A DNA stretch of 64,000 bases, taken from the NCBI GenBank assembly GCA_029207755.1, contig JARCOQ010000017.1:3484945-3548944 (forward strand). The letters run 5' to 3'. This document shows positions 1 to 64,000 of the stretch, piece after piece. This DNA comes from Chamaea fasciata (taxonomy: Eukaryota; Chordata; Aves; Passeriformes; Sylviidae). The notes below the pieces were generated by a model. It saw only the letters and a list, made by a program, of their open reading frames with translations. It did not search any database and was not told the DNA's origin. Positions within the stretch are counted from its first letter, which is position 1. The number at the start of each line of letters is the position of its first letter. The position numbers and the translations under genes were made by a program.

Positions 1-439
1 TTTACACTGTAATGTGCAAAACCCTATTCATGTCTTTATTAGCCTGACTTGTTTCCTAGGTTTGTGGAAAAGATCTTTCTTTGATAACAGTTGTTATTGC
101 TGGAATGAATGTCAGACCATGATCTACTGTAATACATCTTTCTGAATTGCCTTCTCTAATTTTGTTAGTTGGGAAAAAAAAAAAAAATCCCACCTCATTT
201 AAAGAGATAAAACCTTCTGGAAGTGGAACATTGCCACTAATTAGGATAACAAGAACGCAGGTATGAGTTGCTGGGGATACTGGAGTCTAAGCTTCTTTTT
301 CTAACATAAGAAGAGGTATATTTTTCTGGAACAGTCTTTCTTCTCTTACTGAAATTCTGCTGCTTTGAGAGAAATTATTGACATTAATCTCTTTATCCAT
401 GATTCCCTTAGGAAAAATGCTGACCAGGATTCAGCAGCT

Positions 440-660
440 CCAGATTCAGGTTCTGGGTTTGCTATAAATACCCTGTACGACCTTGAGCAAGCCACTGTTG
501 TTCTGTGACTTAGTTTTTCCATCTGTAAAATGGCAGTAACGATGAATCCTGTGTTTTATTGCCAGCTCTTGCATTACACATATCTGCAGGAGAACTGCTC
601 ACTGAATCTCCTCATGCCTTGGCGCCTCATCTCTAAAAGGGCAATAATAATACTTCTCTT
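440..660 (+). repeat. MIR-like SINE relic (two adjacent fragments)
   Basis: Positions about 475-545 read like the MIR core on the + strand: a 'gaccttgagcaagccact' block, then 'ccatctgtaaaatggcagta'. A second copy of the tail ('cctcatctctaaaagggcaa', then 'taataat') follows at about 632-654. MIR elements are ancient amniote SINEs found as degraded relics in birds. The call rests on the remembered consensus and was not searched. Confidence 0.6.
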
Positions 661-2335
661 GTCTCCTTATTTTGACTACATTTTGCCCATGTTTGGATGT
701 CCTTGAAGCACTGTGGGAGTCTGCCCCAGGATGCAAACAACACATTTCTCTTCTCTCTTACTGCAGGCACGGTACTGTTTGACCCTTGAATGTCTGCTCT
801 GCTGTCTGTGGTGGTTTGACCTCTCAGGGAAAGCTGCTCTGTCAGTGACTGAACTGACTGACTTGCACTGAAGCACGAGGGAAGCACTCACAGAGTGCAC
901 TGTGGTAGATAAATTGCAGGGTAGCATCATCGCTATGGTCAGCAGCAAACATTTAGGGGACAGAACATCTTGAATTCACACTATCCCTGCCCATCAACAT
1001 CTAATTACTGCCATACCTCCAGCCCCACAACTTTTGCTCAGCTAAGAACCACATCCATGGTGCTAGGAGTCCCTCCTGGATCTAAAACTATATATACCTT
1101 ACAAGGAAGAGACCACTAACACATTTTTATATTTGACAACTCAATTTAAAACCAGAATATCCTCATGTGACTACTGGAGAGAGAATTAGGGTAAGCAGAG
1201 ATATAAATGTCTACAATGAACAACCTTTTATCTTTGCTGCAGAGGTGACCTACACCGTGGTGACACAGAAGATTTAATATAGTGCCCAGCTGAGGGAAGG
1301 AATTTTGCACAATATTAGATGACAGAGTTGTTCCATTGTTTAAGTACCACAGGCATTATTAGTCTGTCACGAGACTGGGGTACAAACTCACAGGCTGTGC
1401 CTCTCACATCTGCCTTTGAACAAGGTTGCCTGTGTAATTATGTATGTGAAGTATGTCTGCCTGTAAACACCAAATTCATGCAGCTGAATTTTGATTAAAA
1501 AATTCCTCCCAGCCCTCCAAGCAGACACATCAGTCTTCACTGCCTACCCAGCTTAAAGTAAGACTTGATTCCACCTGGATTGATTGCATTTCAGTAGCAG
1601 GGGAGGAGTACAGATGCATTTGCAGGATCCATTCTACCATTTTTCAGTGTGCAGAAGAGCAGCTGAACTCAAGGCAACTCTTGAGGTTGAACAAAAAAGG
1701 ACAGAGCCCCTTTAGAGACGTAAATTTCTCTTTATTATTTAAACATCCATAATTTAGTGTCTCTGCACGACCAAATTACTGTAATTTTTCAGATGTTTTT
1801 CTGGAATTCGCTAGGTTCCACATTCTGCTGTTAAAATGCTGGTACAGTTAGATCAATATGAAAAGCAGTTTGTTCAACAGCAGTTTTCCAGGCGGAGTTA
1901 CAGAATGTCAGCTGTTTGAACCCAGAGAAAATAACAGTTCTCCTCTGTTTATGTTTCCAATGGATGCATTCAGATTATAGCTCATCAAAATGAAGACATT
2001 ATGGGCAACTACGTCTGATTTTCTTGTAAGGAAGCTGGAATACCAAGAGCTGGTTGAGAAACCAAGGGACTGAATTTTACAAGCAGCACAGGCTGCTCTT
2101 GTTCCCATCTCCCTGCCTTGCAGCACCATCTACAGAGATGCTGTCAGAATCACACCCTCTGCAAACCTCGGGAAGCTCCAGTTCCCTGGACAAACAAACC
2201 CTCGCTCGGTGATTAACCTGCTCAGGAAACTGCGAGTTTGACGACCCTAAAACCTGAAATCCTTCTGCAGCAAGATAAAGGCAAGAATATGATCAATTAT
2301 CCCTCAATTCCCGTGCAGAGAGTGCACCTCTAGCA

Positions 2336-2370
2336 ACAGAGGTAACCCAGAGTTACAGAGGTAACCCAGA
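2336..2370. repeat. 16-bp direct repeat, period 19
   Basis: The 16-mer beginning acagaggtaaccc occurs at 2336-2351 and again, exactly, at 2355-2370. It is a small local duplication with no visible function. Confidence 0.85.
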
Positions 2371-5194
2371 CACTTTGCTGGTTTTTTCTCTAGAAACTTT
2401 CCTGCAGAATAACTTCTCTGGCAGAGAAGTGCTCCTTCTGCAAAAGGATGGTGGGATTTTTCAGGGCAAAATGCACTTCACGGTCCATTAATCCTGAATT
2501 TGGCACAAGCTGATTGCTCAGGCTTCAAAAGAGTGCAATATTTCACCTCCTCCGTGTATCTACTCAATTACACAAGATGAAACATCGTGGGGACTGACCT
2601 TCATCTGATCACTGGAGCATAAGGTCTGCTTGCCCTTCACATGGCCTGGGTACCCAAACAGTGATACAAGGGCAGGAACCACAATGAAGGAGTTTTTAAG
2701 CACAAGTAAAGGAGTTTGCAGCTTAAAAGCTGGAGTTTGAAATATGTCTCTGATTAACTTGTCATTAAAAAAAAAAGAAAAGAAAAAGGTATGCTTATCT
2801 ATTCACCTCGAAATAGAATGTTCTTCTGAATATGGAGTGGTTTTTTCCACCAGAAGCCAGATCCAAATGCCACAGTAGTAACGGGAAAGTTCCCCACCAG
2901 GCCCTGGCTGTGGGAGGAGGTGGGTGCAGGAATGTGCCAGTGCAGGCAGCATTGCTATCTTATGGCTCACTGGGAGCAGCAGGAGAGAACAGGCATTAAA
3001 AAAGCAGATAAAAGGGCAAAGGAAGACACAGGCTCCAAACCTACGGCAGCGGGCTTAGGCACAGACATGCAACAGCCCTGAATATTACCAGGACACACTT
3101 AAAGGATGTATTTAGGGATGTGTGCTGTCTTAGGGGGGGAAAAAATATGATCTGGGTTCTTTATGATCAGATCAAATGCAACATTCTAATGTGGTTGTTT
3201 GCCCTTGCCAGACCTGTAGGGAGGACATCCCAGGACCCAGTTCCTCTGATGGCTGAACATATTCTTCTCATTTCCAGCCTACATCTATTCATTACCAGGC
3301 AGAATAGAACTACAGCTCTTATCTGTTATGAAACCAACTACCTTACAAAGTCATCAGGTTAGTCCAGCACAGTCCACCTTCAGTAAATAAATCCCTGTTG
3401 CCTTTTAGCCCATTTGTCTCTGCCATCATGTCTGCTATTATTCTTTCTGGCTAAATTTATCCCAAAGTCTTGTATTTTATTTGGATCAGACTTGAATCAT
3501 TTTTCCTCTTTTTAAAAGCTGGAAGAATTGTTCCTGTTCTAAAATTGTGTTGTGTTGCTCATGCAGGGATGCTGTTACACAGGCAGATATAAAGTGCTCT
3601 TGGATGTCTGAGTCAGAAATTAGAATATTCCAGCTGAAAGGTGTCTGTAACAATCATTTAGCCCAAATCATTGTCGCATTATGATCTTGATGATTTGTTC
3701 CACTTGGATGAGGTAATTTCTGTCTCCATGCATTCATTTCCTCTGTGTACGTTTCCACTACATATTATACATTCATTTGTGTCCTGCCTCTCCCCCTTTC
3801 ACCACCTCTCCCCCTCCTCTCCTTCCTCTCCTGCTATGTCTGCCTGAAGAACATTTTGCTATTTGTTTTAATTTCCTTTGCAAGATCTACCTTAGCTTTA
3901 CTTCTGGCACATTTCCCTTCATGCCTACACTTCCTAACTTCTAAGACGTCGTTTTCTTTGATTAATCCTTTTTCCATTCCTTCCCCTCCCTTTGCTTATT
4001 CCTAGTATCCACTTTGAAGTGGTTATTCACCGAGTCTGGACCCATTCCTTGCAGAGTTTTATCCCTCTGTGTACAAGTCCCAAATACTTTTTATAGCCCC
4101 TGCATAAATTCCAAGCCTGCCCTACATCCAAAACTTTTTAAGCTGGCAAAAATCAGAAAGCAAAACATGTTAATTGCTGCTGTGTACCAACTTCCAGCGC
4201 ACTGGGCTTCCTACTGGGTTCATGTTCTCCATCCAAATGAGATATTCCAAAAAGGTTTTTTTCTAAAAGACCATGGCGAGACCACTGATGGCAGGAGAAA
4301 TTTCTCTTGACCTCCAGCCACAGCAGCAGTGCCAAGAGAAGGCAGGAAGGTCATTAGCTGTTCTCATAGTATAAAAATTGTTACAGTAGATTAAAAATTA
4401 GCATGAAGAAATGAAGCACACACATATATTTTTAAAGCCTTTGTCAGGCAGCCAAAGCGAAAGCAGATTTCACCAGACCACGAAGAATGAAATGCGTGTG
4501 TTAGTCTTTGTACGGCTCGAGCTTATTTCCTTGCTAAATTCCAAGTTTTAGGTCTCTCCCACTGAGGCAGAAGGGCTGCTCAAGAAAACTCCCCAAATAT
4601 CTTATAATAGCAGAGGGAATATTTTCCCCCTATTTTTCACAGTAAAACTTTGCCCAGGTGGTTAAATAAAATGAGATAACATTTCCAGAAAACGTGGTTG
4701 TGATTAGAGTCCCTGTTTCAACCACGTGTGTAAAAACTGGTTTATTTGGGAGGGTGTTTTGAAGGTTTAAGCGAGGGAGTCTCCTGACGATCCCTGGGCA
4801 GCAGCTCCCCTGGCTGTGCTGGGCAGTGGCAAATGCGTTTTCCATGGGGAATTTGTCAGATGTCCTTTGGAATAAAGGCATGGGGTGCACCGGAGGGAGC
4901 CCAAGCCTCGTGTCACATCTGCCCCACACTGGGACTTATAGAGCAGCTGGGGAAAGTCATTTTAGTCACCGTGTTGAAAAGTCTCCTCTGAAAAGTCAAA
5001 CCCCATATTGTCGTTTTAAATGGTTTGTTCACTTTCAGGGAACATCCTGGGGTTTGATTGGTTGGGATCAGAAAAAAAATACACATATATATATATAAGC
5101 CACATGTCGTTGTCTGGAAAACAGAAAATTGACTGGAAGCAAAGGAAATGGCAAGGAAGGGGTGGGAGGGATTTAGAAGAAAAAAACCAAATGG

Positions 5195-5815
5195 GATGGG
5201 GGTATGGATGAGGGGATGGATGAAGGGTTGCACTGGGGATGGATGGGGCCTGGATGGGGAATGGACATGCGGATGGACGTGAAGATGGACATGGGGTTGG
5301 ACAGGGGATGGATGTGGGGACGGACTGGAGAAGAACATGAAGATGGATGTGGGGATGGACTGGGGATGGACATGGACATGGGGACGGCCATGTGGATAGA
5401 CATGGACATCAGGATAGACATGGACATGGACCTCAGGATGGACATGGACATGGATATGGGGATGGCCATGAGGATGGACATGGGCATGGACATGGATATG
5501 GGGATGGCCGTGTGGATGGACATGGACATGGATATGGGGATGGCCGTGTGGATGGACATGGACATGGATATGGGGATGGCCATGAGGATGGACATGGACA
5601 TGGATATGGGGATGGCCATGAGGATGGACATGGACATGGATATGGGGATGGCCATGAGGATGGTCATGGACATGGATATGGGGATGGCCATGAGGATGGA
5701 CATGGACAAGGATATGGGGATGGCCGTGTGGATGGACATGGACATGGATATGGGGATGGCCGTGTGGATGGACATGGACATGGATATGGGGATGGCCATG
5801 AGGATGGCCATGTTC
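5195..5815 (+). repeat. Minisatellite, 36-bp units built from ATGG hexamers
   Basis: The + strand is a G-rich array of hexamer-like words (catgga, tatggg, gatggc, catgag, gatgga). From 5503 to 5815 the higher-order unit is exactly 36 bp: the word gatggcc recurs at 5503, 5539, 5575, 5611, 5647, 5683, 5719, 5755 and 5791, with one earlier copy 42 bp upstream at 5461. Two unit types interleave, ccatgaggatgga and ccgtgtggatgga. From 5195 to 5460 the array is degenerate. Because 36 is a multiple of 3, several frames stay open and give artefactual His-Pro/Gly-His and Met-Asp repeat proteins. The array ends only about 5 bp before the STX16 CpG island begins. Confidence 0.92.
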
Positions 5816-5819
5816 ACGG

Positions 5820-6360
5820 ACGTGGGTGTTGCTGCCCCGGCCCCCGAAGGCCGGAACTCTGTCGTCGCGGCCGCGGTGCCGGGCGGAGCGGCGCGGGCGG
5901 GCGGCCGGAAGGCGGCGGGCGCTGCACCACGCGGAAGTGCCGGTCGGGCCGGGGCGATGGCGGCGCCCGGCGGCCGCGGGGGCCCGGGCTGGGGGGTCCC
6001 GGTCCCGCCCAGGGGCGGCCCGGCCCCGGCCCTCTGAGGGCTCCCGCTCTCGGCCCTCTGACGGGTCTCCGCCCCGACCCTCTGAGGGGCGGCCGCCGCG
6101 GGCCCCGCGCTGGGCTGGGGCCCGGCGGGGCGGGGGGCCATGGCCACCCGGCGTCTCACGGACGCGTTCTTGTTGTTGCGGAACAACGCGGTGCAGAGCC
6201 GGCAGCTGCTGGCCGAGCAAGTGAGTAGTTTCGGCTCCTCCAGCCCTCTGAATTCACGTAGCATGGCTGCTGCGGTGAGTCTCCTCCCTTCATCCTTCTG
6301 TTCTCGCCGCGCCCCGGGCGGCCCCGCCTGCCCCGGCCTCACCGCCCCGCGTCCCCTTCC
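5820..6360 (+). promoter_or_regulatory. STX16: CpG-island promoter of STX16
   Basis: The composition switches abruptly to GC-rich, CpG-dense sequence at about 5820 and returns to ordinary composition after about 6360. Within it are an ETS/GABP-type motif (cggaagtg, 5932-5939) and a YY1-type motif (gatggcggc, 5956-5964), both common at TATA-less housekeeping promoters. No TATA box is seen. The transcription start should lie between these motifs and the ATG at 6140, but it cannot be placed exactly from sequence. Confidence 0.8.
6140..6220 (+). CDS. STX16: STX16 coding exon 1, short form
   Basis: Encodes residues 1-27, from ATG (6140) to the last Gln of LLAEQ, with donor gtgagt at 6221 and phase 0. 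It carries the N-peptide that docks on VPS45. Using a second donor 54 nt downstream (6275, gtgagt) adds 18 residues, [18 protein letters not shown]. These resemble the optional insert of the longer human isoforms. Confidence 0.95.
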
Positions 6361-9300
6361 CTGAGCCCTCTCCTCAAACCGCCCCTCTTCCCCTTCCCTG
6401 AGCCCTCTCCTCAAACCGCCCCGTGCCCCGACCTTCCTCCCCCTGCCCCTCCCTCCCCACCCTGTCTATTCCTATTTCCCCACTCCCTCACGTTAAAGAA
6501 TAGAAGAGATCTCTGTTCGCTTCGTGCGTAATAAATCAAATGCTGTTCTGACATTGACAGGAGGTTTTTTGATGCCTCCTCACCTCCAAAAGGAAATAAA
6601 TCCATAAAGCAGATCTCTTCTGTTCACCTCACTGTGGGCACTGTTAAATACACGGGTGTGGTTTATTCCCGTTGCTTAAATTTCTCCATAACTTGTTCCG
6701 AATGTTCATTGCCCTTTTTATTTATCCCTAAATACAAATAATGCTCAAACACATCTGTGAGGGAGGGGGGCCAGTAGGTTCTGGTGTAACTCCTCTTTAC
6801 AGAGACTACCAAAAGTTACTGGTTCAGAGGCAATTTCTGTCACTTTTCCCAGGTTTTGAGCTAGTCAGGCTGTGATGGGCTGCTTGGCAGCTCAGCTCTG
6901 CTCAGGTTTTCACACTTTCTGTTTAAGCTCATCATTTATTTGTCATAGCCACCAGCAAATACCTGCTGGCAGTCTCATCACTCCAAACAGCTTTACATTG
7001 ATGCATTTTGGTTGGGAAAAGCTGTGCTTCCTGTTGCTCTCAATGGTCTTTTTTCATTGCTAACTTTATTACACCTCTAAGCTGTGTATTAAATTGCATT
7101 TGCAGAACAGGAAATGTCCACAGTCATTTGTGTTTTACACGTGTACTTTGGCTCTGCATTTAGTCCTTGTTCATTTTTTTTTTATGTCACTTCTGTAGAT
7201 CCTTGGGCTTTTTAAAACATCACCTAGAAAAAGCAGTGATATTTTGAACTCACTACTCCTGAGCAATGAAACTGCACTTCACTCAGCAGCCAGTGGAATT
7301 TATCACCTGCATCAAATATTTATTGGCAGTGTTTGTTAACATTAATTGAAGCTTTTAGCTGCCCACTCCAATGCAGTGGAGGCTCTCAGTGCCTGGAGGT
7401 TGTCCATCTGTGCAGTGGGTGAAAGGAGGAATTTTTGGCCCTGGGGGGCATCTCAGAGTCCCACAGTGGCTCCAGGTGAACTGTTGCAGGCAGAAGTGTG
7501 CAGCTGTCAGTGTGAGCTGTTTGTCTCCCCTGGGTTTGGGTCCTGTTGCTGTCAGAGTTGCAGGTTTCCCTTGGGTGGTGTCCCCAGGCAGAGCTGCTGG
7601 ATGCCAGCAGGGCAGGGTGGCCAATTCCAGCCTGCAGGAATTTCAGCTTCCCTGAGTTCATCTCCATCTTCCTCCTGGAGAAATCCTTCACTGTGAGAAC
7701 TCTCTGTCAAGAATCCATTCCTGAAGTCAGACAGTGAAAGCAGCAGCTAACAGAAGAGTCCTGTTCCAAAAGACAATCTTGGGGAATCTCATAAGACATC
7801 ATCAGCTGATGCTGCTTTGTTAAAGCACAAGCATCCTGTCCCATTTTAGGTCTGACTTTGTTAATCTTGCAGTGAAATATCCTTTTGCTCACACGTCCCC
7901 TCCCCAGTGCCAGGCCTGATGAACAGGGGAGGTGCAGATCCGTGTCCTGTGTGTTTTTTCAGGTCCCTGCAGGGTTAATGTTCCCTGGAAGCAGAGCACA
8001 GCTCAAGTGTGTACAGAAGTGACCGAGCATTTGCTGTTGCATTTTGTCTTTTGCTGTCTGTTTGACCCTGTGACAACTGGGGTGTTTGTCAATAAATGTC
8101 CCACAAAAGCTTCTCTGTGCCCCCTCCAATCATCATCAAACCCAGGGGATGCTGAGTGCTGCAGTCAGGCTGCCCTTGCTGTCATTCTTCACTGTATTCT
8201 ACTGCAGCTTTTCTGCCTGACATTTCAGGATTTAGAAACTCCACTGTGCAATTACTTTGTAAAACAAACCAAGCTCTGCACTTGATTTCTTATGTTCTTG
8301 CTGTTTACCAAGGAACTGAAATATTTCTTTGCAAAGTTGGTGCATTAAGCAAAATGCTGACTTGAAATGCAATATCATGATGTATTTATTGATTAACCAT
8401 GTCTTAAAAGCCAGTTTGTTTGTTCTTGGTAAACCATCATGCTTTAAAAATAAATCAGTGTTTTCTCAACTGACCATGCCCTATATCTGTCCTATGTCTC
8501 TTTTTTCCCTTTTATCTTTTGCTGTCTCTAACTGGATGGGGCTGATGGGATCCACAAATCACTTCAGGAGCTGGATGAGGTATTGTTTTTCACTTTTTAT
8601 TCTGCCATGGGGCATCAAGCCTACATCACTGAGCTAAAATATTCTTTCTTTACTCTGCTAGTTTATAGAATTTCATTGTACAGGATGAAGTGTCTGTGCA
8701 CAGTAGAAGGACAGGCTGCACAGAGAAAACAAGCATTTTGTGATGTTCTATTGTGAACAGATGAGTGTACGAACCAGTCTGACATATTGTGCACACGTGG
8801 GGTGGAGTGACTTTGCACAGTGAAGCCCTCAACTGTTCTTCATGCTGTGCATAAATTATGCAAACTTTATTGATCAGGAAATCAGGTCAGGGATAAAGAA
8901 ACTGCTTTCAAGAAGGAGTTGCTCAGGAAGGAAGGGGGATTGTTTTTTAAGAAGGGATGGGGTAGGGAACCACAAAACTTTTCAGGCCTGATAAAGGAAA
9001 ATGACAAATTTGGAAGAAAATGGGAAGAGTTTGTATGAAAGCTTTCCCAAGTAATTAGTTAATGTTGTAAGTGGTATCACTGATGAACATCTCCAGTACT
9101 GCCTTGGCTATTTGTGTTTAGTACAATTATCACTAAGTAATCTAACCATTTGAGTTGCATGTCAGTTTGCAAGAGTGTTTGTTCTTCAAAATAACCTCGT
9201 TTGAGAACAAGCAGTTATAATAAATACTTTTTCCGAGATTTTCCCAAATGCAGTTTTCCAACTTGCCAGGCCCAGTATGAACTGTGCTGTGAATTGTCTG

Positions 9301-12300
9301 ATAGAAATGTACCAACATGAGAGTTACTTGAATTCTCACTGCAATACCATCTTTCCTCCTGGAAACTTTGCTAAGAATTTATTCTAAGAGTAACTCTGAG
9401 CTTTCAGGTGCTGTAGGACGTGGGAGGGTGGGAGGTGATTAGCCCAGAGGGCCAAACCAGGAGACGTGACGTTTGCTCACAGGCAAACACATCTCTGAGG
9501 TTAATTCCTATGGGAAGGCACTCATGCACTTTTTTCTGATGCTCAAGGGTTTGGATGTAATTAGAATGAAGCTAATTGGCTGTGTTTTGTGCCCCTGCAG
9601 CTGGCTGATGACCGCATGGCCCTGGTGTCAGGGATCAGCCTGGACCCCGAGGCTGCCATCGGCGTGACCAAGCGCCTGCCTCCCAAGTGGGTGGATGGGG
9701 CAGACGAGGTGAGTGCTGAGCTCTGGCACATCCAGCTGCACTTCCCATGCAGGGCTTTGTTAGTCTTGTCACTCACATTCTCTCGGCTTTGTAGCAGAGA
9801 TAGTATTGGAAGAAAGATTCAGATTAGAATTTTTAGTTTGAATTTTTGTTTGAAGCCGATGAGGGGTGCAGTTGAATAGACCCTAAAGTGGTGGAGATGA
9901 GCAGTGCAGTGTTTAAAAACAGGAAATATTAGTGTCTTCTAGCAGGAGAACTTTCCTACCTGTGCAGTCTGGATGCCTTGCAAGTTATGGAAATACTTGG
10001 ACAAATGCAAGGGAAGGATTCTGGAAGCATCCAGTTAACAACTCCAATTATTTGGAGTGTGAAGCTATTCTTGACTTGAAGAAAATCCTTTTTTTTAAAC
10101 GTACACTCAGAACAGCTGTTGGCTCATCAGTTTGTGTGGACAGAACCCATTGTACAAAGAGATGCTTGGTCTCCTTTTTACTGCTATCATAATCATCCTT
10201 ACAGATTTATTTTTAATTACTTGGTTGAAAGCACGGCATTTAACTTCTACTGCTGAGTTGAGGCTATTCAATTTCTGACAGAGTTGAAGGTGTGACCTGA
10301 ATTTTCATTTATTTTTTTGGAAGTTGGCTAAATCTTCTTGCTGTGATGCTGTATAATTATGAAAATATTATTTCAACTTAATGAAGCATATTTGAAAGCA
10401 GCAGTCTTGTCTAAGATTAATGAGTAGGTTTTAAAAAGTAGCAAACTCGGAGTCTATTAAGAGTATTTAGTTTCTTAGTCAACTTTTTATGTGGCTTTTA
10501 ATAATATTTGGTCTGCCTTTTATGTTACAGATTTCTCTCAATGATTTTTGTCTAACATTTCTCAGAACCTTTATCCCCGAAGCATGAATTAATTCCCTTT
10601 CTTCCTGTTGGGCTTTCTGTTTTAGATTCAGTATGATATTGCCAGGGTTAAACAGAAGATGAAAGAATTAGCCAGTCTTCATGATAAACATCTAAACAGA
10701 CCCACACTGGATGACAGCAGTGAAGAGGAACGGGCAATAGAAATAACAACCCAGGAGATCACACAGGTACAGAGTGCTTTGGGTCCTAAACCTCCAGTTT
10801 GCCACATCTTTAATGCATTAGGATGATGCAGTGGTTTGCTCTGAGCAAAGGAATTATTTTGTGATCGGTATTGGAGCGAGCCAGAAGTCCTGGGCTCTGC
10901 TCTGAACTTCCCAACGAGTCACTTAAACCTCCTTGTTCTTTCCCTTACCTGTTTGATTTTCTACTTGGAACAGGGCTGGGAGATTAACCAAATCAAATTT
11001 ACAGTTATCTCAGAGAAATCCCTCTCTGCAGATGTCTAGTCTGAGGCTTGCAGTCCAGCTAATTATAATGAAGCAAATGTCTTTAGTCAGAGGGAGTTGT
11101 GTTACTCTGCTGCCTTGTTAGCTTGAAGTTATTTGTTCATTTATGTTCTGTTTCCTTGTCTTTTTAAACACTGCACGGGGCAAATTAAGAAATTACTTTT
11201 AAAAATGTAGAAATCAAAATACCAGTCTTGAATGTGGCACTTTCGGGGCAAATTAAGAAATTACTTTTAAAAATGTAGAAATCAAAATACCAGTCTTGAA
11301 TGTGGCACTTTCGCAGTGTGCTGCTCAAGGCCTGTGCTGCTGTATGCTTTTGCACTAACGGAATTGTTTTCTCAGTTATTCCACAGATGTCAGAGAGCAG
11401 TCCAGGTGTTGCAGAGCAGGTCACGCACTTGTACAGAACAAGAAGCTCGTGTTCTCAGGAATGTAGTGTCTTCCTTAGCACAGTCCCTTCAGGACCTTTC
11501 CACCAACTTTAGGCATGCACAGTCTGACTATCTCAAACGTAAGCATAAGAGATGTAACTGTAATGCATGGACCCCTTCTGTGCAAAGCACTCACTGAGGT
11601 GTGCTGGTTTTCTTGGTTGGGAAGCCTGAAGCACAGAAGGGTTAAGTGGTGCACACAGGACTAAGTCGAGGTTAGAATTGGAGAGTTTCTGGTTCACAGC
11701 TCATGTTCAAACTGCTTTGTTCTGCTTCTTTTCCTTGTTGCTAAAGAAGACATGTCATAGTTGAGCATATCAACAGAACAGTATTTCATCCATCCACATT
11801 TTTAATGCATTTTGCTTCTCAAATTGTGGTTTGGAAAGATGCATCTGTTACACTGGTGAAGCAGCCACTGGTGTTCAGCCATGATACCTGCTGCAGATGG
11901 CAGGCTGTGATGGATAAAGCTTAAGAGCTAGTCTGTGATAAATTAAAATTCTGCATCCATAAACAGATTGCAAGTGGGACCATTTCTGTTTAAAAGTAAA
12001 ATTTTGTTCGATTCTGTTTTTAAGATGAGTCAGATTATTTTAATCTTGAAAGAAACCCACAAAAACTTTATTTTTAAATTTAATGTTGATATTTCTTCCT
12101 CCTGTGGTGTAAATGGCACAGGTGGAACTGAAGATCACCAGGCAAGGAGTGTTCCTAAGAGACGTTGTTACAAAATAGCCTGGAGTGATCACACTTTAAC
12201 GCTCTTAACCTTCCTAATTTTTTAACTGCATGGAACATAACAACTTAAAAGTCACTGATTTAATCAGTCTTGCAAGTCTTGTTGAATTTGTTATGCTTCT

Positions 12301-14629
12301 GTTAAATAGTAAGCCTCAGTTAAAATTTAAATATTGTGATTTATGTCATTTACTACCCAGATTTTCTTTTTTATCCTTTTCTGTCTGATGCTTCAGACCT
12401 TACCCTGATTATAGTGTCCTTAAATATCATGCTTAAATATAGTTTGTCTTTTACAGGTATGAAAAATAGAGAAGAAAGGTCCAAACACTTCTTTGACACC
12501 TCAGTCCCACTGATGGATGATGGAGAGGATGATACACTTTATGATAGAGTAAGTTAAGATGTTATCACACAAATTCAATATGAATTGCATTTTCTCTTCT
12601 CAGATTATAAATATCTGTCCGAGTTATGAAATCTTGTTATCCTTTTAGTTATTTCTAATATTTTCATGCTGTTGATATTACCTCAACATGTAAATCTTGT
12701 ATTTCAACAGGGTTTTACAGATGACCAGCTGGCATTGGTGGAGCAAAACACGCTGATGGTGGAAGAGAGGGAACGAGAAATCCGTCAGATTGTGCAGTCA
12801 ATCTCTGATCTCAACGAAATATTTAGGGACCTGGGAGCAATGATAGTAGAACAGGTACATCGACAGCACAGTGTTAGTGAGAAATGGGAACAATCCATGT
12901 AGTGTTAAGGCTTCCAGACTCACTTTTTCCTAATTTACTTCTTCATGCTCAGATTTCCTGTGCTTGAAATATGCCACAGGTTGAGTTAAGGAAAATAAGT
13001 GAATAATAATTCAACTAGTAGTGTGTGTTCAACTTTAAAAAAAAAAACCCAAAAACATCAAAAGCCAAGGTTTTCTTGGTTATTTCTCCCAGAGATTCAG
13101 TTTATGGTAAATGTGTCAGCCAAGAGCACCTGGTCTGGAATCAAGATGATTTTTAGGGATGTGATGTGAGATGGTGACAGAGCTGCTATTAGGAGCTGAG
13201 CAAGGAAGTTGTTTATTAAAGTCCCAACTAGTTCTGTAAAAGTTCATTGTTTACATAGTTCATGAGCTGTTTGCTGTGAGTGTTGTTAATTACTCTGCTG
13301 CTTATGATAACATTTGCTTTATGAAGTTCATTTAGGTTCAATTTGGTGCTTGTTTTCTCCATTTTATTTAGGGAACAGTTCTAGATAGAATTGACTATAA
13401 TATTGAACAGTCATGTATGAAAACTGAAGAGGGTCTAAAACAACTGCATAAGGTAAGCTGATGGAATACTTAAGCCATTTTGCATATCTAATAAGCTTTT
13501 ATAATTAAATAGCTATTAAGTTAGTTTTCAATTAAACATTGTCCCTTTTAGAAATTCCTTCTGTACAGTATGAAATGTCCAGCTGTACCGCAGGAGGAAC
13601 TTTCCATATAACTTCTGGTAATGTCATGCTTGATGCCTCGAGTTAATTTCTTAAATGACTTTCTGGGCATCCAACCAATGTGCTTTGATATTTATATTGC
13701 TGACCCGGTGGGACCTGTCTGCAATTCCTTCCCTGTTTGAAAAGCCAGGCACTTGGGAATAGGGCTGGTTATTGGGTCCCTCACTGCAGATTCTAATTTG
13801 GAAACATTATCTCAATCACATGAGCAGAAAGAATGGTTATTGATGTTTTCTCTTACCATCAGACACTTGTTAGATGGCAGGTCCAGCCTCTTGCTTTAAT
13901 GTGAAGCTTTTGCTGTAAACACCTGAAAAGTTTTAAAAGCATTGATCTCAGCAGATCAGAGTTTTGTGGTCTTTTTGTTTTGGTTTTATTTTGAAGGCTT
14001 ATTAATTAAAAGCAAAAGACAGGCTTTGTTTTGTTTAGCTTCTATTAGTAGACTTTCATTTGGCTTTTGGAGAGTTTTCTCTGTCTTGTGTCCTCTTAAT
14101 TCCCCTGGGAAAAGGAGGAGAGGGATGAGAAAATATAGTTAGAAGAAAGAAGAAATTAAGCAGAAAACTTGAGAACCGACTCAAAAATAAAACTTTCAGT
14201 TCTAATTGAAAAGAAATGAAAATGCACAGCTGACCAGGTACAACAAATGTGCCTGTTAAAAAAGGAAGTTTGTTGTGAATTGTGATGTCCTTCAAATATG
14301 ATACAGGAATCTTATCTCAGCAAACTGAGCCTTTTAACAGGGTTAAAGTGCACATTTGCCTTCTGGCGCAGATCAGAGTTATTGTGTGGGAATTGCCTGC
14401 AATATACATTGTCAGGTTACCAAACAACAACTTGAAATACATGGACTTCACTTACACTAAACGAGAATCTGTACTTCAGCCTTGCAGAAATCTAATTATT
14501 GACTCTCTCCTCTCTGTTTTGTAGGCAGAGCAATATCAAAAGAAGAATCGGAAGATGCTCGTTATTTTAATTTTGTTTGTTATAGTAATTGTCCTTATTG
14601 TTGTTCTTATCGGTGTAAAGTCACACTAG
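6140..14629 (+). CDS. STX16: Syntaxin-16 (Qa-SNARE), 8 coding exons
   Basis: Syntaxin-16 is the trans-Golgi Qa-SNARE, the animal counterpart of yeast Tlg2, that fuses endosome-derived vesicles with the TGN together with VPS45, VTI1A and STX6. Coding exons are 6140-6220 (or -6274), 9601-9708, 10626-10766, 11376-11538, 12457-12548, 12711-12854, 13372-13452 and 14525-14629; every junction is GT-AG and all phases join. The product is 304 aa with the short first exon, equal to the human B isoform as I recall it, or 322 aa with the long one. The N-terminal peptide ([16 protein letters not shown]) is the VPS45-binding motif. An Habc region is followed by a SNARE helix at about 205-270, with zero-layer Gln243 in the context IVEQGTVLDRI. 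A tail-anchor membrane segment spans about 281-301, and the protein ends GVKSH. No break or missing key residue is seen. Transcription is from a CpG-island promoter. Confidence 0.97.
6275..9600. other. STX16: STX16 intron 1
   Basis: 3.3-kb intron, or 3.4 kb with the short donor. I see no nested gene, RNA gene or well-preserved repeat in it. The human long isoform has four extra residues (ELDE) at this junction; they are not directly upstream of exon 2 here, so a separate micro-exon could exist but was not found. Confidence 0.6.
9601..9708 (+). CDS. STX16: STX16 coding exon 2
   Basis: 36 codons ([11 protein letters not shown] ... WVDGADE) after acceptor cccctgcag, phase 0 at both ends, donor gtgagt. 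Nearly identical to human STX16 as remembered. Confidence 0.97.
9709..10625. other. STX16: STX16 intron 2
   Basis: 0.9-kb intron with ordinary AT-leaning sequence. No feature recognised. Confidence 0.6.
10626..10766 (+). CDS. STX16: STX16 coding exon 3
   Basis: 47 codons from [11 protein letters not shown] to TTQEITQ, acceptor ctgttttag, donor gtacag, phase 0. It begins the Habc-type helical region. Confidence 0.97.
10870..10950 (+). repeat. MIR-like SINE relic in STX16 intron 3
   Basis: The stretch with 'gccagaagtcctgggctctg' followed by 'gagtcacttaaacctcctt' matches the MIR consensus order (gccagactgcctggg, ctctgcc, caagtcacttaacctc) as remembered. It is degraded and was not checked by a search. 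Confidence 0.5.
11176..11311. repeat. Perfect 68-bp tandem duplication in STX16 intron 3
   Basis: 11176-11243 and 11244-11311 are identical, each running from cggggcaaattaag to gtggcacttt. The absence of any mismatch suggests a recent duplication, a length polymorphism or an assembly duplication. It ends 64 bp before the exon 4 acceptor, so it may lie near the branch-point region. Confidence 0.95.
11376..11538 (+). CDS. STX16: STX16 coding exon 4
   Basis: 54 codons plus one base ([10 protein letters not shown] ... HAQSDYLK, then the first base of Arg). Acceptor is ttctcag and donor gtaagc; the exon ends in phase 1. The upstream 68-bp tandem duplication (11176-11311) ends only 64 bp before the acceptor. 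Confidence 0.97.
11630..11735 (-). repeat. MIR-like SINE relic in STX16 intron 4
   Basis: 'gaagggttaagtggtgcaca' and the following 'caggactaagtcgaggttag' read like the reverse complement of MIR (ggttaagtgacttgcccaag, acacagctagtaag). The sequence is degraded; the call is from memory of the consensus. Confidence 0.5.
12457..12548 (+). CDS. STX16: STX16 coding exon 5
   Basis: Completes the split Arg codon and encodes [13 protein letters not shown] ... TLYDR, the linker before the SNARE helix. Acceptor ttttacag, donor gtaagt, ends in phase 0. Confidence 0.96.
12711..12854 (+). CDS. STX16: STX16 coding exon 6, first half of SNARE motif
   Basis: 48 codons, [13 protein letters not shown] to GAMIVEQ. 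The final codon, CAG at 12852-12854, is the zero-layer glutamine that defines a Q-SNARE, so the exon boundary falls directly after the ionic layer. Acceptor ttcaacag, donor gtacat. Confidence 0.97.
13372..13452 (+). CDS. STX16: STX16 coding exon 7, second half of SNARE motif
   Basis: 27 codons, [10 protein letters not shown] to GLKQLHK, phase 0 at both ends, acceptor ttatttag, donor gtaagc. Confidence 0.97.
14525..14629 (+). CDS. STX16: STX16 coding exon 8, tail anchor and stop
   Basis: 34 codons and TAG. Starts [11 protein letters not shown], then about 21 hydrophobic Ile/Leu/Val residues forming the C-terminal membrane anchor, and ends GVKSH, leaving only a few lumenal residues as expected for a syntaxin. 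Confidence 0.97.
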   Translation, partial: AEQYQKKNRKMLVILILFVIVIVLIVVLIGVKSH

Positions 14630-16502
14630 GTTTTGCTTCATTTTTCTCATTTTTGGAGTTTCTGTGAACTTTTTTCCCAATGTGAATGGATGGACCTGCA
14701 CTCCAGAAAGCAGCCTTTGAATGTACGAGCCCTCGTGGTGCAACGTCTGTGCAATGTTTCTGTAGAATTCTTCAAAGTACAAGTTTGGTGATCTGTGAGG
14801 TGTTTGTAAGGATTATATGGAAAATGTCAGGAAATTTGATGCTCCCACACACAAAAAAAATTGGCTCTCTATACAGAGGTATTTTGAAACAGTACTTAAG
14901 AATAATTAAATTTTGAAGTTTACCAGTGACTACGGTAATTAGTGTGTTACTGTGAACAAAAATGTGTTGTCTTCTATATTCTTACGTCATAATTGTTACA
15001 GGCTTCAAATTTGAACCATGTTACTGAGTCAATGGGACTGGATATCAAAAAGTGATCTTGATGTAAAATTTGTTGAGACATAAAATTGTTTGATTGAATG
15101 CCCTTTCTTCCAGACTCAAAAACTCCAAAGAACTGGATAGACAGCTAAAAAGGAAAGCTTTTAGCAACCAGAAAGTAATCCAACCCCTGTGATCTTAATT
15201 TAGATACTGCACCATTACTAAGAATCAGTGGTACTCGATCTTGTAAATAACAAGATGTAATCACTGGCATAATTTAACGTGTTTAGTTAATTAAAAAATT
15301 TTCTGAGCTTGAGTAATCATGGGAATGATTTTCCTTCATTGGGATGATCAAATATATTTTTCATGCATTATTTTTTCAGTTTGAAGTACAGACATTACAT
15401 TAAAGCAGTGAAGTTAAGCTGAAAAAGCAGAGTAGAAACTCAAAAAAGAGAATCTCTCTGGCCTGCTGCAGTGGGTCTTGGATGTTTCAAACTGTAGCTG
15501 CTGTATAAGCTGTTTACTTTACAGTGCATTTGTCCATATGGGTTATGTTTTTTGTATAAGAAATGGCTTCACTACAGTACATGTTACATCCATTTGCCCT
15601 GACAGGAAATTCTCTTTCACGTCTGCCTGGAAGAGGACATGTTTGTGGTCTTTTACTGACCATGAGAGATGTCACGCACGTGACATGTTACAAGGCCTTC
15701 AGTGGAGAATTTGGGGTTTTCACTGCTTTTTTCAGTGGAAAACTTTGCTGCAGGCCGTACAACAGAAATTCAGGCAACACATAAGTAATAGAATGCTCTT
15801 AATTTAATTCAGGCCTGAAGTGGTGTGCAATTGTAGAGGCCTTGTCTTAATATTTTTAATATTGCTTTTTTATATGTTTGGGTGGTTGTTTTTTTTTCCA
15901 AAGGGACTGTAGCTTCCTTCATTTTTTTTCACGGATACAAGTGCTCCCCACAGACCTGCAGAGATGCTCTGCTCCAAGCCCCAGAAGTGCAGTTTCAAAA
16001 CACTATCATACTGAAGTTGCATCTGTCGCCTGCCCCGAGTTTCTTTACTCTGTGCTAAAGAGGACTTGAGACCTGGCTTTAAACTGACCATTTTCAGGGA
16101 TGGACCTGAAAGCAAAGACTGCAAAAATACTGAAAGCCTTGGCTTTTTTGTGGGGCTTATAAGTTTTGTACCACTCCTGTTACCTGTAGAGAAAGGGGAT
16201 GTTGAACCACCAAAACTGCCAGTTCAAACACTTCATTGAATTCATGAAGTAAATTGGTGAGAGGAAGAATGAGGCTTGTGTTGGGTGTGCAGCTCCCCTG
16301 TTCTGGTGATAGATCTTTCAATGATCGTGAGTAAAACTACTGTCTCCCTCGTGCTGTCTGCATCACTTGGTGTGAAGCAGCAAATTGCTATAATTTAATA
16401 TACTGTATTTGCAACCTTCTCTCTAACATGAGATCGTGTTATTTATTTCTGTCTTGACCGGTGCTTTTGACATTTTATCATGGCAGATGGTTTCAAAGAA
16501 GT

Positions 16503-16508
16503 AATAAA
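16503..16508 (+). promoter_or_regulatory. STX16: Candidate polyadenylation signal of STX16 (proximal)
   Basis: AATAAA in the context gtaataaaacact, 1.9 kb after the stop. A second AATAAA follows at 16604-16609. Confidence 0.5.
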
Positions 16509-18342
16509 ACACTTCCAACCTAATTGGGCAATTATTCGTTTTTTTAATTTAAATTATAAACTGAAACATACTTTTGTGATATTAACATGTTTCTGTTGTT
16601 CATAATAAATGAAAGTGGCAGTGATGTGAAATATCCTTTTTTTTTTTCAAAAAGTAACTTTCAGTAGCACAATGTCATTTGCATTGTCAAGAGTTATTTC
16701 CCATGAGTTATGTCCACTGTCTACCTATTTTCTACCAAAATTCTGTATGAGGAAATGCATTTTTATTGAGGTTAAATTCACATGTCAAGTGTCCTGTGTA
16801 ACTTGAGCTGGAATTTCTCGAAGCTTGATTCTCTTGAGGAAGAAAACTCGGGACAGGCTGGATTCTAAATCACTGCTGGTGTGTGGCTTATTCTGAGTCA
16901 GTCTGAATAACTGTCAGCAGTTCAATCAGACCTGCTGCTGTGCTTTGTGGGAGTATCCCCACAAAAGGGGATCTGTCTGTGCCTTTGGGCAATGAAAGCC
17001 CAGAAAAGCCACAGCAGCTGCTGCCTCCTCAGGTATTCCAGGAGCTGCCTGAGCCTCCTGCCTTCGCTTCTGCCCAGCCCTGGAGATCTCTTTGTGCTGC
17101 TGCAGGCACAGCTGGGACCCTCTCTGAGCCCGGGGCTTCTTCATGGCTGCTGGATTCTTCTCAGCCGGTATGGAAGCTCAAATTCCTCGCAAGGGAACAG
17201 AACAGCATTGCTAAAGCGTCTCCCAAGGGTTTGTGTCTCCTCAGCTGGTGGGAATGGCCTGTAGAGCTGTTGGCTTGTACACAGTTTCTCCATTAAAATG
17301 CATGTGAGGGTGCAAAAAATGAGCTGCAACTTGTTAACAGAAATTAATTATACGCCGAAAGGACAGTATCAAAAGCACTGTAATAGCAAATTTATTTTCA
17401 CTGCAAGTTTTCTCTAGAAACTGGAAAGTAATGTGGGAGAATTGGTTTTTCACTTGCTGATTTTTGGAATATGCTAAAAATTGGAATATCTATACTTAAT
17501 GTCATGTTCACTGCCTAGATTGCATTGATTTAAGGTCTGCTTTTATGAACCACAACACAAAGGAGTCTTAACTCTCTTGCTTAAGTATTTGGAAGCTCTG
17601 CTTTTGGTACAGCCTTTCAAGATTTAAGTTCTTGGATAGGTGACAGTGAAACTGATTTTGTTGGAAAAAATACACTTACTATTTAAAAAACCCCAAACCA
17701 AACATCCACCTTACACAAAACTCATTAAAACAGGGGATTCATTATAAGTTTGCATATTAATTATGATGGATTGTGTAAAAATATATTTTACTGGCTTAAT
17801 TCCATGAATACTTGTAGAGGATCAATAACTGGAGAGAGGTCCTTGCTGCAGCTTCTGCTGAAGCTCAGGCCAGTAGAAGCGTTTGCAGCGGCTGGTGATG
17901 GGATGTCACAGGGAATTTCTGTAGATAAAATTGATTTCCTCAGTCCATTCCCTTCACAACACATTCCCTGCAACAAAAGGATCGTGGGTTAGGTGAGCGT
18001 TTCCTACTGTTTTATTTGCTTTTCAGATGCTGTGGATTCAGGGAATGTGCTGGGTTTGGACTCTTAGAGCAGCAGGAACAAGCAGATTTTGAACTCGATG
18101 ATTGGGAGCTTACTGCCTGGAGGAATCTTTGGAATGTCTCAATCCTGAAGTAATTGCTCTGTGTCTTCTCACTCCCACGCTGATCTTATACATTGGGATA
18201 ACAGTGGACCCCTGAGCAGTGTGTTTTCTGTGGCTCAGTAAAGAGACTCGTTAAAGTTAGAGCCTGTATATTGAGTTACTCTCCCGACTGTGAGGATGCA
18301 CGACCGACCTCTGCAACAGATGTTCCTACAACTTTTATTTTC

Positions 18343-18348
18343 AATAAA
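18343..18348 (+). promoter_or_regulatory. STX16: Candidate distal polyadenylation signal of STX16
   Basis: AATAAA followed at once by a GT-rich stretch (gtttctgtgatgt), the expected downstream element. It is the last good signal before the NPEPL1 promoter. Confidence 0.5.
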
Positions 18349-18589
18349 GTTTCTGTGATGTCCCTTCAAAGACCTTACTCTAAGAAGTTGGGGTTTTTTC
18401 TGGAATTCAGCCTGGGGTTTGGGGGGTTTTAGGTGTATTTCCATTATATGCATCAGAATTCGCCTTTCCCGCGTAGGTGGAAGATTGCACAGACCTTCCC
18501 GGCTTTCCTGGCTGCAGATCACTGAGCATCAGCTCCCCCATGGAATGGTCACAGCACCAAACCCGTCTGAGCTCCAGGAGCGTTCAGGG

Positions 18590-18690
18590 ACAGGCTGGAA
18601 TTGTCGGGGTGTCCGTGCATGGCAGGAGTTGGACTCTATGCTCTCTGTGGGGCACTTCCAAATCAGCACATTCCGATAACTGTCCGCTGA
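18590..18690 (+). mobile_element. CR1 LINE 3' tail
   Basis: Contains the familiar CR1 end words: aggctggaattgtcggggtg, ggcaggagttggactctatg, then gcacttccaaa and a diverged form of the terminal attctatgat repeat (acattccgataac). Only the extreme 3' end of the element is present, in + orientation, between the distal STX16 polyadenylation signal and the NPEPL1 CpG island. Confidence 0.7.
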
Positions 18691-18769
18691 CCAAACATTA
18701 CCAGGAAGCTCTTGACAACTACAAAAACATCAGAATCAACACCTTATTCTATTCCAACCCACCACGTAG

Positions 18770-19340
18770 GCGCAGTATGAGAGCAGACCCTCGGAAAGCC
18801 CCGGCGGCTCAGCGCCGTGCCCGGAGCCTGCCCTGGCCGTGCCCGGCGCTCCCGCGGCACCGGCGCGTCCCCGCCCCGCGGAGCCGGGGCCGGGCCCGGG
18901 GCGGGGCGGCGCGGCCGGGCCGGGCAGGAAGATGGCGAACGTGCAGCTGGAGTTCCAGGCCAGCGCGGGCGAGGCGGACCCGCAGAGCCGCCCGCTGCTC
19001 GTGCTGGGGCAGCTGCACAACCTGCACCGCCTGCCCTGGGCGCAGCTGCGGGGGAAGCTGCAGCCGCGGGTCACCGAGGAGGTGAGGCCGCGCCGCGGGT
19101 CCGCGCCCCCTCAGAGCCCGGCGGGGCCCCCGCGCCGCGTGTCCGCCCGGCCCGGCGGCCTGGCGGTGCGGCCCCGGCCCGCGGGGACTGCGCGGCCCCG
19201 GGCCCGGCCCTGAGCGCCGCCGTGCCCCGGGAACCCCCCGCGCCGAGCCGGGCCGAGCCTGTTGCTGCGGCGGGGCCGCCCGGGCAGCCGCTCCCGCGGC
19301 CCTTGTGCCCACCCGCGGCCGGGGAAAGGCGCTTCGCCCT
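18770..19340 (+). promoter_or_regulatory. NPEPL1: CpG-island promoter of NPEPL1
   Basis: A GC-rich, CpG-dense block surrounds the first coding exon. The start codon itself lies inside a YY1-type element (aagatggcg, 18930-18938), an arrangement seen at TATA-less promoters. Sp1-type ccccgcccc words lie upstream. Many GC-driven open frames on both strands here are not genes. Confidence 0.78.
18932..19081 (+). CDS. NPEPL1: NPEPL1 coding exon 1
   Basis: 50 codons from ATG ([13 protein letters not shown]) to QPRVTEE, donor gtgagg, phase 0. This start matches the human N-terminus (MANV...FQASAG). Confidence 0.95.
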
Positions 19341-22300
19341 CTCGTAATTGAGCGCCGAGAGCCCCCTCCCCGCCCGCAGGCACTGCGGTGGGAGCCGCGG
19401 ACCTGTTTGTTTAGCGGCGGTGACGGCTTGTGGTAGAACGATCAACGTTTTGCATTGCGGCTTTTAGGTCGCTGGATGTTTGGCAGGGGTTTTTATACGG
19501 GGCTCCCCAGTCTCTTAAGACAATATTTACCCTTCTTGGGTTTATTTGTTTTTAATTAAATGGCTATGTGAAATAATAATTCGGAGCTAGTAAATCAGTC
19601 CTCCTATTTATCACTAGGAAAACTGTGTCAAGTTAAGAAAGCTCTGAACCAGCCTGTGCACTAAACAGTGCGGGTTTAGATTGTAATTCATACGGCTTAA
19701 AGGAGATGCCTGTAATGGAAAGTACGTTTATATTTTCTGGGTAATGAACGGGTTTGTCAAATTTCCTGTTTCTTTTCACTCCAGAGGTTGATCCGCACAG
19801 TTTCTTTGTTTCCAACACCTCAACCCCTTGTCATTAAAAAGTGCCTAAGCACAGCAGGAGCGAGGTGGGAAGGAGAGTCCGGCGCGGCTCTTTGTCTTTA
19901 AATCCTCCGTTTCTCCGCAGATCTGGCAGTCTGCTCTGAGCACTCTGAACCCCAACCCCACGGACAGCTGTCCCCTGTACCTGAACTACGCCACGGTGGC
20001 CGCGCTGCCGTCCCGGGTCAGCCGGCACAACAGCCCGTCCGCCGCGCAGTTCATCACCCGCCTGGTCAGGAACTGCCTGCCGGGGGGCGTCAACAGATGC
20101 ATTCTTGTAAGTGCCTCTTGAAACGCTCCTGGTGAAATGTCTGGCTGAGTGTTTTCTTGGCTTTTCCGGGCTGGAGCTGTCTCCAAGGAGACTGGACGTG
20201 GACAGGTTTGACTGATGTAATTACGCTGACATGAGTGGGTTTGCGCTGACATGTAGGCAAGGCCTGGCTGTAATGCCTCGTGCATGCTCAAGCACATCAG
20301 GAAGAGGAAATTAAGGCGGGATTCGTATGGAACATCTTCAGCCGGGAATGCCCATGCGAAATGAGCCATTAGTGGCGTTTTCCAAACTGGGATTCGGGGT
20401 GTCAGCACATGCGTCAGGAGACTGATGTAGCCTGAGTGGAGGCTGTTATGTCTGTATCACAGAACCCGTGAGAGGTGCCTTGCTTGTGCTGTTCAGTGAG
20501 TTTCAAAAGTCTTGATGCAAATAATGCTCCAGTGTGAGTCCTTTGCAGCACTAGCTCTTGGACTTCTTTGATCATCTTCTATACGAGCCTGGTGAATTTA
20601 TTTGTTTCTGTGGGTTCTCCAGTTAATATCAGATTTGTGGGTTGTTGGAGAAGACTCATACAGTCGGTGTCAGTGACAAAATTTAGTAGTACACTTCACC
20701 TGGGAAATGTATTTGCAAGAGTAATAACTCCACTTAATTTTTACCCTTTGAAAATGTTTAGCTAAAACATCTTTCCATTGGTAATTTCCATAATGAACTT
20801 CAGAAAAATAATCTACCTGTTAACAAACTTTTGGGTTAATATTAGCCACATTCTCATGCAGTCTCTGTCTTCACACTCTCATATAATTTCTGTTTTTGTT
20901 ACATTTGTTTTGAGCACATATTGGTGATTCCTGTGCCTTTTTTAAGCCTGATGTGTAGGCTAACCTGTGTTATTTATTACACAGGTTAGCCTACACTGTT
21001 ACAGGTGTACAGGTGTTATAATTACACTGGTATAATTACAGCAGTCTCCAGCTCCTTTGTGAGGATGAACTAATTCCAGCAGTGTAATTCATTTCCATGT
21101 GGGAAATGAACTGGACCAGTTCACTGGGGCACTTTCACTCTGCCTCTCTGTCCGTGCAAAACACGATGAATGAGCTTGTCCTGACTCAGGGCTCGGTTAT
21201 TTCCCACCACCTCCTTTTTTCCCCCGTTTTCCCCAGTAAAACCCCAGGTAGCAGATCCTTTTAGGTGCATCCTCGCCCCCCTGGTGCTGTGTGACACGTT
21301 TTGCTGCTGTTGCAGATGGTGTGTGAGCGCTCCGAAGTCTTTGCCTCGGCCTGTGCCCTGGCCAGGGCCTTCCCCCTGTTCACACATCGCTCCAGCGCTT
21401 CCAGACGCACGGAGAAGAAAACTGTGACCGTGGAATTCTTCCTGGTTGGCCAAAACAATGGACCCATGGAAGTGGCAACGCTCAAAGTAAGATTTTTGGG
21501 GGGGTTTTCTGCCATGTTTTCCTTCAGTCTGTTGCATGGGCAAGTGCATGTGTCTCAAGCTGCCACTGGAATAGGGGTTGTATAATTACCTTAGCTCAGG
21601 GTTCCTTGAAGTTGACCAGCTCACAGCATCTGGGAGTAGAAATACTGAACATACTGCTGCAGCAGAGTCTGAGGGTGTTACTCAGAATTTAGATTTCAGG
21701 GGTGAGAAACACCAAACAGCACAAAGAAAACGTCTCCTCTCTCACCTGTCTCACAGATGCAAACTCTGGTTTTAGCCATTAATATTGCACTGCCTTTTGT
21801 GGATGGGCTTCTTCACTTTTCTCCTACCCAGGCGGAAGCTCTGTGTGACTGCAGGTGAATATCACAGTGAAGTCACTAAAAGTCTCTTAACAGGGATCAC
21901 ATATGGCCTCTGCTATTTCTGTCTGATATACCTCTTTGGCTGAGTTGTTCTGGCAGAGCTGTGGCCAGAAACAAGACCCTAAGAAACAAAACAGCTTGGA
22001 GATGAGCTGTACATGACAGTGAATTGTGAAATATGTCCAAGTCATCTTTCAATGGCAGAAAATCAAAGGCTGTTTCCCTTGTTTGACTGTTACAGAGAGG
22101 AAGCTCCACATCAGGTAACTGTTGGCATGCCAGGTCATTCCTCTTCAAGATCCCTAAACTTAAAAGCTATTCCAAGTTAATCTGTGAGGGAACTCCCTGT
22201 TCAGTGCTCCAGGCTCTGTGCTTCAGTGCAGATGGATGCTTCCTTAGCTGATCAGTCAGTGAGGTTACAGAAATCCCTTAGAAGTTTTGGCAGTGGATTT

Positions 22301-25300
22301 GACAAAGGATATGGTGTTGCTGCCTTTGAAATCCACAGAATTACAGCTTTAGGGTATTTTTTTTTTTTAGTAACTTTCCCTCTGTGCTTCATCCTTACTC
22401 TGTGAACTGATTTGGCCCCAGAAAATGGTGCCAGCCCAGTTTTCAGCAAAGTGGCAAAGACAGGCGTGCTGAGAGTACAACTCTTGATCACTCCATTTTT
22501 CCATGTCCCAAATCAGAAAAAGCATAGCTGGTGTCAAAAATAGTTCCTTCAGATAGGTAGATTCCAAACCACTTGGGTTATTTTTAACTTAAAAACAAAG
22601 CTGCAATTATTTCTACCTCTCATTTTTCCCCTTGATGTCTATGCCAAAAATATTACTGGCTTCCTCTTAGCTGAGTTTGCGCCCCTTAAATTCAACCAGC
22701 ACCAGACAGCTAATGCAGAGCATGGATGAGGCATGTGGTGGGACTTTTTTATCTAGACCTCTCCCTTGGCGTGCTGTATTTTACACCTACTGCATTGTAC
22801 AGGGTATTTTATGGTGAGGACTAGCAGGGATTGTCAGAGCTTTACAAGGCACTTATTAAAGGCTGCCATTATCCAGGTTCTCTGGAGCACTCTGGAAATA
22901 CAAACACAGGCACAGCTTATTTCTGGAAGTCATGCTGCTCCCCTGGGGCTTGGCCTTGGGGTTGGAGCACCTCCTTTTACCTGCATAGCCCTAGCAGGGA
23001 ATCACTCCACACAGAGCTTGGCTCCTGCGGAGGTCCTTACCCCTTTAGGGACAGTAAAGCAATCAGAAGTAATTGCAGGGAATTGGGCAGCATTCCAAAG
23101 CAAGCCAAGGTTTAGGAGTGTGCTGGGATACAAATGTATGGAATCCTTAGGCTGGTCTGGCCAAGCCAAACTTCAGATCCCTCAGCACAAGTGAGTGTCC
23201 AACACCTCAGATTCCTGTGAAACCCATCTTGACTCACCCTTGTGCTGTGTGTGGTCCTCAGTGTAGCTGTGGCTACTGGAAAGCTTGCACAAAGTTTCCT
23301 TCCCCCAGGTCTTACAGCTTCAAGTTGTTAGTTCATGGGAGTTAAAAGTTGAAGCTTGATGTCTGGTGCCTTCGTGGTCCTTGTTTTGCCAGGAGGATCC
23401 TTCTGCAAGGAAACAGCTCTGGCTGCTTGACCATTTTGATTCTGTCCCCTCTTGCTTAGTTAAGTTTTTTGCTCAGTCAGTCAGGTGAGGGTCAGTCCAT
23501 TTTGCCACAGAAATCGGGAAACCGTGCGTGTTTTACACAAACATGAAGTACTCCAGTTTCCCCATGGGCCTGCCATACAGAGCATCTCACAGCAGTAATC
23601 TTTATTGCCCTCCGCCACTCTGCGTGCCCTGTACAAACTCGGCAGTTTCCCGTGTTGCAGATTACACAATCCCTGCAGGTTTCCAACCCCAGCAGCCCGT
23701 AAGCTCATTGTGACTTCCTGAATTAGCTGCCTCTTATCTTTCTTTCCTCCACCTCACATTGCCTTCTTGGTCTCCCTTTGATAATAGAGAAAGATACTAA
23801 TTTTGCAACAGCAGTTTGCTGGGTAAAGGAATACACAAAATGAAAGCACACAGAAAAATAAGTTGGACCCATACAGAAACTAATGGTTAGCCTGGCTGAC
23901 ACTGTTTAACTGTGCAGTGCCTGTGGTGGTGGCAGTTAAGCATTAACATGCTCCAGAGGCACCCCACAGGAGGTGTTGGCTGCAGAGGGATAAATGCAGA
24001 GCTGTGCCAGGGCCCAGCCCCTTCTCAGGTGTCACTTTGTGTTGGCAGTGCCTGGCCAGTGCCACCGAGGGCGTCCGGCTGGCCGCGCGCATCGTGGACA
24101 CGCCCTGCAACGAGATGAACACCGACAGCTTCCTGGAGGTTGGTGATGCACCTGATCAGGGACAATTGCTCTTTGGGAGCCTGGAGGGCAGTAATCAAAC
24201 CCAAGTGTTGCTGTCTGTCAGTGAAAGCTGTGCCAGCAGCGGGAGGAAAATCAAACCGGGGTGCTCAGGCTCTGCCTTTGGCCTTTCGTGTTTCGTAGAA
24301 CTGTGCAAAGCTGGAAGGAAGGAGGCAGAGTTTGCAGCTTGGAGTAGGGCACTGGGGAGCTGAGAAAGTGAGTTCTTCACTTGGTCATGGCACTGAATCC
24401 TTGTCTTAAACCTGCTGGTGACCAGAGTTACTGAAATTACGGGACGGTTGACATATTTCCAGATGAGCTTTATCATAAAGATCTGGAAAGCTGTTGAGAA
24501 TGAAATTATTCCTGTCCTATTACATCATGATCCAGTAGAGTGAACAGTTGTCCTTTACCTCAGAAGATTTCTTTTACTGGCAGAGCCTAAAGGTCAAATT
24601 TATATTTCATGCCATAGTAAGTCAAGGATGTGTCAGTGGAATTAGGCCATTGGAAAAGCAGCACCACTCCCAAAATTGTGAATGTTTGCATGTGTATGCA
24701 TGCCGAAATCACAAAACCCCCATAACTGGGTACCCATTTGTGTGGAAAGTCACAAATGTGTCCTGATGATTGACTGACAGTGTCCTTTTTTCTGAATTAT
24801 TAAGGAAATCAAAAAGGTTGGCAAGGATCTTGGGATTACTCCTACCATTATCCGAGATGAGGAGCTGAAAGAGAGAGGCTTTGGAGGTACATCTTGTTGA
24901 GTATTCTACTCTTTTCCTGGCAGATGACTGGAATGTTTTGCCATCTCCATTGTAATGTTTCATTTGCACGTTTTTGAAACTTTTTATTGCCCATAGTATT
25001 CCAAGAAAATACCCACAGGGGCTCCTCGTAGTCTTTGTTCCCCACAGGTTCAATTCTCTGTTTTCCAGGTATCTATGGAGTTGGAAAGGCAGCTCTGCAT
25101 CCTCCAGCCCTGGCAGTTCTCAGTCACACTCCAGATGGTGCCACACAGACCATTGCCTGGGTGGGCAAAGGTATTGTGTATGACACTGGAGGACTCAGCA
25201 TCAAGGGAAAGGTACAGAAGCACTTGTTCTGCTGCTGCCTTTGCTTACTCTCCTGTTTTCTGATGAAAGCAGTTCAGATAATGTCTGTAAGAAACAAAAG

Positions 25301-28300
25301 TACCTTTTTATTGAGTTAAATGCTTGATCTTTTGTCATCCGTAAGGGCACAAACTATCAGGGGAGAAGACCAAATGGGATCCAAGGACCACTACACAACA
25401 GCTCAATAGCAACATGATAATTTGCCCTGTAAATATTGCCTGCTGAAAGGCAGAAAGAAGAACAAAGATGTTTAATTTCTGGTTTCAAAGACAGAACCAG
25501 AACCCACTGCAGTTGGCCTCAGTGTGAAGCTTATAAACAACGTTTTTCGTTTTACCTTCCTAACAGTTTAGCAGCCCAGGTTTAATATTTTTCAGTTTCA
25601 AGACCAGATCCACCAATAAACAGAGGCTCATGTTCCTTGTCTGTGTTGTTGACAGCTGAGCACTGTCAAAACCACTCTCAGAAGCATCAGAAACACTGGC
25701 TGGTTCTAGCTGGCATTACTGTGAAATTCTCTTTCAAAGACAAAAAAAAAAAAAAAATTTCTATGGTTCTGTTTAAACAGACTACTATGCCTGGAATGAA
25801 ACGAGACTGTGGTGGAGCAGCTGCTATTTTGGGTGCCTTCAAAGCCACTGTAAAGCAAGTAAGTAAAATGTGTTAATTGATATCGTGTATCCCAGCACTG
25901 CCAAGGAGCTTGGATATATTCCCAGAGGCAGAAGCCTGTCTAATCCTGAAGTTCTGACCTGCCTCTGCTCTTAGTGAGCTTGAGCCACTCTGCTCTTTCT
26001 CCTATTCCAGGAAAATATTTCACATCTCTACTGGGATCTTGAGAATTGTGAGAAATTCCTTGAGTGCTGACTTTTTTTTTTTTTTTTTAAGGATCTTCCT
26101 TGAATTTCAGAGTTTGTTCTGTGGACTGAGTGGTTTCTAGTTCCTTGAATCAGGTCTATACTTGAGTTATCCAGTGCTGATTTTGTTTAAGCTGTGGGAT
26201 TTGGGGCAGCTGTTGTCACCTTAGCAAAGAAGGGGATGAGTGACTCTGGGATATGAAGTCTTTCTGTATTCCAAATCCTGTGCCAGGTCTAATATTAACC
26301 TGGTGGGGAAATAGCAGCTCTAGTGTCATCAGGAGCTGCTTGTTGGTTTGCTTCTGTGGTCAGAAAGTAGTGGGGGAGCTGAGAAGAAGCCAGGTATTGA
26401 AATACGAAGAATTCCAAATATTCCTATTGCACTTTAACTATGCAAACTGGGGAAAGGTGGCTGCTGCCAGTAAAACGCTGCCCTCTCCACAAATCCAGTG
26501 ACTGAGTCTTGCTGACAGAGCAGCTATTGCCTCCAAGGAGTATCTAAAGTTCAAAAAATATTTACTGCTGCAGATTAATGCATAGATCTGATGGATGCTT
26601 TGTCCAGGGGCTGATCAGTGCCAAACTCCCATTTCTCAATAGTCTAGCTCTGTGCCTTGGCCCTAACAGCATGTTTGATGTGGAAAGATTGTAAACTTCA
26701 CAGTTATCTGCTGAGAATTAAAATTGAAAACAGATTTGTGAGCTGCATCTCAGGCAGAAGAGCTACCTTGCATAACTAAATCCCTCAGAAAGTTTTGTCA
26801 GAGGTCTGCAAGGGACAAGAGCTGGACTGTGCTGCTTTGGGAGACTTTGGGATCACCATGGATGGGGAACATCCTTTCAGTGGTTCGGTCCTTGTTCCCA
26901 GAGTAGTTTCGTGTGTGACTGTCTGCACGGGGAGAAGTTCCATCCACAGCCCCAGTAGATGTGAGCACAAGTGATCTGTCAGTCCAAACACAGTTACTGC
27001 AACCGTGAATAAACTGCCAGAGATGTGTTTGGACAAACTGAGTCTGGAGAAATCTTTATATGCCTTTATGTGTAAAAATGAACGAATGAACTCACTGCTT
27101 AATTTTACAGTCTTGTGTGAGAAGACCTGTAAATCACATCCCTGCAGAAAATGTGTTCAGAGGGGCAGTGGGAAAAATCTGTTGTTACTGTTTCAAGGCT
27201 TTTTTTTTTTTTTTTAAATCCTTCTAAGAATAAAAGAAAGGTGGAAGAGGTTTCAGTGAGCTATGCTTTGTCACAGAGACTGAAGTGGGAAATGTGCGAT
27301 GGATAGAAAGCTCAGTGGGAAGAGGGGCAGAGGTTATTTTCCGTCTTCATAAAATATCTGCCTGCATGCTGCTCAACATTTACACAACACGATTTTAAAA
27401 GGCTTTGGAGGGCAAAATTTAAAAAGTTATTTTTTCCTAGAAAGATGCATTTCCTCCACTGTGAGCTTTCCAACAGAAAGGAGAAGAGAAAAAACATTGA
27501 CTTAAATTTTTGATTTCTTTCTTGTTAACACGATCCTGCATGTTAGCATAGTGAATCCTGCTGTTGAAGAGCTGCAAGGCAGAATGAGGTTCAGAAAAAG
27601 GCAACTGATACTGGAAATAGATTTTCACTTTCTGACAGTAGATTAACAACATGTGTCTCTTGGAGGAGAAGAATCCAGTGCAGTGCAGTGAGACTGTGAA
27701 TAGTTGGGTCATGGAGGGAAGGTCCATCTCCAGCAATGCTGTTTGCCCACCAGCTGGGCTAGAAACTGGAATTCCTTTCTGCCTTCTAAATGCTGCCTGT
27801 TATTTTGAAAGGTTTTGATTGATGCCTTTGCCCTTTAGACTTCGGAATATCAGCTGATTCAGCAAACCCAGATTTCTTCAGCCGCAGACTTTTGTCAAGA
27901 GATTAAGACTGGCCCAGGTTTTCCCCCAGAATTTGATGTTGTTAAGGTTAACTATCCCAGTTAAGGAGGAACAATGTTTTCATTTGTTAAATGCCGCTGA
28001 CTCCCTGTGCGTTCCTAGAATCCCTCCACACAATACAGCTGCTGTATAAATAACAGAATCATCATCCATTTTGAAATACCATCCATAACCACATAAGCAC
28101 TTGACTTTAAAGCAAAATTAAAACATTATGAGATAAACCAGAATAGATGAGGCTAAGGAAAAAACAAAAATCCCAGGTTAAAAATGCTGTGTGCCTCCCA
28201 GCAAAAATGACACATTTTTAAAAACCCAACTAACACCCACCCACCTGTGCAAAAAACCCCACCAGATTTCCTTTGAAAAATGTAGCATTGCTGTCAAGAA

Positions 28301-31300
28301 ATCGTAATCCCTCACTGATTCCAGTCCCAATAAATCAGCTTGATGTGAATCAAAAGCCATTTCTCCCCTCTGGTTGTTACAGGGGTTTAAGGACAATCTT
28401 CATGCTGTTTTTTGTCTGGCTGAGAACGCAGTGGGACCGCGTGCAACGAGACCTGATGACATTCATGTTCTTTACTCTGGAAAGTAAGATTGTATCTATC
28501 CCTTTCCCATAAACAGAACAAATACAATTTTTCTGTTAATCTGAGAGCCGTGCAGATTGTGAAGCTGTCCCTAAATCAGCCTCCCTAAATACTGATAATT
28601 GCATTTCAGACATCCATAGGAATGAGTTTTAAGCGTGCTTAGATTTTCCTGTGGGGTATGTAAATACACATCAAAATACATGTATATCATGAGCTGCACT
28701 TCCCTTAAAGCACTCAGTTTTTGTAGTAGAACCAGTTTTCTGTGTCCATCTGCAGCTGCACCATGTGGCAAAGCAGCAAAGACAGGCCACCAATGGATCA
28801 GAATCTCTTTTAAGGACAGATGTTACTTCTTTGGCAGTAATTTGTAGAATCCCAGCTAGGTTCTGGGACATTAAGATAGATATATATGTATAATGCAATA
28901 AGATGTATTACTTGTTTCTGATAAAAAATGCAGGCTCAACATGCAGAGCCTGCCACGAGGGCAGTGCTGTCATTTCCCTTTTCCTTGTGTGCTCTGTCTG
29001 GGTCACTGGAGCTGGGGAACAGCAGCCCTACAGACTTGCAGAGTCAAATGAGAGAAGCATATGAGGTCTGAGGCTGCTCTCTGAAGGGTTCTAATCCAGA
29101 CAGGTGAGTCCTGATTCCATCCTGGGGCACTCCAGTGTGACATGGCCTCTCTTCCTCCCAGAACTGTGGAAATCAATAACACTGATGCAGAAGGTCGCCT
29201 GATCCTGGCTGATGGAGTCGCTTACGCCTGCAAAGACCTTGGAGCTGATATCATTCTGGACATGGCCACTCTTACTGGAGCTCAGGTACAACATTTTACA
29301 GTTATAACTCAGTTTCTTTTCTGGTCTTTGTGCAGCTTTTTTGCTTTTGCATATTTAAGTTAAAAGGGGTGTTCTGGTGACAGCAGCAGCTGATGTAAGC
29401 GGGCCAGCGCTCCATGTTTGCAATTCAATTTATAATTACTGGAGCTGATTTGTTAGTAGTGATCAGGATTTTCTTGTCCATGAAATGGCATACACAGGGT
29501 GGTACGAGGGTACAAATTTAACACCATTATTTTCTAGCACCTGTTCCTGTTTTATACAAGGTTATGTTGATGAGCAGTGGTGGAAGATGACTTCTTCCTG
29601 ATTTTGTCCTTTACCTCACCAGGGAATTGCTACAGGAAAATACCATGCTGCTGTCCTTACCAATAATGAAGAGTGGGAAAAGGCTTGTGTTAAAGCTGGC
29701 AGGAACTGTGGAGACCTGGTGCATCCTCTGGTGTACTGCCCTGAGCTGCACTTCAGTGAATTTACCTCTGCTGTAGCTGATATGAAGAACTCTGTAGCAG
29801 TAAGATTTATTTTTTCTTACTTACATAAAAATGGGGGTTTTCTAGACAGTGAGCTGGCCTGCTGAAAGCTCTTCATGGGAGCACCTTTTAGAAATGGCCC
29901 ATATTGTCCTTCGGGGTCTTTCACCTGGGGCTCTGCAGGCTCTCAGTTTTAAACAGGATGATCTGCTGCAAAGGTATTTTTGGGCTGCTTGCCTTTTAAA
30001 CATGGCCCTAAATGAATGCTGAATTCCTGGATGGAGACCTTTTGGGAAATCAAGATGGGCATTCCTCAGATCATACATCACCAGCAGAGAAAGTATCTGG
30101 GAGTGCAGAAATCAGGAAACTGAGGATGGAATTGCTGCAGCTGCTTTTGCTGCATTTGAGAGTTGCAGTGTGCAGTGGGGTTCCAAAAGCACTGCAGACA
30201 GGAGTGTGGGCAGGAGAGGAATTGAGCTGGGCCACACTGCTGCTAGGGACTAAGTCAAGGATTTACAGAAAAGTTGGTTTGTAAGATTGTTTTGGGCCAT
30301 TTGTGGAACTGTCTTCCCTCTAGGCAGAATGAACCATTTACATTTTCTTTGCTTGCGAGACCAACTCTTATTTTCGTCGACAAATGAATTTTTATTTACT
30401 CAACAACTCTTTTATTTTTACTGCTCCCACAGGACCGAGACAATACCCCAAGCTCCTGTGCTGGGCTCTTCATTGCCTCTCACATCGGCTTCGACTGGCC
30501 TGGGGTGTGGGTGCACGTCGACATCGCTGCCCCCGTGCATGCTGTGAGTGTTCCTGCCCCTCCCTGGGCACACAGGCTGGGGAAACACACCTGCTGCTGC
30601 CTGCAGCAGCTCTGGGGTTGTGTCCATCCAGTTCAGAGTGACAGAAATAGGTGGGGAAGGCTCCTTTAGAAAAGCACTGACTCGTCTCTCCTGCGAGTTT
30701 CTTGGTTTGGTGGTTTCATCTGTTCGTATTTTTCGTGTTGGTTTGAAAATATTCTAACAGCCACTTTAATCAGTGACATCTTTATCATTGTGAGCATTGA
30801 CAACTTGCCTGGTCTCTGTTCATGGCAATAATCCCAGCCTTCCATTTTCAACCATGTTGTTTTAAGATGATTGACCAGAACTGATCATCCTTCCAAAAAT
30901 ACGTTCCCTCTTGGAGATTTCCTCTCCTCCCTTTGATGGAACTTGTGTATATTCTTTTGTTTTTTTCCTAAAAACCAAGCCAATTCACTCCACTTGCTTC
31001 TTTTTTTTTTTTTTTAACCCCAGTTTATTCAGCTCATATTCCAAATCCATGCTCAGGCCGGGTGGGAGATCCCCTGCCCTGAACGACGCTGGCCTCTCTC
31101 CACCCACAAGTCAGTGGGAGCTCTGTTCTCATGTGTTGGCTTAATCCAGCTGGCACAGATTCCAGTGGCAGCGAGGATTCAGCAGCACAGAGCCGGGCTT
31201 GGCTGTGGCTGCTGACCACCACAGCTCTCGTTGGATGAGCAGCCAAATCAAAACCTCCCCAAATCCTACAAGTGTGAACTGAGCGGTTTTGGTTTGTTCC

Positions 31301-31461
31301 AGGGCGAGCGAGCTACTGGCTATGGCGTGGCTTTGTTGCTGTCCCTGTTTGGAGGGGCCTCTGAAGACCCTTTGCTGAACCTGGTGTCTCCCCTGGGGTG
31401 CAATGGGGACTCTCCCCCTGAAGAGATGGAGAGGGACTCCAAGAGACGGCGCCTGGTTTGA
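18932..31461 (+). CDS. NPEPL1: Probable aminopeptidase NPEPL1 (M17 family), 12 coding exons
   Basis: NPEPL1 is an M17 leucyl-aminopeptidase-like metalloprotease expected to remove N-terminal residues from peptides; its physiological substrate is poorly known. Coding exons: 18932-19081, 19921-20106, 21316-21486, 24049-24138, 24805-24886, 25069-25211, 25781-25858, 28383-28483, 29162-29285, 29623-29799, 30433-30543 and 31303-31461. All junctions are GT-AG and the phases join to 523 aa, the length I recall for human. The N-terminal domain covers about 1-200 and the catalytic domain the rest. Di-zinc and catalytic residues are intact: Lys260, Asp265 and Lys272 ([15 protein letters not shown]), Asp283 (MKRDCGGAA), Asp342, Glu344 and Arg346 (NTDAEGRL). 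Each is offset by ten from bovine LAP numbering. The C-terminus DSKRRRLV is basic and could be a nuclear signal. In human, read-through transcripts from STX16 into NPEPL1 are known. Confidence 0.97.
19921..20106 (+). CDS. NPEPL1: NPEPL1 coding exon 2
   Basis: 62 codons, [13 protein letters not shown] to GGVNRCIL, acceptor tctccgcag, donor gtaagt, phase 0. Confidence 0.97.
20953..20996. repeat. Perfect inverted repeat, 18-bp arms, 8-nt loop
   Basis: Left arm 20953-20970 (gtgtaggctaacctgtgt) and right arm 20979-20996 are exact reverse complements around the spacer tatttatt. AT-rich imperfect palindromes (ataattacactggtataatt) follow to about 21040. It could be the remnant of a DNA-transposon terminus, a fold-back hairpin or a cruciform site; no function is evident. 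Confidence 0.93.
21316..21486 (+). CDS. NPEPL1: NPEPL1 coding exon 3
   Basis: 57 codons, [20 protein letters not shown] to GPMEVATLK, acceptor ttgttgcag, donor gtaaga, phase 0. Confidence 0.97.
24049..24138 (+). CDS. NPEPL1: NPEPL1 coding exon 4
   Basis: 30 codons, [19 protein letters not shown] to NTDSFLE. The RxVDTPxNEM block is the start of the M17 catalytic domain. Acceptor gttggcag, donor gttggt (a weaker donor), phase 0. Confidence 0.96.
24805..24886 (+). CDS. NPEPL1: NPEPL1 coding exon 5
   Basis: [20 protein letters not shown] to the first base of the second Gly of GFGG; acceptor attattaag, donor gtacat, ends in phase 1. Confidence 0.96.
25069..25211 (+). CDS. NPEPL1: NPEPL1 coding exon 6, metal-binding segment
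   Basis: Encodes [15 protein letters not shown] to GGLSIKGK with Lys260, Asp265 and Lys272. Acceptor ttttccag, donor gtacag. An alternative AG 21 nt upstream (25047) would add seven residues in frame. Confidence 0.96.
25781..25858 (+). CDS. NPEPL1: NPEPL1 coding exon 7
   Basis: 26 codons, [20 protein letters not shown] to ATVKQ, with metal ligand Asp283. Acceptor tttaaacag preceded by a 15-A tract, donor gtaagt. Confidence 0.97.
28383..28483 (+). CDS. NPEPL1: NPEPL1 coding exon 8
   Basis: [20 protein letters not shown] to HVLYSG plus two bases of Lys, acceptor gttacag, donor gtaaga, ends in phase 2. Confidence 0.96.
28898..28928 (+). repeat. 31-bp exact repeat, copy 1 (NPEPL1 intron 8)
   Basis: Starts ataagatgtattacttg and ends with six A. 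The same 31 bases occur at 31584-31614 in the NPEPL1 3' UTR, and the flanks differ completely. Confidence 0.9.
29162..29285 (+). CDS. NPEPL1: NPEPL1 coding exon 9, NTDAEGRL signature
   Basis: Completes Lys334 and encodes [18 protein letters not shown] to TLTGAQ. It carries the M17 signature with Asp342, Glu344 and Arg346. Acceptor cctcccag, donor gtacaa. Confidence 0.97.
29623..29799 (+). CDS. NPEPL1: NPEPL1 coding exon 10
   Basis: 59 codons, [18 protein letters not shown] to MKNSVA, acceptor ctcaccag, donor gtaaga, phase 0. Confidence 0.97.
30433..30543 (+). CDS. NPEPL1: NPEPL1 coding exon 11
   Basis: 37 codons, [20 protein letters not shown] to IAAPVHA, acceptor tcccacag, donor gtgagt, phase 0. 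Confidence 0.97.
30544..31302. other. NPEPL1: NPEPL1 intron 11
   Basis: 0.76-kb intron with a T-run at about 31001-31014. Nothing else recognised. Confidence 0.6.
31303..31461 (+). CDS. NPEPL1: NPEPL1 coding exon 12 and stop
   Basis: 52 codons and [21 protein letters not shown] leads to a less conserved acidic stretch and a basic end DSKRRRLV. Confidence 0.96.
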   Translation, partial: GERATGYGVALLLSLFGGASEDPLLNLVSPLGCNGDSPPEEMERDSKRRRLV

Positions 31462-31583
31462 CGTGCCCCGCGCCTGCTCTGGGGTTACCTCACTTTGCAC
31501 TGATCTGTTCTCAAGCAATGAAATGTCACACGTCAGAAATCGCCCGTTTTCCTTTTTTTTTTTTTTTTTTTTTTACTATCATG

Positions 31584-31614
31584 ATAAGATGTATTACTTG
31601 TTTCTGATAAAAAA
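31584..31614 (+). repeat. 31-bp exact repeat, copy 2 (NPEPL1 3' UTR)
   Basis: Identical to 28898-28928. It lies ten bases after a 22-T run. Confidence 0.9.
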
Positions 31615-32200
31615 CAGCCTGATGTATTGTTTAGTTTGGGGGTTTTTTTTGGTTTTTTTTTTTAAATTATTGGTGCACACAGTTGCTGAACAATATCAGT
31701 GGTGCAGAGTCCAGGCTCAACTAACTGTATCAGGAAGAGGCCACGTCCTCCTTTGAGCTCCTCACAAAACCTAACTAAGTGCATTAATGCATGAGAAGCT
31801 CCCTCTAGTCTGAAGAAGCAACTGCAGCTATTGCTTACAAAGCCTTCTGAACTACTTATTATATGTGAGGTTTTATCAAACATTTCTGCAGGCCCCACTT
31901 CATCTCAGAGCACAGGACAAGGGAAAAAACTCTGTAGACTTGGCTTATTCAGAGACAATTTAGCTTCGCAGCAAAGGAGATGAGATGAGAAAAGGCCTAT
32001 AGTTTTAATAAGGTGCTGTTTCCGCATGTTTTAATGTTCTTCTGACCAGTAAAATCAGCAAGAAGGGTTCAGAACATATCTCTTAATGTAATTGTTTCAC
32101 ATACAAATTACGGAATGTATTCATGTTAAATGAGGAAAACAATAGAGGGACTGTGATTGAGTAAAATCGGTTTACAAAGCGGAGTGGCTTCTTGCCACTT

Positions 32201-32206
32201 AATAAA
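32201..32206 (+). promoter_or_regulatory. NPEPL1: Candidate polyadenylation signal of NPEPL1
   Basis: AATAAA in the context cttaataaatttatt, the first canonical signal after the stop codon. Confidence 0.55.
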
Positions 32207-32225
32207 TTTATTATTATTAAAGAAG

Positions 32226-35200
32226 CTTACATATCCCATGTGGTGTTCTGTGGTGTTATTTACATCTCTGAGAACACTGAGTGCTCCAAAACTTTGTGTA
32301 CGACATCATTACCCTGTTCACATTCCTTTTCCCAGCACTCAGAGCTGAGAGGGGAACAGCTTGCAGCGAGTGCTTTGGGGCAGTTCTGCAGAACTTTGTG
32401 ATTCACTTCATTTGCTTCAGCAGCAGTCAGGGATGCTCGGTGTGAGTTTCTGTGCAAGCCACAGGGAGCTTCCAGGCCCTGACTTGGCTGGGACTGCCAC
32501 AGGAAGTGACTGGTCCCAGCTGATGTCACGGCAGTGACGGGGCTGGGAACAGAGAGACCAAGTCCCTGTCCTGGGGCTCCAGCATCAGCCTTTGGAGCAT
32601 TTCCTGGCTCCAGCAGCCTCAGTGGTGAGAAATCCCACCCAGCACCCCCTGGGCTGCTCTGCAGATCAAGTCAAGCTGGGCTGTGAGGGATTGTCCCTAT
32701 TGAGGGAGTCTCTGGAGAACTGGTGTTGGTTTTAGCTGGAGTTCCAGCACTGAGGGACGCCAAGAGTCTTTTTGATTAAAGACTTCTTGGAAAGCATAAT
32801 GCAGAAGGGAGAAGGAACATGTCTCGTTCTGATTGTGTGGCCCTATTTGATAGACAAAATGTAACTTTAAAAAACCCCACACTACCCCAGAACTTCATTA
32901 CTTCCTGGATTCGTTTCCCCCTTGCTGTTCTGGCTCCCTGGTCCCGCTTGAGTTTTTAAGAAACCTAAATCTGAGTGAGTTCTGCCTTTGGTCATTCTTA
33001 ACACTTGGTATAAAGCAGTACCTGGCACCAAAAACTGCCGTGGGAAATGTGTTGATGAAGTTATTTTTATTACAGACTCAGCATTGAAGCAAATAGCAAC
33101 GTGTTCTAATTTCAGTGCTCTGAGATCATCTTCAATCTCCATTTAGTGGAAGTATTCTTCAAGTTAATCAATTCTAATTTTGAAATGTAGTGTTTTGCCA
33201 GATTTTTACATAAAAAGTAGCCTGTGGCTTTGTGGCACGAGGCTCAATTCTGATGTTACTCACTGAATGACAACAGAGAAGTTTGATTTTGGTGGCTGAT
33301 TATCATATTCTTCAATTCTGCTGTGTCTCAAGGCACAGAACTCTGCTGGGTTTAATTTGGAAGGCACTTAATAGAAGCCATTTGTAAAACTAAGTACCTC
33401 ATATTAAAAAAATCTATTAAGAAAAACCTGAAAAGCAAATGAGATGTTTGGGAAATCAAAACCTGAAAACCAGCTGAAGTTTGCTAAAGGACAGTAAAAT
33501 AAATGAATTCAACACCTAATAATAAAGAAGTCTGACGCTTCCTCTGTATCGAAGATACGAAATAAAAATCAAGGCTCCTTTCAAATCTGTAATAAAACCC
33601 CTTGCTATTCCTCATGAACATTATTATTTCCTTCTGTTTTGATAAAAGGATAAAAGGTCTATTCTCCAGAGCACAAGCTTTGGACCTACACAGGACAGTG
33701 ATTTGTGAGCTGGATGTGCCAAATAAATGATTCTCTTCCCTCTGTGTTTCACAGAGCTTGCACTGGGATCATTCCCATTACGCTCACAATGTTTCTTAAC
33801 CCCTGATGAGTAGAATTTCAGTTCCTTTAGTTCACTCACGTGTTTCTGAGTGCTGGGCAATTTTAACTCCTTGCCCTGAAGAATCCTGGTGTGAGGCCAG
33901 GATTTTTCCCCCTTTAGAATCAATCTTCAAAAGGGGAGATCCCAAAACCGCCTTGCAAATAAGCAAATACACAGAAATTAATATCTGTGGTCATTACCAA
34001 AATAAAAAATAAGCCCATGTTGAGCAGCAGAGCTGGAATTTGTCGCTGCAGCTGCCACCCTGGGGTGAGCAGGTTCCAGAAGGCACCCTGACCATGTGTC
34101 ACTGACACAAAGCTCCCCGGGAGAGCCGCAGTTTTTTACAGGAAACGCTTCCAGGCACCAGAGCTTTGACCTCTGGGTGTAGGGCTGCACTTCAAGTGTG
34201 TTCTGGCACCACTTAAGCAACTTTAAACACAAACGCTCCCACGCTGGGCAGGGAGCACCTGCAGAGCTTTGCAAAACCCGCTGGGCCCTGGACCTTCAAA
34301 GGTCCTGGGGTGTCAAAGTAACTTGGGGAGCCCCAAACTCCAGGTTCCCAGATGTCCTCCCCCTCCTCAGCTGCCTCCTGAGCAAGCTCAGGAGCCAGAG
34401 CAGGGTCACAGAGCCACGGAGGTGCCTCTTTGTGGTGTTTTGTGGGTCTCGGAGCTTAAATTTCCGCAGCTGTGAGCCCAGTGCTTTTAAGAGGAGGTTG
34501 GCAACCAGGAGCTAATGCATCTCTTCAGGAGATCTCCTCAATTCCTCCCTGGGGCTGTGCTGCTCTTTCCAGGAAGGCCCAGTGGAAGCTGGCACAGGCA
34601 GCAGGTGAGTTGAGAAGAGTCTCTGCCGTGGTCCAGCCCATCCCTGCTCTTCACCTTGTGACAGAAACATCCTCGGGCAGCAGCTTGCTGTGAGATGCGT
34701 GGCAGACTTGGGAGGACAAGGCTGATCTGCTGGTTTGCTTCTTAAAGTGAAGTTGGACTCAGGGAAAAACCTGTCTGTGATGTGTTCAGCTTGTAAACCG
34801 TACCGCAGGAAAGGCCTTTTCTGGCTTTGTTGTGTTTTGCCTGGAGGAAATTTAGCCAGGAGTGTGTTTTGTCCCGTTTTGGCGCTGCCAAGTGCTGTCT
34901 GAATGGGGAACTGCCAACAGAGGCATCTGGTAAAACCAGACTTTTACCTGGTGCTCCAGAAAGATGGATTTGGGCAAAACAATATTTAGGAATTAACTTC
35001 TACTGGGCACTTCTGACCCCGGGGAGGTGCAGTAGAGATTTGGGTTCCTTTGGGTACGTTGGAATTCACCTGTAGCCTCTGGTTTGGAGCTGGGTGTGGA
35101 GAGATCAACACCCCGTGCTCTCCCCGGGAGCAGTGTGAGAGAGAGAGGCACAGAAATCCCTCCTCTTTGTAATGTGGACAAACTTTTGGACAAAGCAGCT

Positions 35201-36169
35201 TTTTGGAAAACAGTCTTTGGGCCATCAAGACAAGCACCTGTGCTCCAAGGTTGTTCCTGGTGAGTCAGAGCGTGTTTTGTTTTCTAGTTACCCATGCACG
35301 AAGCTCTTACTAACCACGTTTGCGGGAGCTGGAAAAGCATCCATACAGGCAAAGGGCCCCTTTGTCTTACACTGCACTGACCCTGAAGCTGCACAAAGGC
35401 ACACTGGGCAATTAAATTGATTTCTCCCCATTTGCATGTGTGAGGGTTGGGATTAGTACATCTCCCTCCTCCATCCTCATTGTGGTTTGCGTCTTGGAAA
35501 TTCTGTTGCCTTGGTATGTGATGTCTCCTGGGCTCTGGATGGGAAAGCAATAGTTTTCCAAAACTGCTGTGCAGGGATTTTTATTTTTCCCTCTCAAGTT
35601 TTCTTTCAAACACTTCTCTTGCACAAAACCCACAGAGAGAGTTCCAGGCAGCGTCCACCCATATGAAACCAGATCTTTTTTTTCCATAATCTTTTTATAG
35701 ATTTGATAATATTTAACTCGGCGTGTATTAAAAATGTATGGAGTACATAAAATTCATTATAAATGTCACCAAACGGGCCAATGGCTTTTTAATATCACTA
35801 CCACAAGACTGTATTTTAACCTATTTCCTGTCTGGATCCATTCCAGTGGCAATTCCAGGAGGGGAATATATTTAGTCTATATTTACTTAGTCTGTTTAAC
35901 TTTCAGTTAGTGTCTTTGGCTGATCCCGTGGCCGTGCTATTTTGGGATGATTTATACAATATTTACATTAAATTCTGCTAATATTTCCTTGCCTCTTGAA
36001 GTCGGATTACACTATTTACATCTCAAAGGCCCAAGTTGGAGGAATAAGCAGCTGTTCCAGGCACCAGAGAGAATTTAGTGCAGGGGAGGCTGCCAGCAGT
36101 GAGACCATGAGTCTGAAATACTTGTGGAGGAATTATTTAGGATTGGACCAGTCGTCCATGAAGGAAGGG
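32226..36169. other. Intergenic sequence, nothing recognised
   Basis: No exon-like frame with a recognisable family, no CpG island and no well-preserved repeat is seen on either strand. Confidence 0.6.
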
Positions 36170-36640
36170 GGAATCATGGAATGGTTTGGGTTGGAAGGGA
36201 CTTGAAAGGCTGTCTAGTTCCAAACCTCCTGCCACGGGCAGGGACAGCTTCCATTCTCCCAGGCTGCTCCCAGCCCTGTCCAACCCGGCCTTGGACACTC
36301 CCAGGGACGGGGCAGCCACAGCTGCCCTGGGAAACCACGTCCAGGGGTGATGTGGTTCCTTTCACGGGGAAGAATTCCTTCCCAAGATCTAATCAAATCT
36401 GCCCTTTTTCAGCTTGAAGCCATTTCCCCTTGTCCTGTCACTCTTGTCCCACGTCCCTCTGCAGCTCTCTCGGAGCCCCTTTAGGCGCTGCAGGGGGATC
36501 TTAGATCTCTCTGGAGCCTTTTCTTCTCCTGGCTGACAACCCCAGCTCTTTCAGCCCGTCTTCACAGGACAGGAGCTCCAGCCCCCTGAGCATCCTTGTG
36601 GCCTCCTCTGGACTTGCTCCAGTTGATCCATGCCTGTGGA
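36170..36640 (-). mobile_element. CR1 LINE 3' region, minus orientation
   Basis: On the + strand the copy opens with aatcatggaatggtttgggt and tggaagggact, the reverse complement of the CR1 3' end. It continues through standard CR1 words such as ggccttggacactcccaggg, gaagaattccttccc and tggcctcctctggacttgct. About 470 bp are present, so the copy is 5'-truncated as usual for CR1, with moderate divergence. CR1 is the dominant LINE of birds and other sauropsids, which supports the source of the window. Confidence 0.95.
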
Positions 36641-39600
36641 TCAGAGGGAATTCCCTTCATGTCTGCAGCGGTGGAGCGAAGCCCTCAGCTGAAGGGACTG
36701 AAGTGTCTCTCTCACTCTGATGTGGCAGCAGAAGCAGGACAATGGTCCTGAGCTGTGTGCTTGAGCCTTTTACAAATCTGAAAGAAACCTTCAAATCAGA
36801 GTTTGGATGCTGAGGTCATATCCCTCAATGCAAAAAAAAAAAAAGGAAAAGAAGTAAATTTTGCATTTATAACAAAAATTGGGACAAAATGGGTTCGGCA
36901 TCACTTAATTTAACTGCAAACACGCATCACAGTTGGAGGGGAAAACATTCCTCTCTGCATAAACGAAAATCTACCTTCAGGACTGACCTGTGCAGTAACG
37001 AAGCAGCAACTGGATGAGATCAAAGTGCACAGAGCCAACCACCCTCAACCCCAACAATACTTGGCAGAACAAATGATTCTTCTGCATTGAAGGCACAATG
37101 TAATTTAGTGGTCCAGGGAAAAAATCCAAACTGTGAAAATCTTTGACAGCTACTGTTATCTAGAGAGGAGAAAGAAACCAAATTAGCTGGCTTTTTGGTC
37201 TATAATTATTCTCAGAGGAATCTACAGATTTTTAAGTATAGGGGACGGTTCCAACAGACATTCTTAATGGCTTGAAACTCTGGAAGCAAATACTGCTTTG
37301 AAAGCCAGTGAAACTTTAGGATGAATAAATATTTTTTTTTCTTTTTACTCAATTTAGTTCTCATTTTCAAGTCCATGAATTGTCTACAGTTCATGAACAA
37401 AATGTTTCAAGTCTTATATCCTTGCTAATCCACTCTAACTTTGGACTGAAGGACGTTCATTGTACTTCAAAAATGTCTCGTTTGGAAAGTTACTCACTTC
37501 AATACTAAGAAAAACTTCATCAGTAGTAAGAAAAAACGTACCTGTGGATAAATGATCTGTCATCCAGAAGGATTTTGTTGGCCTTGGAACCACTAAAATG
37601 ACATTAAAAAAAAAAAAAAGAATAAAGGGCAGAGCCAAAGCGAGAATTGAAGCAGAAATTCCTGTGATTCAGAATGACCATGAAAAAGAAAGTCTGTCTT
37701 GGACACCACAAAGCAAAGCACAAGGCAGACAGATAAAACACCTCTGACTGCTCCGCTTCATTGTCATGAAATATCCTGAACCACGGAGGTGGGAGTTTAA
37801 AAAACAACAAAAAAAAAGAGAGTTCAAATGAATCATTTCTGTTTTCTAGGAACAAGGGACTGAGATTGCTGAAGAGCATTTTTAGCTCAGATGAATAAAT
37901 AAATCAGAGCAGGGTATGGGGTAATGGAACTTTTAACCACTGCGGGTGTGAGGTGGTAACAGAACATAACCACGGCTTTCCTAAAAGCTTTTGCTGGCTC
38001 AGCCACTGATAATCCCAGTCGGAGATACTTGGGCTGATTTATGGGCACTAAAAGGATTATGTGAGTGAACTCACCTGAACTGCACCCGTTCTGTGACCCC
38101 TCTGAATTACCAGGGTGGGCTCACACTTACCCATCGCTCAGGGCACCAAGCTGTTGCCACATTACTTTGTCAGAAGCTGATTTTTCCCTAAGAGGCCACA
38201 GAGCTGATGTACGGTGTGAAAATGAGCATCAGCCCCTGGGTGTGACACAAGGACAGACACACACACCCCACTGACACCAACCCCCTGCCAGGGCAGCAGC
38301 GCCCTTTGAGGACAACTGACACCAGCTTTTTAGCCCCCACAAGATTCATATCCTTAAAAATCGAAAAACTTTTAAGTGTTATTGCATTTAATTTTTTTTT
38401 TTCCACTCTGATCACATGCATATTGTGACAGTTAGGTCAGCTTTGAGGTTTTTATTGCCTGTTCAGAAACAGATCACTGGGCAGTGGTCATGATGAGAAC
38501 TTCATTTAATACCCTGCCTGCTCCTTCACTCCTGGACTGATGGGGAAGGGATGGGATCTGCCCCTGATGAATGATTCTTCAGGCTGAGAACAGAGAAGGG
38601 GGAGCAGGTGAGGGATCCACCCCTGGCATCTCAGCCTCGGCGCTGCCTTTGGCTCCCATCTTTTCTGCTGCTTCAGCTCCGCTCAATTCTTCAGCACTGT
38701 GGCACAAATGTGTGGGTTTGAACATCTCTGAGCCTATCAGAAGAGAAAAATTAATAGAAAATTGTCATTTTGGGCACAGGGAACAGAAGGTTCTTGCCCA
38801 GTGGCAAATATTTCACCTGTGCTTTCCTGTGTGCCCAGGTCCTCCTCTTCATCATCAGCCTCAAAGAGGGGAAACCACCAGTTCAAATCGCTAAAACAAT
38901 CTAAAAATCAGTGGAGTCCAGAGTTTTGTGGATGGTTTAGAAAGACAAAAACCAAGGGAGCTGTGCCTGTAAATGCTGTGTGTGCTGGTCTCAGTGCATG
39001 TTTAGATTTTTAGCAGCAGTTAACCATAGCATCATGGAACACAAGTTCGTGTTTTTATTCCCTTTATTAGTGTTTTTAATGTGATGTTCATATAGTCGAA
39101 GGCAGTTCTTGAGTTCTAAGTAGGAACATGTGGAAGAAAACGATTTTCCATGTACATTGAAGTGTGCCGGGCAACGGCAGTGTTTGGGAGGGACAGAGTG
39201 GAAAATCGTACATGTCTGGCTAAAATACACTCAGTCCCTTTGGGCGAGGGCAGCTCAAAGGTGCAGCTCCTGGAGGGCAGAGAGTTCCATTCCTGCGGGC
39301 CCTGGCTGCCTGTGGAGACACATCTCCATCCTGCCGGGCTGTTTCCACCTCCCCGTCATCCTCCCTGCTGGAAATGGCTCCTTGGCTTTTCCCTGCCCCG
39401 AGCCGTGGCTCAGCCAGGGCAGCCACCAGCTCCTTTTGCTGTCATTTTTCTGCACAGGGACACAAAGTGACGCTGCTGCTTCACCTGCATCTGGGACATG
39501 CTGCTCTTCCTCCAGGGGGCTTTTGGTTTGCTTCAAATTCTCACATTTCTTCTGTCTTATTTCGATTCGTTTCATCCAACTGGTTGAAAACAAAGTTAAG

Positions 39601-42600
39601 GCAATGACTACTCTAAATTAGGTTGTGCACTTTGTCTGAACTCAGTGTCTTACAAACACTGTCCTCGTGACATAAACCTGTAACTTCAGTGATATAGAAA
39701 TTACCAGAAAACTCTGATTTGATTTAGAAAGGACTTAAGAAATGAGAAATGCTAGTTTTTTTTTTACTCTAAACTTTTTTTTCAACTAGTCACATACTTT
39801 TATATCATTCTATTGTTGTTGTTTTTTTTTTTAATTTCCTGTCAGACCAGCCCTAATGAATAAATCCAGATTGCAAATCGGGAAATATTTTTCCTGAAGA
39901 CGTAAGGTTAAACCAAAGCCAAGGAGACACTGGCTGTAGCCCTGGTGTTTTAAACACCAGCCATTCGTTTGTTACGGGCTTCCACACTCACATACAACTT
40001 CATTTTCCATCTGGCTATTGCATTCTTTCTCCGAAGACTGGGTATCCCACCAACGTTCTTCTCCCTGAATCATCCTTCACAAGAAATTTCACAGCACTTC
40101 ATCACTTTTCCCATCTGTTTGAAATCCTTCCATGATAGCAAAATGGCACTCCCTTTGTCCCCAGCAGACTCTGCAGTGGGCAAGCCCACAAACCCAACCC
40201 AAGGCCCTTTCTGTACGAATATCAGCAGGGATGAGGATGGTTTTAACGTGTGTTGTTGGACATCACTTTGACATGCGAGATGTAAAGGCTGTGAGAGAAA
40301 GAGACTTTAATCTCTTTGGCCAGCAGGAATCGAGCATGTGCCTTTTAAAATTGTCCCCCTCCTAGAACACATGTAAGCTTGCAAGTCAGGAAATAATAGA
40401 GAGACAATTATTCATCCGAGTATTAATACTTCTTCTGATATTATTGTTTTTATTTTTGCGGAGCGCAGCTTACTTTGGAGCTGGCCAGCCTCTGGAAGCT
40501 CTCCATCCCCAGATCTGATATCCAAAACAGGAAGCGGATTTGACAGGCACATGCAACACTATAGGCAAACACAAAGCACCACCGTAAAGGGCTGGCTCCG
40601 GCCCAGCTTTGTATGTGATGTTGAAACATTTGGTGTTCTGCTTAAGGTTTCTGCCAGGAAACATCTGTGAGATTCTGCTGCAGATAACACAAACGGTTTG
40701 ATCAATCCTCGTTCACCTAGAGAGGCGCTGGGAAAGGCTTCGCTGCAAAGTGTGCCCAGTGTTGGGATAGCCTGGGTGACCTGAGGCTGGCAGGGCTCTC
40801 TGCATCCCCTTGCTGCAGGTCCTCTCACCATTTCCTTCATTCATCTCCTCTCCATGGGCTCTCACAAGTATCTAAACAGGATTTTTGTTTTAAAGAACCT
40901 TTCGCCCCCTGTGTATCCCATGCAGGGTAATGGATTATTTAGCCTATTGAGTGAAGCAGGAGTCACTGAAATGATTTCTGGCCAACTGGCAAATACATTG
41001 CAGCTCTCTTTAATAGAGAAGGCCAAACAAAAATAGAAGGATGAAAGTTAGTGCAAAAGAAAAACCCCAAAACCACTCAGTGCAAACCCTGCTCACACCG
41101 AAAGGCTTTTCTTCTCCTGGTGACCACCACAGCCTGAGACACAGCAGAGCTTGGTACAGCTTGGCCCTGCTGTGACATTGCTCCAGAAACCTGTCAGTGA
41201 TTAAAATAAGGCTCCTACCTCGAGGCAGGGTCAAACAGCCCTGCTGCTCCTGGGGCCCTCAGCATCAGCCTGGGGATCAGCAGGAGTTCAGGCTGCCACA
41301 GTGCTGTAAGTGGAACTGCAGCTCACAAAACCTTCCTTTTTTCTTTTCCCCAACAAAATTCAATAGAGAAGCAACAGTTTTTCCTCCCTCTGAAAATCTG
41401 TGCCAACGGACCCTCTTGGGGTCTGGTCTGGTTTTCCTGCTTCCCTGGTGCTGAGCCACGCAGGACCAAAAGAGCAGGGTGTATTTATTCCAAATGCCAC
41501 CAGGCTGCCATTGAAGCTGAGAACTGACAATGTGGCAGCACAGAAATATCTCCAGTATTTAACTAACGTTCCCTTAAGCAGCGGGCCAAGGATTTCCAAA
41601 AGAGGATGATGTGGTTTTGTCCCCTCCTGTAATAAGAAGAAAACAAATCTGTTGGGTGTGATGCTCTCAGCACAGTGACTTGACACCTTTTCTATAATTA
41701 TCCCCATGCAGGGCTGCAAACGCCCCTGTGTAGGTGACTTATCTCTCCTTAAACATTGTCACCTAGCAACTGAGGTCGAAAAGGCAGAGACTGGTGTCCT
41801 GAACAGCAGTTGCTGCTCCTGAACACATGTAACGTGTTCTCTTCTACCTTCCACGGCATCGCTTGTCTTTTTCAAATACTGGAAACACCAACCAGTGGAA
41901 GCTGAACAACAGGTGAAAACAAAGGAACGCTCTTGGCAGCAGGAACTTCTACAGGGAGCCAGGTATGGTCCTTGCAATACTCTGTGTCACTGCCAGATGG
42001 GCTGGAAGGTCTGTGAACCCTTTCCATCTCTGTTCCATGTGCTGTTCTGTGGCACCCAAAAGCCTGTTCCCATTCCAGCACCAGAGCAAAGCACGACTGA
42101 GGGGTTTGCAAGAGCACACGTGGAGTTCCCCAGCCAAGCTGGGTACCCGTGCCCACAGATCAAATGCTCGTGTTAGCACAGCTGACATTTAGTGAAACTG
42201 TCCTAAGGACATTTTGATAACGGGTTACAGCCTTGGTTTAGCACAATGTTTAACTGTGCTGCTAAAGAGAAAGTCAGAGCACCACACCAGGAGGAACTTG
42301 TGTTCTTTCCTTACTCTGCCCATTCCCTGTCACTTTTTGGAGAGATTCTTGTTTATCTTGTGTCTCTCAATCACAAGTTGCCTTAGCAACTGTCAGACTG
42401 TGAATGCACAGAGCAGCCGCCATTAAACCACATTTGCACTTTATTTTTCCCACAGAAATTGTAGAGGTACACAAGCAACACCTCTCCTGGTGTGGAATTG
42501 AGAGAGATTTAGAACATTACAAACTCCACGAGTCAAAAAGGCAGCATAGTTTGGAGAGGATGCCAATCCCAAAGGCCACGGCTTTTACAGGTGTAAATCA

Positions 42601-43257
42601 GGGAGTTCAGGCTGCAAAGGCTTTGAGGGCAGGAGTTGCTTTGTGTGGGCATTGCTCAGCACACTGTGAGCTCTGAGCACTATCAGAAAACGGAGGTGAA
42701 GTCTAATTGTTGCACTTTCCTTCAGTATCAGCAAATGGCTCTTTTCCCCAACAGTTAATTAAGTCAGCATAGGAAGCAGAAAGTTTCCCTTGGCTACACA
42801 AAACCATCCCCTCCGGATTCCACATCCCGCGCTGAAGTGCCGCGGACAAACCAAATGACAAGTGTTCCCAACACCAGTGTTCTCCTGTGCAGCCTCCAGC
42901 ACTGGCCACTCACTGCTCCAGGCTCTCCTAAAAAGCCAAATTCTTGAGCTATGATAAACTGGTAGGGCTGGAACAAGCTCCCAGGATTTAATAAGGAGAG
43001 TTGGACTTTGCATGTGGCCTGCCCTCAAAGGCTGACAGTGAACAAGCCAAACTGCCGGGATTTTGTGAGTGCCTTTGCCAAGTAATTCTGGTTTGTCCCT
43101 CACATCATTCCTCACATGTTCCAGGTTGAGGGAGAGTGCAATACAGCACAGAGTGAAAACACAGTTATACTTTTGTCTGAGAGGCTGGCTCACCTGAGCA
43201 GGGGATGAGAAAAGGTGGAATTCCTCCTCTCTTTGTGCCAAGAAGCACGCTGGGCAG

Positions 43258-43290
43258 TCACCAGCTTTGGTTTGAAGCCAAAGCTGGTGA
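43258..43290. repeat. Inverted repeat, 13-bp arms, 7-nt loop
   Basis: tcaccagctttgg (43258-43270) and its exact reverse complement (43278-43290) flank the spacer tttgaag. Confidence 0.9.
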
Positions 43291-46200
43291 GAACTGATTG
43301 TGTGATTGGAGGGAAGGATTCCTCTGGGGAGGAATTTAGCCCTGCAAAGAAACTTGGGACAAGCAGGATGTTCCCGTAAGCAGGAAGGAATGGGGAACTA
43401 CGCAAGGCATGAGCGCCTCTGGTCACGAGCCATCAGATGGGAAGATGAGAGAGGAAACAAAGCGCATTGTCTGGGGTGCTGGAGCTCTGAAATAGGAGCT
43501 GGCTTCAACTGAGAACGATGATGGCATTAAAAGAAATCCCACACTTGTTTGGCAATACTGTGGATATTGGGAAGGAGGTATTTTAATTCGAAGCCGTCTC
43601 TCCATCGTTCACAGGCTCTGCTGTGCCTCTGTGGGACAGCCTTGAGCATGAACTTGACTTCTCTGCTGCTCAGTTTTGATTGTGACTGGAAAATTTTATC
43701 TCCTCGTGAAAATTGTTGCAATCAGAGCATCCTAGACCCTTTCCCTGCAGTTTGAAGGCAAACTGGGAATGTGGATTGTTGGTGCATTTTGAAGGGGAGA
43801 TGCTCTGATAATAAGAGGTGAAAGGTTTGGAGGTGGCAAGAGGTTGACATGAATGCAAATGAAATCTATTAACTAGAAGCTTTGGGTAAACTTTGACTTT
43901 TAGATAACGAGAGAGGGATGGGTTTGTTTTTCAAAGTACAGAGAAGTACATTTTCCTGGCTTCTGCCCCAAATGTAAAACATCTTTTATTGAAATCAGAG
44001 TGGTTATGGCATAACCAATGAAAGTAAAATTGGGTTAATAACCTTCGATGAACAAAATCTCTATTTTAAATTAATCAATAGCACATGGAAAAACCCTGAA
44101 ACACTGATTTTGTTTCTTCAGACACAAAGCTGACCAAATGCCAGTTTAAAATAAAATAAAAGAAGAACTGGCCTGTTTTGTAAGTCAACAATTTTTTATT
44201 GCCAATTTATTCCCTCAAGGTGTGGGGCTGTAAAATTTGGATTGTGAATGGGACGGAGGAGCACAGATTTCAGCTACCTCTTCATTGCAGTATTGCCAGG
44301 CTAATAATGCAGTTACAGGGTGATGCTTTCAATGAGGGGAAAGCTGTGCCAAAAAAAGCAACACTCATAAATTAGGTCATATATTCATGTTGTCCAATTG
44401 TTTCATGTACCAAGTTTACTGAGTATTTTCTTAAAGGGTAAAGAATAACCAAGGTTCTATTGTACAGACTATTCTCCAAAACAAGTTTCCCAAAAATAAT
44501 AAACACAGGAAAGCAAGTTCGTATCAGTTATTAAAAGCTCAGCTAATAGAATTTAAAGTAATTTTTTTTTTTTTATAATAGAAGAGCGGAAAAAATTATC
44601 CTTCTTTTCCAAGAGAGTTTTCCATGCTAAATTGCTCTCATGTACAAGAACTGTAAGAATGCTACAGTTTCAGCAGGATAATGAAGTTATATATGATAGA
44701 CTACAATTCAAATCATGCATATTTTTTGAGTAAGGAGAAACCATTTATGAAAACAGAAATCCAGCTGGGGGTGAGGGTGAGGTGCAAGGAGTGTCCCTGT
44801 GCCAGCAGCAATTGTTCTCATTGCTCCAGAAAGAGAGAACAAGCTCACAGGGAGCTGTTCCTGTTTCCTTGCCCTTCAGTTCTCAGATGGAAAGCACAAA
44901 CTGTGTCCATCGATTGCTTTGCAGGTACATTTACTGTATACATTTCCAATCATCAAACCAAAGGCTGGGATTTGCTTTCCGTCCAATAATCCTCATTTTC
45001 TCTGAAATGGGAACTATTGATCCCTTATGTTTCACTTTAATCCAGACTCTTTATCGCTGAACAAGTACTTTGAAATGTGGCTGTAGGATCACTCTTTCTA
45101 AATTAGAGTTTCTCTGCATGGTTTCTTTCCTGATACAGATAACTAGTCAGAGCAGAAGTGTTCTTCACGTTGAAAACAAACAAAAATTAACCCGTGATTT
45201 TTTTTTAAGTTGCTGCTCAAAAGTCTAGTTCTCGAGTTTAAGATGAATGCACACAGTCTGCATGCAATGCATCCTTTAAATCTAGTAGGCCCAGTGAAGA
45301 CACTTCAAAGAACATTCTAAGTAGCAACCCAAGCATCACAGAGGCTTCCATGATCCACCTAAATTAACTCAACTGCTTTTGAGGAATGGCTACAGTGTTA
45401 AATATTCCAAATTTCCACCTATTCATCCTGTACCAACCCAACTCAGAGCAAACTAGGCTGGAGACAGGGACAGTAGAGGTACAGCAGCACAAGACTTCTG
45501 GTTTATATCCTTAGTAATACTCAGGGCAGGATTAACTAGCAAGGCAGAACACAATTAAGTTGATTTAGTAATATTGGTAATGTTGCCTTACTCAGCAAAT
45601 CCCTTTTCTGTCATATTAATTATTCACTGAAGCCATTTGCTACTTAAACAGTGAAAGCCGAAACACATCTGTGATTTTTCCTTTTAATCTTTGCCTAAGG
45701 ATTTTGTAGTGGATAATCCAGCAGAGAGTGTATGGTGGGTCTGTGATTTCTGTTGCCAAATGTATCTGTGAATGAACTTTGCAGCTCTGAAAACACAGAG
45801 CCCTTTAGGATTATTTGCCAAAAAAGCAATTACAAACTGTTTGGAGGCTGGTACTTGTGTGCAGTCTCCTTTTATGTTATTGTTAGCTTTAAAGGGAATT
45901 AATCAGAGGGTGAAGCAGAGCTCCCACCCAGAGCTCAGTCAGGATGCTGGAATATGTTTGCACCCCTCAGCACATGGAGGGAAACCTTCAGTTGAAGCAA
46001 TGCAGGTGGTCAGACCATGCCCTGGATCACACCGATTCCCAGGGCTTCCCCAGCCCTGGCTGCTCCCACACAGGAACGGGAATTAGTCCAGGGCCTGTGC
46101 TTTAATTACAGTCTGTGCAAAGGGAGTTTGTCTCTGTGCAGCGTCAGTGCTGCAGAGGAACGAGCCCTTCTGAAGTCCCCAGTGTGAGTAAGGCAGTTAA

Positions 46201-47234
46201 GGAGTGACACTCTGCAGGCTCCACACACTCATTTTCTATTCTCTACTGCTCTATTCCAGCTCCAGGTTATTGCTGCTCTCAGTGGATTTTAATTCAGTCC
46301 ATGTGAAGGCTGAGTGATGGTCAATTTTGCATTCTGCACTTAAAATCTTGTTGGAAAGACCTCAGACTGGCTGGTGCTGGCTGTAGGAAGAACTATTTCA
46401 TAATGGGAGCACAGGTCCTCAGCAAAATTTAATCAAGCTTATCAAAATTTCCTCTGCTGCCCAGCCAAAAACAGTCCTTGAGATACAGAAAAGCACATTT
46501 TTAAATGGAGGAGAAACCAAAGTATCGTGTATCATGTAAGCAAAGGTGTCTTTTCTGCCACATGGAACTGTTTCTTATCATGAAAAGACCTCATTGCCTT
46601 CATTGCTCCATTCTCTTGTGGGGTTTTTTTGGGTTTTTTTTTTCAGTAGTATTAACAGCAAGGGGAATCATGAATGCTTTGCACTTCCAGGAGGGCTTTA
46701 TAAATGAGAGGCTTCAAGGTGTTTTTCCCTTGACACTGCTGTTCCTTCACTTGAGCCTTTCCATTTGGTTCAGTGGAGGCTGCAGCTCTCCAGGCCAGCA
46801 CTGAAGGACCCTCCTGGTGAAGGGCAGCTGTCTGTCTGTCCTAGCAAACACAAGTCTTTTCCTCAGACACTCCAACCTGATGTGTTTTGGCTTGGTCCAG
46901 GCCAAGAGTTAATCCTCACTCTACAGAAAACGTTGGGAAGTTCAAAAACATGACAGTGAAGCAACAGCAAAACACGGCACGCGAGGAGGATGAGGAGGAA
47001 CATTTTATTCGCCCAGGGTTTTTTTTTTTTCTGTTGTTGCACCAGAAGAGGAAAGGTGATATATTCCTGATCACTCGCTTTTGTGCCTGCACCTGAGCAC
47101 GCAGCATTAGCAAGGAGGAAGAAAAGGCAGACCCCTGGATTGATGAGACAGCAGATGAGTGAAGGCATGGAACGAAATAACAGCCAAAACGGCGAGAAAG
47201 AAATGAAGAGCAGTGTCGTTCTTTTTTTAACTTT

Positions 47235-47270
47235 TAATGAGGCTGGTGTTAATACACCGGGGCCTCATTA
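47235..47270. repeat. Bipartite hairpin, 9-bp and 5-bp stems
   Basis: taatgaggc (47235-47243) pairs with gcctcatta (47262-47270). Inside, ggtgt (47245-47249) pairs with acacc (47254-47258) around a taat loop, with a one- to three-base internal bulge. The surrounding 200 bp are moderately GC-rich. Confidence 0.85.
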
Positions 47271-49229
47271 GCAGCTTACAGAGGGCACTGAAGCTGCCCA
47301 TCTCAAAGCTGCAGCTCTGCCTTTGTTCTTGCCGGACACTTGGAGGGACGTGGTACCGCAGGGCCAGGCACAGCCAGCCCGTGGCACTGGTGACATCTAG
47401 AGGACTCCAGCTCTCGGCACCAGGCACGGCTTCGTGCCGGGGAAGAAGGATGGGCTTCCCGGCCATGGGGCATCTCCTGCTGCCCGCTGAGCTCATCTCA
47501 CAGGGATGTGGCAGGGGAGGACACTAAAAACGGATAAAGCTCGTGTAACTGCCTCTGAGGAAACGCCCCGCTGGAGTTTCAGATTTCATTAACTGAGGGT
47601 GTAAACTGCACCTCTGCAGGCAAGGAATAGACCGAACCCTGCTACTACACTGCTGCGGGTGACTTATGAGGAGCCTGTGTCTGGGGAAGCTCTGACACTG
47701 TCCCCAGAGCGGGGCCGAGTGACAGTGTGTGACACAGAGCAGATGCAGCTGCTGTGCTCCGGGAGCACCTCCCCTGTTCCCCTCGCTGCCACTGACGGGA
47801 TCTTGCCCTGGAAGCAGCGCACAAATAATCAGAATTATGACTACAACTGCACCTACTGTGCATCGATGCCTCTATTTCCTGCAGTCCTAATGACAGGCAG
47901 GTGTCAGGCAACATGAAAAAATGCACAGAGGAGGTGTCAGTGGGAGCTCCAACTGCTCTGCAGGGCTGCTGCTTCCCAGCTCTTGTGGGAATGTCACTGC
48001 AGAACCTTCCTGAGAGCCTGGGTTTGCTCGGTTTGGTCCTGGCAGCTCTGACTCTCCCTTGGCTCTGGAGTGTGTTGGCACAGAGGCTCAGTGGCAGAGC
48101 TGCCAGGCTGCTCCAGGGCTTGCTGGCAGTGGGGACACCAGCCTTCCCCACATCCCCTCTCCTGTGCAGTCAGAGGTGCTTTCATCTTCTGGGCTTTTTT
48201 TCACCAAGAAGGCAGATCCCTTGTTTCTCTGACATTTTCTGCTTTAAAGCTGCATGAGAACAGTGAAGACTAGCAGGCAAAGTCAGCCTGACCCGGTGCT
48301 TCAATGGCAAATATTAAACTGCAGCGCTCAGAGAAATGATGAAATCTCTACTGGTAGAATTTAACAACCTACTTGCACTGCAGCCAACCAGGAGAGATTT
48401 ATAAAGCTGTAAAATAAGCTAATTCTGTTTTAAATTATTTCAGAACCTGAACAGCACAAGCTGTCTTTAAAATCAAAGGGCAAATTTGACATTAAAAAAT
48501 GAGATTATACATTGTGGCCAAAATTAAATGCCGTTGACCCAATCATATAACAAGTACTTGTGAGGAATAGCAGGGACAAGGGTTTCTGGGATGGTTTCCA
48601 CTGAAAGAGAGACTTGATCATAGTCTCCATTTCTCTCAAGCCTCCAGTCCTTGCTATTCTAAAAGTCCTCTTCCACATGACATCCTCCCATGCCCACAAT
48701 GCTCACTGCTACTTGGTTGCCCTTTTTCTTGCTCTCAAAGGGCTGTGGGCACCATCAGTGCCCCAACCAGGCGGGCCCCACGTTTGCAGAGTGTTTCTCA
48801 GAAAACCCCTTGGGCTGCAGAGTCAGGCTTGGGACTTGCCCCAGTTCAGGTTTTAGTCACTCGAACCAGAGGTCTGTCACTGCTCCATCCCTAAGGCTGA
48901 CAGAGCAGCGTGTGGCCCTGTCACCCACTGCAGCTCAGCCTCGTGGTAATTCCGTGAATAGGAGCGCTGACATACGAGCCCGAGTTTGCAGCACGGAGCT
49001 TTAAACCAAAGCAGGATGCTGGCTGGACTCCAGGACATGCAGTTGTTCTCTGCTTATTACACTAAACATGCAGTTCTGTTATCCCGATTGCACATCTGAG
49101 TAAGCGCCTGCTACTTCAACCGAAACGCTTCACTCGGAGCTTACTTGCGTTTTCCAAAAGGTTGCGCGATGCTTTCAGACACTGATTCAGGAATGAGTGT
49201 TCGTGTCCTACTGCTTTAATTAGTCACAT

Positions 49230-49760
49230 GGAGCGAGCGAGGCGCTCGCAGTGAAGCAACACAGGCTTGGCTTCAACCTTCCCCTTCAGCGAGGCAACCC
49301 GTGCTCCTTCGGGCCGCGAGGACAGCGGCGGCACGGCAAGGACGAGCGCTGGGAATGGCCTGTTTCGCAGGGAACACGGTCCTGGCCAGCGGGGTTTCGT
49401 GCCTGCTCGCCCTCCTGCCGGCCGGCGCTGTCTGCCCGTCCCTTATCGCCGCGCAGCGAGCGCTGTTATTGCAGCCCCGCTCGCCCCGTCCCTCGCTCCC
49501 GCCGCAGGCGCTATCTCCGTGCGCGAAACCACACGGGCTTGTTTTTTCCTACCCGGCTTGATAAGAGCCAACAGATGTCAGTGCAGCCTGAACAACAACG
49601 GGGCCGTGCTCTGCTCGGGGCTCTGCTCCTGCAGAAACATCCCCGGGTGGGAGTTCCGCCGTCGGGGATACCTGGGCGAGGGGGAGAGCGGCGCCCAGAG
49701 CGGTATCCGTGTGCCAGGGGAGGCTGCAAGGGCTCGCACGGCTAAAAATACCCGCCCAAG
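49230..49760. promoter_or_regulatory. Isolated CpG island without an assigned gene
   Basis: About 500 bp of GC-rich, CpG-dense sequence (many cgcg, gcgc and ccg words) in an otherwise AT-leaning region, 4.4 kb upstream of the G-alpha-s XL-type exon. In mammals this relative position is taken by the NESP55 promoter. I find no NESP55-like protein. The best + strand ATG frame (49355, about 68 codons) has a hydrophobic stretch, VLASGVSCLLALLPAG, but no family I know. On the minus strand a good donor (gcaa|gtaagctc) lies just outside the island near 49135-49145. The island could drive a GNAS alternative first exon or a non-coding RNA in either direction. Confidence 0.6.
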
Positions 49761-52700
49761 TATTTTTAAAAACACGTTCGAGGGTCCTTATAGACACGCA
49801 GACTTTTGTTGACAGAACAAGACCGCTCGTTTGTGCTGTGCGTTATCCTTGAAAACCCGCTCTGTTTGTGCAGAGAGTCCCATGACAACCTCGGCTTGCT
49901 GAGGGTGCCACAATGATCTCAACAACAAATGCGTCCCTTTATCTGCTGGAGAGGGACAGAGGGGAAGCAGGAAATATCTGCAGGCTGTAGGAAAAGCAGT
50001 TAAGAAATGGAAATAAGCCGCTTTATCCAAATATTGCTTTGCTGTTTTCACAAGTGTGATCCCAGTGGCTTTCTAGCCCAGCGCAGGGCACCTCTTCTGC
50101 AGCAGGTTAATGCCAGGTATTGTGTGTGAAGCCCAGAAAATCAGGGGAACTGGCTCGGTTATCTGGTTAAGGGATGTCTGAATGAAGGGAATTTGACAAT
50201 GGCATTTCATCTTTTTTACCATAACTATGTTTTCAGGTGACAGCTCTAGGACAGAGAAGGCCTCTCTAGGGAAACTCACACATGGTCTGTTACTGGGGGG
50301 GAAAAAAAAAAAAGGTGAAAGCATTTTGATATCCCTGAAGGCAAACTGGGGCATGAAGCCACAAACTGAGATAGGCAGGGGAAAACCAACCATTAAGATA
50401 GCCAAGGGGAAAGGTAGCAAGTTTTATTGTATTTGAGAGTGAAGCGTTTGTACTTTGGAGCTTGGATGGTGGCAGTTGCTGGTTCTGTGCCTGGTCTTCT
50501 ATCCCTCACTGCAGTGTCAGGACCAGAGAGAAGACAAATGCTGGATCAGGGGATGAAAGACCTCATGGAATTCTCACACCTGCACCAAGTTAATCAGGAT
50601 ATTAATAAGTTGGATGCTTATCTACTCAGCTACACACCACACACAGTGAAGTGCAGAGCTTTGCTCCCGGAGTCCAGGACTTGTCCCTGTGGCTGATGGG
50701 AGCCAAGATGGACTAGAAGGGTGTCAGTCAGAACCGGCATTTAGAGCAGGACATTGCCCTCTCCCTAGCTGTATCTACATGCTCCAGTCTCTACAAATAA
50801 AGACTTGGCCTTTTTTGTACTTGGAATGGTCTTGAATGTCCTAGATGGAGGTGGCTTTGCTCAGCCCACGCCCCGTGGGCCCAGGTGGAAGCTGAAAGCT
50901 GCTCTGCAGTAACAGCGGCACAGTTTGTTGACCATGTCTTCAGTCACTTTGCCATGGCTAGAAGCACCAATACCTCTTGTCATTTTATATCTGAAATACA
51001 TTTCCAACGGAGCTAATTCTACCTATCGTGCCTCATCTGTGCATCATGATGTTTACTTTACAGATGAGCCACCTTTTAGATTAAGAGATGTGATGAGGCC
51101 AGCGACTGTGGCTTTATGGCTATAGGTATCAGGAGCTCTTGATTTTCAGACTTCTTCAGAAAGAAGATAAAAGTTTAACAGTTTAGATCGATACTTAAAC
51201 AAGAATTCAGGAACCCATGATCGAAATCAGCCACTTAGTCACCATTTTCAATCTAAACTACAATGCAGGAAACAGAGAAAAGACAGCAAATTAAGAGTTA
51301 AGTGAAGGAAACAACCAAAAGCAAAGAAAAAATAGAATCTGCTTCAGCTAAAATTCATGGGAAACTCTCACAGTCTGTAGTGGGTGTTCAGTCATATAAA
51401 CGCTGAGCAAATCCTACAAATGTCGATTCCTGTCCTCATGCCCTGAAAGCCTTGTTATGTAACTGGGTGGCAGGGTTTATTTTCAGGGGTGCTCAGCCCC
51501 TTTGTTGCCCCAGCCAGACCGTGCACAGCAGCCTCAGGGCCCATTTCAAGAGCTAAGCCTTTACTCAGATGTCTTTAACCACCGTGCCAGGCTACAGCCA
51601 CCTACACTGGAAAAGCTGAGTGCAAACTGGGGCCCCAGAGAGTGGCTGCTGTGGGAGGGCAGTGCCAGCAGAAGGGCTGACACATGCTGCTTTGCACCAA
51701 GAAATGAGGCTTGTACACATGGATCACTTACTCTAACAGCAGTGGGAGTCTGAGTTCAGTCAGTTATTCCTTCCCAAGGTACAAATAAATGCAAATTTTA
51801 CTCATCTACATTTCTCTTGCTGTCGAATTTCCTAGTGTTGATTCAAGTGTTTTTGCTTATGTGTCCATGTCTCTTATTTTAACACTGCAGTCTCGCAGTT
51901 GTTGCCTCTTTTCTTCCTTAATATTTTTTTGTATTCTCAGATGGCCCATTCTGCTTTTTAACCTCTCCATCTTTTCCCCCCATCGCGGATGGTAGAAACA
52001 CCAGAATAAAAATACAGAGACCTGCAGCCCAGTGCTCAAGAAAAGACAACTCTCTATTCCCTTCCTCCCTCCTGAGAGTTGGGGAGAGGCAGATCTTGAA
52101 GGTAATTTCCTCTTCTATCTTTGAAACTGTGTGATTTCAAAAAGCTGTCAGTCTGTGTCATGCAGTCTTCACCCAGGTGTCACTTTTTGCCACTAACTAA
52201 AACTGGTGTAAGGGAAGTGATGAACTGTGCCCGGCATTGTTAACAGCTGGAATTCAAGTAACTACGTCTATGTTGTAACCACAGGCAGGGCCACAGCCAG
52301 GGCTACAGCAGGATGTGAGATTTCTGATTTCCTGAAACAAATAATTTGTAAGTTTTATGAGTTGTTCTAGGGGTTTGGAATAATAGGATGAGGGAAAGCC
52401 TGTTTTCCACTTTGGAGCCCTACTTCACTTTCAGATTTCCACTTCAGAGGATGGACATTGACAGCCAAGGTAGGCTTGGTGTGCTTTGCCGAACTTGGCA
52501 CCTGCACTGGCAAAGTTTTCAGAGCAACCAAACCAAGACCGGCCGGCCTTAAACTTGTCTTGCTGTGAATTGCACCAGCAGGAAAACTCTGCTTGCCTAC
52601 CCCCGGAGCCAGGAGAACAAATTTATAGGCTGAATGTTCCTACTAGTTTGCCATTTTAGTTTTTGGGTTTGTCTTCTTCACAGCCCTCAAAAGTGTTCCC

Positions 52701-53090
52701 TTTCCTTTTGGCAGGTAGCACATGGACAGATCCCCAAAAACCAGCCTGTTTCAAAGAACTGTCCTGTCCCTAAGTACAAGATTCGTCTTGTCTCAGTGTC
52801 TCTCCAAAAAGCACAGGAAGAGAAAGAAAACTATTAATAATCTTCCAGGCTGACCTTTACATTTTCTTGTTATATTACATTCTCAGGGGTGTGTTCATCA
52901 GAAGAAAGAACTCTGGGCCCCAGAGGAGAAGGCATTACAACAGTGGAGACAGAATGAGTCATGTGGGCATCTTGAGCCTGATGTGAGATGGATTTATTCC
53001 TGCAACAGGCAGCAACTGCTGCCGAATCCTGGGCTAACAGTGATGTGCAAAGCGAACTTCCCTGCTGTGTAGTGATTTCATTCTTACTAA
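49761..53090. other. Sequence between the two CpG islands
   Basis: No gene recognised. A short palindromic block (aaaaatac ... gtattttt, 49744-49767) closes the orphan island. An AATAAA at about 50796-50801 follows an open but unrecognisable frame and might end a non-coding transcript. Confidence 0.5.
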
Positions 53091-53549
53091 TTGCTGTACC
53101 AATTGCAGGAGATTTTGAAAGAGAAATTTGCATCAAGAAGACACCTAACTTGTGAGCAAGCACGGAGAGGAGAAATGGAGATTTCAGTGAAAACCACACA
53201 GGCTATTTGCAGAGGACAGGCTACAGCACAGAGAGCTGGTTGGAAAGCTTCAATTCCAGAGTGCAGGATGTGTGGCCAGGCCCCAGAGAGCATTAGTCAT
53301 CTCATAAGTGAATGCTCAGAGCTGGCCGGAGATGAGTACAAAATACAGCATGACAAAGCTGGCAGTGCTGTGCACAGCCCGTGCTGCCAGGGAAGGGGGT
53401 ACGGCCACAACCTGCACCATCACCCCAGGCCAGGTAAACGGAGACAACTGAGGAGCCGAATGGGAAGTTTGTCAGAAAGCAGATGTGGTGCCTTCAGAGG
53501 AAGTTCATCAGTAACTTCTCCATTGGATGACGGCATTGGCAGAAAATAA
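53091..53549 (+). mobile_element. Degraded retroelement-type reading frame with zinc-knuckle motif
   Basis: An uninterrupted frame of about 150 codons follows a stop at 53088-53090; the first in-frame ATG is 53175. At about 53264-53370 it encodes CRMCGQAPESISHLISECS, then LAGDEYKIQHDK and a VH. This spacing (CxxC, then SHLxxxC, then LAxxEYxxxHDxxxxxVH) is what I remember from the segment downstream of the reverse transcriptase in certain animal non-LTR retroelement proteins. The reverse transcriptase itself is absent, and downstream codons become low-complexity. I infer an old remnant, possibly co-opted because the frame is still open. Family not assigned. It ends about 640 bp before the G-alpha-s XL-type start codon. 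Confidence 0.55.
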
Positions 53550-53993
53550 CAAGAAGTCACTGACTAATGTGTGTGTGGCAGGAAGCGAATTAAAAATGGG
53601 GCATGAAAATGGCACAGGTCTTGGTGTCCCTCTTTCCAGTGGGCTCAGGTGTTGCGTCGAGGAGCTCAGGCGCAGCGTCCAAAGCGGACACGAGCTCTCC
53701 GTGGACCAGGGCTCTCCTTGGCACCACAGCATCCTCACCATGGGATGTCGGCTCAGGTCCCGACCTGGCAAAAGCCGGAGTGAAACGTCAAACCAGCGCC
53801 GGCTCCGGTGGTCTGGGGCGCGGGGAGTGGGAAGCGCCGACCCCCGGCTCTCCCCGCGGGGCAGGAGGAGAGCCCGCCGAGAGCGCTCAGGTCCCCGCCG
53901 GCCCCGGGCACTGCTCGGGGGGAGGGTGCGGGGGCCGCTCCCCCGCAGGGCCGGCGCTGCGGCGGGGGCCGCTTTCCAGAGAATACGGTAAAC

Positions 53994-54167
53994 ATGTCCG
54001 CATCACGTGCGGCCGCTCCCGCCGGCCGCGGCGCGGGACCGGCCGGGAGGGCGGGACGGGACGGGACCCGCGCTCCGCCGGCCCAGCGGGGCCGCTTTAA
54101 GAGGCCGCCGGGCGCCGCCGCCTCGCCCTGCCCGCCCCGGCGGAGAGCGATGCCCGCGGCGCCGTAG
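53994..54167 (+). other. Possible upstream open reading frame (57 codons)
   Basis: ATG at 53994 opens a frame (MSASRAAAPAGRG...) that closes with TAG at 54165-54167, 19 nt before the XL-type start at 54187. A second in-frame ATG at 54150 leaves a five-residue uORF, MPAAP. If transcription starts upstream of 53994, either could limit translation of the main exon. The peptide is low-complexity and likely not a functional protein. Confidence 0.35.
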
Positions 54168-54186
54168 GGCGGGCGGCTCCGGCACC

Positions 54187-54430
54187 ATGGGGCTGTGCTA
54201 CAGCCTGCGCTCCCGCCTGGCCGCCGCGCACCCCTCGGCGCCCTACGGCAGCCGCGGCGAGCCGGACACCCCGGCGGCGGCGGAGCACGGCGACCCGCAG
54301 GTGCGGCACCGGCTGCGGCAGGACCTGGTGGCCAAGGAGCGGGCGGACAAGAAGCGGAGCAAGAGCATCGACAAGACGCTGAAGGCGGAGAAGCGCGAGT
54401 ACAAGCAGACGCACCGGCTGCTGCTGCTGG
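54187..54430 (+). CDS. GNAS: Alternative G-alpha-s first exon, XL-alpha-s-like with GNAL-like N-terminus
   Basis: This is the 5' coding exon of a stimulatory G-protein alpha subunit, which couples receptors to adenylyl cyclase at the inner plasma membrane. It encodes 81 codons plus one base and stops at a gtgagc donor in phase 1 directly after THRLLLLG, the exact exon 1/2 boundary of GNAS and GNAL; the P-loop GAGESGKST would come from exon 2. Residues 1-8 (MGLCYSLR) equal the start of the long GNAL isoform as I remember it, with Gly2 and Cys4 as lipidation candidates. Residues 9-40 are an Ala/Gly/Pro linker. Residues 41-75 form a basic N-terminal helix whose words KKRSKSIDKTLKAEKREY resemble the XL exon of human GNAS (KKRSKLIDKQLQDEK from memory). 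It lacks the several-hundred-residue mammalian XL extension. Synteny (STX16-NPEPL1 upstream, same strand) favours GNAS over GNAL. The rest of the gene lies beyond the window. Confidence 0.85.
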
Positions 54431-54657
54431 GTGAGCGGGGCGGCGCAGCAGCCCGGCGCGGTTCGGCCCGGCCCGGCCCGGCAGGTGCGGGGCCCGAGGC
54501 CGCTGCCGGTGCCCGGGCGGGCGGAGGGGGCGGCGGCCGCGGGGGCACCGGGGCGGGGCGGGCGCGCACGTGGCGGCGGCGCCGGGCGGGGGCTCCGGAG
54601 GCTCGGCGGGGCTGCGGCAGCGCGGGGGAACGGGGCCGGCATGTGCCGTGCCCGCCC

Positions 54658-54687
54658 GGGGCTACCGGGGCTACCGGGGCTACCGGG
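54658..54687. repeat. 9-bp tandem repeat ggggctacc, about 3.3 copies
   Basis: Three perfect copies of ggggctacc plus a partial one within the CpG island, 230 bp after the exon donor. It is a small GC-rich microduplication and may vary in length between individuals. Confidence 0.9.
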
Positions 54688-57554
54688 GCTGGGGGGCGCT
54701 GCGCGCCCGGCCGCGCCCGCCGCTGTGTGCCGTAGGAGCCGGCGGCCGGCCCCGGCCGAGGAGCGGCCGCGCCCCCGTGAAGGTGATGCTCCAGAACGGG
54801 GCCGCGGCCGCCTGTCCGCACGCCGGCCGCTCGCACCGAGCCACGCAGCGGCACTGCGGGGGCTGAGCGGGGGCGGCTGTGCCGTGAGGAGGAAGCCCGA
54901 GCTCTCCGTGTGCGGGAGCGATCTGCCGCGGTCCGCTCCGCCTCCCCGAATGCACAGCGGGGAGATGCAGCCTCCCGGGCGGTGCGGGTCCATCCAGCGC
55001 TGCCCCGTGCACCAGCCCTCGTTCCCTGCGTGGCAGCTCGTCCCTGCCTTGGACTGCGCAGGGCTCACGGGCAGGGATGCTCCTGCGCCGGCATTGCCTT
55101 CCCGAGAGGTGCCCTATGGAAAGGCACTTTAATTATTAAATTATGCGATGTCTGAGCTTGTGTAGGACACAAACCCCGACCCAAACAGGCTTAGAAAGTC
55201 ATGTGTTGGCCTTCAGGTAAGTCGAAGGAGGCTGGAAATGTTTCTCCTCCTCCTCCCCCCGCCAGTGCAATGCAGGTGGAATACAGGAATTACCCTGAGC
55301 ATCCTGGAATAATAGAGAATATTTTCACATGTTCACAAATAATTTAAGCGCCTCTCGCCCTTGGAGCGTGCGTGGTTCTGCAGGACATAAACAGCAAAAT
55401 TTGGCCTTCATCTTATTGGTGTGTGTTTGCAGCCTGTAATAGAGGGGCAGAATTTTAAGGAGCTTTAGGAAACAATACTGGACCTGGTTTTCTGCATCTT
55501 GGTGGTAAAAGCTCCTATTCCAGAAGCAGAGCTTCTTTTGATGTGGCTGCAGCTTTACTGATGCAAGTCTGTTAATAAAGGTGTCCCTCCTTCTCATGGG
55601 AGGGGGGTTGAGCAACACTTGTGGGAAGAGTAAAGCTCATGTGCTGTGACTGTTGGTAAGGAATCACACCTCTACCCAACGTGCATTCCTTTCAAGCACA
55701 CCATACCCGTAGGTGTGTTATCGTTTGGTGTTTGGTTTTAATTTATTTCCAGTTTGTTCTGTAGTGAGCAAGTGCGTGAAGGAGGAGCCGTGAGAACTTC
55801 TCTTCCTTTGTAGATTAAATAAGTCAGAAAAAAACCCCAACAGCAGGGCTACTTTTGATGTTAATCTGCAAGCCGTTAAGTCATAAAGGCTATCTGATAC
55901 AGGCTTCTGTGGGCAGTATTTCAGTTGCCTGGTTTTTAATAAAGAGCTGGGTTTTGCTGCAGTGGCATTGAACACTGAGTGAGTTAAACAACACATCTGA
56001 GTGGTTTAGAGTTGTCTACGGTGAAGCCAACAGAGCTTTCTTTGTCGAAATACCGATTTATAAATCTGATGGATATGAGTCAGTGTTATGCTGGCAGTCG
56101 TTTATTATATTTCAGCCTGGACTTGAATAGCAGGAAGTCACTTTTTGGCCCTCTTGTAAATCTTGGGATGCCTAAGAGACCCATTTCCCTGCTCCTTGCA
56201 CAAGGACTGTCAGTTTTCCAGTTAGCTTCCTTCCCTTGCTGCTTCTCCCCTGCATCCCACTCTCACTGTTGCTTGGAGAATTTTCTGTTTCTAAACTGGA
56301 ATATGAAATTTGGGGTACATTTGGTGATCCTTCATGTAATGTGAGCAGGTATTGCTGCCACAGCTGAGTGCGTCTGTGCTGACATTGCAGAGGGATTGCA
56401 CACACAAATGGGGCAGCAGGGTGATGTTGAATGCAGGGGGCAGGAGCATCCAGCTGGGATTTAAACCTGCAGCTGGGTCTTTCTCTAAGGAATGGAGTCA
56501 GGGTGGGGAGAAAGGGCAGGGCCAGGAATGTCTCCTCACTTGGGCTGAAGCTCAATAGCAAAAGATGCAGTAGATACTTGGAGTTTCTCACTTTTATTCC
56601 CAATTTTTAGGTTGACGTGCTCCCATAGGAGTGCATCACCAACATGGACAGCGAAGGACACCAGGGGTGCCAGCTCCTTCTTTGAGAGTAACGGATTCTA
56701 AATCAAAACTGCTCTGATGTTTCAGCTCTGTCCTATCGCCAAGGCTAATTTTTTTGTATCAAATGGCTGCAGAAGCTCATGCACTTCCAAGGGCCGTGCT
56801 GGGAATGTGGAATGTTCCTTCCTATGGCTGGGCTGTACAGGACACGGGGAGTGCACCAAGTCACTGTGCCTGTGCCGTGGGGTTTGCTGTTGTAGTGTGT
56901 GTGTAACTTACGTGTCTGTTACTCTGAGCATATGTTCCCACGTTGCAGTTCCTTCTTTTGGAAGGACAAGTTCATCATTTTATCTGGGTGCTCAGGGGTG
57001 TGCAGTGTAGTTACTCAGTGGACAGCTTTATGCTGTTAATTGACTTAGACTTCTTGAATAATTTTTCAGTCCTTTGTCATCACCACTGTTGTAGAAGATA
57101 AAATCTCAAGCCCTGGAACTTCTCTTAATTTCAGTAGAGCAAATATCTTGCATCTGCTCTGCTTTGGAGGCAATAATCTGACTTTGTATTTGCAGTGGAG
57201 TAGTGGGAGGTTTTTTGCTTTGTTTTTGTGAAATGCTCAGCCAGGTGTAATCTTACTGGATTTTGTTTAGTGAGCTGTAAGAGTCACAACTTCAAGATTA
57301 CAATCACTGTTGTGTTGGCAGCACAGTGTGAGTTCAGGGATACTCCTGGGAATAGGAGGTGATTTTTCATTGCATGGAGGTTTTTTGGTGTTTTTTTTTT
57401 TTTTTTTTTTGTTGGAGAACAATCCTGGCTCTAAATGTGAAAGTCTTCGTCATAAAACAATTCCACTACCTGTGTGCTCTCTTACTGGTGACAGTAATAT
57501 GGGTTTTCCTCTATCTTTTTATTTTTCTTTTAAAGACTTGAAAGTATGAATCTG

Positions 57555-57620
57555 GTTTGCTATAAGAGAGTGAACTTGGGCCGGTCACCTCTCAGTGCTT
57601 TGCCAATCTCTCTGTACTTG
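57555..57620 (+). repeat. MIR-like SINE relic
   Basis: 'gtgaacttgggccggtcacc' followed by 'tctcagtgctttgccaatct' resembles the MIR core (gtgaccttgggcaagtcact). Weak and short. Confidence 0.4.
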
Positions 57621-58416
57621 GCTTTTTCGCTCTCTCAGGCTGAACTCTTGACTGTGTAAGAAGTATTTGTAGCTTATTCCCATCTTGGAAAGGAACTGTG
57701 GATATCAATATATGAATACAGATATATGTACTTGTCACCCTAAATATTTATATTAAACTACAGCTTATAAAATAACAACCATTCTGAACCTTCCCTACAT
57801 CAGTGCTTAAGTAAAAATGTTTTTTTAGCAGAAATATTTATGCTGGTGCAAATATGAATATAGGCTATGCAAATGGGAAGTTTTTATGGGGAAATATTTT
57901 ATACAGAGGGAAAACACACTTTAAAAAGCGGGGAAATATCAGCGTGAAGGCTGACCACAGTCACCCTCTCTGTGTGTGCTGCATGGTGAGCCCCATAGAA
58001 TTAAAGACTTTCTTGTATGGTTTACATTGTATTTTTTTCCACAGGGCTGGTGCTTCATTCAGGGCACAAGATGGATGTTGTGTAGTGAATGAGCAGCTAT
58101 TCAATATTCTTATCCTCCTCATACAATGTGTCACCCTGTGCCCTCTTTGCGACACTCCATCCATACCCTGTGCTGAATAAAGAACTGTTGAGCTCTTCAT
58201 GCTGCAGCACTGATCACTGCAGGGACTGAATGCTTCACAAATGTCAGTGCATGGCACTGCTGTGAAATGAGGTGGTATCCTCCTCTTTTTGTGGATGCTG
58301 GAGGGGGAAATGCCACCAAAGACTAAAGCTGAGATTGTCCGAAGGCACCACGGATTTTATATGCCCCGTCTTTGCCAAACACTAATTTTAACCCATAGTA
58401 CCCAACTTTTTTGTTG

Positions 58417-58417
<1 letters not shown>

Positions 58418-58446
<29 letters not shown>
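58418..58446. repeat. Poly(T) run of 29
   Basis: The longest homopolymer in the window. On the minus strand it is a poly(A) tract that could be the tail of an old retroposed insertion, but no recognisable element adjoins it. Confidence 0.9.
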
Positions 58447-58448
<2 letters not shown>

Positions 58449-61400
58449 TTTGGTTTTTCTCTTTTAGTAAATACTTTCTGTATTTAGATCATGGACCTCA
58501 TTGTTGTGAACACTCAGCACTTGTGCAAAGTGAGCTTTAGGTGCTCTGAAGTGCAGCCCAGGAGTGAGAAGCGCAGCTGGTTGTCCCTGATGGAAGCTGC
58601 GTGCTGCTCTGCTGGTCGGGGCAGCTCTGTGGCAGACTGAAGCTGTAATGGCAAATCCCACGAAATATTCCTTCTCTTGTGGTGATTCCCTGTCTCGTTA
58701 GCTCGCAGGGAGGGGGTTATCTTGGCACTGCTTCTCTTGGGATGGTATGGGAGAGGAAGACATCCAGTTCTAAAGACAGGCATGTGCTCAAGCACTTGAC
58801 AAAATTCCATTTTTTTCACAAGATTTTCATTCACTTGCAACCAGTTTGTTTCTAGTGCCCCATGTATTATGAGCTGCAAGAGAGGGCACACACCCTGCTG
58901 AAAAGCATGTTATCCTGCTCAGAAGATCATGGAAACGATGTACAGGACAAAATAGACTAAAAATATAGAGGGAATCCTTATCCTGGTGCTTCCTAATTCT
59001 CAGGAACAAGATTTTTCACACTAAACATCTTATACTGAGTTGGGATTAAATTTCCCCTTTAAGAAAAGCAGGAATAGGACAAAAAGAAATCCTAGGGAAT
59101 GCCTGTGATGTGTGCATCTTGTAGCAGCCTGCACACTGTGATACCAGCTGGAGAGGCAGCAGTGTTCACTTCTCCAAACGGACTGTCTTTAGCGGTGAAG
59201 GAATTACAATATTTTCCAATAGGGCTCCCAGTAATTACCAGATACTACAAGGACACTTGGACATGGGAATTTCTGTGGTTTCCATCTGCCCAGTGCAGAC
59301 ATGACAATCCTGCCGTGGACAGCAGGGAGGTGGAATGCTAATTATGGATCTTCCTTTGCAATGAGGAGCCTCTGCAAGAGGAGTCCTACTCAGTTCCCAC
59401 AGCCGTGTCCAAAATGTGGTGCCTTTTCAGTCGGTAAATGGAGACCTTCTGGATTGGAATATGTTCACCCCAAACAAAAATAACTGGGAAGCTTTGCAAA
59501 CTTTAAGAAAGCTTTACGCAGTGTGCAAGCAATGCTGCTGCCCCTGTGATGTGATTTGTGATTGATTGCTGAATGTCAGAACAACTTCGTGTCCTCAGCC
59601 GTTGCCACCTCAATGCTTTAGATCACTTAGTAAAGTATTTCTCTCCTGCTCTCATTTTAAATTTCATGAGAAGGGGTGAGGCAAGCTGCTTCTCGTTTCC
59701 TGCTCTGTTTTGTTTTGGTTGGTTTTGTTTTTGTTTGGTTTTTCTTCCTTGAGAGCTCCTGATGGTGACTTTCCTCCACACAAACAACAAGATCATTAGT
59801 CTCAGGCAGACAGATGATGTGGGGAGCTTCAGCCAGCATATTTGAAGTTTGGCAAAGTTCGAGCTGCTTCAAACAGGGTCTGGCAGGGGAAGGTGTCTGA
59901 AAAGCTGGAGCTGCTCTGCTCTGAGTGTGTGAGAATGGAAGGCTGCTAATGGATGGCAATGCTGCGTGAGGCAAGGTGGATGTTCTCTACAGGGATCTGA
60001 GCTGCAAACTAATTACTTTCACAGTTGTAGCTAATGCCGAAGGGATGCTCCGTGCATGAATTTTTGTGGGAAAGGGGGTGAGGAGTCTGAAGGATCCCCT
60101 GATCCCCAGGACCAACCATGCCTGTGCAGTCACGCAGCAGCATTCATGTACACAGTTCCTCCCTTTCCCCAGCAGAGATGCCATCTCTGTCTAGTGGTAA
60201 TCTGTTTTTTTCACTCATTAAATGCCTGGTGGCATAAAGATCATCATCCATCACTCCAGAGAGGCTGCATTCATCTGTAGCCATGGATCTAACTTCAGTT
60301 ATCTGAGAATCTTTATTTTTAAAGCTCAAACTCCACCCCAACAGTGCTCTCTTTCCGACTGACTTTTTTGAGCTTGTGATCCTGTTGCTTGGTCAGCACC
60401 ATCTCCTTCCAGGGCAGGCAAAACGTCTTGCTTGCTTCTGTGCAACTGCTGGCACCATTCTCCGCTGGGATATCTTAAACTGAACTGTCTCCTGTGCAAG
60501 GGCTTCCCTAGAGGAAAAGCCTGAAGGAGTGCAGTTAATTACATGCAGCTCTTCCCGGGCTCCCTTAAAATTGGGAGTGTCCTTATTCACAAATATGCAT
60601 GATTTCATTGAATGTCGTTCTAATTGCCACAATTTAAAAATGTCAGGAAGAGAGCTTGGCAATTCCCTGGTGCGAGGACAACTCAGATGCTTTTCATGAG
60701 AAAGCCCAGTTACCAGGCATATAAAACCATGATGGTTTAGATATTCAGACCTGAAGAATGTGTCTTGAGAAATTGAACTCCGTGACTTATTCTTATTGTT
60801 CCCCTGCTCAGTGAAGCAATTGAGAACCAAGCCATGCAAGCTTTATAAATAGCTCAGCCAAAGTTTTCTTTACTTCCTCTAATGTGTTCCCTCTGCAAAG
60901 AAAACCCACAGCGTCTGTGTCTGGGCAGCATTTTAGAAGATCTGTATGTAACTAAGAGGGCAGGAAAGCTGATGGGCATTCTCTGCACTGAGGAGGGTGG
61001 GGAGGCAGCAGGTGTCACGCAGATGTCAGAAAGTTGATGTTTTTATTTTGCCAACTGAAGGAAGGGGGTGCTAAGGAGGATGGGGTTGGTTCCTTGCATG
61101 GCATAAGATCCAGTTTTACAATCTAGAGTCTTGCTCTGTTTAGCCACTTCTGTCTCAGTGCTTTGGAAGAGGGAACAAGCGCTGTCACACTTGTGCTTCC
61201 TCTACATTACGTTGCAGGAGACTTAAACCCAAATAAGTTGCTTTTATAATGTAATGCTTGCATTTTGAGAGCATTCCTTTGACTTTGAAATCAGTCACGT
61301 CTTGCCCCTGTGCCGTTTCTGACTGCTGAAGCTGCCTTGCAGAGCAGCTTGGGAGGTGTGTGCTGCTCCCCTGGGCAGCCAGAAACGTGAGCCTCAGCTG

Positions 61401-64000
61401 TGAACTGTTCCTGCCCCATTGCAGAGATTTTAGATTTCACTGATACCCCGGAACAATTCGGATCGTGGCGAATGTGTGTTGTGTGCCAGCCCCGGCAGGG
61501 GCCAAAGGCTGGATTCTCCAGGCTTTAAGTCCTTTCTGACTTTTCAGTTTTGCCTTTGGCAGCTCGAGCGGGACACGGACAACTGGGCAATCGTGTCAGG
61601 CGCTTGGCTGGAGGTGATGAGCTGTGCTGGCTTCTCGGTGGAGGTGACAAACACATCTCAGGGCAGAGAGGCTGGAGGGGAAACCAGCAGCCTGCCTCAC
61701 AGAAGGTGGGTGCTCTGGTCCCCGGGGCACGCAGGACTTGGGCTGTGCCTGCTTGGCAGCTCTGATGGGGAGATGCTGCTGCACAAATGAGGGGGAAAAG
61801 GCACTTTTTAGGGTTTGACCTTCTGTTTCTCTGTGTCATCCTCATTGCACGCGTACGCCACCTCTTCCTCTTTCCTACCCCGCCCCCCCCACCAAACACC
61901 ATTTTTAGTTTGTGGGCTGTATTTGTTTGGCTTTGCATTTTTCCTGGTTGTTTTTCGTGCTGAAATCTCAGGATCGCTGGTCGGCTGGGAGGTTTTCTGG
62001 AGCACAGAGGGATTTGTGTGACTGGGACTTAGCACAGGGAGGAAATGTAGATACTGAGGGGAAGGGGATGGTATTGTGAGCTGAAAATCTGCACTCAGAT
62101 GTTTTGGGTTTTTTATAAATACCAGTTAAAACTGTCTGCTTGGAAGAAAAATACTCTTTGAAATACTGTCTTGATGCCTTTCCCTGCCTTACTTCCACAC
62201 AGGAAATTCACAATTTGATAGAACCGATTTTTCCCTGCTGATGAAAAGCATGGAACAAATTCCTTTTAGACTGTAAAAGCTGAAAGATATTTTCTCCCCT
62301 GATCCCTTAACACTACCTGGGCTCTCATTTCTCCCAGCTTCTGTGAAGTTCAGCATTTTGTGGTTTTAGATGTTGAGTGATGCAGGACTTCACTTGCTCA
62401 TGTCTCAGAAGACCATGGATTTGTTTTTAACAGCACTTCAGGTATTCACAAGGAAAATGCTTCTTCTCCTCTGTTTTCCCCAAACAAAAATAAACACGAA
62501 ATTTGAGTGGATAGTTCTTAAACATGTGTATATCCTTGTGATTCCAGTGGGATTATTCATGTGAGCAGGGGCGGTGTCCACTGTCCCCTCAGAGTCACCT
62601 GTGTGCTGCTATCCCACCTGGACCCTCCATCCCCTGGGCAAGGCACAGGGACACACCTTGAAGCTGCATGTAACCCACTTCAGAACCAGGCAATGTAGCC
62701 TGAATATAACTGTCAAGCCTAAATGGGAGTCTTATGGTACAAAGGAATTTAAGAAAATGTTATTCGAAACTTTGTTTGGCGTTGAATTATTCTGCATTAG
62801 GAGGTTTGAGAATCTGTTGCCTCTAGTAGAGGTCTAAGCAAAACCTAAATGCTGCAAAGGTATTTAGTGTTCAGGATTATTTTGGGAAGGGGCTGAGGAA
62901 AGGCCTGATAAGTTATGTACTTGACCGCATCTAGTTAAAAATATTATTTGGAATATAAACTTCCTTGTCTGAAGACCAGCTTTATGCATGAAGTCGAAAA
63001 GCACAAAAAGCAGTTCTCCTCCTGGCCTCCATAAGTATACCTTAATGCTGCTGAATCCTGGAAATTATGCAGGGCATGCTTTTTAAATGTTGATTTTGAC
63101 TTCTTGCCTGGGACCAAGTGTAAAGTCTTTCCAAGGAAATACTTAGAAGACTTGCAATGAAACCCAAAAGCTGCTGCCAAACCTTAGTTTTTAGAAAGGG
63201 AGTAGGGGGCAATCCAGCCTGTTAAAAACTTCCAGTTGTTTGTAATTAAATCCACTTCTTCTGTGCACAATAAACATATACTTAGAAAAAGATCATTTTA
63301 CATAATACTTATGTGGTTTAGTGCTGCTTTTCAGCTGCTAAAAATCAAGCAGTAGGTTTGCTATTTTTGTCTGGGAAGGTTACTGGGAGCTGGGAAGCCA
63401 GGGCTGATGCAGCTGTGCCACCGCAGTGGCACGGATCCATGTCTCCAGCGGTGACACGCGGAGCGAGCCAGGGAATCCTTTTCTCATCATGAACCATCTT
63501 TCCCACTAGTTCAAGTTTGTTTTGGATTGGCAGGGATGGGAATGAGGAGGAGATAAAAATATCCCGTCCGCGCGTCCTTCCTCGCCAGCAGCAGCACCGC
63601 TCGTGGCTTTGGTGGAAACTCTGGGGCTGCAGGAGCTTCTCATCGCTCTGGGGGCTGGCAGGAGGCAGGACCACCAAATCCTCACCACCCCGAGCTTGGT
63701 CTGCACGGTTCATTCAAGATCGTTTCAAATCCATCGTTTTGTCTGGAGGATGGGACATGTAGGGTGAGGGGGACGGCCCCAGTGTGAGTTCATCCAAGAG
63801 ATAAATTTTATATTCCCTCTTGACAAGGGTGGGAATTTTTTTTTCCAGGATGGCATGGAGAAATTGTCAGTCTAAACTGGGCATGTTGCTGGAGCTGTTG
63901 GGTGTTGTGATGGAGTATACACAAGGCACAGAAAGAGCAGAGAGGAGCAGCTTAGAGGTATTATCTCATAAGTGACATAAGAAAAACTATGAAGCCTTAT

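Follow-up and report, generated by a model that had tools for sequence, protein, structure and literature searches.

We conclude with considerable confidence that positions 54187-54430 of the window, by which we mean the whole stretch of 64,000 nucleotides analyzed here, form the opening exon of a GNAS transcript with a promoter of its own. This exon is the ortholog of the mammalian XL exon and a paralog of the long first exon of GNAL, and its product would be lipid-anchored. The features located in the window are listed in Table 1.

Table 1. Features of the window, with positions, strand and basis of assignment
Feature	Position	Strand	Basis
STX16, 7 exon matches (6 at E <=2.2e-10, last 0.024)	6140..14557	+	human query
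NPEPL1, 12 exon matches, all E <=2e-9	18932..31458	+	human query
CpG island spanning the exon, presumed promoter	53551..55250	.	composition; promoter role inferred
Upstream block, 20 residues when translated, identical in another bird's row P0005	53957..54016	+	
Second upstream block in common with P0005, 13 residues when translated	54087..54125	+	
GNAS XL-type alternative first coding exon	54187..54430	+	sequence and relatives
Splice donor GTGAGC, intact	54431..54436	+	sequence

An intact exon downstream of STX16 and NPEPL1

The exon comprises 244 bases, corresponding to 81 codons and the first base of a split glycine codon, and its translation, MGLCYSLR...THRLLLL, reads in full (81 residues) MGLCYSLRSRLAAAHPSAPYGSRGEPDTPAAAEHGDPQVRHRLRQDLVAKERADKKRSKSIDKTLKAEKREYKQTHRLLLL. 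It combines an exon-1-like helix and the THRLLLLG end with a phase-1 donor, and its single ATG, at 54187, lies in a good context (GCACCATGG). The open frame, the start context and the donor confirm that the exon proposed in the first-pass annotation is real, with exact coordinates. That annotation had also claimed the absence of a long XL extension, and this was borne out, since an in-frame stop is present at 53989-53991 and no in-frame ATG occurs between this stop and 54187. We also noted a five-codon upstream open reading frame (54150-54167, plus strand, ATG to TAG), located 19 bases ahead of the start codon of the exon, which could damp translation.

Within the CpG island, positions 53801-55050 showed a GC content of 0.80 and a CpG observed/expected ratio of 0.97. 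The frame of the two upstream blocks relative to the exon differs from that in P0005, and they are therefore conserved as DNA rather than as protein, suggesting that they may represent conserved promoter DNA. A CACGTG box is contained in the block at 53957-54016. An open frame at 53091-53546 (plus strand), which precedes the exon by under 1 kb, showed a weak match to PF13966 (reverse transcriptase zinc-binding domain; E 0.00069, under the curated cut-off), and is probably a retrotransposon relic. Further CpG-rich stretches with no assigned gene were found at 49101-49900, between NPEPL1 and the exon, and at 63351-63650, near the end of the window. Rfam gave no match anywhere in the window.

The exon lies on the same strand as STX16 and NPEPL1 and downstream of both, and STX16-NPEPL1 is the gene order upstream of GNAS in mammals. 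Since these two genes precede it on the same strand, the locus is that of GNAS and not that of GNAL. A Pfam match to Peptidase_M17 at 29115-29360 (E 1.5e-17) confirmed one NPEPL1 exon, while two other NPEPL1 pieces matched no Pfam family. The STX16 query gave an extra minus-strand match in the CpG island (55093-54974, E 0.020), and the NPEPL1 query another such match at 2076-1987 (E 0.98), both of which were taken as chance. Two repeats were observed around STX16, namely, a 36-base minisatellite of about 12 copies (5366-5812), less than 800 bases upstream of the start-exon match at 6140, and a perfect two-copy 68-base tandem repeat inside the gene (11176-11313), 44 bases before the exon match at 11358. 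The sole significant exon-1-like match in the window was the exon at 54187-54430 itself (E 1e-6), and the remainder of a bird GNAS protein, searched against the window, gave a best E of 1.2. The canonical GNAS exon 1 and exons 2 onward presumably lie beyond position 64000.

Relatives of the exon and their shared head and helix

A protein search with the exon alone gave 104 proteins at E <=0.01 among 308 candidates, and a shark-seeded search gave 33 of 397 candidates under E 0.1. The exon-only search found Gs-named relatives in birds, turtles, frogs, ray-finned fishes and the shark Carcharodon, and anole Gs relatives were gained through the shark-seeded search. The shark GNAS exon was matched across the whole exon at E 9.3e-13. 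The closest named protein, from Catharus ustulatus, matched at 99% over the exon and identical sequences occurred in two unnamed rows, which points to a songbird as the probable source of the window. Relatives named G-olf came from birds, reptiles, amphibians, a lungfish and ray-finned fishes, with no shark G-olf among the relatives retrieved. All named rows passing the shark-seeded search, in which retrieval needs shared 5-residue words, were from jawed vertebrates, with no exon from lamprey or invertebrates. No mammalian XL protein was among the 43 of 337 candidates at E <=10 in a long-length search, and a scan of viral contigs with the exon gave no relative.

Among 138 protein rows, the head was of the GNAS type in 49, of the GNAL type in 86 and of neither type in three. 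A GNAS body follows in 29 of the 49 GNAS-type-head rows and a GNAL body in 0; 70 of the 86 GNAL-type-head rows run into a GNAL body. The other GNAS-type-head rows comprise 18 that read on otherwise (two annotated fish models and 16 unnamed rows, the latter apparently running into intron), one with an unclassed body, and the window exon. In all 15 bird-like unnamed rows with this type of head, the reading extends beyond the donor into what resembles intron. The head is absent from three models named Gs (P0059, P0065 and P0073), which start elsewhere, and the full-length named bird proteins are probably gene models. The frog-like row P0043 joins the head, the exon and a full Gs body (472 residues) on a contig of 1503 bases. 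Since the intron from exon 2 to exon 4 of GNAS spans 43,000-72,000 bases in non-placental lobe-finned vertebrates, according to the available text of PMC5896119, we consider P0043 to be a spliced transcript, and thus evidence for use of the exon that concerns a frog rather than a bird.

Identity counts and a tree were obtained with 32 of the 138 rows (19 GNAS and 13 GNAL), hand-picked for a spread of named species, leaving out unnamed fragments, near copies, the frameshifted-looking Malurus model P0032, and P0059, P0065 and P0073. G2, C4, S6 and R8 of the head were invariant in 19/19 GNAS and 13/13 GNAL exons, and position 7 was L with the exception of one F, although such counts are biased upward because the rows were retrieved by likeness to the window exon. 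This invariance indicates that the head pattern, MGxCxS(L/F)R, is common to both genes. The first-pass annotation had described a short XL-type exon that joins the signatures of two paralogues; the reading as a short alternative first exon of the XL type, belonging to GNAS, stands, while the mixed-paralogue framing is partly wrong, as the head is normal for non-mammalian GNAS. The window exon is thus the ordinary non-mammalian form of the GNAS XL-type exon.

The resemblance of the helix is not due to chance. Across the 28 positions that precede THRLLLLG, the window exon was identical at 15 to the human XL helix and likewise at 15 to a bird GNAL exon, a number reached by 0 of 100000 shuffles in either case, and at eight to canonical exon 1 of both GNAS (699/100000 shuffles) and GNAL (900/100000). 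Over the last 36 residues, the window exon was as close to GNAL exons (22-25 identities) as to human XL (23), as against 16 identities for each canonical exon. Human XL agreed with GNAS XL-type exons at 20-23 of these positions, with GNAL exons at 16-19, and at 18 with canonical GNAS exon 1. The best match of the exon in the PDB was human XL (E 2.6e-5). A tree of the last residues had been suggested in the first-pass annotation as a check; the 36-column tree grouped the 13 GNAL exons (88/97), but it grouped the 19 GNAS exons weakly (45/0) and left human XL unplaced, between the canonical pair and the other exons, as 36 columns are too short. The p-AU values for human XL were 0.678 when grouped with GNAS exons, 0.652 with GNAL exons and 0.427 with canonical GNAS exon 1, none of which was rejected, and the likelihood of human XL with GNAL exons was slightly above that with GNAS exons.

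Alternative readings of the exon

The claimed identity of MGLCYSLR with GNAL was borne out by the GNAL proteins retrieved, as the first eight residues were the same in 13/13 GNAL exons. This agreement would be expected if the window came from GNAL and the exon were simply that gene's long first exon, a reading that has virtually no chance of being correct, as it is ruled out by the synteny with STX16 and NPEPL1 upstream. Moreover, GNAL exons go on with PRLFG and are 131-197 residues long, bird GNAL proteins exist separately, and 0 of the 29 GNAS-head rows joined to a G protein body have that of GNAL. Membership in the GNAL locus would combine that locus with the head MGLCYSLRPRLFG, whereas the window has GNAS synteny and reads MGLCYSLRSRLAAA. 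With the locus settled as that of GNAS, the octamer of the bird exon could still have been copied from GNAL by gene conversion, or have arisen convergently, instead of having been kept unchanged. Position 3, which is L in 13/13 GNAL exons, speaks for such an origin, since in the GNAS exons it is M in 11/19, L in 5/19 (four birds and the turtle Dermochelys, and no others), V and I once each, and T once, in the shark. However, a single residue is concerned, G2, C4, S6 and R8 are invariant in 19/19, and the residues after the head are unlike the PRLFG of GNAL. We therefore regard conversion or convergence as unlikely, albeit with an appreciable chance; in birds, the agreement with GNAL at position 3 may be secondary and the exact octamer partly convergent. 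It is also conceivable that the exon is a decayed remnant, out of use in birds, as no bird transcript was among the rows retrieved. We consider this very improbable, since the window and three other birds, from different orders, have the same last 45 residues while the linker varies, and the frame, start, donor and CpG island are all intact; conservation and intact signals thus disfavor decay.

The mammalian XL exon might have arisen anew, for example as a copy of canonical exon 1, and so not be an ortholog, only its helix resembling the bird exon. Its N-terminal part is indeed different and far longer, in the available text of PMC9294334, human XL shares as many as 18/36 residues with canonical GNAS exon 1, and both its place in the tree and the p-AU of 0.427 for the grouping with canonical GNAS are compatible with such an origin. 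Nevertheless, on a profile built from the 19 non-mammalian GNAS exons, human XL scored 56.2 bits, about 20 bits over canonical exon 1 (GNAS 35.6 and GNAL 33.4 bits; the maximum of 200 shuffles was 29.5 bits), as compared with 35.9 bits on the profile of GNAL exons, indicating that mammalian XL is likely an ortholog. The 15/28 matching core positions, which no shuffle reproduced, argue in the same direction, and the part of PMC5896119 that was available treats XL as one exon in all vertebrate genomes investigated. A new origin of mammalian XL therefore appears improbable, and we prefer the hypothesis of orthology.

Proposed function, age and comparison with known systems

Transcription from the CpG island would yield an mRNA in which this exon is spliced onto exon 2 of GNAS, outside the window. 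The mRNA would encode a Gs alpha some 414 residues long, with an 81-residue N-terminus in place of the canonical MGCLGNS... This N-terminus would consist of a short basic head and a variable linker, followed by a conserved helix through which G beta-gamma would be bound. Myristoylation requires Gly2 and Ser6; in canonical Gs alpha, which carries no myristate, position 6 is Asn. The head MGLCYS fits this rule with its Gly2 and Ser6, and Cys4 could be palmitoylated, so that a dual lipid anchor can be predicted from the motif; acylation of the bird head is a guess of this kind. The variant would be held more firmly at the membrane, and its coupling to receptor and cyclase would be expected to be ordinary. 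The outcome might be similar to that in mammals. As described in the available part of PMC9294334, mammalian XL alpha-s is anchored tightly to the plasma membrane, in part by two palmitoylated cysteines, and directing Gs alpha to the membrane with a Lyn tag suffices for PLC beta-4 activation.

The claim that the common ancestor of GNAS and GNAL already had an XL-type exon was supported by the homology with the GNAL long exon, the GNAS-locus synteny and the presence of GNAS relatives as far as the shark. Since the exon is homologous to the GNAL long exon, it predates the GNAS/GNAL duplication. This age is already in print: the available text of PMC5896119 (2018) reports an upstream XL exon of GNAS in all vertebrate genomes investigated and its apparent absence outside vertebrates, and takes the homologous XL exon of GNAL to suggest existence before the 2R duplications, with caution as to timing. 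The assertion that the exon predates imprinting fits its presence in shark and fishes, going by the sequences retrieved. According to the text available of PMC11438212, koala GNAS CpG islands are unmethylated and mouse Gnas islands differentially methylated, in line with a eutherian imprinting of GNAS. The available parts of PMC2671723 and PMC2042987 hold nothing on the non-mammalian exon. In the open literature, no other paper treating the exon was found among the matches listed (titles and abstracts; XL alpha-s in non-mammals and GNAL forms), and a search with one exact string, MGLCYSLR, did not find the shared lipid-anchor-type head MGxCxS(L/F)R in print.

We tentatively put forward, as a possible history, that the ancestral Gs gene had two anchors before the split, with a canonical palmitoylated form and a MGxCxS(L/F)R form bearing myristate plus palmitate. 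The latter anchor would have been kept in GNAS by sharks, ray-finned fishes, frogs, turtles and birds, and in mammalian GNAS, for which the first-pass annotation likewise proposed a replaced start and an expanded middle, the head anchor would have been lost, with anchoring moved to internal cysteines of the expanded XL domain, the later imprinted product. A common, predicted lipid anchor is a testable addition to the published age. XL alpha-s has mostly been studied as an imprinted mammalian product, and the conserved short non-mammalian form provides a baseline from animals in which no imprinting has been found so far; work on chicken, frog or fish could reveal the role of the alternative Gs alpha at a stage preceding both imprinting and the long XL domain.

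The GNAS XL exon of PMC5896119 resembles the window exon in being an upstream alternative first exon similar to the 3' part of exon 1 and homologous to a GNAL exon, but the available text has 0 occurrences of MGLCYS, myristoyl or palmitoyl, leaving the head and lipid anchoring unmentioned. Canonical GNAS exon 1 shares the THRLLLLG end and the helix register, and differs in having 16/36 identities with the window, the head MGCLGNS and no Ser at position 6. Mammalian XL alpha-s shares the helix KKRSK.IDK...THRLLLL, and its exon follows NPEPL1 in the locus, as does the window exon. The mammalian protein has a long proline-rich, charged N-terminal domain with palmitoylated C287 and C318 (available text of PMC9294334), whereas the window exon encodes 81 residues with one cysteine and, containing no second ATG, has no ALEX-like overlapping start. 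The long first exon of GNAL (G-olf isoform X1) has in common with the window exon the head MGLCYSLR and the end KREYKQTHRLLLLG, but it belongs to another gene, is longer than the sampled GNAS exons (131-197 versus 68-94 residues), and is distinguished by PRLFG after the head and by helix residues of the ARKVSKSIDRALKEQ type.
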